Assembly (NCBI RefSeq): GCF_019375555.1
Contig: NZ_JAHXDN010000001.1
Span: 1,093,501 to 1,157,500 of the forward strand
Direction of reading: 5' to 3'
Length of the DNA stretch: 64,000 nucleotides
Source of the DNA: Roseobacter insulae
Lineage (GTDB): Bacteria; Pseudomonadota; Alphaproteobacteria; Rhodobacterales; Rhodobacteraceae
Position 1 is the first letter of the stretch, and the number at the start of each line of letters is the position of its first letter. The notes beneath the pieces were generated by a model. It was not told the origin of the DNA, did no database searches, and worked only from the letters and a program-made list of their open reading frames with translations. Of this stretch, positions 1-64,000 are shown in pieces. The translations under genes were made by a program, and so were the position numbers.

Positions 1-42
1 CGTCGCACCGACGATGGTGCCCATATCCGCCAAGATTGACAT
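1..42 (-). CDS. 5' end of a CDS cut by the window edge, probably a TRAP transporter permease subunit
   Basis: Only the first 14 codons are inside the window. Reading leftward, an ATG at 42-40 opens MSILADMGTIVGAT and follows a purine-rich AGGGAGGGCG ribosome binding site at suitable distance. It lies on the same strand and downstream of the TRAP solute-binding protein gene, where the small (DctQ) or large (DctM) membrane subunit is normally encoded, so I infer a TRAP permease subunit. Fourteen residues are too few to prove the family. A rho-independent terminator lies between the two genes, so the permease genes may be expressed at a lower level than the binding protein. Confidence 0.4.
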   Translation of the reverse strand, partial: MSILADMGTIVGAT

Positions 43-191
43 CTGGCGCCCTCCCTATGTTGTTCTCGTCCGATGCTGCCCGAAGAGCCTCATCGGATCA
101 AAGCACTTTCAGCACGGCCAGAGCTTTTTCGCGCGGGTTGTTCCTTTTGGGCAAACCCCGGGACAGCACCCCCCGTAAATCTGAAAGTTAT

Positions 192-223
192 GAAAAAAGC
201 CGGCCCGTGATGACGGACCGGCT
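192..223 (-). terminator. Rho-independent terminator after the TRAP binding-protein gene
   Basis: On the minus strand an 11-bp stem (one G-U wobble) with a 4-nt loop is followed by six T residues. It begins about 20 nt past the stop codon of the TRAP binding-protein gene. Outer bases 181-188 and 225-232 (CTGAAAGT / ACTTTCAG) can extend the pairing. It lies between the binding-protein gene and the next gene on the same strand, so it probably attenuates rather than ends the operon. Confidence 0.8.
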
Positions 224-245
224 CACTTTCAGCGTGGAGCCGGTA

Positions 246-1478
246 TTAGGCTTTCCACCAGCGGCGCGGTTCCACATTCTCCGGCAGCGTATCTTCGTCA
301 ATCTCGCGCGCGATGTCGTAGATTTCCTGATACGTGTCCAGACCGCCGGACCAACCGTTGAGCCGCGAGCGCCAGTCTTCCCACAGTTGGGGCTGGAACT
401 CTGGCGAGCACATTTCTTCGGCCTTGCGACGCTCTTCCTTCGACAGGAAGGCATTGCGCACGTTGTTCTGTGCAAAGATCGTGTTTGGCAGGATGGGGTC
501 GGACAGACCAACGGTCTTGACCAGTGCTGCTTCGTTTGCGGCCTGAACGTGGACCTGGCTCCAGTAGGAGCTTTCCATGACCGCGTCCTGCAGTTCGCCA
601 CCCAGACTGTCGAAGACGCCTGCATTCATCGCCGTGTGCTCTGTGCCGCAGAAGAAGTCGAGGTGCACCGACTGGGACACAACCGGCGACATGTTGGCGT
701 AGGCCACGGCGGACGCCCATGTTTCTGCACCGTCGATCAGGCCTTGTTTCAGACCGTCGAGTGTTTCCTCCCATGCCACCGGAACCGGGTTCAGGTTCAG
801 AGCAGTCATCGCGATGCGACCCAGCTGCGTGCCCGTGACGCGGTTTTTCGTGCCGAAGAGTTCCTCGATGCTGGTGACTGTCGGCTTGTCTTCCCATGCC
901 AGACCGAGCTGGATGCCGCGCAATTCAGCGTGGCTGAAGAGGAATTTCAGACCGTGACGCTTTTCATAGGGTTCACGCAACAGCGCCTGCGACTTGGGGT
1001 GATAGAGGAAGTGGTATTGATCTGCCCGGCTGCGGAACATGAAGGCGTAGTCCAGAACGTTCAGATAAGGCGCGCCGCCCGCGGAGTTCTGGGTCGAAGC
1101 CGCGTAGATGTCGACAATGCCCTGCTGAGCTTTTTCAACACAGGAGACCTGGCCGCAAATCTGGTTGTCACCGATAAACTCCACGCGAATCTCACCGTCT
1201 GTGCGGCTTTCCAGATCGCGGGCGAATTCCAACGCGCCGGCGCGTTCGATCAAAAGGTTGCGCGCATTGAAGCCTGCCGCGCCGAATTTCAGCGTGAATT
1301 TGGCCTCTTTCGCGAAACGTTTTTCGTAGGTCGATTCCGCCGCTTTTGCCAAGTTTGCAAGGCTCATTGCGCCCCCGAAGCTACCCGCCGCGAGCAAGGT
1401 CGAGCTCATCCCGTAACGCCCCGCGACGCGGAAGAGATCCCGACGCGAAATATGGTTTAGTTTATCGTAGATTCCCAT
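246..1478 (-). CDS. TRAP transporter solute-binding protein (DctP family)
   Basis: Periplasmic binding protein that would deliver an organic substrate to a TRAP permease for sodium- or proton-driven uptake. The 410-residue product starts with a twin-arginine type leader (SRRDLF at residues 11-16, then a small-residue hydrophobic stretch), followed by a DctP-type body. I chose the ATG at 1478, not the in-frame ATG 21 nt upstream, because AGGGAGGAAGTC sits directly before it. It diverges from a GMC oxidoreductase across 107 bp, which suggests that the imported compound is, or is turned into, an alcohol oxidised by that enzyme. The substrate cannot be read from sequence. Confidence 0.88.
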   Translation of the reverse strand: MGIYDKLNHISRRDLFRVAGRYGMSSTLLAAGSFGGAMSLANLAKAAESTYEKRFAKEAKFTLKFGAAGFNARNLLIERAGALEFARDLESRTDGEIRVEFIGDNQICGQVSCVEKAQQGIVDIYAASTQNSAGGAPYLNVLDYAFMFRSRADQYHFLYHPKSQALLREPYEKRHGLKFLFSHAELRGIQLGLAWEDKPTVTSIEELFGTKNRVTGTQLGRIAMTALNLNPVPVAWEETLDGLKQGLIDGAETWASAVAYANMSPVVSQSVHLDFFCGTEHTAMNAGVFDSLGGELQDAVMESSYWSQVHVQAANEAALVKTVGLSDPILPNTIFAQNNVRNAFLSKEERRKAEEMCSPEFQPQLWEDWRSRLNGWSGGLDTYQEIYDIAREIDEDTLPENVEPRRWWKA

Positions 1479-1585
1479 GACTTCCTCCCTGAATGTCATT
1501 TATTGAGACTATTAGTCCCAAAAAACACTAGTATAGTATTCCCTTTTTGCATAGACTTTTTTTCAACTTGGTTTGGGAGGTCGCA
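1479..1585. promoter_or_regulatory. Divergent promoter region of the TRAP and GMC oxidoreductase genes
   Basis: This AT-rich 107-bp region separates two divergent genes. It holds a perfect 11-nt palindrome, GACTATTAGTC at 1507-1517, and about 20 bp further on a related ACTAGTATAGT element at 1527-1537. Two similar sites two helical turns apart in a shared promoter suggest an operator for one regulator of both genes. No regulator gene lies next to it inside the window, so this rests on pattern only. Confidence 0.4.
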
Positions 1586-3181
1586 ATGGAAGCTGATTTT
1601 ATCGTCGTGGGGGCCGGATCCGCGGGGTGTGTTCTGGCGAACCGTCTGAGCGAAGACCCAAAAACCAAGGTTATTTTGCTAGAGGCCGGCGGGCGCGATC
1701 TGAACCCCTGGATTCACATTCCGGTCGGGTATTTCAAAACGATCCACAACCCTTCGGTTGATTGGTGCTATAAAACCGAACCCGATCCCGGCTTGAACGG
1801 ACGGTCGATCGAATGGCCCCGTGGCAAGGTGCTGGGCGGGTCTTCGTCGCTGAACGGGTTGCTTTATGTGCGGGGGCAACCGCAGGATTATGATCGCTGG
1901 CGGCAAATGGGAAACACCGGCTGGGGCTGGGACGATGTGCTGCCGCTATTCAAACGAGCCGAAAACAACGAACGCGGGGCAGACGAATTCCACGGTGACC
2001 AGGGACCGCTGTCAGTGTCCAACATGCGCATACAGCGCCCGATCACCGATGCGTGGGTCGCGGCCGCGCAGGCGGCAGGATACAAATTCAACCCTGACTA
2101 CAACGGTGCGGATCAGGAAGGTGTCGGGTTCTTTCAACTGACGGCCCGGAATGGGCGCCGGTGCAGTTCGGCTGTTGCGTACCTCAACCCTGTGAAGAAC
2201 CGCCCGAATCTGCAGATTGTCACGCATGCGCAGGTCGACAAGGTCGAAATCGAGGGCGGGCGCGCGACGGGGGTAAGCTACACCGATCGCAGCGGCAAGG
2301 TGCAGACGGTAAAGGCGAACCGCGAAATCGTTCTGTGTGGCGGTGCGATCAATTCGCCGCAACTGTTGATGCTCTCCGGCATCGGCGAGGCAGACCAACT
2401 GGCCGAGCATGGCATCGCGGTCCAGCAAGAACTTAAGGGCGTTGGCAAGAACATGCAGGATCACCTGCAGGCCCGACTGGTGTACAAATGCAACGAACCG
2501 ACGCTGAATGACGAGGTATCAAGCCTGTTCGGGCAGGCGAAGATCGGGCTGAAGTATCTGATGTTCCGGGCCGGGCCGATGACGATGGCGGCCAGCCTTG
2601 CCACCGGGTTCCTGAAAACCCGCGAGGATATGGACACACCGGACATTCAGTTTCATGTTCAGCCGCTCTCTGCCGAAAATCCCGGGAAGGGGGCGGACAA
2701 GTTCTCCGCCTTTACCATGTCGGTCTGCCAGCTGCGTCCGGAAAGCAAGGGAGAGATTCGCCTGAATTCGGGGCAGCCGCGCGAGTATCCCAAGATCATC
2801 CCCAACTACCTGTCCACCGAGACGGACTGCCGGACGATTGTGGCTGGTGTGAACATCGCGCGCAACATCGCGCGCCATGCGCCTCTGACGTCTAAGATAT
2901 CCGAGGAGTTTCGGCCGCACGCGGATCTCGACATGAACGACTATGACGCGACCCTCGATTGGGCGCGCAACAACACAGCCTCGATCTATCACCCGACCGG
3001 CACCTGCAAAATGGGCACCGGAGAGGATGCTGTGGTGGACCCGGAGCTCAAGGTTCACGGGATCGGGGGGCTGCGTGTCGCAGATTGCTCGATCATGCCG
3101 GAAATCGTGTCGGGCAACACAAACGCGCCTGCCATCATGATCGGAGAAAAAGCATCGGACCTGATGCGCGGAGCAACCTGA
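1586..3181 (+). CDS. GMC family oxidoreductase (choline/alcohol dehydrogenase type)
   Basis: FAD-dependent oxidation of an alcohol group. The 531-residue protein opens with the dinucleotide-binding motif GAGSAG (residues 9-14), carries the GMC signature [14 protein letters not shown], and ends with the catalytic pair His469 (HPTGTCKMG) and Asn511 (SGNTNAP) usual for choline dehydrogenase and related alcohol dehydrogenases. The start at 1586 is preceded by TTGGGAGGT; an upstream ATG at 1547 lacks such a site. It diverges from the TRAP binding protein and lies 175 bp ahead of a reductive dehalogenase. Family assignment is firm; the substrate is unknown, and BetA is not proven. Confidence 0.9.
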
Positions 3182-3283
3182 GGCTGCAAGATACGGCGCC
3201 GGTCCGGCCCAGGGTAGTGTGCTGTGTTGAAAATCGCTCTTTGCTGAAACGCACTGGGCGGTAGCGCATTGTCTTCCCGGCCC

Positions 3284-3323
3284 GTTTGCACGTAGCTTGC
3301 GTAAAAAAGTGGCAGGTGCAAAC
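3284..3323. promoter_or_regulatory. Inverted repeat upstream of the reductive dehalogenase gene
   Basis: Perfect 8-bp arms GTTTGCAC (3284-3291) and GTGCAAAC (3316-3323) are 32 bp apart centre to centre, close to three helical turns. They end 33 bp before the start codon. There is no T tract, so it is not a typical terminator. An operator for a regulator of the dehalogenase is a reasonable guess. Confidence 0.4.
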
Positions 3324-3356
3324 CCGCCCGGAAAAGACGCTTGAGGAGGCGCGAGA

Positions 3357-6300
3357 ATGAGCTTCCGGTTTTTCTCCACCCGGAATAGGGCACCGCATCT
3401 GGGGCCCTACCCACTGGAGCGTCTGGTGCGCGGCGAGATGCCCGACCTGACGGGGCTGCCACCTTTCAGGGCTTTGGATTTCCGCAGGCCGGACGTGCCC
3501 GTCTCTATCGTGAATGCGATGGGTGAGTATCAGGCCACAATGGATGCGATCCGCGATGGCATGGTCAACACATCCCGCGCGACCTGTCCCGATAACCTGC
3601 AGGAGCGCGCGAACCATCTGAAATCATTTGGATATTTTAATGACGCCTCGATGGTTGGCGTGGGTCCATTACCACCGTCAGCGCTGTTGTCGCAGCCCCT
3701 GCGCAATCCTGATATCGACCGGCTGGCAGAAGAACTGCGGACAAAACAAATCAAGACCCTCGCATCCGGCATCGACGTGATCATGGCCGATCTGCGCGAT
3801 TCCATGACCGCACCACCCTCCACGATTGTCGATCATGCGCATGCCATCGTCTTTCTTTACGAAATGCCGCGCGATCCGAAAACGGGCGAGGCGGGGACCG
3901 ATTGGATCAAGGATGCGCAGGCGCACCGTGCCTGTTTGCGGGCTACCGAAACGGCGGTGGTCCTGGCCAATTACATTCGTCTTCTGGGCTGGGACGCCAA
4001 GGCCCATACAGCAACCAGTTCGGACGTCAACCTCGACCATTTGACAGTGGCCACGGGGTTGGCCTGTATCGAAGACGGCACATTGGTGAACCCTTACATC
4101 GGTACCCGGTTCGGTGTGGCGGCTCTGACAACGACAATGCCGCTGGCACATGACAAGCCGCTCGCGCCAATGCGCGCACAAACATGGCTGCGCACCAATC
4201 GCCCGGCCTGGTGGGTCGGGAAGGGCAGCGAAAAATCGGCCTTCAACAAGGACCCTTTCGGCGGCCGAGATTTCGCGCTTGGGCCACATCCTTTCGAACG
4301 TCTGAAGCGGGTGGACAAACCGACGACCTACATTGACGAGGGTAACGTGGCGCGCGTTCCCAAGCGGACGGATATGTTCGCACGGGCGCAATTCGGCGAC
4401 ATGGGCAAGGCCACGCAGGAGGGCGCAGCGGGTGCATACTACGCGCGCAAGGCCGCGCCCTCGATGGCGCAGCGCCGTATGCTTGGCGCCTTCGTCCTGT
4501 TTCAGGACGGTCCCAGCAGCGACGGACCTCGGCCTGACGATGCGCGCCGGAACGCTGCAAACATCAAGGCCGCCTGTTACTTTCTGGGTGTGGATGCGGT
4601 GGGGCTGAGCCGTTGCCCGGATTGGACGTGGTACAGCCATGACGCCACCGGCGCGCCCCTTGAACCGCCGCATGATCAGGCGATCAGCATGATCATCGAT
4701 CAGGGCTTTGACACGATGGAGGGCGCCTCGGGCGATGATTGGATATCCGTCGCGCAATCCATGCGTGCCTATTTGCGGTTTTCTTTGCTGGGGGGCATCA
4801 TTGCCCGCCAGATCCGCAATCTGGGATACAAGGCCAAAGCGCATACGGTGATGGACGGGGAGGTATTGCAGCCCCCCCTGTTACTTCTGTCGGGCCTCGG
4901 CGAAGTCAGCCGGATCGGTGAGGTCATCCTCAACCCTTTTCTTGGGCCGAGGCTGAAGTCAGGCGTTGTGACCACCGACATGCCGATGGAACACGATCGG
5001 CCAATTGACTTCGGCTTGCAGAAATTCTGCGAAAGCTGCAACAAATGCGCGCGCGAATGTCCGTCCGGTGCGATTACCGCCGGGCCCAAACTGATGTTCA
5101 ATGGCTACGAGATCTGGAAATCCGACAGTCAGAAGTGCGCGACCTACCGCATCACCACGCCCGGCGGCGCGATGTGTGGCCGCTGTATGAAAACCTGCCC
5201 ATGGAACCTAGAGGGCCTGTTTGCGGAGAAACCTTTCAGATGGGCGGCGATGAATATCCCAAAGGCTGCGCCCGCATTGGCGAAACTGGACGACACGCTA
5301 GGCCATGGCGGTCTGAACCCGGTCAAGAAATGGTGGTGGGATATCGCGCTGACCGAGGACGGCGGGTACCACCCGGTGCGCCGACCGGTAAATGAGCGCG
5401 ACCTGCAACGAGACCTCGATCTGAAGTATGAAGATCAGACGCTTGCGGTCTATCCAGCGAGCCTCGCGCCGCACCCCTGGCCGTATCCGTTCCCGATGGA
5501 TCGTGAAGCGGGGATCGAAGCCTATCAGGCGATGATCACGGCCGATGAGTACAGATCGCGCAAAGCGGCAGGCGAAACGGGTGCATGGGACCACAAATAC
5601 ATCACCAGCGCCGACAGCCCTGTCCTGCAGGTCGAAATCATTCAGGCAGACCCGTTGACAGACAGTATCACACGCTACCGCTTCCGCGCGGTCGACGGCG
5701 GTGACCTGCCGGGATGGTCGGCTGGCGCGCATCTGGATATTGTCGTCACCCCGGACAAGCTGCGGCAGTATTCCATGTGTGGCGATCCCTCTGATCGACC
5801 CTGTTACGAGATCGCCGTACTCAGAGAGCCTCAGGGCAAAGGGGGATCGGAACTTCTGCACCGTATTTTCAGCGCGGGCAGGAAAATCTTTGTGTCGCGG
5901 CCGATCAACCATTTCCCGGTCGAAGAATGCGCATCCCATAGCATTCTGATGGGCGGCGGCATCGGGATCACGCCGATGATCGCAATGGCGCATGAGTTGC
6001 ATCATGCGAGCAAGCCGTTCGATCTGCACTATTCCGTCCCGTCTCGGTCGGCGGGTGCCTTCATTCGCGACCTCGCCGACATGCCCTGGGCGGACCGCGT
6101 GCACCTTCATATCTCCGATGAAGGCACGCGCGCCGATCTGGACAACATTCTGTCCGGCTATCAGCCCGGATGGCATGTGTTTACCTGCGGGCCGGATGCG
6201 TACATGAAGGCGGTCGTCACAGCCGCCGAGCGGGCAGGATTTCCCGAAGATGCATGCCGGCTAGAATACTTCACCGTTCCTGACGTGCCGGAATATGAAA

Positions 6301-6566
6301 ACCATCCCTTTACGATCAAGCTGAAGGACGGCCGCAATATCATCGTTCCCGCAGACCGGTCCGCGGCTGATGTGCTGGTGGAGCAGGGTTTCAAGGTGGA
6401 CATCAAATGCGCTGACGGTATCTGCGGCGTGTGCAAATGCGGTTTGGTGTCGGGAGACGTGGAACACCGCGATTTCGTTCTGTCCAAAGCGCAAAGAGAC
6501 ACGAATATCATCCTTTGCCAGTCCCGCGCAGCCTCGAAGGATGGCGAGATCGAGATCGACCTCTGA
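3357..6566 (+). CDS. Self-sufficient reductive dehalogenase fused to an NAD(P)H reductase
   Basis: This 1069-residue protein matches the domain order of catabolic, oxygen-tolerant reductive dehalogenases such as NpRdhA and BhbA. Residues 1 to about 750 contain two related halves (both have a LGW/YxAKAHT motif near a TTxMPxxHD/E motif). The second half ends in two 4Fe-4S sites, Cys558/561/564/568 and Cys594/607/610/614. From about residue 750 follows a ferredoxin-reductase-like part with RQYS (803-806) for flavin and GGGIGITP (866 on) for NAD(P)H, then a plant-type 2Fe-2S domain with Cys1018/1023/1026/1054. There is no Tat leader, unlike respiratory enzymes, so it should be cytoplasmic. The expected reaction is corrinoid-dependent removal of halogen from an aromatic such as a halophenol. 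A strong site (GAGGAGG) precedes the ATG. Confidence 0.9.
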   Translation: MSFRFFSTRNRAPHLGPYPLERLVRGEMPDLTGLPPFRALDFRRPDVPVSIVNAMGEYQATMDAIRDGMVNTSRATCPDNLQERANHLKSFGYFNDASMVGVGPLPPSALLSQPLRNPDIDRLAEELRTKQIKTLASGIDVIMADLRDSMTAPPSTIVDHAHAIVFLYEMPRDPKTGEAGTDWIKDAQAHRACLRATETAVVLANYIRLLGWDAKAHTATSSDVNLDHLTVATGLACIEDGTLVNPYIGTRFGVAALTTTMPLAHDKPLAPMRAQTWLRTNRPAWWVGKGSEKSAFNKDPFGGRDFALGPHPFERLKRVDKPTTYIDEGNVARVPKRTDMFARAQFGDMGKATQEGAAGAYYARKAAPSMAQRRMLGAFVLFQDGPSSDGPRPDDARRNAANIKAACYFLGVDAVGLSRCPDWTWYSHDATGAPLEPPHDQAISMIIDQGFDTMEGASGDDWISVAQSMRAYLRFSLLGGIIARQIRNLGYKAKAHTVMDGEVLQPPLLLLSGLGEVSRIGEVILNPFLGPRLKSGVVTTDMPMEHDRPIDFGLQKFCESCNKCARECPSGAITAGPKLMFNGYEIWKSDSQKCATYRITTPGGAMCGRCMKTCPWNLEGLFAEKPFRWAAMNIPKAAPALAKLDDTLGHGGLNPVKKWWWDIALTEDGGYHPVRRPVNERDLQRDLDLKYEDQTLAVYPASLAPHPWPYPFPMDREAGIEAYQAMITADEYRSRKAAGETGAWDHKYITSADSPVLQVEIIQADPLTDSITRYRFRAVDGGDLPGWSAGAHLDIVVTPDKLRQYSMCGDPSDRPCYEIAVLREPQGKGGSELLHRIFSAGRKIFVSRPINHFPVEECASHSILMGGGIGITPMIAMAHELHHASKPFDLHYSVPSRSAGAFIRDLADMPWADRVHLHISDEGTRADLDNILSGYQPGWHVFTCGPDAYMKAVVTAAERAGFPEDACRLEYFTVPDVPEYENHPFTIKLKDGRNIIVPADRSAADVLVEQGFKVDIKCADGICGVCKCGLVSGDVEHRDFVLSKAQRDTNIILCQSRAASKDGEIEIDL

Positions 6567-6657
6567 CCGCGACCTTCACAAAAGTGATATGGAACTGTCA
6601 TGCCCGTGTGTCTTGAAGCTGCCTCTTTGCGGCATCTCAAGATCGATGGAGTTTCCA

Positions 6658-8832
6658 ATGAACAAAAACCTGCTGCTGACCAGCACGCTGCTTGCCGGTG
6701 TGGCGATGTCTCCTGCTTCTGCAGAGATGAATTTCAACCGAATTGCGTCATTTCCGGTGGCGTCGAACTTTGACGGCGATGTGCCCGAAGAAACCTCTGC
6801 CGAGATCATCGATGTCACCAGCGACGGCATGACGCTCGTCTACACCGACAGCCCTGCGGGTGTGATCGGCGTTATTGACATTTCAGACCCCATGGCCCCG
6901 GCACCAAAAGGGACATTGTCATTGACCGGCGAACCCACGGCGGTTTCGGTCATCGGCTCGACTGCTTTTGTCGCGGTCAACACCTCGCAAAGCTACGCGG
7001 CACCCTCGGGCATGATCAAAGCGATTGACCTGGACGACATGACCGAGACCGCGTCTTGCGATCTGGGAGGGCAGCCCGACAGTACCGCACGTGCGCGGGA
7101 TGGATCCTTCATTGCCATTGCGATCGAGAATGAACGCGATGAAGATCTTGGCGATGGCCGTGTGCCGCAGATGCCCGCGGGCGACCTGGTGATGATCGAC
7201 ATCTCTGACCGCACGCTTGATTGCGGCTCGTTGCGGCGTGCGTCGCTGGCGGGTCTGGCGGATGTCGCAGGTTCCGACCCCGAGCCGGAGTTTGTCGATA
7301 TCAACGCGCTTGGGGAAGTCGTTGTGACACTTCAGGAAAACAATCACATCGCGGTTGTGGCCAAGGACGGCACGGTGCTGTCGCATTTCTCGGCTGGCGC
7401 TGTTGACCTGGAGGGGATCGACACAACTGACGAGCGGGGCGCGCTGATCTTTGACCAAAGCCAGCCCGGTCGTCTGCGTGAACCTGACGGTGTCCAGTGG
7501 ATCGACGACGACCATTTTGCCACTGCGAACGAGGGTGACATGGATGGTGGCGCACGCGGGATGACCGTTTTTCGCAAGGATGGGACCGTGGTGTGGGAAA
7601 GTGGCGCCTCGCTGGAACATGCAATCGTTCAGATCGGTCACTACCCGGACAAACGCTCCGACAGCAAGGGCGCCGAACCCGAGGGGATGGAATTCGCCAC
7701 CTTCGATGGCACACCCTATATATTCGTCATGGCCGAGCGCGCATCGATCGTCGCGGTGTATGATGTGACCGACCCGACAGCACCGGTGCTGAAACAGCTT
7801 CTTCCCTCGGGCATTTCCCCGGAAGGCGCTGTTGCGATCCCGCAGCGCGGCTTGCTGGCCACAGCCAACGAGTTCGACGGGCTGCAGGACGGTGCGGCGC
7901 GGGCACATGTCATGCTGTACCAATACACGGACGCCCCTGCCGCCTACCCGCACCTGACTTCGGAAGGCATGGATGAGTTAACCGGCTGGGGTGCAATTTC
8001 GGGCATGGTGGCCAGTGCCGATGGCATGATCTATGCCGTTTCAGACAGCTTCTACGGTTACCAGCCGCGTATCTTCAAAATCGACCCCACCGCAACGCCG
8101 GCCCGCATCGTCGATGTGCTTGATGTCACGCGCAATGGCGTGCCAGCGCAAAAGCTAGACATGGAGGGTATCGTTCTTGATGGGCAGGGGGGGTTCTGGA
8201 TTGCATCGGAAGGCCGCACAGACCGGGTTGTTCCTCATGCTCTCTACAATGTGGATGCCAAGGGGGCGATCACGAAGGAAGTTGGCCTGCCGCCGGAATT
8301 GATGGCCGTTGAGAAACGCTTCGGCTTCGAAGGTATTACCCTGGTGGTCAACACGTTGTGGATGCCGGTGCAGCGCGAATGGAAGGATGACCCGAAAGAT
8401 CACGTGAAGCTTGTTGCCTACAATCTGCAAACAGAAGAGTGGGGCGCGGTGCTTTATCCCAAGGCCTCTGCCGCAACAGGGTGGGTCGGCCTGAGCGAAA
8501 TGAGCCTTTACGGTGATCGTGTTTACATCATCGAACGAGACAACCAGCATGGCAACGCAGCGGTGACCAAAAGAGTCTACGCCGTTCCACTTGCCGATTT
8601 ACAGCCCGCACCGCTGGACACTGACCTGCCGGTCGTGTCGAAAACACTGGTCCGCGACCTGCTCCCCGATCTGACATCGACAGGGGGTTACGTTCTGGAC
8701 AAGGTCGAAGGGTTGGCCATCACGCCGGATGGCAGGGGCTGGATTTCGACAGACAACGACGGGGTCGACGATCATTCGGGTGAGACGATGTTTGTCACCA
8801 TCGGCGCGGTCACGGAAACAACCGTGAACTAA
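6658..8832 (+). CDS. Secreted phytase-like esterase family protein
   Basis: This 724-residue protein has a clear Sec signal peptide ending SPASA at residue 22. It has repeated beta-propeller-like segments (VIDISDP, IDATPARI) and a C-terminal region of the esterase-like phytase type, with MEGIVLDGQGGFWIASE and WISTDNDGVDD. Members of this family are often annotated as alkaline phosphatase or esterase-like, and the true substrate is uncertain. The start at 6658 was chosen because the mature protein and signal peptide follow directly from it. It lies 91 bp after the dehalogenase gene on the same strand, but nothing shows that they share a function. Confidence 0.75.
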   Translation: MNKNLLLTSTLLAGVAMSPASAEMNFNRIASFPVASNFDGDVPEETSAEIIDVTSDGMTLVYTDSPAGVIGVIDISDPMAPAPKGTLSLTGEPTAVSVIGSTAFVAVNTSQSYAAPSGMIKAIDLDDMTETASCDLGGQPDSTARARDGSFIAIAIENERDEDLGDGRVPQMPAGDLVMIDISDRTLDCGSLRRASLAGLADVAGSDPEPEFVDINALGEVVVTLQENNHIAVVAKDGTVLSHFSAGAVDLEGIDTTDERGALIFDQSQPGRLREPDGVQWIDDDHFATANEGDMDGGARGMTVFRKDGTVVWESGASLEHAIVQIGHYPDKRSDSKGAEPEGMEFATFDGTPYIFVMAERASIVAVYDVTDPTAPVLKQLLPSGISPEGAVAIPQRGLLATANEFDGLQDGAARAHVMLYQYTDAPAAYPHLTSEGMDELTGWGAISGMVASADGMIYAVSDSFYGYQPRIFKIDPTATPARIVDVLDVTRNGVPAQKLDMEGIVLDGQGGFWIASEGRTDRVVPHALYNVDAKGAITKEVGLPPELMAVEKRFGFEGITLVVNTLWMPVQREWKDDPKDHVKLVAYNLQTEEWGAVLYPKASAATGWVGLSEMSLYGDRVYIIERDNQHGNAAVTKRVYAVPLADLQPAPLDTDLPVVSKTLVRDLLPDLTSTGGYVLDKVEGLAITPDGRGWISTDNDGVDDHSGETMFVTIGAVTETTVN

Positions 8833-8885
8833 CCACGCATGCCCGGGTGTTGCGCCGATGACCGGCGGATCATCCGGGCAGGCAG

Positions 8886-8915
8886 GCGCCCGGTGCCGGA
8901 GATCTGCACCGGCGC
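8886..8915. terminator. Convergent hairpin between the phytase-like gene and the DUF1045 gene
   Basis: A GC-rich 10-bp stem (GCGCC-GGTGC / GCACCGGCGC, with one bulged C) and a 9-nt loop lie in the 89-bp gap between two convergent genes. There is no U tract, so terminator activity is plausible from position only. Confidence 0.3.
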
Positions 8916-8921
8916 GAGGCG

Positions 8922-9590
8922 TCACACACCCGCTTGCAGTGTATATCGGCTTATTTCGCGGAACTTGCCGTCCTCGTCTTCTCCCACCAGCGTCAGGCTG
9001 TCGATCACAAACGGCCTTGGCGGTATGTCGAGGAAGTGTTTGGTCGCCTGGGCAAGAACCGCATCCCGCCGTGCGGCGGGCAACGGGCCGGACAGGGTCA
9101 TGTGGAACCTGAACGCGTCCATGACATAGGGGTAACCCCAGTCTTTCAAGTATTTTTCCTGCAGCGGTGACAGGTTGGATTGCCGACGCTTTTCAAGTTC
9201 AGCCGGATCGGGGGGCGCACGGAAGGCATCCAGCCCGCGCACGACTTCTGCCGCCATCGTGGCGAGGGCGCGGACATCGCCCACAGGGGTCAACGCCAGG
9301 AAAGAGCCGATTTTGGACAGGGTCAGACCGTCGAGAACTACGGGCTCCAGCCGGTGGCACAATTGCGCGAGTTCTGACGCCAACGCGCCCTCACCAGTCC
9401 CCGGTACGAGACGGAAGGGAGGTTTGATCGTCCCGTGAAAGCCGTATTTGCGCGGGCGTCTGGTGATTGCGTCATCGGGCGCGCCCACGGCTTGTCCACG
9501 GGCCACGTCCCAGCCCAGCCAAGCTGCGCCCGCATCGGCGAAGGCGCCCGGCGCCGGAGTGTAGTAAATGCCATATCTTGCAAATTTCAT
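8922..9590 (-). CDS. DUF1045 family 2H phosphoesterase-like protein
   Basis: This 222-residue protein carries the two His-x-Thr motifs of the 2H phosphoesterase superfamily: His52-Gly-Thr (FHGTIKPPF) and His163-Met-Thr (FHMTLSGPL). The DUF1045 family is often encoded beside phosphonate-degradation genes, where a cyclic phosphate step has been suggested. No phn genes are visible here, so the role is open. The start at 9590 (MKFARYGIYY) matches the conserved N-terminus; 16 extra codons upstream do not. It points toward the phytase-like gene. Confidence 0.75.
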   Translation of the reverse strand: MKFARYGIYYTPAPGAFADAGAAWLGWDVARGQAVGAPDDAITRRPRKYGFHGTIKPPFRLVPGTGEGALASELAQLCHRLEPVVLDGLTLSKIGSFLALTPVGDVRALATMAAEVVRGLDAFRAPPDPAELEKRRQSNLSPLQEKYLKDWGYPYVMDAFRFHMTLSGPLPAARRDAVLAQATKHFLDIPPRPFVIDSLTLVGEDEDGKFREISRYTLQAGV

Positions 9591-9734
9591 GCGTCGCCAT
9601 CCTCGAATTACCTGCCCTGACAGATGATCAATACCCACATCGCCATGGCAGCAAGGTCATCTGAATTGCGCCCTTGTCTTTCCCGCCCGGCTCTGGCCTG
9701 ATCCGCCTGACAACGACCCATGAAGGACACACCG

Positions 9735-10700
9735 ATGCGCGCGATGCAAGTCACTGAACTCGGCCAACCCATGAAGCTTCGGGACATTCCGACACCTGAC
9801 CCGCAGCCCGGGCAGGTGCTGGTCAAGGTTCACACCTGCGGGCTGAATTTCGGCGACTTGCTGATCATCAAAGGCACCTATCAGGAAAAGCCGCAACTGC
9901 CTTTCACGCTGGGCATGGAGCTTTGCGGCACGGTGGTGGCTGTCGGGGAGGGCGTGACCGCTGTGGCAACGGGACAACGGGTCGCCGCCTACTGCGGGTT
10001 CGATGCGCTGGCCGACTATGCCGCAATTCCCGCCGACGTTTGTGTGCCCGTCCCCGATCAGATGAGCGATGAGGATGCAGCGGCCTTCTTGATCGCCTAC
10101 GGGACAAGCCACGTGGCACTTGACTACAAGGCTCACCTCAAGGCGGGCGAGCGTCTGTTGGTTCTGGGCGCGTCGGGTGGTGTTGGCCTGACGGCGGTGG
10201 AACTGGGTAAACTCATGGGTGCCGAGGTGATCGCCGTTGCGCGGGGAGACGACAAACTACAGGTCGCCAAGGCCGCGGGGGCGGACCACCTGATCAACTC
10301 CGACAGCGCTGATATTCGCGAGGTGGTGAAATCACTGGGCGGTGCAGATGTGGTCTACGACCCGATCGGCGGCGACCAGTTCAAAGCTGCCCTTAGGGCA
10401 TGCAACCCCGAGGCGCGGCTCATCCCTCTGGGATTTGCCTCCGGCGAGGTGCCTCAGATCCCGGCCAACCATCTACTGGTCAAAAACCTTACCGTCATCG
10501 GCTTCTACTGGGGCGGCTACACCCGCGTGAACCCGAAGGTGCTGACCGACAGCTTCGAAACCCTGATCACCTGGTATGTCGCGGGCAAGATCAAACCGCA
10601 CGTGAGCAATGTCCTGCCTTTGGAGCAAGCCAATGAAGCGCTTGACTTGCTCAAAACGCGCAAAGCCACCGGAAAAGTGGTCGTGCGGATCGCCGGATAA
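9735..10700 (+). CDS. Zinc-free quinone oxidoreductase (MDR family, NADPH:quinone reductase type)
   Basis: This 321-residue member of the medium-chain dehydrogenase/reductase superfamily has the GroES-like N-terminal half (CGLNFGDLLIIKG) and the Rossmann motif GASGGVGLTAVELGK. The catalytic zinc-binding cysteines of alcohol dehydrogenases are absent, as in quinone oxidoreductases. It would reduce a quinone or an activated enone using NADPH. The ATG at 9735 follows AAGGACACACC; an earlier ATG at 9720 is possible. It stands alone between convergent and divergent neighbours. Confidence 0.88.
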   Translation: MRAMQVTELGQPMKLRDIPTPDPQPGQVLVKVHTCGLNFGDLLIIKGTYQEKPQLPFTLGMELCGTVVAVGEGVTAVATGQRVAAYCGFDALADYAAIPADVCVPVPDQMSDEDAAAFLIAYGTSHVALDYKAHLKAGERLLVLGASGGVGLTAVELGKLMGAEVIAVARGDDKLQVAKAAGADHLINSDSADIREVVKSLGGADVVYDPIGGDQFKAALRACNPEARLIPLGFASGEVPQIPANHLLVKNLTVIGFYWGGYTRVNPKVLTDSFETLITWYVAGKIKPHVSNVLPLEQANEALDLLKTRKATGKVVVRIAG

Positions 10701-10739
10701 AGGCGTGCGGGCTGGCGATCCGTTGCCGGAAGACTGCCG

Positions 10740-11270
10740 CTAGCCTTTCAGCTTGTTGCGGCGGGATGCAAAGCCCAAGCCTGCAAGCCCGGCAACCAAC
10801 AGCACGCCTGAGGCTGGAAGGGGAACAGGCGCAACCGATGTTTCCAGATCGAAGATCCAGGTATTGACGGCCCCCTCATTCACCGCGAAGAAATCTGCAA
10901 CGCTGAGAGAGATGGAGTCGGCGGTAAAGCTCACCGCATCGATCAGGTTCGCTTTTCCAGATGCCAGCGAAAACCCTGTGATCTGATCGTCAAATCCGGA
11001 TACATCCCAGGTCGTAACCGCGCCAACGCTGGGGAAGGTAGCAAGATTGTAAATCACCGTCACGGCTGTTTCTGCAATGTCAAAGGACAAGAACCCGCTT
11101 CCAACGCTGAATGAAAACTCGACGCCCGGGTCGGTCACAACGGTCGTTTCGTCGAGCAGGGAGACGCTCAGGGCGGTCAAAACGCCGGTTACCTCGTCCC
11201 CGACAACGGCCGCACTTGCGGAACTTGCGATCAGTGACGCAGCAACGGCGCCCGCGAATTTATCAAACAT
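10740..11270 (-). CDS. VPLPA-CTERM sorting-domain protein
   Basis: Secreted or surface-attached protein of 176 residues. It has a signal peptide (to about residue 20, ASSASA), a low-complexity beta-rich body, and the C-terminal signature VPLPASG followed by a hydrophobic helix and an RRNK tail. This is the VPLPA variant of the PEP-CTERM sorting signal, processed by an exosortase-type system in Rhodobacterales. No exosortase gene is in the window. The body has no domain I recognise. The start at 11270 gives the signal peptide at the very N-terminus; the ribosome binding site there is weak (GGGGT). Confidence 0.8.
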   Translation of the reverse strand: MFDKFAGAVAASLIASSASAAVVGDEVTGVLTALSVSLLDETTVVTDPGVEFSFSVGSGFLSFDIAETAVTVIYNLATFPSVGAVTTWDVSGFDDQITGFSLASGKANLIDAVSFTADSISLSVADFFAVNEGAVNTWIFDLETSVAPVPLPASGVLLVAGLAGLGFASRRNKLKG

Positions 11271-11477
11271 CTGAATAAAACCCCATTTTCTAAAAATTAC
11301 TACGTGGATTGAATTGACTGGACCCGCTTGCTCAGACTCTTCCGAGCCGACAGAATCCTGCCATACTCGTATTAGTAGCATTTTTAACGTGAAAAGTAAT
11401 GCCATCTTGTCCGGTGCGGCGGCGCATGCGCCGAGACGCAACGCCGTGCGGCGACAGGCCGACCCGGGTGGGAGCAT

Positions 11478-12455
11478 CTATCGTCTCCGCACGGGGGCGC
11501 GGGCGATCACGCGGGATTTCTGGCGTTCCCGAAGGAATACGAACAAGCCTGACCCGAGGATCATGGCAATGCCTGCCCAGACTTCCCAGACTGGCAGATC
11601 GGCAAAAATGGCCCAGCCCCAGAATACGGCCAGTGGGAGCCCGACGTATTCGAACGGGGCAACGGTTGCGGCATCCGCCATGCGGTAGGCCTGGCTGAGG
11701 CAATAGCCAACGATGGCGGAATTCGCACCCAGGCCGATGATCACCCACCAGTCGCCCGAAGCAGGCCAGACCCACGCGCGCAACAGGAACTGCCAAGACG
11801 GATTATCGAGACCTTCCGCATAGCGCCCATCGCCCGCGACAAGATAGAACAGCACGGACACCACGACAAAGGTGGCCTGAATATAGACCGCGAGGGCGGA
11901 GGCCTTGCTTTCCACGCCCAGCTTGCGGGTCATTAACTGGTTCAGCGCATAAGTCAGCGCAGACAGCACCGGCAACAGCAGCACCAGCCGCGAGGCCTCA
12001 AGGCTCTCAGCTTCCGCCCAGGGGCGCTGCATGATGACGACGCCCGCAAACCCGACCAGAACAGCGGTCATCCGCATCGGGCCAACTTTTTCCCCCAGCA
12101 TCGGAATCGACAACACGGTGATGAAAAGCGGCGCGGCGAAAAACAAGGCGGTGGCATCGGCCAGCGGGATTGCGGCAAGGGCCACGAAATAGCTCATGTT
12201 CGCGATAACGATCAGGAGTCCGCGGGTGGCGTGTAAAAAGGGCCTGCGGGTCTTGAGAATGCCAAGTCCGCCCTCCATCTGCACCATCATCAGTGAAAAC
12301 AGCATACCGATGCCAGAGCGCAGGAACACGATCTCGTGCAGCGGATAGCTACCCGACAATTGCTTGATCAGCATATCATTGATTGAAATCGCAAAAACAC
12401 CGGCCAGAACGAACAGAATGCCAAGGCCGGCGCGGTTTTGAGGGTGCGAAGTCAT
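11478..12455 (-). CDS. EamA family (DMT superfamily) transporter
   Basis: This 325-residue protein has ten hydrophobic segments arranged as two EamA repeats, the layout of drug/metabolite exporters. The N-terminal repeat holds HEIVFLRSGIGMLF and the C-terminal repeat holds PFEYVGLPLAVFWGW, both typical. The ATG at 12455 follows AGGAGTGAGGC. The basic tail (REROKS-like, ending PVRRR) is expected on the cytoplasmic side. The transported metabolite cannot be predicted. It diverges from the CoxG-like gene. Confidence 0.85.
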   Translation of the reverse strand: MTSHPQNRAGLGILFVLAGVFAISINDMLIKQLSGSYPLHEIVFLRSGIGMLFSLMMVQMEGGLGILKTRRPFLHATRGLLIVIANMSYFVALAAIPLADATALFFAAPLFITVLSIPMLGEKVGPMRMTAVLVGFAGVVIMQRPWAEAESLEASRLVLLLPVLSALTYALNQLMTRKLGVESKASALAVYIQATFVVVSVLFYLVAGDGRYAEGLDNPSWQFLLRAWVWPASGDWWVIIGLGANSAIVGYCLSQAYRMADAATVAPFEYVGLPLAVFWGWAIFADLPVWEVWAGIAMILGSGLFVFLRERQKSRVIARAPVRRR

Positions 12456-12576
12456 GCCTCACTCCTATCAGGCACCCGGGGTCTGTCCAGCACAGAAGCG
12501 ACATGGCCAAATGCAATTGGTGCTTTCGTGATCGGTGCTGTAAAACGACCGGAAATCAGTGAGGAGGAAACCACCC

Positions 12577-13101
12577 ATGCAAATGTCCGACACGCGCCAG
12601 ATTGCTGCCAGCCCGGCACAGGTTTATGCGGCGTTGCTGACGCCTGAGGTTCTGGAGGCCTGCGTTCCCGGGGCACAGGATGTTACCGGGTCCGCGGAAG
12701 AAGGTTTTGAAGCGACCGTTGTGCAAAAAGTTGGTCCGGTAAAGGCGACCTTCAAAGGCGCGGTGACCCTGACGGATCTCGTGCCGGACACCTCCCTGAA
12801 GATTTCCGGCGAAGGCAAGGGCGGGGCGGCCGGATTTGCCAAGGGCGCAGCGGAAGTTCGCATGGTCGCCAAGGACGGTGGTACGGAGCTGTCCTACGAT
12901 GTCGAGGCGAAGGTGGGGGGCAAGCTGGCGCAGCTTGGCAGCCGGATCATCGATGGCTTTGCAAAGAAGATGGCAGACCAGTTTTTCTCCAACCTTCAGG
13001 CAACCCTTGAAGGTCCCGCTGCCTCGGACGAGGCGCCTGCCGATGATGCGCCGGAGGCGGAAAAGAAAAGCTGGTTGAAACGCCTCACCGGAAAAGCCTG
13101 A
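12577..13101 (+). CDS. CoxG-family SRPBCC protein
   Basis: This 174-residue protein is built of a SRPBCC ligand-binding fold (residues 1 to about 145), with the CoxG signature region PEVLEACVPGAQDV and KVGPVKATFKG. The acidic linker and basic tail (KKSWLKRLTGKA) resemble the C-terminal anchor of CoxG, which tethers CO dehydrogenase to the membrane. No CO dehydrogenase genes are nearby, and such solo CoxG-like proteins are common. The start at 12577 is set by GAGGAGG nine bases upstream. Confidence 0.8.
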   Translation: MQMSDTRQIAASPAQVYAALLTPEVLEACVPGAQDVTGSAEEGFEATVVQKVGPVKATFKGAVTLTDLVPDTSLKISGEGKGGAAGFAKGAAEVRMVAKDGGTELSYDVEAKVGGKLAQLGSRIIDGFAKKMADQFFSNLQATLEGPAASDEAPADDAPEAEKKSWLKRLTGKA

Positions 13102-13214
13102 AATCGCGTCGCTGCGGTGTGCCGCACAGAACGTAAAGTCACTGTGCATTTCCGCGCTGTTGTTTGTCTCCAGCGCCGATTAGGTTCGCCGCAAAACACA
13201 AGGGACAGACCACG

Positions 13215-14153
13215 ATGCCGCCTATTCTCGACATATCGGAATTGCGCAAATCCTATTCAGACGGTTTCGAAGCGCTGAAAGGTGTCAGCCTTCAGATAGA
13301 AGCGGGTGAGATCATTGCGTTGCTGGGGCCAAACGGTGCGGGCAAGACGACGCTGATTTCCACGGTATGTGGTATCACGACAGCCACGTCCGGCACTGTG
13401 GCGGTTGGCGGATACGACATCATTCGCGATTTTCGGGCAGCCAGATCGATGATCGGACTGGTGCCCCAGGAGATCAATCTTGAGCCCTTCGAAAAAGTGA
13501 TCAACACGGTGCGCTTTTCCCGTGGCTTGTTCGGTCGGGCACCTGATGACGCGGCGCTGGAACGCATCCTGCGGCAGTTGTCGTTGTGGGACAAGCGCAA
13601 CAACCAGATCCGCGAATTGTCCGGCGGCATGAAACGTCGCGTATTGATCGCCAAGGCGCTCAGCCACGAGCCGCGCCTGCTTTTTCTCGATGAACCGACC
13701 GCCGGTGTGGATGTCGAATTGCGCAAGGACATGTGGGAAATCGTCGAAGGCCTGAAAGCCGATGGTGTCACGATCGTGCTGACAACCCATTACATCGAAG
13801 AGGCTGAAGCCATCGCCGACCGTGTCGGGGTGATTGCCAAGGGTGAATTGCTGTTGGTCGAAGACAAGGAAAGCCTGATGGCGCGCATGGGTCAGAAGCA
13901 GCTCGATGTGCAATTGTCCGAACCGCTGGCCGATGTGCCCAAGGCGCTGCACAAATACAACCTCACTCTGTGCGACAACAACCGGACGCTGACCTACAGC
14001 TATGACACGCGGGCCGAGCGCACCGGGATCACCAAACTGTTGTCGGATGTTTCTGCAGCGGGGCTGGTGCTGCGCGATGTGGTGACGCGGCAAAGCAGCC
14101 TTGAGGATATCTTTGTCGGCCTGGTGCATGACGACAAGGAGGGCGCGCAATGA
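13215..14153 (+). CDS. ABC-2 type exporter, ATP-binding subunit
   Basis: This 312-residue ATPase has Walker [10 protein letters not shown] (about residues 38-46), signature LSGGMKRR, Walker [11 protein letters not shown] and an H-loop histidine (TTHYIEEAE). A C-terminal extension of about 90 residues is usual for the YadG-like group. It overlaps the permease gene by four bases (ATGA), so the pair is translationally coupled and forms one exporter. The start at 13215 follows an AAGGG site; an upstream ATG at 13164 lacks support. The substrate is unknown. Confidence 0.9.
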
Positions 14154-14911
14154 ATTGGACGGCGATCAGGGCGATTTACCTGTTTGAAATGGCACGATTC
14201 TTCCGGACGCTGGCGCAAAGCCTGATCTCGCCCGTGCTGTCGACGTCGCTGTATTTCGTGGTCTTCGGCGCAGCCATCGGCAGCCGCATTCAGGAAATCG
14301 AGGGCGTCAGCTACGGGTCTTTCATCGTGCCCGGTCTGATCATGCTGTCGGTGATCACGCAGGCGATCTCCAACGCGTCCTTCGGTATCTACTTTCCGAA
14401 ATTCATCGGCACGATCTACGAGCTCCTGTCGGCCCCTGTGAACTTTCTGGAGATTGTTGCAGGATACGTAGGGGCGGCGGCCACCAAGGCGCTGTTCATC
14501 GGTGTCATCATTCTGATCACCGCCTTTTTCTTCGTCGATGTCCAGATCGCGCACCCGCTGGCCATGGTGGCGTTTTTGCTGCTGACCTGTCTCAGCTTTG
14601 CCTTGCTCGGTTTCATCATCGGCATATGGGCCGGAAACTTCGAGCAGTTGCAGCTGGTTCCCTTGCTGGTGGTGACGCCGCTGGTGTTCCTCGGAGGGTC
14701 TTTCTATTCCATTTCCATGTTGCCGCCGGCGTGGCAGACGATTTCCTACTTCAACCCCGTCGTGTACCTGATTTCAGGGTTCCGCTGGGCCTTCTTTGGC
14801 ACCGCTGATGTGCCGATCGGGCTGTCCTTGCTGGCGATCGCCGGTTTCACCACCGTGTGTCTTCTGGTCATCGGGTGGATTTTCAAAACCGGCTGGCGCA
14901 TCCGGCAATAA
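14150..14911 (+). CDS. ABC-2 type exporter, permease subunit
   Basis: This 253-residue integral membrane protein has about six hydrophobic segments and the ABC-2 membrane signature near [13 protein letters not shown]. It resembles the YadH-like permeases that pair with YadG-like ATPases. The start codon overlaps the stop of the ATPase gene. Export of a lipid, polysaccharide precursor or drug is typical of the family; nothing here narrows it. Confidence 0.88.
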
Positions 14912-14932
14912 AGACGCACTGTAAAACTCTAC

Positions 14933-14963
14933 GGGGTTCCCTCCTTGTTTGGTGAGGGTCCCC
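14933..14963 (+). terminator. Hairpin after the ABC exporter operon
   Basis: GGGG-tt-CCCTC pairs with GAGGG-t-CCCC around a 10-nt loop, 21 bp after the permease stop codon. There is no U run, and the next gene begins 17 bp later on the same strand, so it may be a weak terminator or a leader structure of the peptidase gene. Confidence 0.35.
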
Positions 14964-14980
14964 ATTCTACATGGGGTGAC

Positions 14981-15778
14981 ATGAAACGCTGGATACCGTT
15001 TATAAAGTCAGACCCGACCGTGGCCGTGATCCGCCTTGCGGGGATGATCACTGCATCGGGACGCGGGGCGTTGAATGACGCGAGCCTCGCGCCAGTGATT
15101 GAAAAAGCGTTTTCGCGCGGGAAACCTGCCGCGGTGGTGCTGGAGGTCAATTCTCCCGGTGGGAGCCCTGTGCAATCCTCCATGATCGGATCGCGCATCC
15201 GGCGTCTTGCGGAGGAAAAAGAAGTTCCGGTGATTGCCTTTGTCGAAGATGTTGCGGCATCTGGCGGTTACTGGCTCGCGGCCGCCGCTGACGAAATTTT
15301 TGCCGACGAAAGCTCGGTCGTGGGCTCCATCGGGGTTATCTCCGCCTCTTTTGGCGTGCATGAACTCCTGACCCGTCAGGGTATCGAGCGGCGCGTGTAT
15401 ACGGCGGGAAAGTCCAAGTCGATGCTGGACCCGTTTCGCCCTGAGAACCCTGAAGATGTAGCGCGCCTGAAAGGGTTGCTGGAAGATATTCACACGAATT
15501 TCAAGGAACACGTCAGCGCGCGTCGCAAGGGAAAGCTGCCCGAAGATCAGGATCTTTTCACCGGTGAAATCTGGCTGGCGCGGCGCGCCGTGGAACTTGG
15601 GCTGATTGATGGGATCGGACACCTGAAACCGATGATGCAGGAGCGGTTCGGCCAAAAAGTGAAATTCCGCCGTTATGGTCTGCGCAAGCCGCTTCTGACC
15701 CGTTTCGGCGCGCAGGTTGTAGATGATGCCCTGAACAGTATCGAAGAACGCAGCGCCTTCGCGCAGTTCGGACTTTAG
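14981..15778 (+). CDS. S49 family serine peptidase (SppA/SohB-like)
   Basis: This 265-residue single-domain S49 peptidase has the oxyanion region NSPGGSPVQSS, the nucleophile serine in DVAASGGYWLA and the general-base lysine in YTAGKSKSMLDPF, which together form the Ser-Lys dyad. There is only a weakly hydrophobic N-terminus and no strong membrane anchor, so it may act in the cytoplasm or on the inner face of the membrane. The family degrades signal peptides or membrane fragments. The start at 14981 follows GGGGTGAC; 12 codons upstream are not conserved in type. Confidence 0.88.
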   Translation: MKRWIPFIKSDPTVAVIRLAGMITASGRGALNDASLAPVIEKAFSRGKPAAVVLEVNSPGGSPVQSSMIGSRIRRLAEEKEVPVIAFVEDVAASGGYWLAAAADEIFADESSVVGSIGVISASFGVHELLTRQGIERRVYTAGKSKSMLDPFRPENPEDVARLKGLLEDIHTNFKEHVSARRKGKLPEDQDLFTGEIWLARRAVELGLIDGIGHLKPMMQERFGQKVKFRRYGLRKPLLTRFGAQVVDDALNSIEERSAFAQFGL

Positions 15779-15783
15779 CATCC

Positions 15784-15954
15784 ATGATTTTCAAGATCGT
15801 CACCCTCTTTCTGGTCGTCATGGGCGTTCTCGCCATGTTCGGCAAACTGCACTGGTTGGGGGGCAAGCGATTGGCCTCGGGGAAATGCAGACATTGCGGC
15901 CGCTACCGTATCGGGCGCGGTGCATGTCCCTGTGGTAAGGATGAGCATTCATGA
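15784..15954 (+). CDS. Small membrane protein with a four-cysteine zinc-ribbon-like tail
   Basis: A 56-residue product begins MIFKIVTLFLVVMGVLAMFG, a single membrane helix. The tail has CRHCGRY and ACPCGKDEH, giving Cys-x2-Cys and Cys-x-Cys pairs that could hold one zinc ion. The gene fills the gap between the S49 peptidase (5 bp upstream) and the cation antiporter, whose start codon overlaps its stop (ATGA), so it is read in one operon. I know no function for it; the layout strongly suggests a real gene. Confidence 0.75.
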   Translation: MIFKIVTLFLVVMGVLAMFGKLHWLGGKRLASGKCRHCGRYRIGRGACPCGKDEHS

Positions 15955-16913
15955 TAATGCCGTGGTTGCTGCCCTGGTTTCTCTGTGCTTTTGGTCTGGT
16001 CTTGTTGCTCCTCGCAGGTGATGCGCTGGTCAAAGGCGCTGTGAACCTCAGTTTGCGTTTGGGCGTCCCGGCGCTGATCGTCAGCCTGACCATTGTTGCC
16101 TTTGGTACATCGGCACCGGAACTGCTGATCTCCATTCAGGCGATCAAGGACAATGCGCCCGGGCTTGCCCTTGGCAACGTTGTGGGGTCGAACACGGCCA
16201 ACATCCTGCTTGTGCTTGGGGTGCCCGCCCTGCTGGCCACGATGCACACGGCGGAATGCAACACCCGGAAAACCTACAATTTCATGATCCTTGCAAGCGT
16301 GCTTTTCATCGGGCTTGCGTTTCGGGGTGTCTTTGACTGGATTTCCGGTCTGGTGCTGCTGACAGGGTTGGCGTTCATGCTGGGGGATGCGTTTCGCGAT
16401 GCCCATCAGCACCGGCAAGCCTGCAAGGGCGCGCCCGAGGAGGAACCGGAAGGTGCAGACCCCGACATGCCATGGTGGCGCATCATCGTCTTTCTTGTTC
16501 TGGGCCTGATCGGTCTGCCGCTCGGCGCAGACCTGCTGGTGGACAATGCGACGATCATCGCCAAGACCTACGGTGTTTCGGATACGGTCATCGGCCTGAC
16601 CCTCGTTGCGGTTGGGACGTCGCTTCCGGAACTTGCGACGACCGTGATGGCGGCGTTGCGCCGGCAGGCTGATGTTGCCTTGGGCAATGTCATCGGGTCC
16701 AACATGTTCAACCTGCTTGCGATCATCGGCATCGCGAGCTTCGTGGGGCCCATCGCCGTTGATCCCGAGTTTCTGTCCTTCGATCTCTGGGTCATGCTCG
16801 GCGCCTCCATCCTGCTGGCGCCCTTCGTCTACCTGTGCTGGAACATCACGCGGTTTTGGGGCGTCATCCTGACAGGTTTATACCTGACCTATCTTGCGAT
16901 CGTCCTGACGTGA
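15951..16913 (+). CDS. Calcium/sodium antiporter (CaCA family, YrbG-like)
   Basis: This 320-residue membrane protein is built of two inverted halves. Each carries the family's alpha-repeat: VAFGTSAPELLISIQA with GNVVGSNTANIL in the first half, and VAVGTSLPELATTVMA with GNVIGSNMFNLL in the second. The conserved acidic residues needed for cation exchange are present in both. A hydrophilic loop of about 25 residues joins the halves. The start overlaps the small zinc-ribbon gene by four bases. Exchange of calcium or another divalent cation for sodium or protons is expected. Confidence 0.9.
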   Translation: MIMPWLLPWFLCAFGLVLLLLAGDALVKGAVNLSLRLGVPALIVSLTIVAFGTSAPELLISIQAIKDNAPGLALGNVVGSNTANILLVLGVPALLATMHTAECNTRKTYNFMILASVLFIGLAFRGVFDWISGLVLLTGLAFMLGDAFRDAHQHRQACKGAPEEEPEGADPDMPWWRIIVFLVLGLIGLPLGADLLVDNATIIAKTYGVSDTVIGLTLVAVGTSLPELATTVMAALRRQADVALGNVIGSNMFNLLAIIGIASFVGPIAVDPEFLSFDLWVMLGASILLAPFVYLCWNITRFWGVILTGLYLTYLAIVLT

Positions 16914-16935
16914 TCAACAAGGAGGAGCAAACAGA

Positions 16936-17715
16936 ATGGGCAAAGCTCTTGTAACGGGCGCTGGTCATCGCATTGGCCGCGCGATGGCTCTTTACCTCGC
17001 GGATCGCGGCTTTGATGTGGCCGTGCATTACGCGTCTTCAGACAAGGGGGCGCTGGAAACCGTCGCGCTGATCGAGGAAAAAGGTCGACGCGCGATCGCG
17101 CTTCAGGCCAACCTGCTGGAGGACAACCAGACAGACAGCCTGTTTGCCGAGGCCGTGTCTTTCCTGGGCGGTCCGGTCACCTGTCTGGTCAACAACGCCT
17201 CCATCTTCGAGTATGACACGGTGGAGACCGCGACGCGCGAGACATGGGACAGGCACATGCAAAGCAATTTGCGCGCGCCCTTTCTTTTGACCCAGGCGAT
17301 GGCTGCCCAGGGGCTTGCGCCCGTCATGGACGCGGCGGGTGAGCCGATGGCGTCGGCGTTGATTGTGAACATGATCGACCAGCGGGTCAGAAAACTGACA
17401 CCCGAATTCATGACTTATTCACTCGCGAAGATGGGTCTCTGGGCCATGACGCGCACCACTGCGCAAGCACTGGCACCCGTGATCCGGGTCAACGGTATCG
17501 GGCCCGGACCCACCCTTCAGGGCGGGCGCCAGTCGGCGGAACATTTTGCCAAACAACGCGCCAGCACCACGTTGGAGCGCGGGTCTAATCCGCAGGACAT
17601 GACTGCCGCGCTGGGGTATTTCCTAGACGCCCCCGCGGTGACCGGACAACTGCTCTGTGTGGACGGCGGACAGCACCTGGGATGGCAAACACCGGATGTT
17701 CTGGGCGTTGAATAA
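16936..17715 (+). CDS. Short-chain dehydrogenase/reductase (FolM/pteridine-reductase-like)
   Basis: This 259-residue SDR has the cofactor motif TGAGHRIGR (residues 7-15), NNASIF, and the active-site Tyr-x3-Lys in TYSLAKMGLW. The arginine in the RIGR position and the general layout resemble FolM-type dihydromonapterin or pteridine reductases, but the substrate is not certain. The ATG follows AAGGAGGAGC. It lies 22 bp after the antiporter gene on the same strand. Confidence 0.8.
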   Translation: MGKALVTGAGHRIGRAMALYLADRGFDVAVHYASSDKGALETVALIEEKGRRAIALQANLLEDNQTDSLFAEAVSFLGGPVTCLVNNASIFEYDTVETATRETWDRHMQSNLRAPFLLTQAMAAQGLAPVMDAAGEPMASALIVNMIDQRVRKLTPEFMTYSLAKMGLWAMTRTTAQALAPVIRVNGIGPGPTLQGGRQSAEHFAKQRASTTLERGSNPQDMTAALGYFLDAPAVTGQLLCVDGGQHLGWQTPDVLGVE

Positions 17716-17955
17716 AGCGGTAAGGGTGCGGGAGTTTTGCACCGGATTAATGTGTGTTACAAATCCGTTACTAAAATGTCTTTGTTTTCAAAAACTTGCA
17801 CAGCGGGCAATAAAATACCATTTGAAATCAGAGACTTATAATCATGCCTATTTTTTAGGCAAATCGGTGAAATGCCCAAACTACAACGAAAATTTCCAAA
17901 TGACTGGAAGTTATCGGCAGAGTTATCCACATGATCCGTGGAAAGGTTATGGCTT

Positions 17956-17987
17956 GCGATTGGCTGCGCTACAGTGCAGCCAATCGC
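17956..17987. promoter_or_regulatory. Perfect 12-bp hairpin in the uvrC leader, within a 293-bp AT-rich gap
   Basis: The 293-bp gap before uvrC is AT-rich compared with its surroundings. GCGATTGGCTGC (17956-17967) and GCAGCCAATCGC (17976-17987) form a perfect stem with an 8-nt loop, ending 21 bp before the chosen uvrC start. There is no T tract. Upstream are a TTATCCACA sequence (17923-17931), a GTTATC direct repeat with 12-bp spacing, and a small GCCTA-T5-TAGGC hairpin at 17846-17860. A leader structure or operator for uvrC is possible; I see no alphaproteobacterial LexA box (GTTC-N7-GTTC). Confidence 0.45.
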
Positions 17988-18008
17988 CAGAATCAACAGC
18001 AAGTTTCG

Positions 18009-19886
18009 ATGACAGATTCGCGTGACACTCATCTTGAGGATGTGCCGACCGGCCATCCGGTTATTCAGGGTTATCTAAAGACGCTGGATACCTCGCCAGG
18101 CGTGTACCGGATGCTGGATGCGGAAAGCCGGGTGTTATATGTCGGCAAAGCGCGCAATCTGCGCGCGCGGGTCGGCAATTACGCGCGCCCGTCCGGTCAT
18201 TCGCCTCGCATTGCCCGGATGATTTCAAATACCGCCTCCATGATGTTCCTCACCACGCGTACCGAAACCGAGGCGTTGCTGCTTGAACAGAACCTGATCA
18301 AGCAGCTGAAGCCGAAGTTCAACGTGCTGCTGCGGGACGACAAGAGCTTTCCCAATATTCTGGTGACGGCGGATCATGATTTTCCGCAGATCAAAAAGCA
18401 CCGCGGTGCTAAGAAGGAAAAGGGCAGCTACTACGGCCCCTTTGCCTCCGCGGGCGCAGTCAACCGTACCTTGAACCAGTTGCAACGCGTCTTCTTGTTG
18501 CGCGATTGTTCAAACGCCATGTTCGACAGCCGCACGCGCCCTTGTCTGCAGTATCAGATCAAGCGATGCTCCGCGCCCTGCGTCGGCAAAATCGCGGCGG
18601 ACGAATACCGGCAAACCGTGCGCGATGCGGAGAAATTTCTCACCGGGAAAACGACAGATATTCAGGCGCGGCTGGCGGCCCAGATGGCGGCTGCGTCGGA
18701 GGCGATGGAATTTGAACGCGCCGCGGCCCTGCGCGACCGGATCAAGGCGCTGACGCAGGTTCAGACCGCTCAGGGTATCAACCCCAAGGGCGTGTCCGAA
18801 GCGGATATCATTGCACTGCACATGGAAGGTGGTCAGGCCTGCGTTCAGGTTTTTTTCATTCGCGCCAACCAGAACTGGGGGAACCGGGACTATTATCCGC
18901 GGGTCGGGGCGGATGTGGATGCCGCCGAGGTGCTGGAAGCTTTCGTCGGCCAGTTTTACGACACGCGCGAACCGCCGCGACAACTGATTCTGAGCAATGA
19001 CATTGAAAACTCCGATCTGATGGCCGATGCGCTGACGGGTAAACTGGGGCGCAAAGTGGAGCTGGTGGTGCCACGGCGCGGGGAGAAAGCCGAACTGATC
19101 GACAGCGCACTGCGCAACGCACGCGAATCCCTGGCGCGCAAGATGGCTGAGACCGCGACACAGGCGCGGTTGATGAAAGGTGTGGCCGAGGCCTTTGATC
19201 TGCCCAAACCGCCGGAGCGGATCGAGGTCTATGACAACTCCCACATTCAGGGAGCCTTTGCCGTGGGCGCCATGATCGTGGCCGGGAGTGAGGGCTTCAT
19301 GAAAAACCAGTATCGCAAGTTCAACATTCGTGGCGAAGACCTGACGCCGGGTGACGATTTCGGCATGATGAAGGAGGTGCTGACACGGCGCTTCAAGCGG
19401 CTAAAGAAGGAAGACCCGGACCGAAAAGAAGGGCACTGGCCCGATCTGCTGCTGATTGACGGTGGGTCAGGCCAGGTCAGCGCGGTGCGCCAGATCATGC
19501 GCGACTTTGGCGTGGACGACATCCCGATGGTGGGCGTCGCCAAGGGATTGGACCGCGATGCGGGCAAGGAAGAGTTTCACCGCACCGGACAGCGGCCCTT
19601 TGCACTGCGGCACAATGATCCCGTGCTGTACTTCGTGCAGCGGATGCGCGACGAGGCGCATCGCTTCGCCATCGGCACACACCGGGCAAAGCGCGCCAAG
19701 TCGGTGGGCGTGACGCCGCTGGACAACGTGCCGGGTGTGGGTGCCGCGCGCAAGCGGGCGTTGCTCGCCCATTTCGGATCGGCCAAGGCCGTCTCCAGGG
19801 CGAATTTGTCTGATCTGAAGGCCGTCGAGGGGGTCTCCGGTGCCTTGGCCGAAAAGATTTACGACTATTTCCATGAGCGCGGTTGA
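18009..19886 (+). CDS. uvrC: UvrABC excinuclease subunit C
   Basis: Nuclease of nucleotide excision repair that cuts on both sides of a lesion after UvrAB loading. The 625-residue protein has the GIY-YIG domain (PGVYRMLD...LYVGKARNLR), the central UVR motif (FERAAALRDRIKAL), the RNase H-like C-terminal nuclease (DNSHIQG, LLIDGGSGQ) and terminal helix-hairpin-helix motifs (VPGVGAARKRALL). I set the start at 18009 (MTDSRD) because the conserved region follows soon after. An ATG at 17931 would add 26 residues read through the leader hairpin. No strong ribosome binding site is visible. Confidence 0.95.
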   Translation: MTDSRDTHLEDVPTGHPVIQGYLKTLDTSPGVYRMLDAESRVLYVGKARNLRARVGNYARPSGHSPRIARMISNTASMMFLTTRTETEALLLEQNLIKQLKPKFNVLLRDDKSFPNILVTADHDFPQIKKHRGAKKEKGSYYGPFASAGAVNRTLNQLQRVFLLRDCSNAMFDSRTRPCLQYQIKRCSAPCVGKIAADEYRQTVRDAEKFLTGKTTDIQARLAAQMAAASEAMEFERAAALRDRIKALTQVQTAQGINPKGVSEADIIALHMEGGQACVQVFFIRANQNWGNRDYYPRVGADVDAAEVLEAFVGQFYDTREPPRQLILSNDIENSDLMADALTGKLGRKVELVVPRRGEKAELIDSALRNARESLARKMAETATQARLMKGVAEAFDLPKPPERIEVYDNSHIQGAFAVGAMIVAGSEGFMKNQYRKFNIRGEDLTPGDDFGMMKEVLTRRFKRLKKEDPDRKEGHWPDLLLIDGGSGQVSAVRQIMRDFGVDDIPMVGVAKGLDRDAGKEEFHRTGQRPFALRHNDPVLYFVQRMRDEAHRFAIGTHRAKRAKSVGVTPLDNVPGVGAARKRALLAHFGSAKAVSRANLSDLKAVEGVSGALAEKIYDYFHERG

Positions 19887-20019
19887 TCCGGCGGACGCGC
19901 GTTCCGCGCGACAAGATGTTTTGCTTTTCTGGCGAAAAGCGTTGGGCGCACGGCGGAGAAGGTCGTCACCGCGTCGGTTGTCGCTTTCGCAGGCATATGG
20001 GTCACTGTAAGGTAGGGCC

Positions 20020-20688
20020 ATGACACTCACGATGCCCAATATTCTGACGATCGTCCGGTTGATTGCGGCCCCCATGGTGGCAGTCATGTTCCTGTTTTTC
20101 ACGCGGCCGTACGCGGATTGGTTTGCCCTTGTCCTGTTCATACTGGCCGCCGTGACAGATTGGTTCGACGGTTATCTGGCGCGGGCGTGGAAGCAGGAAA
20201 CGAAACTGGGCGCGATGCTGGATCCGATTGCCGACAAGGCCATGGTGGTCATTGCCCTGATGGTTATCATCGGATTTTCCAGCTGGTCCCCCTGGCTGGT
20301 TTTGCCCGCCACGGTTATTCTGTTTCGGGAGGTTTTCGTCTCCGGACTGCGGGAGTTTCTGGGAGATACCGCGGGCACACTTAAAGTGACCAAGCTGGCC
20401 AAGTGGAAGACGACCTGCCAGATGGTGGCCATTGCGGTTCTTTTTTCACACGGTGTGTTCGAACACTACCTCGGGATGTCGGCCTATGGCATGGATCAGA
20501 CCCTGGTAAACGCGATCTTCGCGGGCACGGAGCCGGATCTTCAGGGATTGCGGTGGAAGCACACGGCGATGGAATGGGCGGGCAGCACGGGCTTGCTCTT
20601 GTTGTGGGTCGCAGCGGCGCTTACCTTGATCACAGGCGTGGATTATTTCGTGAAGTCATTGCCACACCTGAAGGATGACGAAAAATGA
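20020..20688 (+). CDS. pgsA: CDP-diacylglycerol--glycerol-3-phosphate 3-phosphatidyltransferase
   Basis: First committed step of phosphatidylglycerol synthesis at the inner membrane. The 222-residue multi-helix protein has the CDP-alcohol phosphotransferase motif spread over DWFDGYLARAW and GAMLDPIADK (D-G-x2-A-R-x8-G-x3-D-x3-D). It starts with LTMPNILTIVRL, typical of PgsA. The 133 bp upstream hold no gene. Its stop overlaps the MoaD start (ATGA), a pgsA-moaD-moaE arrangement common in Rhodobacterales. Confidence 0.93.
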   Translation: MTLTMPNILTIVRLIAAPMVAVMFLFFTRPYADWFALVLFILAAVTDWFDGYLARAWKQETKLGAMLDPIADKAMVVIALMVIIGFSSWSPWLVLPATVILFREVFVSGLREFLGDTAGTLKVTKLAKWKTTCQMVAIAVLFSHGVFEHYLGMSAYGMDQTLVNAIFAGTEPDLQGLRWKHTAMEWAGSTGLLLLWVAAALTLITGVDYFVKSLPHLKDDEK

Positions 20689-20930
20689 ACGTGCTTTATT
20701 TTGCCTGGGTGCGCGAACGTATCGGGTTGCCCCGGGAAGAGATCGACACCTCTGCCGCAACTGTGGCTGACCTGGTGGAAGAGCTTAAGGGCCGCGAGGA
20801 GCGTTATGCGGTGGCTTTCTCCGACCTCTCCGCCTTGCGGGTGGCAATCGATCAGGAGTTGAGTGATTTCGACGCCAAGCTGGAAGGGGTCCGTGAAGTC
20901 GCGTTTTTCCCTCCGATGACGGGAGGGTGA
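20685..20930 (+). CDS. moaD: Molybdopterin synthase sulfur-carrier subunit
   Basis: This 81-residue ubiquitin-like protein ends in Gly-Gly (PPMTGG), the C-terminus that becomes a thiocarboxylate and donates sulfur to precursor Z. It overlaps pgsA by four bases and is followed by moaE three bases after its stop, so the two synthase subunits are co-translated. Confidence 0.93.
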   Translation: MNVLYFAWVRERIGLPREEIDTSAATVADLVEELKGREERYAVAFSDLSALRVAIDQELSDFDAKLEGVREVAFFPPMTGG

Positions 20931-20933
20931 TAC

Positions 20934-21377
20934 ATGCGTGTCGCCATTCAGGCAGGTCCGTTCGACCCGGGCCGTGAAAGCGCCGTATTCGCGTCGGGCC
21001 GCAAGGACGTCGGCGCCATCGTGACCTTTACCGGAGTGGTTCGGGATACCGGCGATGCATCCTTAGAAGCGATGGAAATAGAACACTACCCGGGCATGAC
21101 GGAAGCCGCCGTCACGGCGATTGCGCAGGAAGCACAGGATCGCTGGTCATTGGCCGATGTGTTGGTGATCCATCGCCATGGTCGACTGGTGACGGGGGAC
21201 ATGATCATGATGGTCGCAACCGCCGCACGGCACCGCAAGGACGCCTTTGAGGCGGCGGAATACCTGATGGACTACCTGAAATCGCGCGCGCCTTTCTGGA
21301 AGCGCGAGGTCACCGCCGAGGGGGCGTCATGGGTCGATGCGCGCGATGAAGATGAAGACGCCCTGAGCCGCTGGTAA
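20934..21377 (+). CDS. moaE: Molybdopterin synthase catalytic subunit
   Basis: This 147-residue large subunit of molybdopterin synthase has the typical FTGVVRD, IEHYPGM, HRHGRL and FWKRE segments; the last contains the catalytic lysine region. It works with MoaD to make the dithiolene of molybdopterin. The stop codon touches the stop codon of oxyR on the other strand (no bases between), so the two transcripts must overlap at their 3' ends. Confidence 0.95.
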   Translation: MRVAIQAGPFDPGRESAVFASGRKDVGAIVTFTGVVRDTGDASLEAMEIEHYPGMTEAAVTAIAQEAQDRWSLADVLVIHRHGRLVTGDMIMMVATAARHRKDAFEAAEYLMDYLKSRAPFWKREVTAEGASWVDARDEDEDALSRW

Positions 21378-22304
21378 TTACCGCCTGTCAGCGGACATCT
21401 CGCGCTGCTCTTCGCGCAGGGCTTCGGCAGACTGTTGCACGACACGGGAAATCTGCATCAGCTCATCCGAAAGCGGGCTGGTCTTACGCCACACCATGCC
21501 GATAACCCGGGATGGCTGAGGGGCATTCAAGTGATCCACCGAGACAGCCGCCGATGTCGTTTCAACCGGCACCGCCATTTCGGGAATAAGCGTGACGCCG
21601 ATTCCGGTGCCGACCATCTGTACCAGCGTTGACAGGGAACTGCCATCCATCCCCTCGCGGGCCAGCGGCGAGCGCAACCCGCAAAACGACAGTGCCTGAT
21701 CGCGAAAGCAATGCCCTTCTTCCAGCAGCAACAGCCGCATTTCGCGCAGCGATTCCCGGTTGGGCACGGGCTTGGCGGCGTCTTCCTGCCGACGCACCAA
21801 AACAAACTTCTCTTCGAATAAGCGTATCTCGGTCAGGGACGGCTCGGAAATCGGCAGGGCCACGATGGCGGTGTCCAGTCTTCCATCCATCAGTTCGGTA
21901 ATCAGCTTGTCCGTCAGAGTTTCGCGGATGTGAACGTCAAGATCAGCGTGAGACAGGGACAGATTGCCAATGATTCTGGGCAGCAGGTAGGGCGCGATCG
22001 TCGGGATGATCCCGATACGTAACTTGCCCACCAGCCCGTCCCGCGAGGCACGTGCAAGGTCGCCCAGATCGTCGACCGCCTGCAGGATATCGCGCACACG
22101 CTCCGCAAAAACCTCCCCGAAGGCGGTGAGCCGGATCTGGCGCGCGCCGCGCTCAAAAAGGGCGGTGCCCAGAGATTCTTCAAGCTCTTTGATTTGCACG
22201 GAAATAGCTGGCTGAGAAATCGAGCACATGTCCGCGGCGCGCCCGAAGTGGCCGAGTGTTGCAACCGCTTCGAAGTAACGCAACTGCTTGAAGGTTAAGT
22301 TTAT
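21378..22304 (-). CDS. oxyR: Hydrogen peroxide sensor, LysR-family regulator
   Basis: LysR-type activator that senses peroxide by a disulfide between two cysteines. Here they are in GHCFRDQALSFC, nine residues apart as in Escherichia coli OxyR. An N-terminal winged helix-turn-helix (FGRAADMCSISQPAISVQIKEL) and a C-terminal sensing domain are complete. The family N-terminus MNLTxxQLRYF is encoded at 22304, but its first codon here is ATA. The first standard start downstream is TTG at 22283, which would remove seven residues of the first DNA-binding helix. An AGG lies at ribosome-binding distance before the ATA. It diverges from katG, its expected target. Confidence 0.92.
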   Translation of the reverse strand: MNLTFKQLRYFEAVATLGHFGRAADMCSISQPAISVQIKELEESLGTALFERGARQIRLTAFGEVFAERVRDILQAVDDLGDLARASRDGLVGKLRIGIIPTIAPYLLPRIIGNLSLSHADLDVHIRETLTDKLITELMDGRLDTAIVALPISEPSLTEIRLFEEKFVLVRRQEDAAKPVPNRESLREMRLLLLEEGHCFRDQALSFCGLRSPLAREGMDGSSLSTLVQMVGTGIGVTLIPEMAVPVETTSAAVSVDHLNAPQPSRVIGMVWRKTSPLSDELMQISRVVQQSAEALREEQREMSADRR

Positions 22305-24594
<2,290 letters not shown>

Positions 24595-24640
24595 GCGACG
24601 CTGGGCGGGGCGGTCGTCCCGTCCATTCGGATGATATGAG

Positions 24641-24681
24641 AAGACGGCGGGGTGCAGCCACATCCCGCCGTCTTTTCTTTT
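24641..24681 (+). terminator. Rho-independent terminator of katG
   Basis: A perfect 11-bp stem AAGACGGCGGG / CCCGCCGTCTT with a 12-nt loop is followed by a T-rich tail (TTCTTTTG). It starts 47 bp after the katG stop. Confidence 0.85.
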
Positions 24682-24746
24682 GTGACGCTCACACGAGCGA
24701 GCGATTTTTGTTCCGATGACGTTTTGGGGTAAAGGTTTGAGCGTGC

Positions 24747-25073
24747 TCAGCCCACGTGTTGGCGGTCGATCCGCGCCCGCAGCTCTTCCGCTTCCTGACG
24801 CGCATCGCGCAGTCCGTCCATCGCGGCGCGCAATTCAGCCTCGGTCTGGGCCAGTTGGTTGGTCAGTTCGGCCTCGCGTTGTTGCAGGTAGGTGATGGCC
24901 TGATCGCGCGTCTCTTCCGCCTCGTGCAACTCCTGGCTCATACGGTCCAGCTGCGCGACATCATCGGCTGCGACGCGGGTAAAGCGGTTCACGATCCAAT
25001 TGGCGAACCAGCCAAGACAGAATGCCACAAAGAGGATGATCGCCGTCGCGATGACAAACTCAATCCTGCTCAT
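24747..25073 (-). CDS. Small membrane-anchored coiled-coil protein
   Basis: This 108-residue protein has one N-terminal transmembrane helix (residues about 5-25, IEFVIATAIILFVAFCLGWF), then a continuous heptad-rich helix to the end (QELHEAEETRDQAIT and so on). I do not recognise a named family. The start at 25073 follows AAGGAAACCGCA and overlaps the last 14 bases of the OmpA-like gene, so it is co-translated with it. A cell-envelope role in partnership with the OmpA-like protein is an inference. Confidence 0.75.
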   Translation of the reverse strand: MSRIEFVIATAIILFVAFCLGWFANWIVNRFTRVAADDVAQLDRMSQELHEAEETRDQAITYLQQREAELTNQLAQTEAELRAAMDGLRDARQEAEELRARIDRQHVG

Positions 25074-26985
25074 TGCGGTTTCCTTCTTCCTCTGCGGTCT
25101 CAGCAGAGCTGCTGTCCTGCGCACCTGTATCACCGGATTCGGCGACGCTTTCCAGTGTTGTTTCGCGTTCAGGCTCAGAGGGTTCGGGGCGGATCAGCCT
25201 GAACTCGATGCGCCGGTTCGCTTCCCGCCCGGCTTCGCTGTCGTTATCCGCGATCGGCGCGGTTTCCCCATAACCCTTGGCGTCGAATGACCCGGTGAGA
25301 ACCCGGCGTGCGCGCAATTCGTTCAGAACAGATTCCGCACGGGCCTGGCTCAGGGACAGGTTCATTTCCTCGCGGCCTTGGCTGTCGGTATGGCCCTGGA
25401 CTTCCAGGCGGATGTCCCCGCACGCCCTGAGAACTTCGGCAATATTGTCCATGGTGCTTAAGGCGCTGGCGTCGATTGTCGCGCTGCCCGGCTCAAAGAC
25501 GATCTTGGCGGCGGATATGATGGCGGCGATATCCGCTTCGCATTCTTCCGGCGACGGTAAGGCGGCCACGGGATCGAGCTCTTCGATGTAGACGACATCA
25601 ATCTCGAAATTCGCTTCTTCGCCCAGCTTGGCTGCCATCAGCTGCGCGATGGCTGCGCTGGCATTGGGATTGCCGGAGTTACCCGTCAGTGTCATCGTCT
25701 CGGGGGTCACGGTCACGGCCCCGTTGTTGAGAAACCCGAGCGCCTCGATGCCGGTCAGCACGCGGGCCGGCCAATCCTGCGGCAGGTCGGTGACGACCCG
25801 CGCCGCCATATAGACGTTATCCGAGCCGAATTTCGCCCGCGCGAAGCTATCGGCCACGTCGCGCATGTTCTCGCCCGCTATACGTCCGCGCAATTGAATT
25901 TGACCTTCAGGGCTTAGCGTCGCGACAAATTCCGGAGGACCGGCAGAGGGCTCCGGGGTTTCGGGCAATACAGGATACAGCGCAAAGACCTCCGGCAACC
26001 CGCTCTCCAACTCACCGGTCACACGGTCGAACAGGCGTTGCTCGGTGCCTTCCGCAGCAACCAGCGTGATATCTGCGTTGGAGAAAGTGACGCTGCCCGC
26101 GCCGAGTTCGGCCAGTGCCGCGATCGCCGCCTCCACCGCCTCGGTCCAGTTCTTGGAAGGGACGCCCATGCCGATGGTGCACCGGCCCGGTCCTGTCAGC
26201 CCGGCCTCGAAGGCCGCTGTCAGGATGCGCCTTTGGCTGTCCTCGGTGTCTGCGGAACAGGCATCGAACCGCGAGCCGTTTTCATCTTTGACGAAACGCA
26301 GAGTAAAGGGTGTGATGACCGGCCGGGGGGCGGTGATGTTCATGGAGAGGCGCAGGGCAGGGGGGGCTGATCGTATCAGATCTGCCTCCATTTCCGCCTT
26401 GGCTTCCGCGCTGTCGGCAATCGCGGTGATCTCAACGCGCCCCGCGTCAACGGATACTTTTGCGCGGGGCAGTTCTTTCATGGCCCTGGTGGCGAAGGCC
26501 AGCGCATCTTCCCAACCGGAAGGGGCCGGATAGTCCGCTGTTTCCAGCAGGTCCGTCACCGGCAAGGCGCTCATTTGAGCGAAACCGTCGATCAGTTCGG
26601 CCCGGTCGGTGGATACCGGGATCAGGCCGATGATCGACAATCCGGCAGTGTTGCGCAGCACCTCAACCGAAAAGCGCGGTGGCGCGATCGCGGCAACAGC
26701 TTCCACTTCCATTTCATCAATCACCCGGGCTGCATCCACGACCGAGCCCGCAACGCTCAAAGCACGAAACCGGAGCGCTTCGTTCGGTGCGGTGCCGGCC
26801 AGCGTGACGCGCAAACCGTCCGCTTCAACCTCGGCCCAGACCAGCTCGTTTGTGTCCAGCGCGTCGCGGACGCCGATCTCGGAGGAATCCTCGATCAATT
26901 GCACGGATGAATTTGCCGCGAACAAGGACACCGCCGCGGCGGCCACGAATGCGGAAATTACGAGTGAGTAATAAGTCAGGCGCAT
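25060..26985 (-). CDS. OmpA family protein with long periplasmic region
   Basis: This 641-residue protein has an N-terminal hydrophobic segment (signal anchor, residues about 7-24), about 450 residues of unassigned alternating alpha-beta periplasmic sequence, and a C-terminal OmpA peptidoglycan-binding domain (VQGHTDSQGREEMNLSLSQARAESV, with NRRIEFR near the end). The tail is acidic and rich in Glu and Ser. It would tether the envelope to peptidoglycan. It lies downstream of ubiA on the same strand (60-bp gap) and overlaps the coiled-coil gene. Confidence 0.85.
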   Translation of the reverse strand: MRLTYYSLVISAFVAAAAVSLFAANSSVQLIEDSSEIGVRDALDTNELVWAEVEADGLRVTLAGTAPNEALRFRALSVAGSVVDAARVIDEMEVEAVAAIAPPRFSVEVLRNTAGLSIIGLIPVSTDRAELIDGFAQMSALPVTDLLETADYPAPSGWEDALAFATRAMKELPRAKVSVDAGRVEITAIADSAEAKAEMEADLIRSAPPALRLSMNITAPRPVITPFTLRFVKDENGSRFDACSADTEDSQRRILTAAFEAGLTGPGRCTIGMGVPSKNWTEAVEAAIAALAELGAGSVTFSNADITLVAAEGTEQRLFDRVTGELESGLPEVFALYPVLPETPEPSAGPPEFVATLSPEGQIQLRGRIAGENMRDVADSFARAKFGSDNVYMAARVVTDLPQDWPARVLTGIEALGFLNNGAVTVTPETMTLTGNSGNPNASAAIAQLMAAKLGEEANFEIDVVYIEELDPVAALPSPEECEADIAAIISAAKIVFEPGSATIDASALSTMDNIAEVLRACGDIRLEVQGHTDSQGREEMNLSLSQARAESVLNELRARRVLTGSFDAKGYGETAPIADNDSEAGREANRRIEFRLIRPEPSEPERETTLESVAESGDTGAQDSSSAETAEEEGNRNEQD

Positions 26986-27045
26986 ATCACCAGAGTATCA
27001 GTGCCGAGTCCCTCACCTGATACGCCCCCGGGCTGCCGGTTTCAA

Positions 27046-28008
27046 TCATGCCAACAGCGCCGCGACAAAAAAGAGCAGCGGGATCATGCCAGTATCCCGG
27101 TTCACGCGAAACAGTTGCAAGAGTTTCGCGCTATCCTCGATGTCCAGTCCCCGCAGTTGCCAGGCCATGTGCCATCCCATCGCCCAAGGACCGGCAAGCG
27201 CAAGGACCATGGCAAGAACGCTGGCATTGGGCAGGGCGGCGTAGATGACCGCCAGCCCCATCAAGCCGACGGTCGCCATCAGGAAGCGGCGCAGCCATTT
27301 CGAGGTATTGGTTCCAAAAAGACGGGCTGTGGACTTGATGCCGATCAGCGCGTCGTCCTCGGTGTCCTGATGGGCGTAGATCGTGTCGTAAAAGAGGGTC
27401 CAGGCAATGCCAGCCGCATAGAGCAGGATCGCTGGCGCGTGCAACGTGCCACTATGTGCGGCCCATGCCAACATGGCACCCCAGTTAAAGGCCAGCCCCA
27501 GAAAGATCTGTGGCCACCACGTAAAGCGCTTGGCATAGGGGTATATTGTGACGGGCAACAGCGCGAGCACGCCCATCGCGATGGCCGCCCGGTTGAATGT
27601 CAGCAGGATGCCGAAGGCAAGAAGCGACTGTATGCACATCCAGATGATTGCGCCGCGCACGGTGACCTGACCGGAGGGAATGGGTCGTGAGCGCGTCCGG
27701 TCGACCTTGCCGTCGTAATCCCGGTCGCTGATGTCATTCCACGTGCATCCGGCACCACGCATCAACCAAGCGCCCAGACCGCACCCCACGGCGATCCAGA
27801 GGTCGTGCCAGCTTGCCTGCCCGTCGTGGATCATGGCAAGCACCAGCCCCCACCAGCAGGGCAGCAACAAAAGCCAGGTGCCGATCGGCCGATCGGCTCG
27901 GCTCAGCCGTAAGAAGGGCCGGGACCATGCGGGTGCTGTCGTATCCACCCAGTTGCCTTTTACCGCATCTGCAACCTGCCCATCTGGCGCTGCGCTCGGG
28001 TCTTGCAT
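27046..28008 (-). CDS. ubiA: 4-Hydroxybenzoate polyprenyltransferase
   Basis: Membrane enzyme of ubiquinone synthesis that attaches the polyprenyl tail to 4-hydroxybenzoate. The 320-residue protein has the first aspartate-rich motif NDISDRDYD and the second DTEDD, with about eight membrane helices. The ATG at 28008 follows GGAGAGATAC. The gene is divergent from rsmE with only about a dozen bases between the two start codons, so each promoter must lie inside the other gene or they overlap. Confidence 0.93.
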   Translation of the reverse strand: MQDPSAAPDGQVADAVKGNWVDTTAPAWSRPFLRLSRADRPIGTWLLLLPCWWGLVLAMIHDGQASWHDLWIAVGCGLGAWLMRGAGCTWNDISDRDYDGKVDRTRSRPIPSGQVTVRGAIIWMCIQSLLAFGILLTFNRAAIAMGVLALLPVTIYPYAKRFTWWPQIFLGLAFNWGAMLAWAAHSGTLHAPAILLYAAGIAWTLFYDTIYAHQDTEDDALIGIKSTARLFGTNTSKWLRRFLMATVGLMGLAVIYAALPNASVLAMVLALAGPWAMGWHMAWQLRGLDIEDSAKLLQLFRVNRDTGMIPLLFFVAALLA

Positions 28009-28020
28009 ATGTATCTCTCC

Positions 28021-28752
28021 ATGGACCGTATCGTAACAGCCAAGATCCGACTTTATGTAGAGCACGCATTGGGGGCGGGGCAATCGGTTCCTGTGTCGCG
28101 GGATCAGGCGCATTACCTTTTCGGCGTGATGCGCCTGGGGGTCGGCGCCCACGTTCTTCTTTTTGACGGGCAGCGCGGTGAATGGCTGGGTGAGGTCATC
28201 GAGGCTGGAAAACGCGGCGGCGTCCTGGCGGTTCTTGACCAAACCCGCCCGCTGCAGATGCCGCCGGACCTGTGGTTGCTGTTTGCGCCGATCAAAAAAG
28301 CGCGCACCGACTTTATCGTCGAAAAGGCCGTGGAAATGGGGGCGGCGCGCATCCTGCCGGTACAGACGGAATTTACCAATTCGGGGCGCATTCAGCGTGA
28401 CAGGCTGCAGGCGCATGCGATCGAGGCCGCCGAGCAATGCGGCGGCACCTACGTGCCCCAGGTCGATGAGTTGATCCGGTTTGACCGGCTGATGGGCCAA
28501 TGGGACCCGGCGCGCCAGATCATGTTCTGTGACGAGGCCCGGGCAGGGGACGCGACGTCCTTGCCAATAATCGATGGACCCTGGGCGATCCTGATCGGCC
28601 CCGAGGGCGGGTTTTCAGCAACGGAGCGTGACCGGCTGCATAATTACGACCATTGCCACGCAGTACCGCTCGGCCCGCGTATTCTGCGGGCGGATACGGC
28701 GGCTGTGGCGGCCATGACGCTGTGGCAACAACAGCTGGGGGACTGGCGATGA
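28021..28752 (+). CDS. rsmE: 16S rRNA (uracil(1498)-N(3))-methyltransferase
   Basis: SPOUT-fold methyltransferase of 243 residues that modifies U1498 of 16S rRNA. The C-terminal knot motifs LIGPEGGFSATERD and LGPRILRADTA are intact, and the N-terminal PUA-like part is present (RLYVEHALGAGQ). The start is uncertain: ATGs at 28003, 28009 and 28021 are in frame and none has a clear ribosome binding site. I chose 28021 because family members begin two or three residues before AKIRLYV. Its stop overlaps the next gene. Confidence 0.9.
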   Translation: MDRIVTAKIRLYVEHALGAGQSVPVSRDQAHYLFGVMRLGVGAHVLLFDGQRGEWLGEVIEAGKRGGVLAVLDQTRPLQMPPDLWLLFAPIKKARTDFIVEKAVEMGAARILPVQTEFTNSGRIQRDRLQAHAIEAAEQCGGTYVPQVDELIRFDRLMGQWDPARQIMFCDEARAGDATSLPIIDGPWAILIGPEGGFSATERDRLHNYDHCHAVPLGPRILRADTAAVAAMTLWQQQLGDWR

Positions 28753-29270
28753 TCCGACCGGAGGCCAAGGCACAATTGATCAAATGGCGCGAAGTGCTCA
28801 TCGGAGGTGTCATCGCGGTCACCGGGATATGGTGGCTGGTTGGCCCTGGCCGATTACTCGTGCTGCCCGCAGTTGGGTTCATCTTGGGCGGTGCGGCCCT
28901 GATCTGGCTGGGCATCCAACGGGCCCGTTTCCGCTCCGGCGGGCAGGGGCCGGGTTCGGTGCAGGTGGACGAGGGCCAGATCACCTATTTCGGCCCCCTC
29001 ACCGGTGGCGCCGTCGCCCTGAGGGAGCTGGCAAAGGTGACGTTGGACAAGTCTCTTTTTCCGGCCCATTGGCGTCTCGATCAGCCCGGTCACCCGGCTC
29101 TGCTGATCCCGGTGAATGCTGAAGGTGCCGATGCGCTCTTTGACGCCTTTGCCACGCTGTCTGATCTGCGCACGGAGAAGATGCTGAGCGCGTTGCAGGA
29201 GCCGGGCAAACAGCCGATCGTGATCTGGCAGCGCGAGGCCCGCGAAAACGCACAGCTCTCCCTGCATTGA
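28749..29270 (+). CDS. Conserved membrane protein of unknown function
   Basis: This 173-residue protein has two adjacent membrane helices near the N-terminus (residues about 15-35 and 37-58) and a soluble C-terminal domain with a PH-like feel (VDEGQITYFGPLTGG). I do not recognise a characterised family. The ATG overlaps the rsmE stop (ATGA), so it is translationally coupled to rsmE and sits upstream of the glutathione synthesis gene, a conserved-looking order. Confidence 0.75.
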   Translation: MIRPEAKAQLIKWREVLIGGVIAVTGIWWLVGPGRLLVLPAVGFILGGAALIWLGIQRARFRSGGQGPGSVQVDEGQITYFGPLTGGAVALRELAKVTLDKSLFPAHWRLDQPGHPALLIPVNAEGADALFDAFATLSDLRTEKMLSALQEPGKQPIVIWQREARENAQLSLH

Positions 29271-29337
29271 CACCCTGATCAATTCGTCCCATCCCTGATG
29301 TGCTAGACGTACCAGCAGAACCAACGGAGCCTCGTTC

Positions 29338-30708
29338 ATGTCCATTCCTCAATCTGGCGGCGGCCCGATCACTTCTCACGACCAGCTGGCGCAATATCTC
29401 GCGGATGGATGTAAACCCAAGGCAGACTGGCGCATCGGCACCGAGCACGAGAAATTCGGCTATTGCAAAGACACTCTCAAGCCGCTCCCCTATGAGGGCG
29501 AACGGTCCATCCGGGTGATGTTGGAAGGCTTGCGCGACGATCACGGGTGGAGCCCGGTTTTTGAGGGCGACTACCTCATAGGTCTCGAAAAAGACGGTGC
29601 GAATATCAGCCTCGAACCCGGCGGTCAGCTGGAGTTATCCGGCGCACCACTGGAGACAATCCACGAGACCTGTGACGAGGTGAACACCCATCTGCGCGAA
29701 GTTCAGGATGTGGCAGACAAGATCGGCGCGGGCTTTATCGGGTTGGGCGCGGCTCCGATCTGGACCCATGACGACATGGACCTGATGCCCAAGGGCCGCT
29801 ACAAGCTGATGAACGAATACATGACCAAGGTGGGGACCATGGGGCGCGTGATGATGCGCCGGACCTGCACCGTTCAGGTCAATCTCGATTTCGGCTCCGA
29901 GGCCGATATGATCCAAAAAATGCGGACGGCTTTGGCTTTGCAGCCGGTGGCCACTGCGCTCTTTGCCAATTCCCCGTTCTTTGAAGGCAAGGTGAATGGC
30001 CATAAATCATGGCGTTCGCGGGTCTGGCGTGACCTCGATGCCGCGCGCACCGGCACGCTGCCTTTCGTGTTCGAAGAGGGTTTTGGTTTTGAGCGCTGGG
30101 TTGAATATGCGCTCGATGTTCCGATGTATTTCGTCTACCGCGACGGCAAATACATTGACGCGCTTGGTATGTCGTTCCGCGATTTCCTGAAGGGAGAACT
30201 GCCTGCGCTGCCGGGAGAGTTGCCGCTTATCTCTGACTGGGCGGACCACCTGACCACGGCGTTCCCCGAGGCGCGCATGAAGCGCTTCATCGAAATGCGC
30301 GGTGCCGATGGCGGCCCGTGGCGCAGGTTGTGTGCGTTGCCGGCATTCTGGGTGGGTATGATGTATGATCAGACCGCACTGGACGCGGCGTGGGATCTGG
30401 CAAAAGGCTGGGATGCCGAAACACGTGACGCGATGCGTGTAGCGGCGTCGGTCGATGGGCTGCAGGCCGAGGTGAACGGAATCAGGATGCACGACATTGC
30501 CCGCGAGGCAGTCGCCATCAGCCACGCCGGTCTCAAGGCGCGGGCGCGCAGTGGCGCCGGGGGTATGGTTCCTGACGAGACCCATTTCCTCAACGCACTG
30601 CACGAAAGCATCCAGAGCGGCAAATCGCCCGCGGACGAATTGCTCGATCATTACCACGGCGACTGGAACGGCGATCTGAAGCGAATTTACGCCGAATACT
30701 CCTATTGA
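29338..30708 (+). CDS. gshA: Glutamate--cysteine ligase (plant/alphaproteobacterial type)
   Basis: First step of glutathione synthesis, joining glutamate and cysteine with ATP. The 456-residue protein belongs to the class found in plants and alphaproteobacteria: RIGTEHEKFGY near the N-terminus, LEPGGQLELSG, and MMRRTCTVQVNLDF are conserved. The start is preceded by GGAGCCTCG. It ends 46 bp before the convergent uspA gene. Confidence 0.93.
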   Translation: MSIPQSGGGPITSHDQLAQYLADGCKPKADWRIGTEHEKFGYCKDTLKPLPYEGERSIRVMLEGLRDDHGWSPVFEGDYLIGLEKDGANISLEPGGQLELSGAPLETIHETCDEVNTHLREVQDVADKIGAGFIGLGAAPIWTHDDMDLMPKGRYKLMNEYMTKVGTMGRVMMRRTCTVQVNLDFGSEADMIQKMRTALALQPVATALFANSPFFEGKVNGHKSWRSRVWRDLDAARTGTLPFVFEEGFGFERWVEYALDVPMYFVYRDGKYIDALGMSFRDFLKGELPALPGELPLISDWADHLTTAFPEARMKRFIEMRGADGGPWRRLCALPAFWVGMMYDQTALDAAWDLAKGWDAETRDAMRVAASVDGLQAEVNGIRMHDIAREAVAISHAGLKARARSGAGGMVPDETHFLNALHESIQSGKSPADELLDHYHGDWNGDLKRIYAEYSY

Positions 30709-30754
30709 TCCGAAGCCTCGGGGCTGCGGGGTGATCCCGAAACGATGCGGGGAG

Positions 30755-31165
30755 CTATCGCAGGATGTGCACGCAACACTTGGCATGGCGCACGACCCGT
30801 GCGGCGGTGGAGCCCAGAAAGTAGTCTTCGAAGCCGGGTTTATGCGACGCGATCACGATGCAATCCACGTCGTTCTTCTGTGCATGTTCGAGGATCGATG
30901 AATAGGCATGCCCGCCAATCACCACGGCTGAGATTCTGGTCTCGTCCGCCTTGGTCATCGCGCCGAGTTTTTCGACCGCAGTTGAGCGGTTTTTCTCCAT
31001 GACATCATTCGGCAGATAGGCGGCGGCATAGGCTGGGATGTCCTCCATCACGTGCAGCAGGGTAATGTTCCCGTCGGTGTCGAGCAGCTGTTGTGCGACG
31101 GCAAGGGCTTTTGTTCCGCGGTCTTCATGATCGAAGACGATTGGAACGAGGATATTCTTGTACAT
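30755..31165 (-). CDS. Universal stress protein (UspA family)
   Basis: This 136-residue single-domain Usp has the conserved N-terminal strand MYKNILVPIVF and the nucleotide-binding C-terminal motif GSTAARVVRHAKCCVHILR. The start at 31165 is set by AAGGAGAGACAAG directly upstream. It stands alone, convergent with gshA. Usp proteins bind ATP and act under stress; the particular role is unknown. Confidence 0.88.
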   Translation of the reverse strand: MYKNILVPIVFDHEDRGTKALAVAQQLLDTDGNITLLHVMEDIPAYAAAYLPNDVMEKNRSTAVEKLGAMTKADETRISAVVIGGHAYSSILEHAQKNDVDCIVIASHKPGFEDYFLGSTAARVVRHAKCCVHILR

Positions 31166-31287
31166 CTTGTCTCTCCTTGGCTGCACGCAGACTAGCCACC
31201 ATGGTTGGGCCGTACCTTGATCAAGATCATGCCGAAGCGATTTTGTCAGAAATGGCCGCGCGCCATCCGAAAACCGGTATCACCGGC

Positions 31288-31318
31288 AAAAGAAAAGGCC
31301 CCGGATTTCCCGGGGCCT
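31288..31318 (-). terminator. Rho-independent terminator of the BMP transporter operon
   Basis: On the minus strand AGGCCCCGG pairs with CCGGGGCCT around a 5-nt loop, followed by TTTTCTTTT. It begins 36 bp after the stop of the substrate-binding protein gene, the last gene of the operon. Confidence 0.9.
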
Positions 31319-31354
31319 GTCAAGATCGCTTCAATGGTGTGTTGAGGCGAAAGC

Positions 31355-32434
31355 TTACTGTGGAATGTCGCCCTCGAGGCCCTCAACGTAGAAGTTCATA
31401 CCCGCGAGCGTGCCATCGTCAGCCACTTCGCCCTCGGCCAGCCAGTCACTGCCGTCCTGCTTTTTCAGCGGGCCGGTGAAGGGGTGGTAGGAGCCATCGG
31501 CAATTGCGGTCTTCATCGCCAGCGCCTGTTCCTTGATATCTGCGGGCACGGCGTCGGAAATCTCGCCAATGCCCACCATGCCGGCGCCGATGCCGTCCCA
31601 TGTGTCTTTGCTTTCCCATGTGCCATCCATCACCGCCCGGGTGCGTGCGATGTAGTAGGGGGCCCAGTCATCGATGATCGACGACACGCGCGGCAGGGGC
31701 GCGTATTGACCCATGTCAGAGGCTTGGCCGAAGGTGATCACGTTGCCGGCCTCCTGTGCCGCCGCCTGCGGGGCGGTGGAGTCCGTGTGCTGCAACACGA
31801 CGTCAGCGCCCTGCTCGATCAGAACCTTCGCAGCATCCGCTTCTTTTGCCGGATCGAACCATGTGTATGCCCAAACGATTTTGAACTGCACATCGGGGTT
31901 GACCTTCTTGGCATGGATATAGGCGGAGTTGATGCCGCGGATCACCTCGGGGATCGGGAACGAGCCGATGTATCCGATGATATTCGACTTGGTCATGCTG
32001 CCCGCGATATGTCCCTGGATCGCGCGGCCTTCATAAAAACGCGCGGAGTAGGTCGAAACGTTGTCGGCGCGTTTGTAGCCGGTTGCGTGTTCGAATTTCA
32101 CATCCGGAAACTTCTTGGCGATGTTGATGGTCGGGTCCATGTAACCGAAGGAGGTGGTGAATATCAGGTCCGCGCCATCCAGCGCCATCTGGGTCATCAC
32201 ACGCTCGCTATCGGGGCCTTCGGCCACATTCTCCACAAAAACGGTTTCAACCGCATCGCCGAACTCTTCCTCGACCGCGAGACGGCCTTTGTTGTGTTCA
32301 TATGTCCAGCCGCCGTCACCGACCGGCCCGACGTATACAAAGCCGACTTTGGTTTTCTCGTGACCGTCGGCATAAACACTGGTTGCCAGACCCAGCGCCA
32401 TCGCGGCACTGGCCAGAAGGGTTTTGATTTTCAT
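31355..32434 (-). CDS. BMP family ABC transporter substrate-binding protein
   Basis: Periplasmic receptor of the BMP/Med family that binds nucleosides or related purines. The 359-residue protein has a Sec signal peptide (to about residue 22, SVYA), then KVGFVYVGPVGDGGWTYEHN, the typical opening of the family. No lipobox cysteine is seen, so it is free in the periplasm. The start at 32434 follows GGGGAAGACC. It is the last gene of an ATPase-permease-permease-receptor operon and is followed by a strong terminator. A CGCCCC/GGGGCG hairpin in the gap before it may set relative expression. Confidence 0.9.
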   Translation of the reverse strand: MKIKTLLASAAMALGLATSVYADGHEKTKVGFVYVGPVGDGGWTYEHNKGRLAVEEEFGDAVETVFVENVAEGPDSERVMTQMALDGADLIFTTSFGYMDPTINIAKKFPDVKFEHATGYKRADNVSTYSARFYEGRAIQGHIAGSMTKSNIIGYIGSFPIPEVIRGINSAYIHAKKVNPDVQFKIVWAYTWFDPAKEADAAKVLIEQGADVVLQHTDSTAPQAAAQEAGNVITFGQASDMGQYAPLPRVSSIIDDWAPYYIARTRAVMDGTWESKDTWDGIGAGMVGIGEISDAVPADIKEQALAMKTAIADGSYHPFTGPLKKQDGSDWLAEGEVADDGTLAGMNFYVEGLEGDIPQ

Positions 32435-32486
32435 TTCAGGTCTTCCCCATGTTGAACCGCCCCTTGCCCGGGGCGTTGATTGGCCC

Positions 32487-33407
32487 CTAGCTCGAGGCGT
32501 GGAATGTTCGGCCCAGAGAGCCGGGCGCAGCACTTTTATCCGCAGACAGGATGACCAGTACCACGATGGTGATCAGATAAGGCGACATTGCCAGATATTC
32601 GACGGGAATGGCAACGCCTGCCCCTTGCAGATTGAGTTGCAATTGCGTGATCCCGCCAAAAAGATAGGCACCCAGCAGGACGCGCCACGGTTTCCAACTG
32701 GCGAAGACGACAAGAGCGAGAGCGATCCAGCCGACACCGGCAGTCATTCCTTCGGTCCACTGTGGCACGCGGATCAGGCTGATATAGGCGCCGCCCATGC
32801 CCGCGCAGGCACCACCGAACATGATCGCCAGTGTCCGGATGCGAACTACCTTGTACCCCAGTGCGTGTGCGGCGTCGTGGTTCTCTCCCACCGCCCGCAG
32901 GATCAGGCCGGCGCGTGTGAATTTCAGCGTGGCCCAGACAGCTGCCACCAGGATCAGGCCGACGTAGAGAATGGGATCATGGGAAAACACGATGGGTCCG
33001 ATCAGCGGGATATCGGCGAGGAACCCGAAGTTTACGTCCGGCAGTCTGGGGGGTTTGATCCCGACATATCCCTGACCCAACAGGGCGGACAACCCGAGAC
33101 CAAAGAGTGTCAGCGCCAGACCGGATGCCACCTGATTGGCCAGCGTAATCTGCGTCAGAAATGCGAAAAGCAGGCTCAGAAGGGCGCCGCCCGCGGCAGC
33201 CGCAAGAAACCCTACGATGGGTGAACCGGTTTCCACGGCAATGGCGAAGCCGCAGATCGCGCCGACGATCATCATGCCCTCGACGCCAAGGTTTAACACG
33301 CCCGCACGTTCGACGATCAATTCGCCGGTGGCGGCAAAAAGAATGGGGGTCGCGGCGCTCATCAGGGCGGCAAAAAGCAAGATCGGGTTGATGACTGACA
33401 GATCCAT
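32487..33407 (-). CDS. ABC transporter permease (nucleoside/simple sugar type, second subunit)
   Basis: This 306-residue permease of the BPD_transp_2 family has about nine hydrophobic segments. Typical segments are ERAGVLNLGVEGMMIVGA and AHALGYKVVRIRTLAIMFGGACAG. It pairs with the longer permease immediately upstream; the two genes share one base at the stop-start junction (TAATG). Together with the double-ATPase protein and the BMP receptor it forms a NupOPQ-like importer. Confidence 0.9.
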   Translation of the reverse strand: MDLSVINPILLFAALMSAATPILFAATGELIVERAGVLNLGVEGMMIVGAICGFAIAVETGSPIVGFLAAAAGGALLSLLFAFLTQITLANQVASGLALTLFGLGLSALLGQGYVGIKPPRLPDVNFGFLADIPLIGPIVFSHDPILYVGLILVAAVWATLKFTRAGLILRAVGENHDAAHALGYKVVRIRTLAIMFGGACAGMGGAYISLIRVPQWTEGMTAGVGWIALALVVFASWKPWRVLLGAYLFGGITQLQLNLQGAGVAIPVEYLAMSPYLITIVVLVILSADKSAAPGSLGRTFHASS

Positions 33408-34489
33408 TATGCCGCCTCCGTTCTGCCAAAGTGCAGCCGGTAATTGGTGAACATATCCAGTGCGAGCAGGAAGAAGAGCAACATGCCCTGAAAAACCTGG
33501 ATCGCCGCTGCGGGCAGGCCCAACTGGCTCTGTGCGATATCGCCGCCGATGTAGGTCAGGGCCATCAGCAACCCTGCAAGGACAATGCCGATGGGGTGCA
33601 GCCGGCCCAGAAAGGCCACGATGATCGCGGTAAAGCCGTACCCGACATTGAAATCGATGCTGATCTGCCCGGCCGGTCCGGAAACTTCGAACAATCCCGC
33701 CAAACCTGCGAGCAGCCCAGACGTTCCAAGGCAGAACAGGATCAGCCTGCTTGGGTTGACACCGGCGAACCTTGCGGCCCGTGGCGCTTCGCCCGTTACC
33801 CGCACGGCGAAACCCAGCCGGTGCCGCGCCAGGAGCACATAGGCGAATATCACCGCGATCAACGCGGCCACAACGCCCCAGTGCATGCCCGAACCCACGA
33901 TGATCTCGGCGTTATGGGCGGAGTCGTATTGCTGCAGGTTTCGGCTGCCCGGAAAGCCGAAGCCTTCCGGGTTTTTCAATAAGCCCAATGACATGGAGGC
34001 GAGAAACTGCTCTGCCACATATACCAGCATCAGCGAGACCAGAATTTCGTTGGTGCCGAATTTCACTTTCAGGACGGCGGGGATCATTGCCCAGAGCCAA
34101 CCGCCGAAACCGCCTGCCAGCACCATCAGCGGAAAGATCAGAAAGCTTTCGGCGGGATAGAATGCCAACCCAACACCGGCCCCGAAGAGCGCCCCCATGA
34201 TGTACTGACCTTCGGCCCCGATGTTCCAGATGCCGGCCTTGAACCCAAGGCTCAGCCCGATAGCGATCAGGACAAGGGGAGCGCCTTTGATCAGCAATTG
34301 CGGGCGGTAGTAAAAGGAGAATTCGCCAAACAGCGGTTCCCAAAAGATTGTCAGGATCGACGCGACGGGATCCTTGCCAAGGGCCGCGAAGAGTAACCCG
34401 CCAAAAAAGAAGGTGGCAAGGACAGCGAGCAATGGCGTGAGATACGCAAAGGTCCGGCTGGGTTGGGGCCGTTTTTCAAGGCGTATCAT
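33407..34489 (-). CDS. ABC transporter permease (nucleoside/simple sugar type, first subunit)
   Basis: This 360-residue permease of the same family has KAGIWNIGAEGQYIMGALFGAG, the counterpart of the EGMM motif in its partner, and about ten hydrophobic segments. It lies 60 bp after the ATPase gene and overlaps the second permease gene by one base. Confidence 0.9.
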   Translation of the reverse strand: MIRLEKRPQPSRTFAYLTPLLAVLATFFFGGLLFAALGKDPVASILTIFWEPLFGEFSFYYRPQLLIKGAPLVLIAIGLSLGFKAGIWNIGAEGQYIMGALFGAGVGLAFYPAESFLIFPLMVLAGGFGGWLWAMIPAVLKVKFGTNEILVSLMLVYVAEQFLASMSLGLLKNPEGFGFPGSRNLQQYDSAHNAEIIVGSGMHWGVVAALIAVIFAYVLLARHRLGFAVRVTGEAPRAARFAGVNPSRLILFCLGTSGLLAGLAGLFEVSGPAGQISIDFNVGYGFTAIIVAFLGRLHPIGIVLAGLLMALTYIGGDIAQSQLGLPAAAIQVFQGMLLFFLLALDMFTNYRLHFGRTEAA

Positions 34490-34549
34490 GAAACGCCCCC
34501 GTCTGTCGTCGGGGGCGAGCGGCGGAGAAGAGAGGCAACCGGATGCAGG

Positions 34550-36064
34550 TCACACATGCGCCACCTCCATCCCGTGTGCGCCGCCCATCATCAGACCGAT
34601 CTGTTCGACAGTCAGCCCATCGGTGCTGCGCGGGTCTGACAGGCGCCCCTCGTTCAATGCGGCGAAACGGTCGGAAATTTCCATCAGTTCATCCAGATCC
34701 TGACTGATCACGATGACCGCAGCACCCGCTTCGGCCAGATCCAGCAGGGCCTGCCGGATCGCTGCCGCAGCCGAGGCGTCCACCCCCCAGGTGGGCTGGT
34801 TCACCACAAGTATTTCCGGTCGTTGCAGGACTTCGCGACCAATAACAAACTTTTGCAGGTTCCCGCCGGACAACGACCTTGCCGCGTTGCCCGGACCCGG
34901 TGTGCGGACGTCAAAGGTTTCGATAATCTTTTCCGCAAAACCCCGTGCGGCCGGCCAATTAAGAAACCCGCGGTTTTCCAACCCCTCCCGGGCAGCGCCG
35001 GTCAGCATCGCATTTTCCGTCAGGGACATGTCCGGTGCGGCAGCATGGCCCAGACGCTCCTCGGGTGCCGCGAGCAGGCCGATGGCGCGCCGGGCATTTG
35101 GCCCAAGCTTGCCGATATCGACATTTTTCATCTTCAGCGTACCAGGGGGCGCAAGCATCTCGCCAGACAGCGCGGCCAGCAATTCGTCCTGACCGTTGCC
35201 TGCGACGCCGCCGATGCCCAGTACCTCTCCTGCGCGCAGCTTCACCGAGATATCACGAAGCGGCATGCCAAAAGCGGATGGAGAGGGCAGCGAAAGACTG
35301 TTCAGTTCAAGCACGGTGTCACCCGGTGTTACTCCGGCGCGCGTTGGGGTGCCGAGGACTTTGCCCACCATCATCTCTGCCATTTCGCGCGCCGTGGTTT
35401 CCTTGGGCACACACGTCCCGACCACTTTGCCCAGCCGCAGGATCGTTGCTGAATCGCACAGGGTTCTGATTTCCTCAAGCTTATGAGAAATATAAAGAAT
35501 TGCGGTGCCATCGGTGCTGAGCTTGTGCAGCGTTTCGAACAGGATATCGACTTCCTGCGGCGTCAGAACGGATGTGGGTTCATCCATGATCAGCAGTTTC
35601 GGCTCTTGCAACAGGCAGCGGATGATTTCGACGCGCTGCCGCTCCCCTGCGGACAGGTCACCGACGATGCGATCCGGCGCCAACGGGAGCCCGTATGTGT
35701 CGGACACTTTTCGGATCTGGTCGGACAACGCGCTGAGCCTCGGCGCATTTTCCATGCCAAGCGCAATATTCTCCGCCACGGTCAGGGCGTCGAAAAGCGA
35801 GAAGTGCTGGAACACCATGCCAACCCCCGCCGCCCTCGCCGCGCGTGGCTCGGACGGGGCATAATCGGCCCCGTGCATCCGCATCTCGCCGTGATCGGGT
35901 TTGACCAAACCGTAGATCATCTTGACCAGCGTGGATTTGCCCGCACCGTTTTCGCCCAGCAGCGAATGCACTTCTCCCGGTGCGATTTCGAGGGAGACGT
36001 TGTCATTCGCCACAACGCCGGGATACGCTTTTGTCAGGTCTTTCAGGGACAGCAGGGGTGTCAT
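34550..36064 (-). CDS. ABC transporter ATPase with two nucleotide-binding domains (nucleoside importer)
   Basis: This 504-residue protein has two ATPase domains. The first is canonical: Walker A GENGAGKST, signature LSAGERQRVEI, Walker B LLIMDEPTS. The second is degenerate at Walker A (GGVAGNGQDE) but keeps LSGGNLQKF and LVVNQPTWG, as is normal in sugar and nucleoside importers of this type. It is the first gene of the BMP operon. Confidence 0.92.
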   Translation of the reverse strand: MTPLLSLKDLTKAYPGVVANDNVSLEIAPGEVHSLLGENGAGKSTLVKMIYGLVKPDHGEMRMHGADYAPSEPRAARAAGVGMVFQHFSLFDALTVAENIALGMENAPRLSALSDQIRKVSDTYGLPLAPDRIVGDLSAGERQRVEIIRCLLQEPKLLIMDEPTSVLTPQEVDILFETLHKLSTDGTAILYISHKLEEIRTLCDSATILRLGKVVGTCVPKETTAREMAEMMVGKVLGTPTRAGVTPGDTVLELNSLSLPSPSAFGMPLRDISVKLRAGEVLGIGGVAGNGQDELLAALSGEMLAPPGTLKMKNVDIGKLGPNARRAIGLLAAPEERLGHAAAPDMSLTENAMLTGAAREGLENRGFLNWPAARGFAEKIIETFDVRTPGPGNAARSLSGGNLQKFVIGREVLQRPEILVVNQPTWGVDASAAAAIRQALLDLAEAGAAVIVISQDLDELMEISDRFAALNEGRLSDPRSTDGLTVEQIGLMMGGAHGMEVAHV

Positions 36065-36431
36065 GGTGCCCGATCCACTGCGTCGCCATAAGGCCCCGGT
36101 TGTTCTCTTGCGGCGGGGGCAGTTACCATGCCGGTCTCAGGCCCAGTTGCAGGATTGTCCACGGCCTGAGCCCCTGTTTCTCCGGTGAGGCGAAACGCAA
36201 TTTTCATTCGGCCAGATCCGCCGCGGTACCAGTGGTCCCTTTTGTGCCATGCGTTCGATGCGGCGTAGAACGGCAGGCGGGAAATAACCAAGCAGAGGCT
36301 AAGCGGGCGTTGTGTCCTTTTGCAAGCAAAAAGGCGGTTTTCTACTATCGCTTGTGCCTCGACCTGTCGAAAATGACTTTTGGATTGTCTTCTGGCTGGT
36401 GGTGGCGAGACGCCTCCACTAGGGTCGGAGC
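36065..36431. other. 367-bp gap between the ABC importer operon and dnaE
   Basis: The region holds the divergent promoters of the importer operon and dnaE. A minus-strand reading frame from 36207 could encode about 48 residues ending at the ATPase start codon (ATGA overlap), but its composition is unconvincing. An imperfect CCTTTTGC-AA-GCAAAAAGG repeat lies at about 36319-36337. I see no RNA gene or other element. Confidence 0.4.
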
Positions 36432-39400
36432 ATGAGCATAAATCCCCGATTCATTCACCTGCGCAGCCATTCGGAATACTCGCTTCTGGAAGGTGCGTTG
36501 CGTCTTAAAAAGCTGCCGGAGCTGTGCCGCAATGCTGATATGCCAGCGCTGGCGCTGACGGACACGAACAATATGTTCGCCGCGCTGGAATTCTCTGTCG
36601 CGATGTCCGGGGCAGGGGTACAGCCGATCCTGGGGTGTCAGGTCGATCTGACCTATGTTGAAACCCGTCCGGGAGAGAAGCCGCGCGCACCTGCGGCGGT
36701 GGTTCTTCTGGCGCAATCGGAAACCGGATACGAAAACCTGATGAAGCTCAACTCCTGTCTCTACGTCGACAAGGGGGGAGCCTTGCCGCAGGTCACTCTG
36801 GATCAGTTGGAAGCACACGCGGGGGACGTGATCTGCCTGACCGGCGGTCCGGATGGCCCCGTCGGCAAGTTGCTGCAAGCAAGCCAGGTGCCTGCCGCGC
36901 AGGCCTTGATGGACCGGTTGAAAGCGGCCTTCGGGGACAGGCTTTATGTTGAATTGCAGCGCCATCCGGGAGAAAGCGGCCAACCCGAAGCGGAACGTCT
37001 GACTGAACGCGGCTTCGTCGAGATGGCTTACGACATGGATCTGCCGCTGGTTGCCACCAACGATGTCTATTTCCCGAACGCGGACATGTACGAGGCCCAC
37101 GATGCACTGATCTGCATCGCGGAGGGCGCATATGTCGACCAGCAGCAAGAGCGTCGCCGCCTGACCGCGCAGCATTACTTCAAATCGCAATCCGAGATGG
37201 TCACGCTTTTCGCGGACTTGCCGGAGGCGGTCGAAAACACGGTGGAGATCGCGAAACGCTGCGCCTTTCAGGCCTACAGACGCGACCCGATCCTGCCGAA
37301 GTTCGCCGATAATGAGATTGCGGAGCTGCGACGACAGGCGCACGACGGGTTGAAGAACCGCCTCTCGGTCATCCCCCACGCCACCAGTGTCGAGGAATAT
37401 GAAAAGCGGCTTGATTTCGAACTGGGCATCATCGAAGGTATGGGGTTTCCGGGGTACTTCCTGATTGTCGCCGACTTTATCAAATGGGCCAAGGACGAAG
37501 GTATTCCGGTGGGGCCGGGGCGCGGATCGGGTGCGGGATCACTGGTGGCCTACGCGCTGACCATTACCGACCTTGATCCGTTGCGATACAACCTGCTGTT
37601 CGAACGTTTTCTGAATCCGGAGCGGGTGTCGATGCCGGACTTCGACATCGACTTCTGCATGGACCGGCGTGAGGAAGTCATCCGCTACGTGCAGGAGAAA
37701 TACGGCCGCGACAGGGTCGGTCAGATCATCACCTTCGGGGCGTTGCTTTCCAAGGCCGCCGTGCGGGACATCGGGCGCGTGCTGCAAATGCCCTACGGCC
37801 AGGTGGACCGGCTGTCCAAGATGATCCCGGTCGAAGGCGTGAAACCCGTCTCCATTGAAAAAGCCCTGGCCGATGAGCCGCGGTTGCGCGAGGAGGCCCG
37901 CAACGAAGAAGTGGTCGCGCGTCTGCTGGAATACGGGCAGCAGGTCGAAGGATTGCTGCGGAACGCGTCAACCCACGCGGCGGGCGTCGTGATCGGGGAC
38001 AGGCCGCTGGACGCGCTTGTGCCGCTCTATCAGGACCCGCGCTCCGATATGCCCGCAACCCAGTTCAACATGAAATGGGTAGAACAGGCCGGGTTGGTGA
38101 AATTCGACTTTCTGGGCCTGAAAACCCTGACGGTAATCCAGAACGCCGTGGACCAGATCAAGGCGTCGGGGCGGCATCTGCACATTGCCGCAGACGGCAC
38201 CGAACTGTTTGACCCACCCGAAGGGCTTAGTGACGATATCGGCACGATCCCGCTGGATGATGAGGCCTCGTACAAGCTCTATGCCTCCGCCAAGACGGTT
38301 GCAGTGTTTCAGGTGGAAAGCTCGGGTATGATGGATGCCCTCAAGCGTATGAAACCCACTTGTATCGAGGATATCGTAGCGCTTGTCGCGCTCTACCGGC
38401 CCGGCCCGATGGAGAATATTCCGACCTATTGCGAGGTCAAGAACGGGCTGCGGAAACTTGAGTCTATCCACCCATTGATCGACGATATTCTCAAGGAAAC
38501 CCAGGGCATTATCGTGTACCAGGAACAGGTGATGCAAATCGCGCAGGTTATGGCGGGTTACAGCCTGGGCGGCGCGGACCTGCTGCGCCGCGCGATGGGT
38601 AAAAAGATTGCCGAGGAAATGGCCAAGGAACGCCCCAAGTTCGAAAAGGGCGCGATGGAAAACGGCGTGGACAAGAAAAAGGCCACCGAGGTTTTCGATC
38701 TGTTGGAGAAATTCGCGAACTACGGGTTCAACAAGTCGCACGCCGCCGCATATGCCGTGGTCAGCTACCAGACCGCGTGGCTCAAGGCGAACCATCCCGT
38801 CGAATTCATGGCCGGCGTCATGAACTGCGACATCCACCTGACAGATAAACTGGCGGTATACTTCGAAGAAGTCCGCAAGCGGCTGGAACTGCCATGGGTG
38901 CCGCCCTGCGTAAACCGGTCCGATTCGACATTTAAGGTTGTGGACGGCGCGCTTGTCTATGCATTGGGCGCGCTCAAGAATGTTGGCGTCGAGGCGATGA
39001 ACCTGATCACCGAAGGCAGGGGCGATAAACCCTTCGCCACTCTCTTCGATCTGGCGCGCCGGGTCGATCTCAAGCGGGTTGGCAAGCGACCGCTGGAAAT
39101 GCTGGCACGCTCGGGCGCTTTTGACCAGCTGGATTCCAATCGCCGCCGGGTCTTTGGGGCGCTCGATGCGCTGGTGGGCTACTCCGCCGCAATCCACGAG
39201 CAGAAGGCCTCCAGCCAGGTGTCGCTGTTCGGCGAGGCAGGTGAGGACCTGCCTGAACCCCGCCTGCATCCCGTGGACGACTGGTTGCCGGCGGAACGTC
39301 TGGCCGAAGAATTCAAAGCCGTGGGCTTTTACCTCTCTGGCCACCCTCTGGACGACTATATGGGACCGCTCAAGCGCAAGGGCATTCTGACACTCGACGA

Positions 39401-39932
39401 GGTCATGGCAAAAGCTGAAAGCGGTCCGTTGAATGCGAAGCTGGCCGGTATCGTTGCCGGGCGACAGGAACGCAAATCAGCGCGCGGCAATCGGTTTGCG
39501 TTCTGCCAGATGTCCGATACCACGGGCGCTTACGAGGTTACGCTGTTTTCCGAGACCCTTGAGAAGTCGCGCGAACATCTGGAAACCGGTGCGAAGGTTG
39601 TTGTCGCGGTGGAGGCCACGCTGGAGGCCGATCAGCTGAAGCTCCTGGCCCGGTCCGTATCCCCCATTGATGCGGTGACTGCGGACGCGGGGGGCATGGG
39701 CCTCCGGGTCTTTGTGGACGCGCCCGAGGCCATTTCAGCAGTGGCCAGCGTTCTTGAAGGTGCCGCCGAGGCGGTCAAAAGCGCTGGGCGGGGTCCTGTC
39801 GAGTTTTGCCTGATGGATCCCAGTCTGCCGGGAGAAGTCGAGGTTGAACTCGGCCAGCAGTTCGTGGTGAACCCGCAGATCAAGGGCGCGATTAAATCGC
39901 TGAGCGGCGTGCTGGAGGTCGAAGACCTCTAA
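36432..39932 (+). CDS. dnaE: DNA polymerase III alpha subunit
   Basis: Replicative polymerase of 1166 residues. It has the N-terminal PHP domain (FIHLRSHSEYSLLEGA), the polymerase palm with the catalytic aspartates in PDFDIDFCMDRR, the fingers region KSHAAAYAVVSYQTAWLK, and a C-terminal OB-fold and tail. This is the main DnaE1 type, not the error-prone ImuC/DnaE2. The start at 36432 follows GGGTCGGAGC. Its last four bases overlap the convergent slyX gene. Confidence 0.96.
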   Translation: MSINPRFIHLRSHSEYSLLEGALRLKKLPELCRNADMPALALTDTNNMFAALEFSVAMSGAGVQPILGCQVDLTYVETRPGEKPRAPAAVVLLAQSETGYENLMKLNSCLYVDKGGALPQVTLDQLEAHAGDVICLTGGPDGPVGKLLQASQVPAAQALMDRLKAAFGDRLYVELQRHPGESGQPEAERLTERGFVEMAYDMDLPLVATNDVYFPNADMYEAHDALICIAEGAYVDQQQERRRLTAQHYFKSQSEMVTLFADLPEAVENTVEIAKRCAFQAYRRDPILPKFADNEIAELRRQAHDGLKNRLSVIPHATSVEEYEKRLDFELGIIEGMGFPGYFLIVADFIKWAKDEGIPVGPGRGSGAGSLVAYALTITDLDPLRYNLLFERFLNPERVSMPDFDIDFCMDRREEVIRYVQEKYGRDRVGQIITFGALLSKAAVRDIGRVLQMPYGQVDRLSKMIPVEGVKPVSIEKALADEPRLREEARNEEVVARLLEYGQQVEGLLRNASTHAAGVVIGDRPLDALVPLYQDPRSDMPATQFNMKWVEQAGLVKFDFLGLKTLTVIQNAVDQIKASGRHLHIAADGTELFDPPEGLSDDIGTIPLDDEASYKLYASAKTVAVFQVESSGMMDALKRMKPTCIEDIVALVALYRPGPMENIPTYCEVKNGLRKLESIHPLIDDILKETQGIIVYQEQVMQIAQVMAGYSLGGADLLRRAMGKKIAEEMAKERPKFEKGAMENGVDKKKATEVFDLLEKFANYGFNKSHAAAYAVVSYQTAWLKANHPVEFMAGVMNCDIHLTDKLAVYFEEVRKRLELPWVPPCVNRSDSTFKVVDGALVYALGALKNVGVEAMNLITEGRGDKPFATLFDLARRVDLKRVGKRPLEMLARSGAFDQLDSNRRRVFGALDALVGYSAAIHEQKASSQVSLFGEAGEDLPEPRLHPVDDWLPAERLAEEFKAVGFYLSGHPLDDYMGPLKRKGILTLDEVMAKAESGPLNAKLAGIVAGRQERKSARGNRFAFCQMSDTTGAYEVTLFSETLEKSREHLETGAKVVVAVEATLEADQLKLLARSVSPIDAVTADAGGMGLRVFVDAPEAISAVASVLEGAAEAVKSAGRGPVEFCLMDPSLPGEVEVELGQQFVVNPQIKGAIKSLSGVLEVEDL

Positions 39933-40123
39933 TAATGCGGCGGCCGTTCGTCACCAACCACGATTCCGCCTGATTGCTGCGCCTCGCGCTCCCCCTCGCG
40001 CTGCATCAGCATGTGGACACGGCGCGTCAGCGTCGCGATCTCCGTCTCCTGTCTGGCAACCACATCGGACAGGTCGTCGACCGTACGCGTGAGGTGCGCA
40101 ATCTGTTCTTCGAGCTTTTCCAC
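39929..40123 (-). CDS. slyX: SlyX family protein
   Basis: This 64-residue protein is an almost continuous coiled coil (LEEQIAHLTRTVDDLSDVVA) ending in RPPHY, the conserved SlyX tail. The start codon is GTG at 40123, supported by GAGGA seven bases upstream. The function of SlyX is not established. It is convergent with dnaE, overlapping by four bases. Confidence 0.85.
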   Translation of the reverse strand: MEKLEEQIAHLTRTVDDLSDVVARQETEIATLTRRVHMLMQREGEREAQQSGGIVVGDERPPHY

Positions 40124-40253
40124 GGTGATGTCCTCTTGTAGGCCCTGCGCCTAGCACGCGGCGCGCGCGCGATAAAGAGGGCGCTGCACCGCCTTGTCTG
40201 TAGCCGCCCCTTCCGCTAGACCGCGCGCGAACCCAAAAGCCAAAGGTAATTCC

Positions 40254-41807
40254 ATGGCCAAGCCCAAGAAGACACCCCGCCCCAAGGCCGAGACGCCCAA
40301 GGGTTTCCGCGATTATTTCGGTGCAGAGGTCACTCAGCGCGCCGAGATGCTGCGCCGGATTGCCGGGGTCTATCATCGGTATGGGTTCGATGCGCTGGAA
40401 AGCTCGGCGGTCGAAACGGTGGAGGCATTGGGCAAGTTCCTGCCCGACGTCGACCGCCCGAACGAGGGCGTCTTTGCCTGGCAGGAGGACGCGGAGGCCG
40501 ACAAGCCGGGCGACTGGCTGGCCCTGCGCTATGACCTGACAGCGCCCCTGGCGCGGGTCTATGCGCAGCATCAGAACGATCTGCCCAAGCCTTACCGCCG
40601 CTATGCGATGGGCCCGGTCTGGCGTAACGAAAAACCCGGCCCGGGGCGGTTTCGGCAGTTTTATCAATGCGATGCGGATACAGTTGGCGCGCCCTCCGTG
40701 GCGGCGGACGCGGAGATCTGCGCGATGCTGGCCGACTGCCTCGAAGAGGTCGGCATCCCGCGCGGCGACTACGTCATCCGCGTGAACAACCGCAAGGTGC
40801 TGAACGGCGTGCTTGACTTAGTGTTTGGATTTGACGCTGTTTCCGAAGACAAAATGCTGTCGGCGGTGTACGACTCGGAAACGCGAAAAGATGAAATCCT
40901 CCGGGCGATCGATAAGTTCGACAAGTTTGGAAGCGAAGGGGTTGCACTTCTCCTAACTGGTGGTCGCAAGGACGAATCTGGAGACTTCACCAAGGGGGTC
41001 GGATTAGACACTCACCAGGCTGATCTTGTGCTGTCTTTTCTTGAAAGCAGAGGTGCCTCGAACGCAGCCACAATAAGCAATCTCAAAAATCTTTTAGGAG
41101 GCGCAATTCGAGGCCTTGATGGCGTCTCTGAACTTGAGCACATCGTCCACTTGCTCGAAGCAGGCGAATACTTTGAAGATCGGATCGTCATCGACCCGTC
41201 CGTGGTACGCGGCCTTGGCTATTACACCGGCCCCGTCTACGAGGCGGAACTGACCTTCGACATTCAGGACGAGAAGGGTCGCACGCGCAACTTTGGCTCT
41301 GTTGCTGGCGGCGGGCGCTATGACGATCTGGTCAAGCGGTTCACCGGGCAGGAAGTGCCCGCAACCGGTATCTCCATCGGCGTAGACCGGCTGCTCGCCG
41401 CGCTGCATGCCAAGGGGCGGATGCAGACCCGGGAGGATGGCCCCGTGGTGGTGACCGTCATGGACCGTGACCGCATGGCCGACTATCAGGCCATGGTCGC
41501 GGAATTGCGGCAGGCGGGCATCCGGGCGGAGGTCTATCTTGGCAATCCCAGGAATTTTGGCAACCAGCTGAAATATGCGGACCGTCGGGGCAGCCCGGTG
41601 GCTGTGATCGAAGGCGGGGACGAGAAGGCGCGGGGGGTCATCCAGATCAAGGACCTGATCCTGGGCGCAAAAATCGCCGAAAGTGCCACGCTGGAAGAGT
41701 GGAAGGACCGCCCCAGCCAGTTTGAGGTCCCGTGCGATCAACTGGTTGCCAGGGTCCGCGACATTCTCAAGCAGCACGGCTTGGCGGGGGGCGAGGCTGG
41801 GCAATGA
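40254..41807 (+). CDS. hisS: Histidine--tRNA ligase, mosaic gene
   Basis: Class II synthetase of 517 residues that charges tRNA-His. Motif 2 ([27 protein letters not shown]), the histidine-specific [11 protein letters not shown] and motif 3 ([12 protein letters not shown]) are intact, so it should work. Positions about 40815-41190 have codon use unlike the flanks: CTA, TTA (twice), ATA, AGA, CGA (twice) and repeated GGA appear, while the flanks use GC-ending codons almost only. The join points fall in the variable domain between motifs 2 and 3. The start at 40254 follows AAAGG. It overlaps hisZ by four bases. Confidence 0.95.
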
Positions 41808-42886
41808 TCACCCGCGCCAAAACGCTCGCGCGCGCGGCAGAGTTGCGTGGCGACTTTGAAGCCGCGGGCGCTGTCTCGGTCGAGACGCCGATCCTGCAGC
41901 CTGCGCGGACATTGCTTGACCTTTACGGCGAAGAAATTCGCGCCCGTGCCTACATCACCTCCGATGCGCTGCGCGGTGAACAGATGCTGCGCCCGGATTT
42001 CACTGTCCCCGTGGTGCAGATGCACATGGCCCACGGCGCGGAACCCGCGCGCTACACCTATTCGGGCGAGGTGTTCCGGCGTCAGGAACATGACCCGGAC
42101 CGGGCCAACGAATTCATTCAGGTTGGCTTTGAGGTGTTCGACCGCACGGACCCGGCCGCCGCCGATGCCGAAGTCTTCGCGCTGCTGGCGGAGGCGGTCG
42201 TGCATCTGAACCTGCGCGCCGCAACGGGTGATATCGGGATTTTGATGGCCGCCGTCAAAGGGTTGCGTACAACAGCGCCTCGCAAGGCAGCTCTCTTGCG
42301 GCACATATGGCGCCCCCGGCGGTTTCGCGCGCTTTTGGAGCGTTATGCCGGGCGTGTCCCGCTGACGGCGGAGCGCCGCAAACTGCTGGCAGGTGAGCTG
42401 CCGCTGCCGGATGTGCCGCTTGTCGGAAAGCGCAGCCAAAGCGAGATTGACAGGCGAATTGAAACCCTGCGGCAGGACGCGGCCGCGCCGCCGCTGTCGA
42501 CGGGGGAGGTTGAGCTGCTCGATGCGTTGCTGAGCGTCCGCGAGACCACGCCTTTCGCGCTGGAACGATTGCGTGACATCGCCGTCGATCTGCCGTCGAT
42601 TGCACGGGCTGTATCGGGGGCCGAAGCACGTGCCGAGGCGCTGGCTGATCGTGGTGTGGACGTGGAAGACCTGTCCTTCGAGACAAGCTTTGGCCGGACG
42701 TCGATGGAGTATTATGATGGCTTCGTTTTCGGCTTTTTCAGCGCCACGAGACCGGATCTGCCGGCCGTTGCCTCGGGAGGACGATATGATGCGCTGACCA
42801 GCCGATTGGGCGACGGCGGCGAAATACCTGCCGTGGGTGGCGTCCTGCGACCGGGCTTGATGCTGGAACTGGAGGCTTTGGGATGA
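41804..42886 (+). CDS. hisZ: ATP phosphoribosyltransferase regulatory subunit
   Basis: This 360-residue paralogue of histidyl-tRNA synthetase lacks charging activity and acts as the regulatory subunit of short-form HisG. The class II core is recognisable ([46 protein letters not shown]). It overlaps hisS upstream and hisG downstream by ATGA junctions, forming a tightly coupled hisS-hisZ-hisG unit. Confidence 0.93.
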
Positions 42887-43575
42887 CGGTCAAACTGGGT
42901 GTCCCGTCCAAGGGCCGGTTGATGGAAAAGACGTTTGACTGGTTCAGACAACGCGGTGTCGTCTTAACCCGCACCGGGTCCGAACGCGAATATGCGGGCA
43001 CGGTGGACGGTATCGACGGCGTGGCGCTGGTTTTATTGTCCGCAGGTGAAATCCCGCGCGAGCTGGCAGCCGGCCGCATTCATTTCGGCGTGACGGGAAC
43101 CGACCTTGTGCAGGAGAAACTGCCTCTCTGGGAGCAGCAGCTGGAGTCTCTGCAAGAGCTGGGTTTTGGCCAAGCCGATCTGGTGATGGCGGTGCCGAAG
43201 GCCTGGGTCGATGTCGACACGCTCGACGATCTCGATGCGGTCGCAACGGCTTTCAGGTCAACACATGACATGCGGCTGCGGATCGCGACGAAGTATCACC
43301 GGCTTGTGCGTGAATACCTGCGCCACGGCGGCGTGGCGGATTACGCCTTGGTGGACAGCCAGGGCGCAACGGAGGGGACGGTCGCAAACGAAACGGCGGA
43401 GGCCATTGCGGATATCACCTCAAGCGGCGAGACGCTGCGGGCCAATCATCTCAAGGTGTTGTCGGACGACCCTATTTTACGTTCGCAGGCGACGCTGTGG
43501 CGCAGCCGCGTTGCGGATGTCGGGGACGCTGATCGCGTGGTGATCAAGAGCCTGATGACACAGCTGTCGCTGTGA
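42883..43575 (+). CDS. hisG: ATP phosphoribosyltransferase, short form
   Basis: First step of histidine synthesis. The 230-residue length marks the short form that needs HisZ, which is encoded just upstream. Typical segments are KLGVPSKGRLME at the start and LVDSQGATEGTVANE near the phosphoribosyl-binding site. The gene ends three bases before the convergent DUF1489 gene. Confidence 0.95.
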   Translation: MTVKLGVPSKGRLMEKTFDWFRQRGVVLTRTGSEREYAGTVDGIDGVALVLLSAGEIPRELAAGRIHFGVTGTDLVQEKLPLWEQQLESLQELGFGQADLVMAVPKAWVDVDTLDDLDAVATAFRSTHDMRLRIATKYHRLVREYLRHGGVADYALVDSQGATEGTVANETAEAIADITSSGETLRANHLKVLSDDPILRSQATLWRSRVADVGDADRVVIKSLMTQLSL

Positions 43576-43578
43576 GCG

Positions 43579-43998
43579 TCAGAGCACGCCGATTTCGGCC
43601 AGCGCGCGGTTAAGGTCCACCGGCAGCGGTTCTTCGGAGGCGCGGCCTTTCGGCAGGTCCGGCGGCGCATCGCCCACCGGCAGATACCGCCAGCCCTGAA
43701 ACGGGCGTTTGAGGCTGCTTTGTGTACGGATCACATCCGGATCGAGCACGATGGCGCAGCGGCGGATGCCATCGCCGCCTGTCACTTCGTCCAGTCTCAG
43801 GACCCGTTGGCGGCATTGCAGCATGCCTTTGACGACCCAGTAGATCGAGCCGCCGTTCAGAATTTCCGCCGCGCGTTTGGGCCACATTCGCGTGATGTGG
43901 CGTGGCAGCCCGTCCGGTCCCTGTGCCCGTTTGGTGGCTTGCCATGCGATCAGGCTGTCCACGCTTTCCGAGCCGACAGAGAGTTTGATCAGGTTCAC
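43579..43998 (-). CDS. DUF1489 family protein
   Basis: This 139-residue protein has the family segments HITRMWPKRAAEILNGGSIYWVVKG and RPFQGWRYLPVGDAPPDL. The function is unknown; the family is widespread in alphaproteobacteria. I set the start at the GTG at 43998 (VNLIKLSVG matches the conserved N-terminus). A TTATCCACA sequence on the other strand covers its ribosome binding site (GTGGATAAG). It diverges from nrdJ. Confidence 0.82.
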   Translation of the reverse strand: MNLIKLSVGSESVDSLIAWQATKRAQGPDGLPRHITRMWPKRAAEILNGGSIYWVVKGMLQCRQRVLRLDEVTGGDGIRRCAIVLDPDVIRTQSSLKRPFQGWRYLPVGDAPPDLPKGRASEEPLPVDLNRALAEIGVL

Positions 43999-44133
43999 GG
44001 ACTTATCCACAGGGTTTCCCACGCCTACATACACAGAATCTCGAAATCATAGCATATATCGTAGTACAATTGCCCAAAGCTTCAATGGGTGGTAGATTGG
44101 CGATCTGATGATCGCCAGCAAGGAATCGACGCC

Positions 44134-46428
44134 ATGACGCGTTTTGCCGCCCCCATCGCCGAACAGATATGGGATATGAAGTACCGTTTCAAAGAGGCCG
44201 ACGGCACGCCGAAGGATGTGACGGTTGAGGATACGTGGCGACGCATCGCGCGCGATCTGGCCAAGGTCGAGCAGGAGCCGGAGGTCTGGGAAGACCACTT
44301 TTACGCGGCGCTGGAGGATTTTAAATACCTGCCTGCAGGTCGGATCACCGCCGGGGCCGGGACCGCGCGGTCGGTCACCTTGTTCAATTGCTTCGTGATG
44401 GGCACGATACCAGACAGCATGGGCGGCATCTTCGAAATGCTTAAGGAGGCGGCCCTGACGATGCAGCAGGGCGGCGGCATCGGCTATGATTTTTCGACCA
44501 TCCGGCCCAAGGGGGCGGATGTCCATGGTGTTGCGGCGGATGCCTCGGGGCCCCTGAGCTTCATGGACGTATGGGACGCCATGTGCCGGACCATCATGTC
44601 GGCAGGATCGCGCCGCGGCGCGATGATGGCGACCATGCGCTGTGATCACCCCGACGTAGAGGATTTCATCGCGGCCAAATCTGATCCGGCGCGCCTGCGG
44701 ATGTTCAACATGTCCGTTCTGATCACCGATCCCTTCATGGAAGCGGTCAAGGCGGATGCGCCTTGGGACCTGGAGTTCGATGGCAAGGTTTATCGTACGG
44801 TGCAGGCCGTGGATCTGTGGAACCGGATCATGCAGGCCACTTACGATTACGCCGAGCCCGGGGTGATTTTCATTGACCGGATCAATGCCGCGAACAACCT
44901 GAACTACTGCGAGACGATTGCGGCGACCAACCCCTGTGGTGAGCAGCCATTGCCGCCCTATGGCGCGTGCCTTCTGGGGTCCATCAACCTTGCGCGTCTT
45001 GTAACTGAACCGTTCGAGGATGCTGCCGTACTGGATGAAGACGCATTGCAGGAGCTGGTCGCGACGGCCGTGCGGATGATGGACAATGTCGTCGATGTGT
45101 CGAGGTTTCCCCTGGACCCGCAGGCAGGTGAAGCGCAGGCAAAGCGCCGGATAGGGCTTGGAGTGACCGGACTGGCGGATGCGCTTTTGATGGTCGGCTT
45201 GCGATATGGTTCCGACGAGGCGGCGCGTCAGACGCAAGACTGGTTGCGCCGGATCGCCCGCGCCGCGTATCTGGCGTCGGTGCAATTGGCGAAGGAAAAA
45301 GGCGCGTTTCCGCTTTTTGATGCGGAGGCCTATCTTGCCTCTGGTACCATGCAGGCCATGGACGATGACTTAAGGGACGCCGTGCGCAAACACGGCATTC
45401 GCAATGCATTGCTGACATCCATCGCGCCTACAGGCACGATCAGCCTTTATGCCGGGAACGTGTCTTCCGGGATCGAGCCGGTTTTTGCCTATGCCTACAC
45501 CCGCAAGGTTCTTCAGAAAGACGGATCGCGCACCGAAGAAGAAGTGGTGGATTACGCGGTCAACCTCTGGCGCGAGAAGTTTGGCGAGGCCGCTTTGCCA
45601 GATCATTTCGTCAATGCGCAAACACTTGCGCCCGCGGATCACGTCAAGATGCAGGCAGCGGCCCAGAAGTGGGTCGACAGTTCGATTTCGAAAACAATCA
45701 ACTGTCCGGAAGACATCAGTTTTGACGCCTTCAAGGATGTCTACATGCAGGCCTGGGACACGGGGTGCAAAGGGTGCACGACGTATCGTCCCAATGCGGT
45801 GACGGGCTCCGTGCTGAGTGTCGCCGAGGAGAAACCCGCAGGCGACGCACCCGAGGTCATCACCTCGTCAGATGTCGAGCCTGCCACACCGCATGGCGAT
45901 GTCATTTACATGTCGGAACCGCTGGACCGACCAAGCGAACTGGAGGGCAACACGTACAAGGTCAAATGGCCAGACAGTGAGCATGCACTCTATATCACGA
46001 TCAATGATATCGTGCTGGGCGGGCACAGGCGGCCGTTCGAGGTGTTCATCAATTCCAAGAATATGGAACACTTTGCCTGGACCGTGGCGCTGACCCGGAT
46101 GATATCGGCGGTTTTCCGGCGCGGGGGGGATGTGTCTTTTGTCGTTGAAGAGTTGAAAGCAGTGTTTGATCCGCGCGGTGGCGCCTGGATGCAGGGGAAA
46201 TATATTCCATCCATCCTTGCCGCGATTGGCGGCGTGATAGAACAGCATATGATTGCGACCGGTTTCATCGCAGGGGAAGGTATGGGCCTGAAGTCGGACC
46301 CGCAGGCGCAGGTTGTGGGTCTCGATACATCTCGCGGGCAAGCCTGCAGCAGTTGTGGCCAATATGATCTGCGTATGGTCGAGGGATGCATGACCTGCGG
46401 CAGTTGCGGCTATTCCAAGTGTGGTTAG
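44134..46428 (+). CDS. nrdJ: Adenosylcobalamin-dependent ribonucleoside-diphosphate reductase (class II)
   Basis: Makes deoxyribonucleotides with adenosylcobalamin as the radical source, so it needs B12 but not oxygen. The 764-residue protein has the active-site cysteine region NPCGEQPLPPYGACLLGSIN, the glycine-rich SRRGAMMATMRCDHPD, the barrel motif IAPTGTISLYAGN and a C-terminal Cys-rich tail (CSSCGQYDLRMVEGCMTCGSCGYSKCG) for thiol exchange. The start at 44134 follows AAGGAATCG. No B12 riboswitch is evident in the short upstream gap. It is the last core gene before the accessory island. Confidence 0.95.
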   Translation: MTRFAAPIAEQIWDMKYRFKEADGTPKDVTVEDTWRRIARDLAKVEQEPEVWEDHFYAALEDFKYLPAGRITAGAGTARSVTLFNCFVMGTIPDSMGGIFEMLKEAALTMQQGGGIGYDFSTIRPKGADVHGVAADASGPLSFMDVWDAMCRTIMSAGSRRGAMMATMRCDHPDVEDFIAAKSDPARLRMFNMSVLITDPFMEAVKADAPWDLEFDGKVYRTVQAVDLWNRIMQATYDYAEPGVIFIDRINAANNLNYCETIAATNPCGEQPLPPYGACLLGSINLARLVTEPFEDAAVLDEDALQELVATAVRMMDNVVDVSRFPLDPQAGEAQAKRRIGLGVTGLADALLMVGLRYGSDEAARQTQDWLRRIARAAYLASVQLAKEKGAFPLFDAEAYLASGTMQAMDDDLRDAVRKHGIRNALLTSIAPTGTISLYAGNVSSGIEPVFAYAYTRKVLQKDGSRTEEEVVDYAVNLWREKFGEAALPDHFVNAQTLAPADHVKMQAAAQKWVDSSISKTINCPEDISFDAFKDVYMQAWDTGCKGCTTYRPNAVTGSVLSVAEEKPAGDAPEVITSSDVEPATPHGDVIYMSEPLDRPSELEGNTYKVKWPDSEHALYITINDIVLGGHRRPFEVFINSKNMEHFAWTVALTRMISAVFRRGGDVSFVVEELKAVFDPRGGAWMQGKYIPSILAAIGGVIEQHMIATGFIAGEGMGLKSDPQAQVVGLDTSRGQACSSCGQYDLRMVEGCMTCGSCGYSKCG

Positions 46429-46798
46429 GCAGTGTAAAAGCTAACTTCTTGCTGTGAAATGACCCGTAAATCTTCCATTTCGTTGTAACTCGTGTGCATT
46501 CCCTTCACATCGCACGTGTATTTACCAGATTTTGGGAGCACAAGTAGGGCAAAGTCTTGGAGCAGCTGCGGGTCGTTACAGCGCATCACCGTTCTTAGAT
46601 TTTGATGTGCCCTCAAACGAGAACGCATCGAGCACTAGACTAAGGTACTCGGCCCACTGGGGTCGCAACTTCAGGTGTGCCGGTGTTCACTTCATTCAGC
46701 ATTACGTGACCAAATTTTTGCTCGATTTTTGTTGTCACTATTGTCTGCAGCCTGCGAGGCGCCAGATAATCTCGGCGTTTTTCTACTCCGCAACATCG
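46429..46798. other. Decayed AT-richer stretch after nrdJ
   Basis: No intact gene is visible. A minus-strand frame ending at 46425 encodes about 67 residues (ending QQEVSFYTA) that I cannot place. Short frames upstream of it on the same strand are broken by stops. Together with the XRE and IS remnants to the right, it marks the worn left edge of the accessory island. Confidence 0.5.
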
Positions 46799-47055
46799 TT
46801 ACTTATCAGTATCTAAAAATTTCTCGTCCGGCGACACGGCATCAGCGACGACCCTCAAGAAGTGTTCTGGTGACGTGGTCAATGCCCGGGCCAATGTCAC
46901 CAACTCTGGAACGTCAATGCGTCGCTGTTTGGTCTAAATTCTAGTAACGAAAGACTGGTTGCTCTTTAATCCTTCAGCCAATGTTGCCTGGGAGAAGCCC
47001 TGTTCCTTGTGGGAAGATATAAGTGCGGCGATCAGCGCAAGATGCCCCGACGAGC
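46799..47055 (-). pseudogene. XRE family helix-turn-helix regulator, broken
   Basis: On the minus strand the frame reads HLALIAALISSHKEQGFSQ, then TLAEGLKSNQSFVTRI, a TAG stop (46936-46934), and then TKQRRIDVPELVTLARALTT to a natural stop at 46799. This is the usual XRE layout (helix-turn-helix, then QRRIDVxELxxLARAL). The TAG stands where relatives have glutamate (SFVTRIE), so a single G-to-T change explains it. The 5' end is cut off by the IS3 remnant. Confidence 0.75.
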
Positions 47056-47394
47056 GGAGAGATGTCTGACGTCAGCGCCTGTTGGTCCAACTAGGCCGCG
47101 TTGATAAGAGTGGGTTTGTTGCTCATCGTAAACACCCGGGAGTGGACGATGAGAAAGACAACGAAGAGCCCTGGCGAGAAGGTCGTCTTCGCTGGCAGGG
47201 TGCGATCCATAGTACCGGCTGCCCCGGCTGATCCCGAGCAGATCGGCCCGACGCGTGAAGCTCAGATTGCGGGGTCGATCCTTCAATTCTTTGCGCTCGG
47301 CAGCAGACCGGCCTTGTCGAGTGCCCCGCCTAAAGAGCCAATTTTCCAGCATCAATTGGCCAATCTTCGCGTGCAATGATTTCACGTCGATCTC
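47056..47394 (-). pseudogene. IS3 family transposase remnant
   Basis: The minus-strand frame contains EIDVKSLHAKIGQLMLEN, the end of an IS3 OrfA, followed by a damaged link and FTRRADLLGISRGSRYY, the start of an IS3 OrfB (usual form: RQAxLLGISRxSxYY). After that the frame loses similarity. Only about 110 codons remain and no terminal repeats are evident, so the element is dead. It abuts the 5' end of the broken XRE gene and lies 105 bp from the EF-Tu gene. Confidence 0.75.
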
Positions 47395-47499
47395 GGATAC
47401 CGTCGAGGCCTTGGGACGATAGCACAAGACAATTTCGGTCACACTGGAAAGGTAGCCATGGCCCGGAGCAAACAGGGCCATGGCCTTCATTTCAGACTT

Positions 47500-48687
47500 T
47501 CAGGTCGCAACCTCGGTTACGATCCCGGCGCCAACGGTCTTGCCGCCCTCACGCAGGGCAAACCGGACACCTTTTTCGATGCCAACGGGCTTGTGCAGGA
47601 CAAACCCGACCTTGGCCTGAGATCCCGGGAGAACTGGCATGCCCTCGGAGACATCAATCACACCGGTGATATCCGTTACTCCGAAAAAGAATTGCGGGCT
47701 ATAGCCGGTCGAAAAGGCTGTATGACGCCCGCCTTCCTCGGCAGTCAGCACGAAGATCTCAGCCCGGCCCTTTTGGTAGGGCTGGATGACACCCGGTGCA
47801 CTGAGGATTTGGCCACGCTGGACCTCATCCCGCTTCAAGCCGCGTAAAAGCAGACCGACATTCATGCCAGCCTTTGCTTCGGGCACGTCCTTGCGGAAGG
47901 CCTGCGTGCCCGTCACGATCAACTCGGCGCCGTCATTCGACAAGCCAATCACCTCGACTGGCTGACCAACCTTGATGACACCTCGCTCAACCCGGCCAGA
48001 CACGACCGTGCCACGGCCCGGAATAGTGTGCACACCTTCGATCGGCATCATGAACGGGCTGTCATAGTCCCGCACAGGGTCCGGAAAATGACGGTCCATT
48101 GCATCTACCAGCTCTTTGATGCAGGCCATCTCGGGAGCGTCCAGATCGCCGCGCAAAGCCGCCTCAAGCGCCTGCAACGCAGAACCAAAGATGAAGGGTG
48201 TATTTTCATACCCCTGCGCCTCCAGCAGCGCGCCGGTCTCCAGCTCGATCAACTCGGCCATTTCAACGCGCTCGACATCCGACAGCATGTCCATCTTGTT
48301 TACAAAGACAACCATGTTTGCGACATTCACCTGACGGGCGAGCAGGATGTGCTCGATTGTCTGTTTGGCCGCGCCCTCGGTGCCGTCGATCAACAGGATC
48401 GCGCCATCCATCTGAGACGCTCCGGTGATCATGTTCTTCACATAATCGGCGTGTCCGGGACAGTCGATATGGGCATAGGTCCGGGTCTCGGACTCATACT
48501 CCACGTGACTGGTGTTGATCGTGATCCCACGTGCCTTTTCCTCGGGAGCCTTGTCGATCTGATCGAAGGACAAAGCTTGCCCGCCCAGGCGCGCGGCCTG
48601 GATCTGCGTCAGGGCCGAGGTCAGGGTGGTTTTCCCATGGTCGACGTGACCAATGGTGCCGACGTTCACATTCAGTTTCACAGCCAT
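47500..48687 (-). CDS. Divergent second elongation factor Tu
   Basis: This 395-residue protein has all EF-Tu domains. The GTPase motifs are complete: GHVDHGKT, the effector loop [28 protein letters not shown] and NKMD. Domain 2 [13 protein letters not shown] and [13 protein letters not shown] (tRNA-contact region) are kept. It differs clearly from the usual housekeeping form: the N-terminus is short ([13 protein letters not shown]), QTREHILLGRQ reads [11 protein letters not shown], and domain 3 YRPQFYFRTTD reads [11 protein letters not shown], changing the positions of E. coli Arg333 and Thr334. The start at 48687 follows AAGGAG. It stands alone, outside any ribosomal operon, at the head of the RNA-repair island. 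Translation with a damaged or toxin-resistant tRNA set is a guess. Confidence 0.92.
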
Positions 48688-49328
48688 TTCTTTTCTCCTT
48701 TGGCTCATGAGCGCCGCCCCACACACGCTGGCCAAGCGCATATGAGACGGCCATTGGCATTGGCGCGCCAATCTCAAATCGGACCGGATGCAGATGGCAT
48801 ATGGCCCGAAATTCGAAACCCCGGAGGCGGCGGCCATCCGGGGTCATAAATCTGAACCAAGCGGAGGCCTCAGCCTCCGGAAATCTCTTTCAGAGGCGGT
48901 TTAAAACTCCCATGAATCGACTGCAGACGCGTCAGCATGAACTGAAGCGGCACTCAGATTCTGAATTTCAAAAACCGATTTCATGACGGTATCCTCTGAT
49001 TTGAGCCGACTGGTTAGGTGCTTGTCCTGCGCAATGCAAGGAAATTCCTATTGGAGCTTTTCTGTGGACTATCCAACCCTTGGGGTTAGATCAGTGACAC
49101 AGGTTATTGTCGTAACCATAACACAGCCTAGGGGCAGTACCCTCAATCATGGTTTCTGATGCCATGCCCGGTATTGATTTTTAACCGCGCTACGATTATC
49201 CGACGCATTCTGTCTCACCCCCGAACCCCACGGAAGACCCATGTAACGCCTGCGCACATATCTAGCTTTTAACCCGATCATATTGGCCGGGTGCTTTTTG
49301 TGTGAACTCGATACATTGTGAGACAGTT
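48688..49328. other. 641-bp divergent gap between the EF-Tu paralogue and the RNA ligase gene
   Basis: The gap holds the leaders of two divergent genes. On the EF-Tu side are two tandem hairpins (separate entry). A plus-strand frame at 48912-48986 could encode 24 residues (MNRLQTRQHELKRHSD...), without support. A GGTTA-TTGTCG-TAACC repeat lies at about 49102-49117. On the minus strand AGGAATTTCCTTGCA near 49037-49052 resembles a sigma-54 promoter but its GG-GC spacing is nine, not ten. Nothing else is recognised. Confidence 0.5.
48818..48879. promoter_or_regulatory. Two tandem hairpins in the EF-Tu leader
   Basis: ACCCCGGA (48818-48825) pairs with TCCGGGGT (48837-48844), and CGGAGGC (48862-48868) pairs with GCCTCCG (48873-48879) around a 4-nt loop. 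They lie 130-190 bp upstream of the EF-Tu start. Neither has a T tract in the EF-Tu direction. A structured 5' leader is possible. Confidence 0.45.
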
Positions 49329-50141
49329 ATGAAAATCTACAAATATCCGCGCACGCGGCATATTGAAGGTTCGCGCCTTCAAGTTGGTGACATTGCGGAC
49401 GACAAACCCATCAAAGAGTTGGCTGGCCAACATCTGACCGTCGAGGAAAAGCTCGACGGTGCCAATTCCGCCGTTTCGTTTGACGAAGAAGGAAACCTGC
49501 TGCTGCAAAGCAGGGGGCATTTTCTGCTGGGCGGAGGCAGGGAGCGCCACTTTGCGCTCTTCAAAACCTGGGCTGCGGCGCATGCACATGTAGTCTATCC
49601 CGTGCTTGGCCATCGCTATGTCATGTATGGCGAATGGATGTATGCCAAGCACACGGTCTTTTACGACCGTTTGCCGCATTACTTCATGGAGTTTGATGTA
49701 CTTGACCGTGAAACAGAGACGTTTCTGAGCACAGCCGCGCGCCGATCCTTGTTGACGGGTTTGCCGGTGATGCCGGTGCCGGTCGTGCATGAAGGCGCGC
49801 TTAAGTCGGTCGATCAACTCAATGCCATGGTCAGGCACACGCCCTACAAATCGGAGAATTGGCGGGAGGTATTGGCAGAGGCGGCGGTTCAGTCGAATAG
49901 CCGCCCCGATATGGTTGAGCAACAGACTGAAGACAGTGACTTGGCCGAGGGGCTGTACATCAAACAAGAAAGTGCAAACCGCGTGCAGGATCGGTTCAAG
50001 TTTGTACGGGCTGACTTCCATCAGGCGATTCAGGCCTCGGATGGCCACTGGCAGGATCGACCTATCCTGCCCAATGCTCTGGCCAATGGGGTCGATATAT
50101 TCGCACCCCGACTTGGTTTGGAAGGAGCCTATGATGCGTAA
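49329..50141 (+). CDS. RNA ligase (Rnl2-like, nucleotidyltransferase superfamily)
   Basis: ATP-dependent ligase of 270 residues that would join a 5'-phosphate to a 3'-OH in RNA. Motif I is EEKLDGAN (lysine nucleophile), followed by LLLQSRGHFL, the motif III-like YGEWMYAKHTVFYD, motif IV-like EGLYIKQE and motif V-like FKFVRADF. The start at 49329 (MKIYKYPRTRHIEGSRLQ) matches the conserved N-terminus. Its stop overlaps the start of the broken HD/kinase gene, the usual partner of this ligase type, so the two were once an operon. Confidence 0.88.
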   Translation: MKIYKYPRTRHIEGSRLQVGDIADDKPIKELAGQHLTVEEKLDGANSAVSFDEEGNLLLQSRGHFLLGGGRERHFALFKTWAAAHAHVVYPVLGHRYVMYGEWMYAKHTVFYDRLPHYFMEFDVLDRETETFLSTAARRSLLTGLPVMPVPVVHEGALKSVDQLNAMVRHTPYKSENWREVLAEAAVQSNSRPDMVEQQTEDSDLAEGLYIKQESANRVQDRFKFVRADFHQAIQASDGHWQDRPILPNALANGVDIFAPRLGLEGAYDA

Positions 50142-50709
50142 TCTGGCAAAACCCACTGTGGCGCATCAGCCGTTGTTGTCGTTAGTTCCGATCCGCCCGG
50201 CCCGGCACCCGGATTGGGATACGATCTGACCTCTTTGGCCCGAATTGGCCGCGCTGGACGATTGCCCGCAGAACCCTATCCACCAGGCTGAGGGAGATGT
50301 GGGTACTCACACGTGAATAGTGGTCGAGACACTCGTGGCAGATGAAGAATGGCAGACACTGTCGCCGAATAAGCAGAGCTATCAATTCGATCCGCGAGGA
50401 ATTGGACGTGTCAGCGACAGACAATCAGGGGCAGGTCATTAAGGCGGCCCATGCACGTGCGCGGGAGCATCTCCGGGCGGGCATGGATTTTGTCCAGAAC
50501 GCAGCAAACGTTACGTGGCGGAACAGGTCAAAGATATTGCGGCTCCTCCGGGACTATGGCGCGCATATTGAGATCGCCTGTATCGAGGCGGGTTCCGAAC
50601 AGCTTTACCGGAACAACCGAGACAGGCCAGATGCGGTTTTCGACCATCTTGCAAAAACCGGGAGCCACTTGTAACTTGGAAAGCGCATCGAATTACCGAC
50701 AATGTATGA
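50131..50709 (+). pseudogene. HD-domain/P-loop kinase gene, decayed partner of the RNA ligase
   Basis: From the ATG at 50131 the frame gives about 32 residues, a TGA at 50227, then in the same frame LWPELAALDDCPQNPIHQAEGDVGTHT, a second TGA, and VVETLVADEEWQTL. This is the start of an HD-domain phosphohydrolase. At about 50375 it jumps to INSIREELDVSATDNQGQ and REHLRAGMDFVQNAANVTWRNRSKILRLL, the C-terminal polynucleotide-kinase-like part after Walker A. A frameshift near 50655 separates the last piece (EPLVTWKAHRITDNV). The HD core and the Walker A motif are deleted, so no activity is possible. Confidence 0.75.
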
Positions 50710-50998
50710 TGCTGTCACCCCAATGACCACCGGAACACAGTCGTGTTGCGATTTGGTCACTCAGCGATATCGGTGTGTTAAAAAACCTTTGAAGGAATCA
50801 TCGATCCACAATAGGTGACGGTCTCCAATTGGTCCATAGGACCCAAATCGTAACCCCACACAGAAAAGGGACACATATGAATATTCGTCATTTTGCCCTT
50901 CCAGGGCCGATCAACACCTAAGCTGAAATCAGATCAGGTTTGATCCAGTTCGCCGGCTCGCCGTTGGCGTCTCTACATACGTTTTTGGGAACTATCAC
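50710..50998. other. Gap between two pseudogenes
   Basis: This 289-bp stretch has no gene I can support. A tiny frame at 50877-50921 (MNIRHFALPGPINT) has a fair AAAAGGGAC site before it. No repeats or RNA genes are recognised. Confidence 0.4.
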
Positions 50999-51316
50999 AT
51001 GGGCAACCCTGTCTTGGGTGGTCGCGCGTCCGCTGTGTCCAGCGACGGCATCATCACAAAATTCTATACACCTGCGGCCTGGATCGAAGGACGGGCCGAA
51101 GCGCAACTTGAAGAAATTGCCGGCTGGACCGGCGTGCAAAAAATCGCGGCCTTTCCTGATTTGCATCCCGGCAAATACGGGCCGGTTGGTCGTGCGGTTT
51201 TTTTGGATCGTGTTTTTCCGCAGCTCATCGGCAACGATATCGGCTGCGGCACATATTGGGGCGCGGCAACCCGGTGCGGGTTTTCAACGGTCACAATTTT
51301 TGCGAAGACAAGATAG
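50999..51316 (+). pseudogene. N-terminal stub of a second RtcB (PrfH-associated type)
   Basis: The 105-residue frame starts MGNPVLGG and reads AAWIEGRAEAQLEEIAG, then AAFPDLHPGKYGPVGRAV and LIGNDIGCG, then runs into unrelated sequence and a stop. This matches the first quarter of the RtcB branch often encoded with the release factor homologue PrfH. All later motifs, including the guanylylated histidine, are gone. The AAA ATPase gene starts six bases after the stop, so a deletion probably joined the two. Confidence 0.75.
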
Positions 51317-51322
51317 GTTAGG

Positions 51323-52567
51323 ATGGAAGTGCTCGACCAATTCCTGTCCAACGCCCTCGCAAGTGATTTCTTCGCTGGCGGTCTAGCGCTCGGGGCTTTC
51401 GGGGTCGCGGCGGCTTTTTTGCGGGCCGTGCTGCTTGCTCTCTATCAAGCCGTCAATCGGCGCGTGTGGGTCAGTCTGACGCTCGACAACCGCAGTGCTG
51501 CCTATCGCCACCTTTGCATCTGGATGGAGCAAAACAGCATTCTGTCCCGCTCCCGTCATGTTCGTATGACGGACGGCAAATGGGCGCGCGGCACGAAAGG
51601 CTATGCGCCTGCTCCGGGTCGGCATTGGTTCTTCTGGCGTGGAAAGCTCTGCCGTCTGGAGCGTGATATTGACGAAAAATCGAAAGTCGGAGCCGCTCAG
51701 AATCAACGCCCTATGGAAGTGCTGCATGTCACTGTTTTGCTCGGGAAGGTGCAGACCATTCTTGTTTGGATCACCGAGGGGCGGGAGATTGCCCAAACCA
51801 GGGACCGGATCGGCCCCGGCCTCCATGTTCTGAAAGGAGATTGGTGGGATCATGTCGGCGATGTCCCGCGCCGTTCCGTCGACACGGTGCTGGTGGATGA
51901 TGACCGTATCGAGATTGTGCTGGACGACATGCGATGGTTTTATGGCGCCAGAAACTGGTACGCTGAACGCGGTGTTCCATGGCGGCGGGGGTATCTGTTT
52001 CACGGTCCGCCGGGCACGGGCAAGTCGAGCGTCATTCGCGCGCTGGCGTCTGAATTGTCACTGGATATCGCCACGCTGGATATCGGGCGTGCTACACAGA
52101 CGGACGATGATCTGCGTGAAGCGATGATCTGTGCCCCCAAGGGGTCGCTGATCGCAATCGAAGATGTAGACGCCCTTTTCACACAACGCGAAGGCGGGGA
52201 AAAACGCTCGGGCGTCAGCTTCTCGGGCTTGCTCAATGCCATCGATGGCGTCGCAGCTCAGGAGGGTCGTGCCTTGGTCATGACCACGAACCACAAGGAA
52301 AGACTGGACCCGGCCCTCATCCGCCCCGGCCGCGCCGATGTGCACACCGAGCTTGGATTGGTGAGCGCAGCAACGGCGCGTCGATTTTTTGAACGTTTCT
52401 TCCCCGGTGAACGCGACTTGGCCGGGGCATTCGAACGGAGGTTGGGGGAACAAAGACACAGCCCCGCCCAGATACAGGGTTGGCTTTTGGCCAACAGCGC
52501 CGATCCATATGCAGCTGCGCAAGCCTCAGGGCTTGAATGCCGTCCGCAAGATATTGCAGCAGAATGA
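51323..52567 (+). CDS. BCS1-like AAA ATPase with N-terminal membrane helix
   Basis: This 414-residue protein has one membrane helix near the N-terminus (residues about 17-40), a BCS1-type middle region (LHVTVLLGKVQTI, WYAERGVPWRRGYLFHGPPGTGKSS) and an AAA core. Walker A is GPPGTGKSS at about 227, Walker B is LIAIEDVDALF, and the arginine-finger region is RLDPALIRPGRADVH. BCS1 in mitochondria translocates a folded iron-sulfur protein; bacterial relatives are uncharacterised. It sits inside the RNA-repair island, convergent with rtcR. Confidence 0.85.
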   Translation: MEVLDQFLSNALASDFFAGGLALGAFGVAAAFLRAVLLALYQAVNRRVWVSLTLDNRSAAYRHLCIWMEQNSILSRSRHVRMTDGKWARGTKGYAPAPGRHWFFWRGKLCRLERDIDEKSKVGAAQNQRPMEVLHVTVLLGKVQTILVWITEGREIAQTRDRIGPGLHVLKGDWWDHVGDVPRRSVDTVLVDDDRIEIVLDDMRWFYGARNWYAERGVPWRRGYLFHGPPGTGKSSVIRALASELSLDIATLDIGRATQTDDDLREAMICAPKGSLIAIEDVDALFTQREGGEKRSGVSFSGLLNAIDGVAAQEGRALVMTTNHKERLDPALIRPGRADVHTELGLVSAATARRFFERFFPGERDLAGAFERRLGEQRHSPAQIQGWLLANSADPYAAAQASGLECRPQDIAAE

Positions 52568-52605
52568 GCTGGCAAGTAGCCTTGAAAATGCTTGCGCCCG
52601 TTTAA

Positions 52606-54168
52606 CTATATCGCGCCCCATTCCAAGTCGAACTTACCCAAATATTTCCTCAACCTGTCCGCATCATTCTGGGTTTTGCGTTTGCTTCGTGACACGGCAA
52701 ACAGGGTGCGCCCAGCGGCACTCAGGCTTGAAGAATTTCGGCAGATCCGGATCACCTGTGCCAACTGCACAAGGTCGAACGGGTCCACATCAGACACCGC
52801 ATCGCCCATCACATCAGCAACCAGCTTGAAATCATCATTGGACTGAGCCGATTTCCAATCCGCTTGAAGCGTCTGGATTTCAGTTATGACCATCGGCCTC
52901 GTAATCCGACCCCGTGGTGCAAGCGTACACAGCCGACGGATCGAGCTGGAGAAGTCCCGGAAGTTTCCCGGCCAACGTGTTGCGGGGTCTTTTGCGAAGT
53001 CCAGATAATTCTCACGGGCATTGGCGTTGAAACCAACATGTGTGCCCAGATCCCTTTCGCATCGACCCAGCTCGTGTAGCAGATTTGCCTCTATGTCCTC
53101 GGGGCGGGTGCGCAGGGCAGGCAAGGTAAAGCTCCATGTGTTCAAGCGGGCCAGCAGGTCTTGGCGAAAGTGTCCCAAGGCGGTCAAGCTGCGCAGATCA
53201 CGGTTTGCACCGGCAATCAGGTGAAATCGGCTTGAGATTTCGTGGTCAGAACCCAGCGGATAGAAGCGCCCGGTTTCGATCGCATGTAGCAAGACCGATT
53301 GCATGTTGGGATTCAGTTCGTCGACATCATCCAGAAACAGTAGTCCGCCATCAGCCTCGCGCAGCAAGCCGCTCCGCTCGGTCCCTGCAGCCCCAAGGTA
53401 GGAACGGCGCTGGCCGAACAGTGTTGCCATGGCATCGGGCCCATTCAATGTCGCGCAGTTCACATGGACGAGGCGGCCCTTGATGCGGCGCCGATCAAGC
53501 TTGAGGCTGTGAATGCGCTCGGCCAGCTCCGTCTTTCCCGTGCCGGTTTCTCCGAGCAGAAGGATGGGTTCGTCAGAGTTGCTGGTGACAAGCTCAACTC
53601 GGTCGATCAGATCGTTGTATGCCAGGTTTCGTGTCTTGATCCCCCCTTTCAACTGATCGCTATGCTCACGCGACAATTGGTCAAACCGTTGTTGCAATGC
53701 GTTGTAGCGACTTAGATCAAGGTCAATGACGTCAAACTTTGGCGTTTCCTCCTCCGGCCCCGGTGGGCCGGTTTGGATCAGATGGGCAGGAACGTGGCGG
53801 CTTTCCGTCAGCAGAAACCAGCAAATCTGAGCCACATGCGTTCCCGTGGTCAGGTGCACGTGATACCGTTCGCGGTCATCGTCAAATCCATAGGAACGGG
53901 CAAAGTCGAAAAGCTTGCCATAGACTTCCTGAAAATCCCACGGGTCATTCAGGTCAAGCTGCTGAAGCAGAACCTCTGTATCAGGCGACGCTTCCTTGAT
54001 CTCGCGCTGAACCCGCTTGGCAAGACGATTGAACCGCATGTCAAAAAGTATCTCGAGCCGATCCACCTTGAAGTGGTCGTGACTGACAAGGCTTAGCGTC
54101 GGCTTCCACCGGCGTTTCTTCCCCATGTCGAGCTGGGTGCCAAGAAAGCCAATCACAACGTTTTTCAT
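52606..54168 (-). CDS. rtcR: RtcR-type regulator with CARF domain and altered GAFTGA loop
   Basis: Activator of RNA-repair genes. The N-terminal CARF-like RtcR domain (residues 1 to about 180; VVIGFLGTQLD, HVHLTTGTHVAQICWFLL) is thought to sense RNA ends. The AAA+ domain has Walker A GETGTGKT (206-213) and Walker B LLFLDDVDEL. The C-terminal helix-turn-helix (LSAAGRTLFAVSR, DADRLRKYL) is intact. In E. coli RtcR the sigma-54 loop reads FGHVKGAFTGA; here residues 251-261 read FGQRRSYLGAA, so the GAFTGA motif is lost while the length is kept. It diverges from the Ro60 gene. Confidence 0.92.
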   Translation of the reverse strand: MKNVVIGFLGTQLDMGKKRRWKPTLSLVSHDHFKVDRLEILFDMRFNRLAKRVQREIKEASPDTEVLLQQLDLNDPWDFQEVYGKLFDFARSYGFDDDRERYHVHLTTGTHVAQICWFLLTESRHVPAHLIQTGPPGPEEETPKFDVIDLDLSRYNALQQRFDQLSREHSDQLKGGIKTRNLAYNDLIDRVELVTSNSDEPILLLGETGTGKTELAERIHSLKLDRRRIKGRLVHVNCATLNGPDAMATLFGQRRSYLGAAGTERSGLLREADGGLLFLDDVDELNPNMQSVLLHAIETGRFYPLGSDHEISSRFHLIAGANRDLRSLTALGHFRQDLLARLNTWSFTLPALRTRPEDIEANLLHELGRCERDLGTHVGFNANARENYLDFAKDPATRWPGNFRDFSSSIRRLCTLAPRGRITRPMVITEIQTLQADWKSAQSNDDFKLVADVMGDAVSDVDPFDLVQLAQVIRICRNSSSLSAAGRTLFAVSRSKRKTQNDADRLRKYLGKFDLEWGAI

Positions 54169-54343
54169 ATGATTATCCAGTTATATAATTCACTATACTA
54201 AAAGATAGTATCTGAGGGAGCAATATGTCTCGAAGCATCGATTTATCCTTTATTTATAATATGCTAGCCGAAAACGCGTTTTCTGTCTTTTTCTGACATC
54301 AGCCATGTCAAAACGTCTTCACGAACTAATGAGGAACGAAGAA
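54169..54343. promoter_or_regulatory. Divergent rtcR-Ro60 control region
   Basis: This AT-rich 175-bp gap has an inverted repeat ATACT (54195-54199) / AGTAT (54207-54211), nested with ACTAT/ATAGT arms, 26 bp before the rtcR start. It could be an RtcR site. I find no GG-N10-GC sigma-54 promoter before the Ro60 gene, which fits the loss of the GAFTGA loop in this RtcR. Confidence 0.45.
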
Positions 54344-55900
54344 ATGGCGAACAAATCCGTGTTTGCATCGATCAAAGGCCGGTTGCTGCCGAAAGCGACT
54401 GCAAGAAATGCCCACGCGGCACCGGCCTACGCTTACTCCGATGCCCATGCCCTGGCGCAGGTCGCTGTTACCGGCACTTTCGGGGGTATGTTCTATCAGT
54501 CGCCGCAGGAAGAACTGGAATATGTTCTGGACGTGGCCGAATCCGTTGACCCGCGCTATCTGGCGCAAGCGGCCATCTATGCCCGCCGTTCGGGCTACAT
54601 GAAAGATATGCCTGTCGTGTTGCTGGCTGTTCTGGCTCGGCGTGATCCGGTCCTGTTCCGTGCGGTGTTTGCCCATTTGGTCAACAACGGCAAGATGCTG
54701 AGGACTTTTGTACAGGTTGTCCGTTCTGGCCAGACTGGTCGTAAATCACTGGGTTCTGCCCCCAAGGCTATGGTGCAGAACTGGCTGAATACCGCGCCTG
54801 ACCTGGCGATCCTGAATGCCAATATCGGTAACGACCCGTCTCTGGCGGACGTAATCAAGATGGTGCACCCGAAACCGGCGTCGGCCGAGCGCGAAGCCCT
54901 CTTTGCCTGGATTGTCGGGCGGCCATGCGACCTGTCTCTATTGCCGCAGGCGGTGCAAGACTGGATGGCGTTCAAAGAAACCGGCAAGGGTCCGGTGCCT
55001 GATGTGCCGTTCCAGATGCTGACGCAGCTGGATCTGTCCTCGGCACATTGGGCGCGGATCGCGCGCAAGGGCTCGTGGCAGATGGTGCGCCAGAACCTGA
55101 ATACGTTTCAACGTCACGGCGTTTTCGGCGTGACCAAGAACGTGGATCACGTGGCGGCATTGCTGCGTAACCCCGAGGCGATAGCCAAGGCACGTGCGTT
55201 TCCGTACCAGCTGATGGTGGCGGCGCAGAACGTGAACAGCGAGATGCCACGCCCGATCGTGGACGCCCTGTATGATGCGATGGAAATCGCGGTGCAAAAC
55301 GTGCCGAAGATCGCGGGTCAGGTTGTGATCTGCCCGGACGTATCCGGGTCGATGACCCGGGCTGTGACCGGGTATCGCCCGGGGGCAACCTCGGTCGTGC
55401 GCCATGTGGATGTAGCAGCACTTGTGGCCGCGTCATTCCAGCGTGTGAACCGTGGGTGCCAGGTTCTGCCGTTCGATTTCGGCGTGCGCGATGTACGTCT
55501 GGAGCCGCGCGATACGATCCTGACGAACGCCGAGCGTTTGGCCGATCTGGCGGGCGGTGGGACAAACTGTTCCGCGCCGCTGAAATGGCTGAATGAGCGT
55601 GGCAGGTCACCTGATCTGGTGGTGTTCGTCTCGGACAACCAATCGTGGCTGGATGCCCGCAACGGCGGTCAGGGGACGGCGATGTTGAAAGAGTGGGAAG
55701 TGATTGAGCGTCGCAACCCGATGGCCAAACTGGTCTGCATCGACATCGCGCCTTACGGGACCACGCAAGCGCAGACGCGCGAAGACGTGCTGAATGTCGG
55801 TGGCTTCTCGGATGCGGTCTTTGACCAGATCGCGGGCTTTGCCTGCGGTCAGACCGGCCCGGACCACTGGGTTGGCGAGATCGAGAAGATCGACGTGTAA
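54344..55900 (+). CDS. rsr: Ro60-like TROVE domain protein
   Basis: Ring-shaped RNA-binding protein of 518 residues. The N-terminal TROVE HEAT-repeat ring (residues about 20-330; AQAAIYARRSGYMKDMPVVLL) binds misfolded RNA and Y RNA. The C-terminal von Willebrand A domain has a MIDAS site (CPDVSGSM). In bacteria Ro60 with Y RNA forms an RNA quality-control or degradation complex with PNPase. The start at 54344 (MANKSVF) follows AGGAACGAAGAA; an upstream ATG at 54305 is weaker. The Y-RNA array follows directly, then rtcB. Confidence 0.95.
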   Translation: MANKSVFASIKGRLLPKATARNAHAAPAYAYSDAHALAQVAVTGTFGGMFYQSPQEELEYVLDVAESVDPRYLAQAAIYARRSGYMKDMPVVLLAVLARRDPVLFRAVFAHLVNNGKMLRTFVQVVRSGQTGRKSLGSAPKAMVQNWLNTAPDLAILNANIGNDPSLADVIKMVHPKPASAEREALFAWIVGRPCDLSLLPQAVQDWMAFKETGKGPVPDVPFQMLTQLDLSSAHWARIARKGSWQMVRQNLNTFQRHGVFGVTKNVDHVAALLRNPEAIAKARAFPYQLMVAAQNVNSEMPRPIVDALYDAMEIAVQNVPKIAGQVVICPDVSGSMTRAVTGYRPGATSVVRHVDVAALVAASFQRVNRGCQVLPFDFGVRDVRLEPRDTILTNAERLADLAGGGTNCSAPLKWLNERGRSPDLVVFVSDNQSWLDARNGGQGTAMLKEWEVIERRNPMAKLVCIDIAPYGTTQAQTREDVLNVGGFSDAVFDQIAGFACGQTGPDHWVGEIEKIDV

Positions 55901-55906
55901 AAGAAA

Positions 55907-55983
55907 GGGTCAGGCGGAATGCCTGTGGGACTACATTTTTAGGTAATGTCACCGTCTCACAATCAGACTTGTCCGCCGGACCC
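55907..55983 (+). ncRNA. Y-RNA-like unit 1 (short)
   Basis: A 77-nt element has 5' strand GGGTC-A-GGCGGA pairing with 3' strand TCCGCC-G-GACCC. Inside it is the shared Y-like motif GAATGCC...GGGACTACAT on the 5' side and CTTGTC on the 3' side. It begins 6 bp after the Ro60 stop. The same motif pair returns in three more units, and the position next to the Ro60 gene supports a Y RNA. Confidence 0.7.
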
Positions 55984-56012
55984 ATCCGAAACGAAACAAA
56001 GAGGAACGAACA

Positions 56013-56136
56013 TCGCGTTTAATGCTGGCTTGGCGGGGGCACGATCAGAGGAACTTGGCGATCCGACTCCGTGACTCTTGCGGGCGCTCTCTGGCATGGG
56101 CGGGACCTTATACCGCCACGTCTGCATTAAACGCGA
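56013..56136 (+). ncRNA. Structured element closed by a perfect 13-bp inverted repeat
   Basis: TCGCGTTTAATGC (56013-56025) and GCATTAAACGCGA (56124-56136) can close a 124-nt RNA that contains internal hairpins (for example GGCGG...CCGCC near 56099-56116). It lies between Y-like units 1 and 2, and has no coding potential that I trust. It may be part of a larger transcript or a separate small RNA. Confidence 0.5.
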
Positions 56137-56143
56137 AACATCT

Positions 56144-56292
56144 CGGCGAATGCCGAAGGAACTACATGGCACCAAACCGGAACAGGTCGAGCGGGTTCAA
56201 CTCCCCTCCTTGCCTGCGCCCAGATGGCAAACGCATCTGTTCATTCGGATGCGGGGCGGGCCTCCCACCTGTTTCTTCACCCCTTGTCGCCG
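56144..56292 (+). ncRNA. Y-RNA-like unit 2 (long, with T-arm-like hairpin)
   Basis: A 149-nt element has CGGCGA at the 5' end pairing with TCGCCG at the 3' end. The Y-like motif GAATGCC...GGAACTACAT and the 3' CTTGTCGCC are present. The interior has a T-arm-like hairpin, GGG-TTCAACT-CCC at 56193-56205 (the loop matches TTCRANY), and a CAGATG/CATCTG hairpin. The size and modules resemble bacterial YrlA-type RNAs, which carry tRNA-like domains. Confidence 0.65.
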
Positions 56293-56305
56293 CGACTCCA
56301 CATAT

Positions 56306-56380
56306 TCGGTTGTAGCTCAGCGGTAGAGCGCCTGATTGTTAATCAGGATGTCGCAGGTTCGATCCCTGCCAGCCGAGCCA
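56306..56380 (+). tRNA. tRNA-Asn(GTT), CCA end encoded
   Basis: A full 75-nt cloverleaf: 7-bp acceptor stem (one G-U), 4-bp D stem (GCTC/GAGC), 5-bp anticodon stem with loop TTGTTAA (anticodon GTT), 5-nt variable loop, 5-bp T stem with loop TTCGATC, discriminator G and encoded CCA. It lies 13 nt after Y-like unit 2 and 18 nt before unit 3, on the same strand. The fold looks sound, so it is probably functional. Confidence 0.93.
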
Positions 56381-56398
56381 AAATACGAAAGGAAAGAT

Positions 56399-56473
56399 CC
56401 GGGGGAATGCCCGTGGGAGTACATCGCTTGAAACGACCGCCGAAAGGCCTCTCACGAACTTCTTGTCCTCCGG
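56399..56473 (+). ncRNA. Y-RNA-like unit 3 (short)
   Basis: A 75-nt element has CCGGGGGA pairing (one G-U) with TCCTCCGG. The motif GAATGCC...GGGAGTACAT and 3' CTTGTC are kept. In size and layout it copies unit 1. It carries no tRNA-like hairpins. Confidence 0.68.
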
Positions 56474-56480
56474 CCCCAAA

Positions 56481-56616
56481 CAGTCACGGCGAATGCCGGT
56501 GGAACTACATGAATCAATCGGTCGCGGGTTCGAGGCCCGCCATCGCTTCCCGCGATGTAGCTCAGGTAGGCAGAGCAGTTGAAAATTGTTTCGCCAACCT
56601 CTTGTCGCCGCGACTG
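56481..56616 (+). ncRNA. Y-RNA-like unit 4 (long, with permuted tRNA-like module)
   Basis: A 136-nt element closed by CAGTC-A-CGGCGA / TCGCCG-C-GACTG, with the motif GAATGCC...GGAACTACAT and 3' CTTGTCGCC. The interior holds tRNA parts in permuted order. A perfect T arm (GCGGG-TTCGAGG-CCCGC, 56524-56540) comes first, then an acceptor-like stem closed by a short loop (CATCGC-TTCCC-GCGATG, 56541-56557). Next are a D arm (GCTC...GAGC) and an anticodon-like arm with loop TTGAAAA. This is the architecture described for YrlA-type bacterial Y RNAs. The unit ends 18 bp before the rtcB start. Confidence 0.75.
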
Positions 56617-56634
56617 CCGTTAGAGTGAGATAGA

Positions 56635-58053
56635 ATGATGAGTGACGAAAATACAAGCTACCCAGTGACCGGGACGCATTTGAAAGATTGGGGGCACCGC
56701 CCCGGCAAGCAATTCCCAGCGCTGTTGGCGCGGGCCAATGAAATGCGCGCCGATGGGTTTGGGCTGATGCGTATCCGGCAGGAACTGGAAGGAGAAATCC
56801 CGCCCGCGCCGGTCACGATGGATTTGCGCGCCCCCGGCGAAGTGCCGTTTTACGAAAACATCGACGTGGGCCATCCGGACGAAGATGACAACCTCTCCAA
56901 AGTGCGCGAAACCATGAAGGCGTTGATGCGTACACCCACAATCGCTGCCGGCGCCATCATGCCGGATGCCTGCCCAGCCGGGCCTGTTGGCACGATCCCG
57001 GTTGGTGGCGTGGTAGCTGCGCGCAATGCGATCCATCCGGGGATGCATTCGGCTGACATCTGCTGCTCCGTCATGATCTCCGATTTGGGAAACGCCGACC
57101 CGAAGGCTGTGCTGGACGCAGCACAGTCGGTTACGCATTTCGGCCCAGGCGGGCGCCCGCAGGGCAAGCGGTTCACAACGTCGCTAAATCTGATGGATGC
57201 GTTCCGGGAAAATCCGTTTCTGGACAACCCGAAGTCGTTGCGCATGGCGCAGGAGCATATGGGCACTCAGGGTGACGGAAACCATTTTCTGTTTGTCGGA
57301 CGCTCGCGCAAGACCGGACGTACGGCGATCGTGACCCATCACGGGTCGCGGGGGCCAGGGGCCGTTCTCTATAGACACGGGCTGCATGTGGCTGAAAAGT
57401 TCCGCAAGCAACTGTCGCCCGAGACCGCGAAACAGAACGCCTGGATCCCGGCAGATACCGAAGAGGGTCGCGATTATTGGGATGCACTGCAACTCATTCG
57501 CAAATGGACCAAGGCCAACCACAATGCCATCCACCAGGCGACAGTCGAGGCCGCGCGCCTGGGCGACGTGGGCGAGCGGTTCTGGAACGAGCACAACTTC
57601 GTCTTCAAACGCGGCGATATCTATTACCACGGCAAAGGGGCGACGCCTGCCTGGGATGGGTATGCGTCAGATGCAACGGGGCTCACACTAATTCCCCTGA
57701 ACATGTCCGAGCCGGTGCTTGTCGTGCGCGGTAAGGACGCCGACCATGGTTTGGGCTTCAGCCCGCACGGTGCGGGGCGCAATTTCTCGCGGTCTGAACA
57801 CAAACGCCGGATGGGATCGGTCACACCCGAACAGATGCTGAAGGCGGAAACAGAAGGTCTGGACGTGCGATTTCATGCCGGTGGCGTGGACGCTTCGGAA
57901 CTGCCGTCGAGCTACAAAAACGCCGACAATGTGGTTGCCCAGATCAAATCCTTCGATCTGGCCGAGATCGAAGACTACATCGACCCCTATGGCTGTATCA
58001 TGGCGGGTGATGTACCGCCGTTCTGGCTAAATAAGAAGAAAGGCCGCCGGTAG
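56635..58053 (+). CDS. rtcB: RNA-splicing ligase RtcB
   Basis: GTP- and manganese-dependent ligase that joins 2',3'-cyclic phosphate or 3'-phosphate ends to 5'-OH ends. The 472-residue protein has the metal site in MHSADICCSVMI (usually GxDIGCGM), QGDGNHF, HHGSRGPGA, the guanylylated histidine in YYHGKGATPAW and the terminal YGCIMAGD. It is longer than E. coli RtcB (408) and belongs to a separate branch. ATG-ATG at 56635 and 56638 are both possible starts after GTGAGATAG. No rtcA (cyclase) is present in the window. Confidence 0.93.
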   Translation: MMSDENTSYPVTGTHLKDWGHRPGKQFPALLARANEMRADGFGLMRIRQELEGEIPPAPVTMDLRAPGEVPFYENIDVGHPDEDDNLSKVRETMKALMRTPTIAAGAIMPDACPAGPVGTIPVGGVVAARNAIHPGMHSADICCSVMISDLGNADPKAVLDAAQSVTHFGPGGRPQGKRFTTSLNLMDAFRENPFLDNPKSLRMAQEHMGTQGDGNHFLFVGRSRKTGRTAIVTHHGSRGPGAVLYRHGLHVAEKFRKQLSPETAKQNAWIPADTEEGRDYWDALQLIRKWTKANHNAIHQATVEAARLGDVGERFWNEHNFVFKRGDIYYHGKGATPAWDGYASDATGLTLIPLNMSEPVLVVRGKDADHGLGFSPHGAGRNFSRSEHKRRMGSVTPEQMLKAETEGLDVRFHAGGVDASELPSSYKNADNVVAQIKSFDLAEIEDYIDPYGCIMAGDVPPFWLNKKKGRR

Positions 58054-58192
58054 TCGCCGGCGACCTTTTCCACCTATCTCTTGGGCGGGCATTGGGTTCC
58101 AACCCCAAATACACATCGACTGTGGCTGCCTTCTTTCCGACCAGATTGGCATTTATGCCTTACATATCAAAACGTTCTTGATTGAGCTTATT

Positions 58193-59590
58193 ATGCAGAT
58201 CGAAATCACCCTTACCGCGCCCACTGATGCCGACTACGCCGCGAGTGACCTGGGCTTTTTGCTGCACAAGCATCCTGACCACGTGCATGCGCGGGAAACG
58301 TCGGCTGGCGAAGTCACTATTTTCTATCCCGAGAATTCGCGTGAGTGCACAACGGCGGTACTACATCTCGATGTCGATCCAGTTGGTCTGGTGCGGGGGA
58401 AAAACCAGCATAGCGATGGTTTGTTGGCGCAATACGTGAACAACCGACCTTTTGTCGCGAGCTCTTTTCTGTCGGTTGCGATGGGACGAGCCTTTGCCCA
58501 GACGATGGCTGGAAAATCCAAGGACCGGCAGGCCTTGGCCGACCGTGCCCTGCCGTTCTCAATCCGTGTTGTGCCTGTTGCCCTTTCGGGTGACTTGGAA
58601 TTGGTAAAACGGCTGTTCGAGCCTTTGGGTTACTCCGTTCTCTCTCCGTCAGAGATTGGCGAAGAACAGGTCGTCGATCTGCGTCTGTCCGCAACACTGC
58701 GTCTCGCTGACATTCTCAGGCATTTTTATGTGCTTTTTCCCGTCCTTGATAACTTCAAACACTACTACGTGAGCGAAGAAGAAATAGACAAGCTTCTGGC
58801 CAAGGGTGAAGGATGGTTGTCCGATCATCCGGACAAAGAGCTCATAACGCGCCGCGCATTGAAGCACCGCAGGTCACTGATGAACATGGCTCTTGCCCGC
58901 CTCGAAGAGACAGCCCCGCAGGAAGAGGAACCAGAAGACGCCCCGAAGCTGAAACCGGAAGAGCAGCTTGAAAAGCCCATGCGCCTGCATGATTTGCGAC
59001 TGGATACCGTGGCCGAGGTGCTAAAACAGCACCATGTCACGTCGGTCCTCGATCTGGGATGCGGTGAAGGCAAGCTGATGTCGCGGCTCATCAGGGAGCG
59101 AGGGCTGACGCGGATTGTTGGTGTGGATCCGTCCGTAAGAACTCTGGAAACGGCGCATCGCAAGCTGCGGCTACATCAGGCCGGGGACGCCATGAAGGAG
59201 CGGATATCACTGCAGATGGGCAGCCTGACATATGGGGACCGGCGCTGGCAGGGATTTGACGCGGCAACGCTGGTCGAGGTGATCGAACATATCGAACCGC
59301 ACCGCCTGTCGGCCCTTATTCTGTCACTCTTTGCCGATGCCCGCCCTCGCATGGTGGTGATGACGACGCCCAACAGGGAATACAATGTGCTGTTCGAAGG
59401 ACTGGAGGATGGCAAGATGCGCCACCCCGATCATCGGTTTGAGTGGACCCGCGCGGAATTTGAAACCTGGTCCAACACCGTGGCCAGCGAACATGGCTAC
59501 GTCGTCAGCTTCGCGCCCTTGGGCCCTGAGGATGAAACTCATGGTGGCCCATCGCAGATGGCAGTGTTCAAACAGGAGGGTACTACATGA
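58193..59590 (+). CDS. 3' terminal RNA ribose 2'-O-methyltransferase Hen1
   Basis: Methylates the 2'-OH at the 3' end of a cleaved RNA before sealing, so the repaired site cannot be cut again. The 465-residue protein has the bacterial N-terminal ligase-activating domain (residues 1 to about 250) and a C-terminal methyltransferase with the SAM motif LDLGCGEG and the metal-binding motif EVIEHIEPHR (Glu-x2-Glu-His-x3-His). The start at 58193 matches the family; five upstream codons are unsupported. It overlaps the nucleotidyltransferase gene by four bases. Confidence 0.93.
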   Translation: MQIEITLTAPTDADYAASDLGFLLHKHPDHVHARETSAGEVTIFYPENSRECTTAVLHLDVDPVGLVRGKNQHSDGLLAQYVNNRPFVASSFLSVAMGRAFAQTMAGKSKDRQALADRALPFSIRVVPVALSGDLELVKRLFEPLGYSVLSPSEIGEEQVVDLRLSATLRLADILRHFYVLFPVLDNFKHYYVSEEEIDKLLAKGEGWLSDHPDKELITRRALKHRRSLMNMALARLEETAPQEEEPEDAPKLKPEEQLEKPMRLHDLRLDTVAEVLKQHHVTSVLDLGCGEGKLMSRLIRERGLTRIVGVDPSVRTLETAHRKLRLHQAGDAMKERISLQMGSLTYGDRRWQGFDAATLVEVIEHIEPHRLSALILSLFADARPRMVVMTTPNREYNVLFEGLEDGKMRHPDHRFEWTRAEFETWSNTVASEHGYVVSFAPLGPEDETHGGPSQMAVFKQEGTT

Positions 59591-60411
59591 GCCTGCCTGC
59601 ATTCACCCCGTCTGTTGCGCCGGATATCGAGGCGGTGATCCAATCCAAGTTGACTGCATTGGAGGCCGATCATGACGTGCGCATCCTCTTCGCCATCGAA
59701 AGCGGTAGCCGGGCCTGGGGATTTCCGTCACCTGACAGCGATTTCGATGTGCGGTTTGTTTATACGCACCAGCCTGACTGGTACCTGAGTATCGAGCCGG
59801 GTCGAGACGTCATTGAACTGCCCATCGAAGGGGATTGGGACATCAATGGCTGGGACATTCGAAAGGCGCTTGGCTTGCTGATCAAGCCCAACCCCGTGAT
59901 GTTGGAATGGCTGTCGAGCCCGATCCGGTATCGGTGGAACGATGCAGTGTGCGACCGTCTGATCCGATTTGCCGACAAGACGACGTTTGGTGAATCCTGT
60001 GTTCATCACTATCGTAACTTGGCGGTAAAACAGTGGGACAGCCATGTCGGGGATAACTCCGATGTGTCTTTGAAAAAATACTTCTACATCCTGCGGCCCG
60101 CTCTGGCGATTTCGTGGATCAGGCAAAATCCCTCGGTTCAACCGCCGATGAACCTGCAGGCGCTTGTTGACGGTCAGTTTCTGGATCAAGAACTCGTCGC
60201 GCACATTGATCGGCTATTGGTCTTGAAATCCGCCGCCAAGGAAATAGGGCGTGGCGCACGTATCCCGATGATTGATGCATTCATCTACGATCAGATTGCC
60301 TGGGCTGAGGTCGTGGCAAAACGAGATGATCGGCCGGACTTGATGACCGAGGGTGACGAGATGTTGCGTTCGATCGTAAGCGGTGAGAGCTTTGAAGGAA
60401 GTGCCGTATGA
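59587..60411 (+). CDS. Nucleotidyltransferase (COG3541-like) between Hen1 and Pnkp
   Basis: This 274-residue protein has the polymerase-beta-type motif SGSRAWGFPSPDSDFDVRF (Gly-Ser, then Asp-x-Asp) and a helical C-terminal region. It overlaps hen1 upstream and pnkp downstream by ATGA junctions, so it is made together with them and very likely takes part in the same RNA repair. Addition of nucleotides to a damaged 3' end or a signalling role are both possible; the sequence does not decide. Confidence 0.85.
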   Translation: MSLPAFTPSVAPDIEAVIQSKLTALEADHDVRILFAIESGSRAWGFPSPDSDFDVRFVYTHQPDWYLSIEPGRDVIELPIEGDWDINGWDIRKALGLLIKPNPVMLEWLSSPIRYRWNDAVCDRLIRFADKTTFGESCVHHYRNLAVKQWDSHVGDNSDVSLKKYFYILRPALAISWIRQNPSVQPPMNLQALVDGQFLDQELVAHIDRLLVLKSAAKEIGRGARIPMIDAFIYDQIAWAEVVAKRDDRPDLMTEGDEMLRSIVSGESFEGSAV

Positions 60412-62963
60412 CCAAGATTGCCATCCCGGATTTCTCGCTTGTTGTCCTGATCGGCGCCACCGGCTCAGGTAAGTCCAGCTTTGCACGAAAGCACTTTCTC
60501 GAAACTGAAATCGTGTCTTCGGATGCCTGTCGCGCCATTGTCTCGGACGATGAGACCGATCTTGCTGCGACAAGCGATGCTTTTGATCTGCTCAACCACA
60601 CCGCAGCCATTCGTCTAAAGCGCAGACTGGTGACGGTAATTGATGCCACGTCGGTGAAACGCGAGGATCGGGCAAAGCTTGTGCAACTGGCGCGCAAATA
60701 TCATGCACTTCCCGTGGCGCTGGTGCTCGATATCGATCCGAAGATTTGCCATGAACGCAATCAGAACCGCTGTAACCGGGACTTTGGCGAACACGTGACG
60801 CGCAATCATGCAAAGGCACTCAAGCGTGGTTTGCGTGGTCTGCAGAAGGAAGGCTTCCGCCAGGTCCAGATCATGAAATCCCCCGGGGAAGTGAACGCGC
60901 TGGAGATTACCCGCGAGCCCCTCTGGACGGACAACCGCGCCGATCATGGTCCTTTCGACATTATCGGTGATATCCATGGTTGCTTTGAGGAACTGACCGA
61001 ACTGCTCGGAGAACTCGGATACTCGGTCGATCCGTTTAAAGCCGATTCCGAAGACTTGATCCGCGCCCGCCATCCGGAGGGCCGCATTGCGTTCTTTGTT
61101 GGCGACATTACCGATCGTGGTCCACGCAATCTGGATGCGTTGCGGCTCGTGATGGGCATGTGCGATGAAGGTTCTGGCCGTTGTGTGATCGGCAATCACG
61201 ACTTCAAACTGAACAAATGGTTGAAGGGCCGCAGCGTGACGCAGACCCATGGGCTGGACCTGACAGTTGCCGAGCTTGAAAAAACTTCGGAGGCGTTCCG
61301 CAAGAAGGTTTCGGATTTCATCTGGGATCTGCGCTCTCATGCCTGGCTGGCCGATGGCAAGCTGGTCATTGCCCATGCCGGACTGAAAGAAGAGATGCAC
61401 GGGCGCGGCTCTGGTCACGTACGCGACTTCGCCATGTTCGGAGAAACAACCGGCGAGGTCGACGAATTTGGTTTGCCTGTGCGCCTAGAATGGGCGCGAG
61501 ATTACCGTGGCAAAGCGGATGTCGTTTTTGGTCACACGCCGATGGCTGAGGTCGAATGGCTGAATCATACGATGTGTATCGACACAGGGTGCGTCTTTGG
61601 CGGCAAACTGACAGCCTTGCGCTGGCCTGAGCGGGAAACTGTTTCTGTCCCGGCGAAAACCCAATACGCGGTTCCGGCAAAACCTTTGGATGCAAGTCAA
61701 TCCCTTTCCGCGCAACAGGACCATGACCGCCTGCTCTATTTCGACGATTATGCAACCAAGATGCGAATCGAAACCCGGTTCAAATCCACCTTGCAGATCC
61801 CCGAGGAAAACAGCCTTGCCGCGCTGGAGGTCATGAGCAGATTTGCTGTCGATCCACGGTGGCTGATCTACCTGCCTCCGACAATGGCTGCGTGCCCGAC
61901 GGCTACAGAAGGCCCGTTCCTGGAGCATCCCGATCAGGCGATGGATCATTTTGCCAGCCGGGGTGTGACGGACTTGGTTGTCGAAGAAAAACACATGGGG
62001 TCGCGTGCCTTGCTGGTGGTCGCCAGGGACGCGGCCGCAGCCCAGGCCCGGTTTGGCGTGGAAGACAGCAAAGCTGGTGTGATCTATACACGCACTGGAC
62101 GCCCATTCTTCAAAGATGATGCCGAAGAAGCTGCAGTTGTTGCGCGGATGGGAAAAGCGATGCAATCAGCAGGCCTGTGGGAAGAGCTTCATACCGATTG
62201 GGTTCTACTTGACGCAGAACTCATGCCTTGGTCCGCCAAGGCACAGGACTTGCTCAAACGGCAATATCTACCAACTGTGGCAGCAGCAAAATCATCTGCT
62301 TTGGCGCTGCTGGAGGCAATCGCAAAAGCCGGGAAACTTGAGGGGCTGAAAGCGCTTCGCTCACGCACTGAAACTCAGTTTTCCAACGCGGAACTGATGG
62401 GGCAGACAATTGATGGATACTGCTGGGACGCGGACAGCATCGAAGACTATCGCATTGCACCGTTTCACATCCTGGCGACCGAAGGCAACGTCCATGCTGA
62501 TCAGCCTCATACCTGGCACATGGAAACACTGGGCAAGCTGGCCAAAGCCGATCCGATCCTGCAAACGACCGGCTGGAAACGAATTAACCTGGATAGCGAG
62601 GCTGATCGTGACGCGGTTGTCAAATGGTGGACGACACACACCGGCAGCGGCGGAGAGGGGCTGGTATTCAAGCCCAACGCATTTTCCCTGCGTGGCGACA
62701 AAGGTATGATCCAACCGGCAATGAAGGTGCGCGGGCGCGATTATCTTCGGATAATTTATGGTCCCGACTATGACCTGCCCGAGAATATCGAGCGCCTCCG
62801 CCAACGGGGACTTGGACGTAAATTCTCGCTTGCCGAAAGGGAGTTTAAGCTTGGTTTCGAAGGGTTGCACCGTTTTGTGGACGGGCTTCCGCTGTGCAAG
62901 GTGCATGAGTGTGCATTGGCGGTGCTTGCGCTGGAAAGTGAACCCGTTGATCCAAGATTGTAG
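60408..62963 (+). CDS. Polynucleotide kinase-phosphatase-ligase Pnkp
   Basis: End-healing and sealing enzyme of 851 residues, close to the 870 of the Clostridium thermocellum enzyme. The 5'-kinase domain has GATGSGKSSF (residues 17-26). The 2',3'-phosphatase is of the metallophosphoesterase type (GDIHGCFEE, GDITDRGP, GNHDFKL). The C-terminal adenylyltransferase domain has the lysine motif VEEKHMGSRAL. It is the last gene of the hen1-nucleotidyltransferase-pnkp set and would form the Pnkp-Hen1 complex. All catalytic motifs are intact. Confidence 0.94.
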   Translation: MTKIAIPDFSLVVLIGATGSGKSSFARKHFLETEIVSSDACRAIVSDDETDLAATSDAFDLLNHTAAIRLKRRLVTVIDATSVKREDRAKLVQLARKYHALPVALVLDIDPKICHERNQNRCNRDFGEHVTRNHAKALKRGLRGLQKEGFRQVQIMKSPGEVNALEITREPLWTDNRADHGPFDIIGDIHGCFEELTELLGELGYSVDPFKADSEDLIRARHPEGRIAFFVGDITDRGPRNLDALRLVMGMCDEGSGRCVIGNHDFKLNKWLKGRSVTQTHGLDLTVAELEKTSEAFRKKVSDFIWDLRSHAWLADGKLVIAHAGLKEEMHGRGSGHVRDFAMFGETTGEVDEFGLPVRLEWARDYRGKADVVFGHTPMAEVEWLNHTMCIDTGCVFGGKLTALRWPERETVSVPAKTQYAVPAKPLDASQSLSAQQDHDRLLYFDDYATKMRIETRFKSTLQIPEENSLAALEVMSRFAVDPRWLIYLPPTMAACPTATEGPFLEHPDQAMDHFASRGVTDLVVEEKHMGSRALLVVARDAAAAQARFGVEDSKAGVIYTRTGRPFFKDDAEEAAVVARMGKAMQSAGLWEELHTDWVLLDAELMPWSAKAQDLLKRQYLPTVAAAKSSALALLEAIAKAGKLEGLKALRSRTETQFSNAELMGQTIDGYCWDADSIEDYRIAPFHILATEGNVHADQPHTWHMETLGKLAKADPILQTTGWKRINLDSEADRDAVVKWWTTHTGSGGEGLVFKPNAFSLRGDKGMIQPAMKVRGRDYLRIIYGPDYDLPENIERLRQRGLGRKFSLAEREFKLGFEGLHRFVDGLPLCKVHECALAVLALESEPVDPRL

Positions 62964-63252
62964 ACCATAAACTGACGTTTTGGGACAGAGCCGCAATCGT
63001 TCTCGCAAACAACGCGCCGGGCTGAAACGTGGTTCGAAATCACGAATTATGATCTCAAGATCGGGAAAGGAGATGGCCTGAACGGATTGGCCGTAGCAGT
63101 CCTTGATCAAGACAACGCACGCTGAGGCGCTTCCTCCAGAAGTCAGTCAATCGCGACCGCCGCAGTGCTTGAGTTGAGCAGCCGCCCCCGGCGCCGGGCA
63201 GTACTGATATTGACAAGGGCTAGCTGGCAACATGTGCGATCCTCTCAGACAG
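62964..63252. other. Gap after pnkp
   Basis: This 289-bp stretch has no gene I can support. Fragments on the plus strand (for example GDGLNGLAVAVLDQDNAR near 63072-63125) look like broken coding sequence but I cannot name them. No terminator with a T tract is seen after pnkp. Confidence 0.4.
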
Positions 63253-63845
63253 TCAGCCCTGCAAACTGACACTTGGCAGAAACGAGCCGACACCGCGTTC
63301 ACATTGCAAGCGTTTCAACAGTGTCGAGGCCTTTCGTTGGTCGAATAAACCCATGCTGGGATGAACCTTTGGTTACCAAAACCCACCGAACCCAACAGCG
63401 CACGAAACCGGTATGGCCGTGAACACCAGTAGCTCGGTATCCGTGCCAAGCACATTTGTGATTTTGTCGAGGGTTGATCGGAGAATCTTTCGGTACTGGC
63501 TCAAGTCATTTTTTGCCTGAAATGCCGTGCTTTTGAAGGTTGCTGTGGATCTCCCAAATCGAAACCTCGTTACCTTCTGCCGACGTCACGCGGTTGTCAG
63601 CTATGTCGGGCATGATCGAGTGCGTCAATGCAAAGGGCTTTGAACCTTCGATCCCCTTGTTGCGAGAGAACTCGACGTCGTTGCCATCTTCGGGCCATGC
63701 CCTGGCATTGTTGAGCTCGGCGCGGATGTGCTGGCCTACCACCTTGCCTGCGAGGATAAATCGCGCGATCTGGGCGGCATGCTGGCGCTGTTCCATGAGC
63801 TGCCTTGTGCTGTCGGCTCGGCACCCGGGCATGCGCAAAGGCGGG
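63253..63845 (-). pseudogene. SAVED-domain protein remnant (CBASS-type effector)
   Basis: The minus strand reads KPFALTHSIMPDIADNRVTS, then EVSIWEIHSNLQKHGISGKK up to a run of six A (63514-63509). There the frame shifts and continues DLSQYRKILRSTLDKITNVL, then LLVFTAIPVSCAVGFGGFW, a TAA where relatives have Met (WMPK), and PKVHPSMGLFDQRK. This is the characteristic C-terminal SAVED layout (SIWxxxI, then HxFPAMPVSxAVExGRxW, PKA, xYDQ). The N-terminal effector part is missing. Two disabling changes make it a pseudogene. Confidence 0.6.
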
Positions 63846-63851
63846 GCCGGA

Positions 63852-64000
63852 TCATGTTTCAGGAGCCAGCACGAAATCGTGCACGACTTCGTAATAGGGT
63901 CTGTCAAACCCCGCCGCTGCGATGCGCGCGGGATCGTCGATCAGGTCGAACTTCGCCAGCAGGCTCTTCTTCACACCGAAGACCGCATCGGAATGGATGT
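63852..64000 (-). CDS. C-terminal end of an intradiol ring-cleavage dioxygenase, cut by the window edge
   Basis: The last 48 codons are visible: HSDAVFGVKKSLLAKFDLI, then YYEVVHDFVLAPET and TGA at 63852. The DSDAVFGVKxSL and DFVLxP segments are the typical end of catechol or hydroxyquinol 1,2-dioxygenases, iron enzymes that open an aromatic ring between two hydroxyl groups. The active site lies outside the window, so the exact substrate is unknown. Confidence 0.75.
   Translation of the reverse strand, partial: IHSDAVFGVKKSLLAKFDLIDDPARIAAAGFDRPYYEVVHDFVLAPET

Follow-up and report, generated by a model that had tools for sequence, protein, structure and literature searches.

The DNA analyzed here, a stretch of 64 kb that we call the window throughout, contains an RNA repair operon in which the genes for Ro60 and the RNA ligase RtcB are separated by an array of structured RNAs (Table 1). 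According to the gene order in the window, rtcR lies upstream of the Ro60-rtcB operon and is divergent from it. The Ro60 start at 54344 gives the conserved MANKSVFAS, with a longer open reading frame possible from 54305, and the protein is 50-93% identical to those of its relatives. By its nearest Ro60 relatives, the host probably belongs to the Rhodobacterales. Between Ro60 and rtcB, the array reads short Y RNA, RNA X, long Y RNA, tRNA-Asn, short Y RNA, long Y RNA. The original prediction had proposed four Y-RNA-like units between the two genes. Sequence inspection with a script recovered all four close to where they had been placed, but the tRNA-Asn gene and RNA X had been overlooked. Upstream of rtcR, Pfam also identified an RNA ligase (PF09414, 49302-50138) and a BCS1-like AAA protein (51323-52564), which perhaps belong to the same repair neighbourhood as the rtcR operon.

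Table 1. Features of the RNA repair operon in the window (positions are those of the window)
Feature	Position	Strand	Evidence
RtcR-type regulator (RtcR domain and AAA sigma-54-activator domain)	52606..54168	-	Pfam RtcR 1.4e-72, Sigma54_activat 4.7e-37
Ro60 / TROVE protein	54344..55900	+	Pfam vWA_Ro60 1.4e-14, TROVE 4.3e-05
Y RNA unit 1 (short, no tRNA-like module, YrlB-like)	55907..55983	+	YrlB 23.8 bits and alignment
RNA X (fifth structured RNA, between units 1 and 2)	56013..56136	+	Inverted repeat, alignment
Y RNA unit 2 (long, tRNA-mimic core like that of X, extra hairpin)	56141..56295	+	YrlA 23.5 bits and alignment
tRNA-Asn(GUU) gene, encoded CCA	56306..56380	+	ARAGORN; Rfam tRNA 71.7 bits
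Y RNA unit 3 (short, no tRNA-like module)	56399..56473	+	25-sequence alignment
Y RNA unit 4 (long, YrlA type: T-arm, acceptor-like hairpin, D-arm)	56483..56614	+	Rfam YrlA
RtcB RNA ligase	56635..58053	+	Pfam RtcB 2.9e-34
Hen1 3'-terminal RNA methyltransferase	58178..59590	+	Pfam Hen1_L 1.3e-83
RlaP RNA-repair nucleotidyltransferase	59587..60411	+	Pfam RlaP 3.2e-81
Pnkp RNA end-healing and ligase enzyme	60408..62963	+	Pfam PNKP_ligase 9e-154, AAA_33, Metallophos

Y RNA units and RNA X

Units 1-4 are encoded beside the Ro60 gene (54344-55900, Pfam), and each carries GAATGCC on its 5' strand, CTTGTC on its 3' strand and complementary ends. The predicted description of these strands and ends thus held for all four, with two small departures: unit 3 has AGTACAT where units 1, 2 and 4 have CTACAT, and the closing helix of unit 1 contains a single mismatch (A-G). 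A Ro60-type stem with GAAUGC/CUUGUC boxes and a closing helix is present in every unit, and we take the box-containing stem to be the Ro60-binding site. Units 2 and 4 contain a tRNA-like module with T-arm and D-arm, which units 1 and 3 lack. This difference had been correctly noticed, but the idea that it might give the short units another role has to be seen against an arrangement already known, as the short yrlB gene lies beside the long yrlA gene in the Salmonella rsr-yrlBA-rtcBA operon (PMC7790460). The Rfam model of YrlB is likewise short (78 positions), and the short units of the window resemble this known kind.

The covariance-model search that had been suggested gave a divided result: unit 4 exceeded the threshold of Rfam YrlA (75.3 bits, gathering score 69), but unit 2 matched YrlA weakly (23.5 bits, gathering score 69), unit 1 matched YrlB weakly (23.8 bits, gathering score 97) and unit 3 had no Rfam match up to an E-value of 5. 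A strict script, for which both boxes had to lie 35-200 nt apart together with a closing helix, found units 1-4 and one further place on both strands of the 64 kb, the latter inside the Ro60 gene and with a weaker helix (54806-54915). In 20 first-order Markov sequences of 64 kb the script yielded 0-2 matches on one strand (mean 0.55). Applied to 81 Ro60-rtcB intervals, one from the window and 80 from relatives, it detected 289 units, compared to none in one Markov version of each interval.

Compensatory changes were found in 7 of 18 predicted pairs for unit 1 (28 sequences), 11 of 40 for unit 2 (22 sequences), 5 of 20 for unit 3 (25 sequences) and 6 of 32 for unit 4 (20 YrlA-type sequences), in hand-picked groups and on structures predicted from the same alignments. 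The groups for units 1 and 3 were both drawn from 77 short units, those for units 2 and 4 comprise 22 of 23 and 20 of 21 listed members, and the last contains other YrlA-type units besides counterparts of unit 4. Shuffle controls cover unit 1 and RNA X. The covariation score of unit 1 was reached by none of 500 shuffles and its number of further pair types was matched by one of 500, while slid partners scored far lower. Based on the Ro60-type stem, the compensatory changes in relatives and the YrlA score of unit 4, units 1-4 look like bacterial Y RNAs, in agreement with the original proposal of Y-RNA-like units.

Two other expectations were not borne out. A set of four had been considered unusually rich, yet among 80 relatives, counted by a script less strict than that of the Markov comparison, four is the commonest number of Y units per interval (23 loci); none were counted in 4 loci, one in 3, two in 11 and three in 15, and between five and seven in 24 (five in 15, six in 6, seven in 3). 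The alternation of short and long units had been attributed to duplication of a short-long pair, but the best matches of each unit are its positional counterparts in other genomes. For unit 1, the counterpart is the short unit that comes first in other arrays (up to 97%), and for unit 3 the short unit that mostly lies 3' of tRNA-Asn (up to 97%). The nearest matches of unit 2 are long units (146-159 nt). Those of unit 4 are the final units of seven other arrays, followed by other YrlA-type units. As each unit has its own counterparts elsewhere, a recent pair duplication can be ruled out; the four are old, separate members, and any duplication is old.

RNA X, located between units 1 and 2, has 24-nt arms that pair into a long helix enclosing a T-arm-like and a D-arm-like hairpin. 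The T-arm-like loop reads UUCGACU in relatives, while the copy in the window has two mismatches in the T-arm stem and one change in the loop. Relatives of X were found at 11 other loci (73-92% identity). In an alignment of the window with 10 of these 11 sequences, 11 of 42 pairs showed compensatory changes, and none of 500 shuffles reached any of five measures. A model built for X also matched eight Y-type units at other loci on the plus strand (E below 0.01). Five of them (L047, L009, L052, L076, L075) have GAATGC and TTGTC without change, and three (L082, L078, L089) have variants. The core of X, a tRNA mimic, therefore appears to be common to X and a class of Y RNAs. In X, the Ro60 internal loop appears to have given way to an unbroken helix. 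Since X lacks a Ro60-type stem with boxes, we did not file it as a Y RNA. X occurs at a single place in the host genome (150 of 2579 first-look candidates scored), and we rejected a dispersed repeat on the same grounds.

tRNA genes in Ro60-rtcB intervals

The tRNA-Asn gene of the window lies between units 2 and 3 and has a complete cloverleaf with GUU anticodon, G73, CCA and paired stems. A misread YrlA module was rejected, because this is a separate complete gene that begins about 10 nt 3' of unit 2. Its anticodon loop contains U32, unlike the housekeeping loop.

To describe this site in relatives, we used 80 loci, the best of 535; they are related to each other, so that counts are not independent. 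We limited the interval to 2500 nt, or to 1400 nt at loci for which no rtcB was found, and rtcB with over 50% identity lies downstream in 61 of the 80. ARAGORN called a tRNA inside the interval of 43 loci, or 41 after two calls were dropped as Y sequence, a tRNA-Asp in L089 whose letters start with the Y 5' box and a tRNA-Gly in L094 inside a Y unit. These 41 relatives have one to three tRNA genes each, 61 in total, which belong to four kinds (Asn 21, Gln 16, Lys 12, Pro 12); L029 has one further call of undetermined type, outside the 61. The genes are concentrated in the intervals, with 64 calls (three of them dropped or left undetermined) in 84,129 nt inside versus 12 in 903,401 nt outside at the 80 loci. 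An all-against-all comparison of the leftover gaps gave one large uninformative cluster, probably due to the inclusion of long tails past the array.

The examined intervals of the other 39 relatives contain no accepted tRNA. A first sample of 146 relatives contained six other genomes with a Ro60 match, three of which have an adjoining tRNA (Asn in L009, Gln in L010 and L011); calls of tRNA-Asp (94 nt, L010) and tRNA-SeC (89 nt, L011) were set aside for their likeness to Y modules. An even sample of the phylum (398 genomes, few candidates per genome scored) contained 12 others with Ro60, eight of them with Y units by the strict script and none with a tRNA within 1.5 kb. The tRNA is therefore not essential to the operon, as judged from the 39 relatives and the phylum sample. 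On the Ro60 tree, the presence of tRNA requires 18 changes, 14 of them forced by well-supported branches, compared to a shuffled mean of 27, which indicates that descent accounts for part of it and that gain or loss is frequent. The same four kinds persist despite this turnover, and related genomes share both the kind and its site.

Of 54 viral loci that encode Ro60, some on contigs that are near-copies of each other, 33 had one or more tRNA genes in the sequence retrieved, and in four (L164, L184, L190, L196) Y units lie within 40 nt of tRNAs. The viral contig L196 has a long tRNA array beside its Ro60 gene (about 963-7115), in which Y-like units alternate with tRNAs and linkers are nearly absent; the Y-tRNA junctions listed measure -1 to 4 nt, except for one tRNA call of undetermined type inside a Y unit. 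Some jumbo phages are described to encode a TROVE protein, whose cellular partner is tRNA-like (PMC7824862), and for one Listeria phage, Y RNAs have been suggested to lie close to its tRNA genes (PMC12282133).

Tight spacing raises the question of whether a tRNA at this site serves mainly as a processing signal, where cuts by RNase P and RNase Z/E would free the flanking Y RNAs, the upstream one at its 3' end and the downstream one at its 5' end. Mitochondrial transcripts are punctuated by tRNAs in this way. At the named loci, 49 of 58 Y-tRNA junctions (including those of the two dropped calls) span 2-15 nt, and the short junctions of L196 fit this explanation as well. Nevertheless, we consider it unlikely: most pairs of adjacent Y units are separated by comparably short linkers that contain no tRNA, 39 of the 80 loci do without an accepted tRNA, and processing explains neither the limit to four kinds nor why anticodons and discriminator bases are kept.

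Operon tRNAs and their housekeeping counterparts

Of 21 genomes with an operon tRNA-Asn, namely those of 20 of the 21 named loci with this gene plus L009, 17 also contain the housekeeping tRNA-Asn of the host (L098) at 96-100% identity. The four genomes without it (L016, L037, L053, L076) are all metagenome-assembled; three gave divergent tRNA-Asn matches alone and one gave none. The search also returned partial near-identical matches, for example in G156, G154 and G164. The 22 operon tRNA-Asn copies, including that of the window, are 64-83% identical to the host housekeeping gene. Operon Lys copies are 67-74% identical to the housekeeping gene and 88-99% identical to the first operon copy, with one at 74%. 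Given the near-constancy of housekeeping tRNA-Asn across genomes versus the distance of the operon copies from it, the operon tRNAs are, by sequence identity, divergent paralogues that form a separate stock.

Of the 62 operon tRNAs (window included), 60 encode CCA and 45 have a fully paired acceptor stem, while 11 of the remaining 17 share a Lys mismatch. The anticodon stem has five paired positions in 54 and four in eight, and stem differences from the housekeeping copy are paired changes. Aminoacyl-tRNA synthetases read the discriminator base and the anticodon. The discriminator is G in 21 of 22 Asn copies (in L029, the one exception, ARAGORN shifted the boundary), A in 11 of 12 Lys and in all 12 Pro copies, and G in 11 or A in 5 of the 16 Gln copies. 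The anticodon loop equals that of the housekeeping copy in 17 of 22 Asn, 8 of 12 Lys and 13 of 16 Gln copies, and three further Lys loops differ in the anticodon alone. By these features the operon tRNAs look like working tRNAs. With loops mostly unchanged, a nuclease that reads the loop alone would cut many of both copies. The tRNA of L076 (659-734 after the Ro60 end) has an Asn anticodon with an acceptor stem and D-arm like those of operon tRNA-Gln, for which an anticodon switch or recombination is possible.

Some features are odd for tRNAs used in translation. Unpaired C2-A71 occurs in 11 of 12 operon Lys copies, all 12 operon Pro copies (L039, L042, L043, L058, L059, L061-L063, L067, L071, L072, L077) have A37 where housekeeping tRNA-Pro has G37, and three of them (L039, L042, L061) lack U33. 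The unusual Pro loops, together with the T-arm- and D-arm-like hairpins in X and in units 2 and 4, would suit a role of the tRNA, X and the tRNA-mimic Y RNAs as bait or inhibitors of an anticodon nuclease, for which translation would not be needed. A decoy would have no need of charging identity bases and anticodon, yet these are largely kept, and YrlA fragments were undetected in Salmonella, which indicates that YrlA is not cut there (PMC7790460). We find this explanation quite improbable.

The tRNA genes could also be passengers, perhaps derived from phages, that recombine into the array through the likeness of Y RNA and tRNA and have no special role. The tRNA-Asn of the window shares 79% identity with the host's own and 84% with the tRNA-Asn of Agrobacterium phage OLIVR5, a small difference on 75 nt that makes a phage origin a weak suggestion. 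In OLIVR5, tRNA-Asn lies directly before tRNA-Gln (1 nt), as it does in L058-L061 and L063 (4 nt), and the frequent gain and loss noted above would fit passengers. The OLIVR5 tRNA-Gln is no closer to the operon genes (50-62%) than to housekeeping tRNA-Gln (62%), and a plasmid search gave partial, more distant matches, mostly to Rhizobium. Passengers should decay, but stem changes are paired and CCA is encoded nearly throughout; nor would they be expected to comprise just four kinds among 61 tRNAs or to recur with matching kind and site among related genomes. An origin as mere passengers is in our view doubtful, to about the same degree as the decoy.

Regulation and possible function of the array

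The RtcR of the window has SYLGAA in place of the sigma-54 contact motif GAFTGA, and a search of the 350 nt upstream of Ro60 found no match to a -24/-12 promoter. The GAFTGA loop is likewise changed in 69 of 77 relatives with readable RtcR, the change being slight in L071 (GAFAGA) and L072 (GAFSGA). The other eight relatives have GAFTGA or GSFTGA, and all eight have a match to TGGCAC-N5-[CT]TGC upstream of Ro60. A TGGCAC-type -24/-12 match was found in none of the 69 relatives with a changed loop; weaker pattern matches were found in L040, L045, L046 and L082. The host genome does encode sigma-54 (rpoN). Judged from these motifs, RtcR here has probably switched to another sigma factor and would work without sigma-54.

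In Salmonella, RtcR binds 5' tRNA fragments with 2',3'-cyclic phosphate, and tRNA fragments turn the operon on; survival of mitomycin C treatment was described as better with active RtcR and worse without RtcR (PMC7790460). Both operons have a divergent RtcR gene, Ro60, Y RNAs and RtcB (PMC7790460), but the operon in the window continues after RtcB with Hen1, RlaP and Pnkp and contains tRNA genes, and RtcA was not among the eight window proteins scanned with Pfam. With GAFTGA missing from the window RtcR and a -24/-12 promoter from the 350 nt searched, in contrast to Salmonella, induction of the Salmonella type cannot be assumed.

The Y RNAs resemble YrlA and YrlB (RF02553, RF02565) in their position next to Ro60, the GAAUGC/CUUGUC stem, the T-arm/D-arm mimics of the long units and the pairing of short with long, known from Salmonella yrlB-yrlA (PMC7790460). 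They differ in that units 1-3 remain under the Rfam thresholds, that up to seven members occur per locus in relatives, mixed with tRNA genes, and that X keeps the mimic core and not the Ro60 site. Two other systems offer parallels for the tRNAs. Phage tRNAs counter anticodon nucleases (PMC10264068) and, like those described here, are divergent extra copies; one of the kinds described here, tRNA-Lys(UUU), is a target of PrrC (PMC10264068). Unlike the phage copies, the tRNAs described here are chromosomal, lie in a repair operon and have mostly unchanged loops in Asn, Lys and Gln. Anabaena has a stress-inducible trn operon whose repressor TrcR also controls rtcB, a second tRNA gene set tied by regulation to RtcB (PMC10272220); it comprises 26 tRNAs on a megaplasmid, and the part of that report available to us mentions neither Y RNA nor Ro60 (PMC10272220).

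Starting from the observed array, its RNA structures and their conservation, and the recurring divergent tRNAs for Lys, Asn, Gln and Pro, we infer a function. We propose, at about even confidence, that the region 55907-56616 is the non-coding part of a tRNA-damage operon that would co-produce repair enzymes, Y RNAs and spare tRNAs. The proposal draws on the concentration of tRNAs in the interval, their restriction to four kinds, their working-tRNA features and their separation from the housekeeping paralogues, as well as on the precedents of Salmonella RtcR, phage tRNAs, the Anabaena trn operon and the viral Ro60-tRNA loci. The intervals devoid of a tRNA, the many unchanged anticodon loops, the odd Lys and Pro features and the altered RtcR speak against it. 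In such an operon, tRNA cleavage would lead RtcR to turn on a single transcript from upstream of Ro60, comprising Ro60, the Y RNAs, X, tRNA-Asn and RtcB, then Hen1, RlaP and Pnkp. The transcript would be processed by RNase P at the tRNA and by other RNases elsewhere. Ro60 and the Y RNAs may sort damaged tRNA or help its degradation, while RtcB and Hen1-Pnkp would repair cut tRNA and the array would replenish whichever isoacceptor runs short most often. With its altered anticodon stem, the extra tRNA may be cut less readily by the nuclease.

An extended version of this proposal, tentative and in our estimate more likely wrong than right, would hold that repair operons of Rhodobacterales and some phages carry interleaved Y RNA-tRNA arrays with dedicated, nuclease-tolerant spare tRNAs, the kinds of which would name the natural targets of the anticodon nucleases that these bacteria encounter. 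X would then be a Ro60-free tRNA mimic with a second task, for example nuclease inhibition or RtcR signalling.

In the literature that we searched, we came across no mention of tRNA genes within Ro60-Y RNA-rtcB operons. The arrays form a natural series, with 0 to 3 tRNAs, 0 to 7 Y units and with or without X. By encoding certain tRNAs itself, an operon would indicate the ones involved, and the mixed arrays may thereby show which tRNAs the repair system serves.
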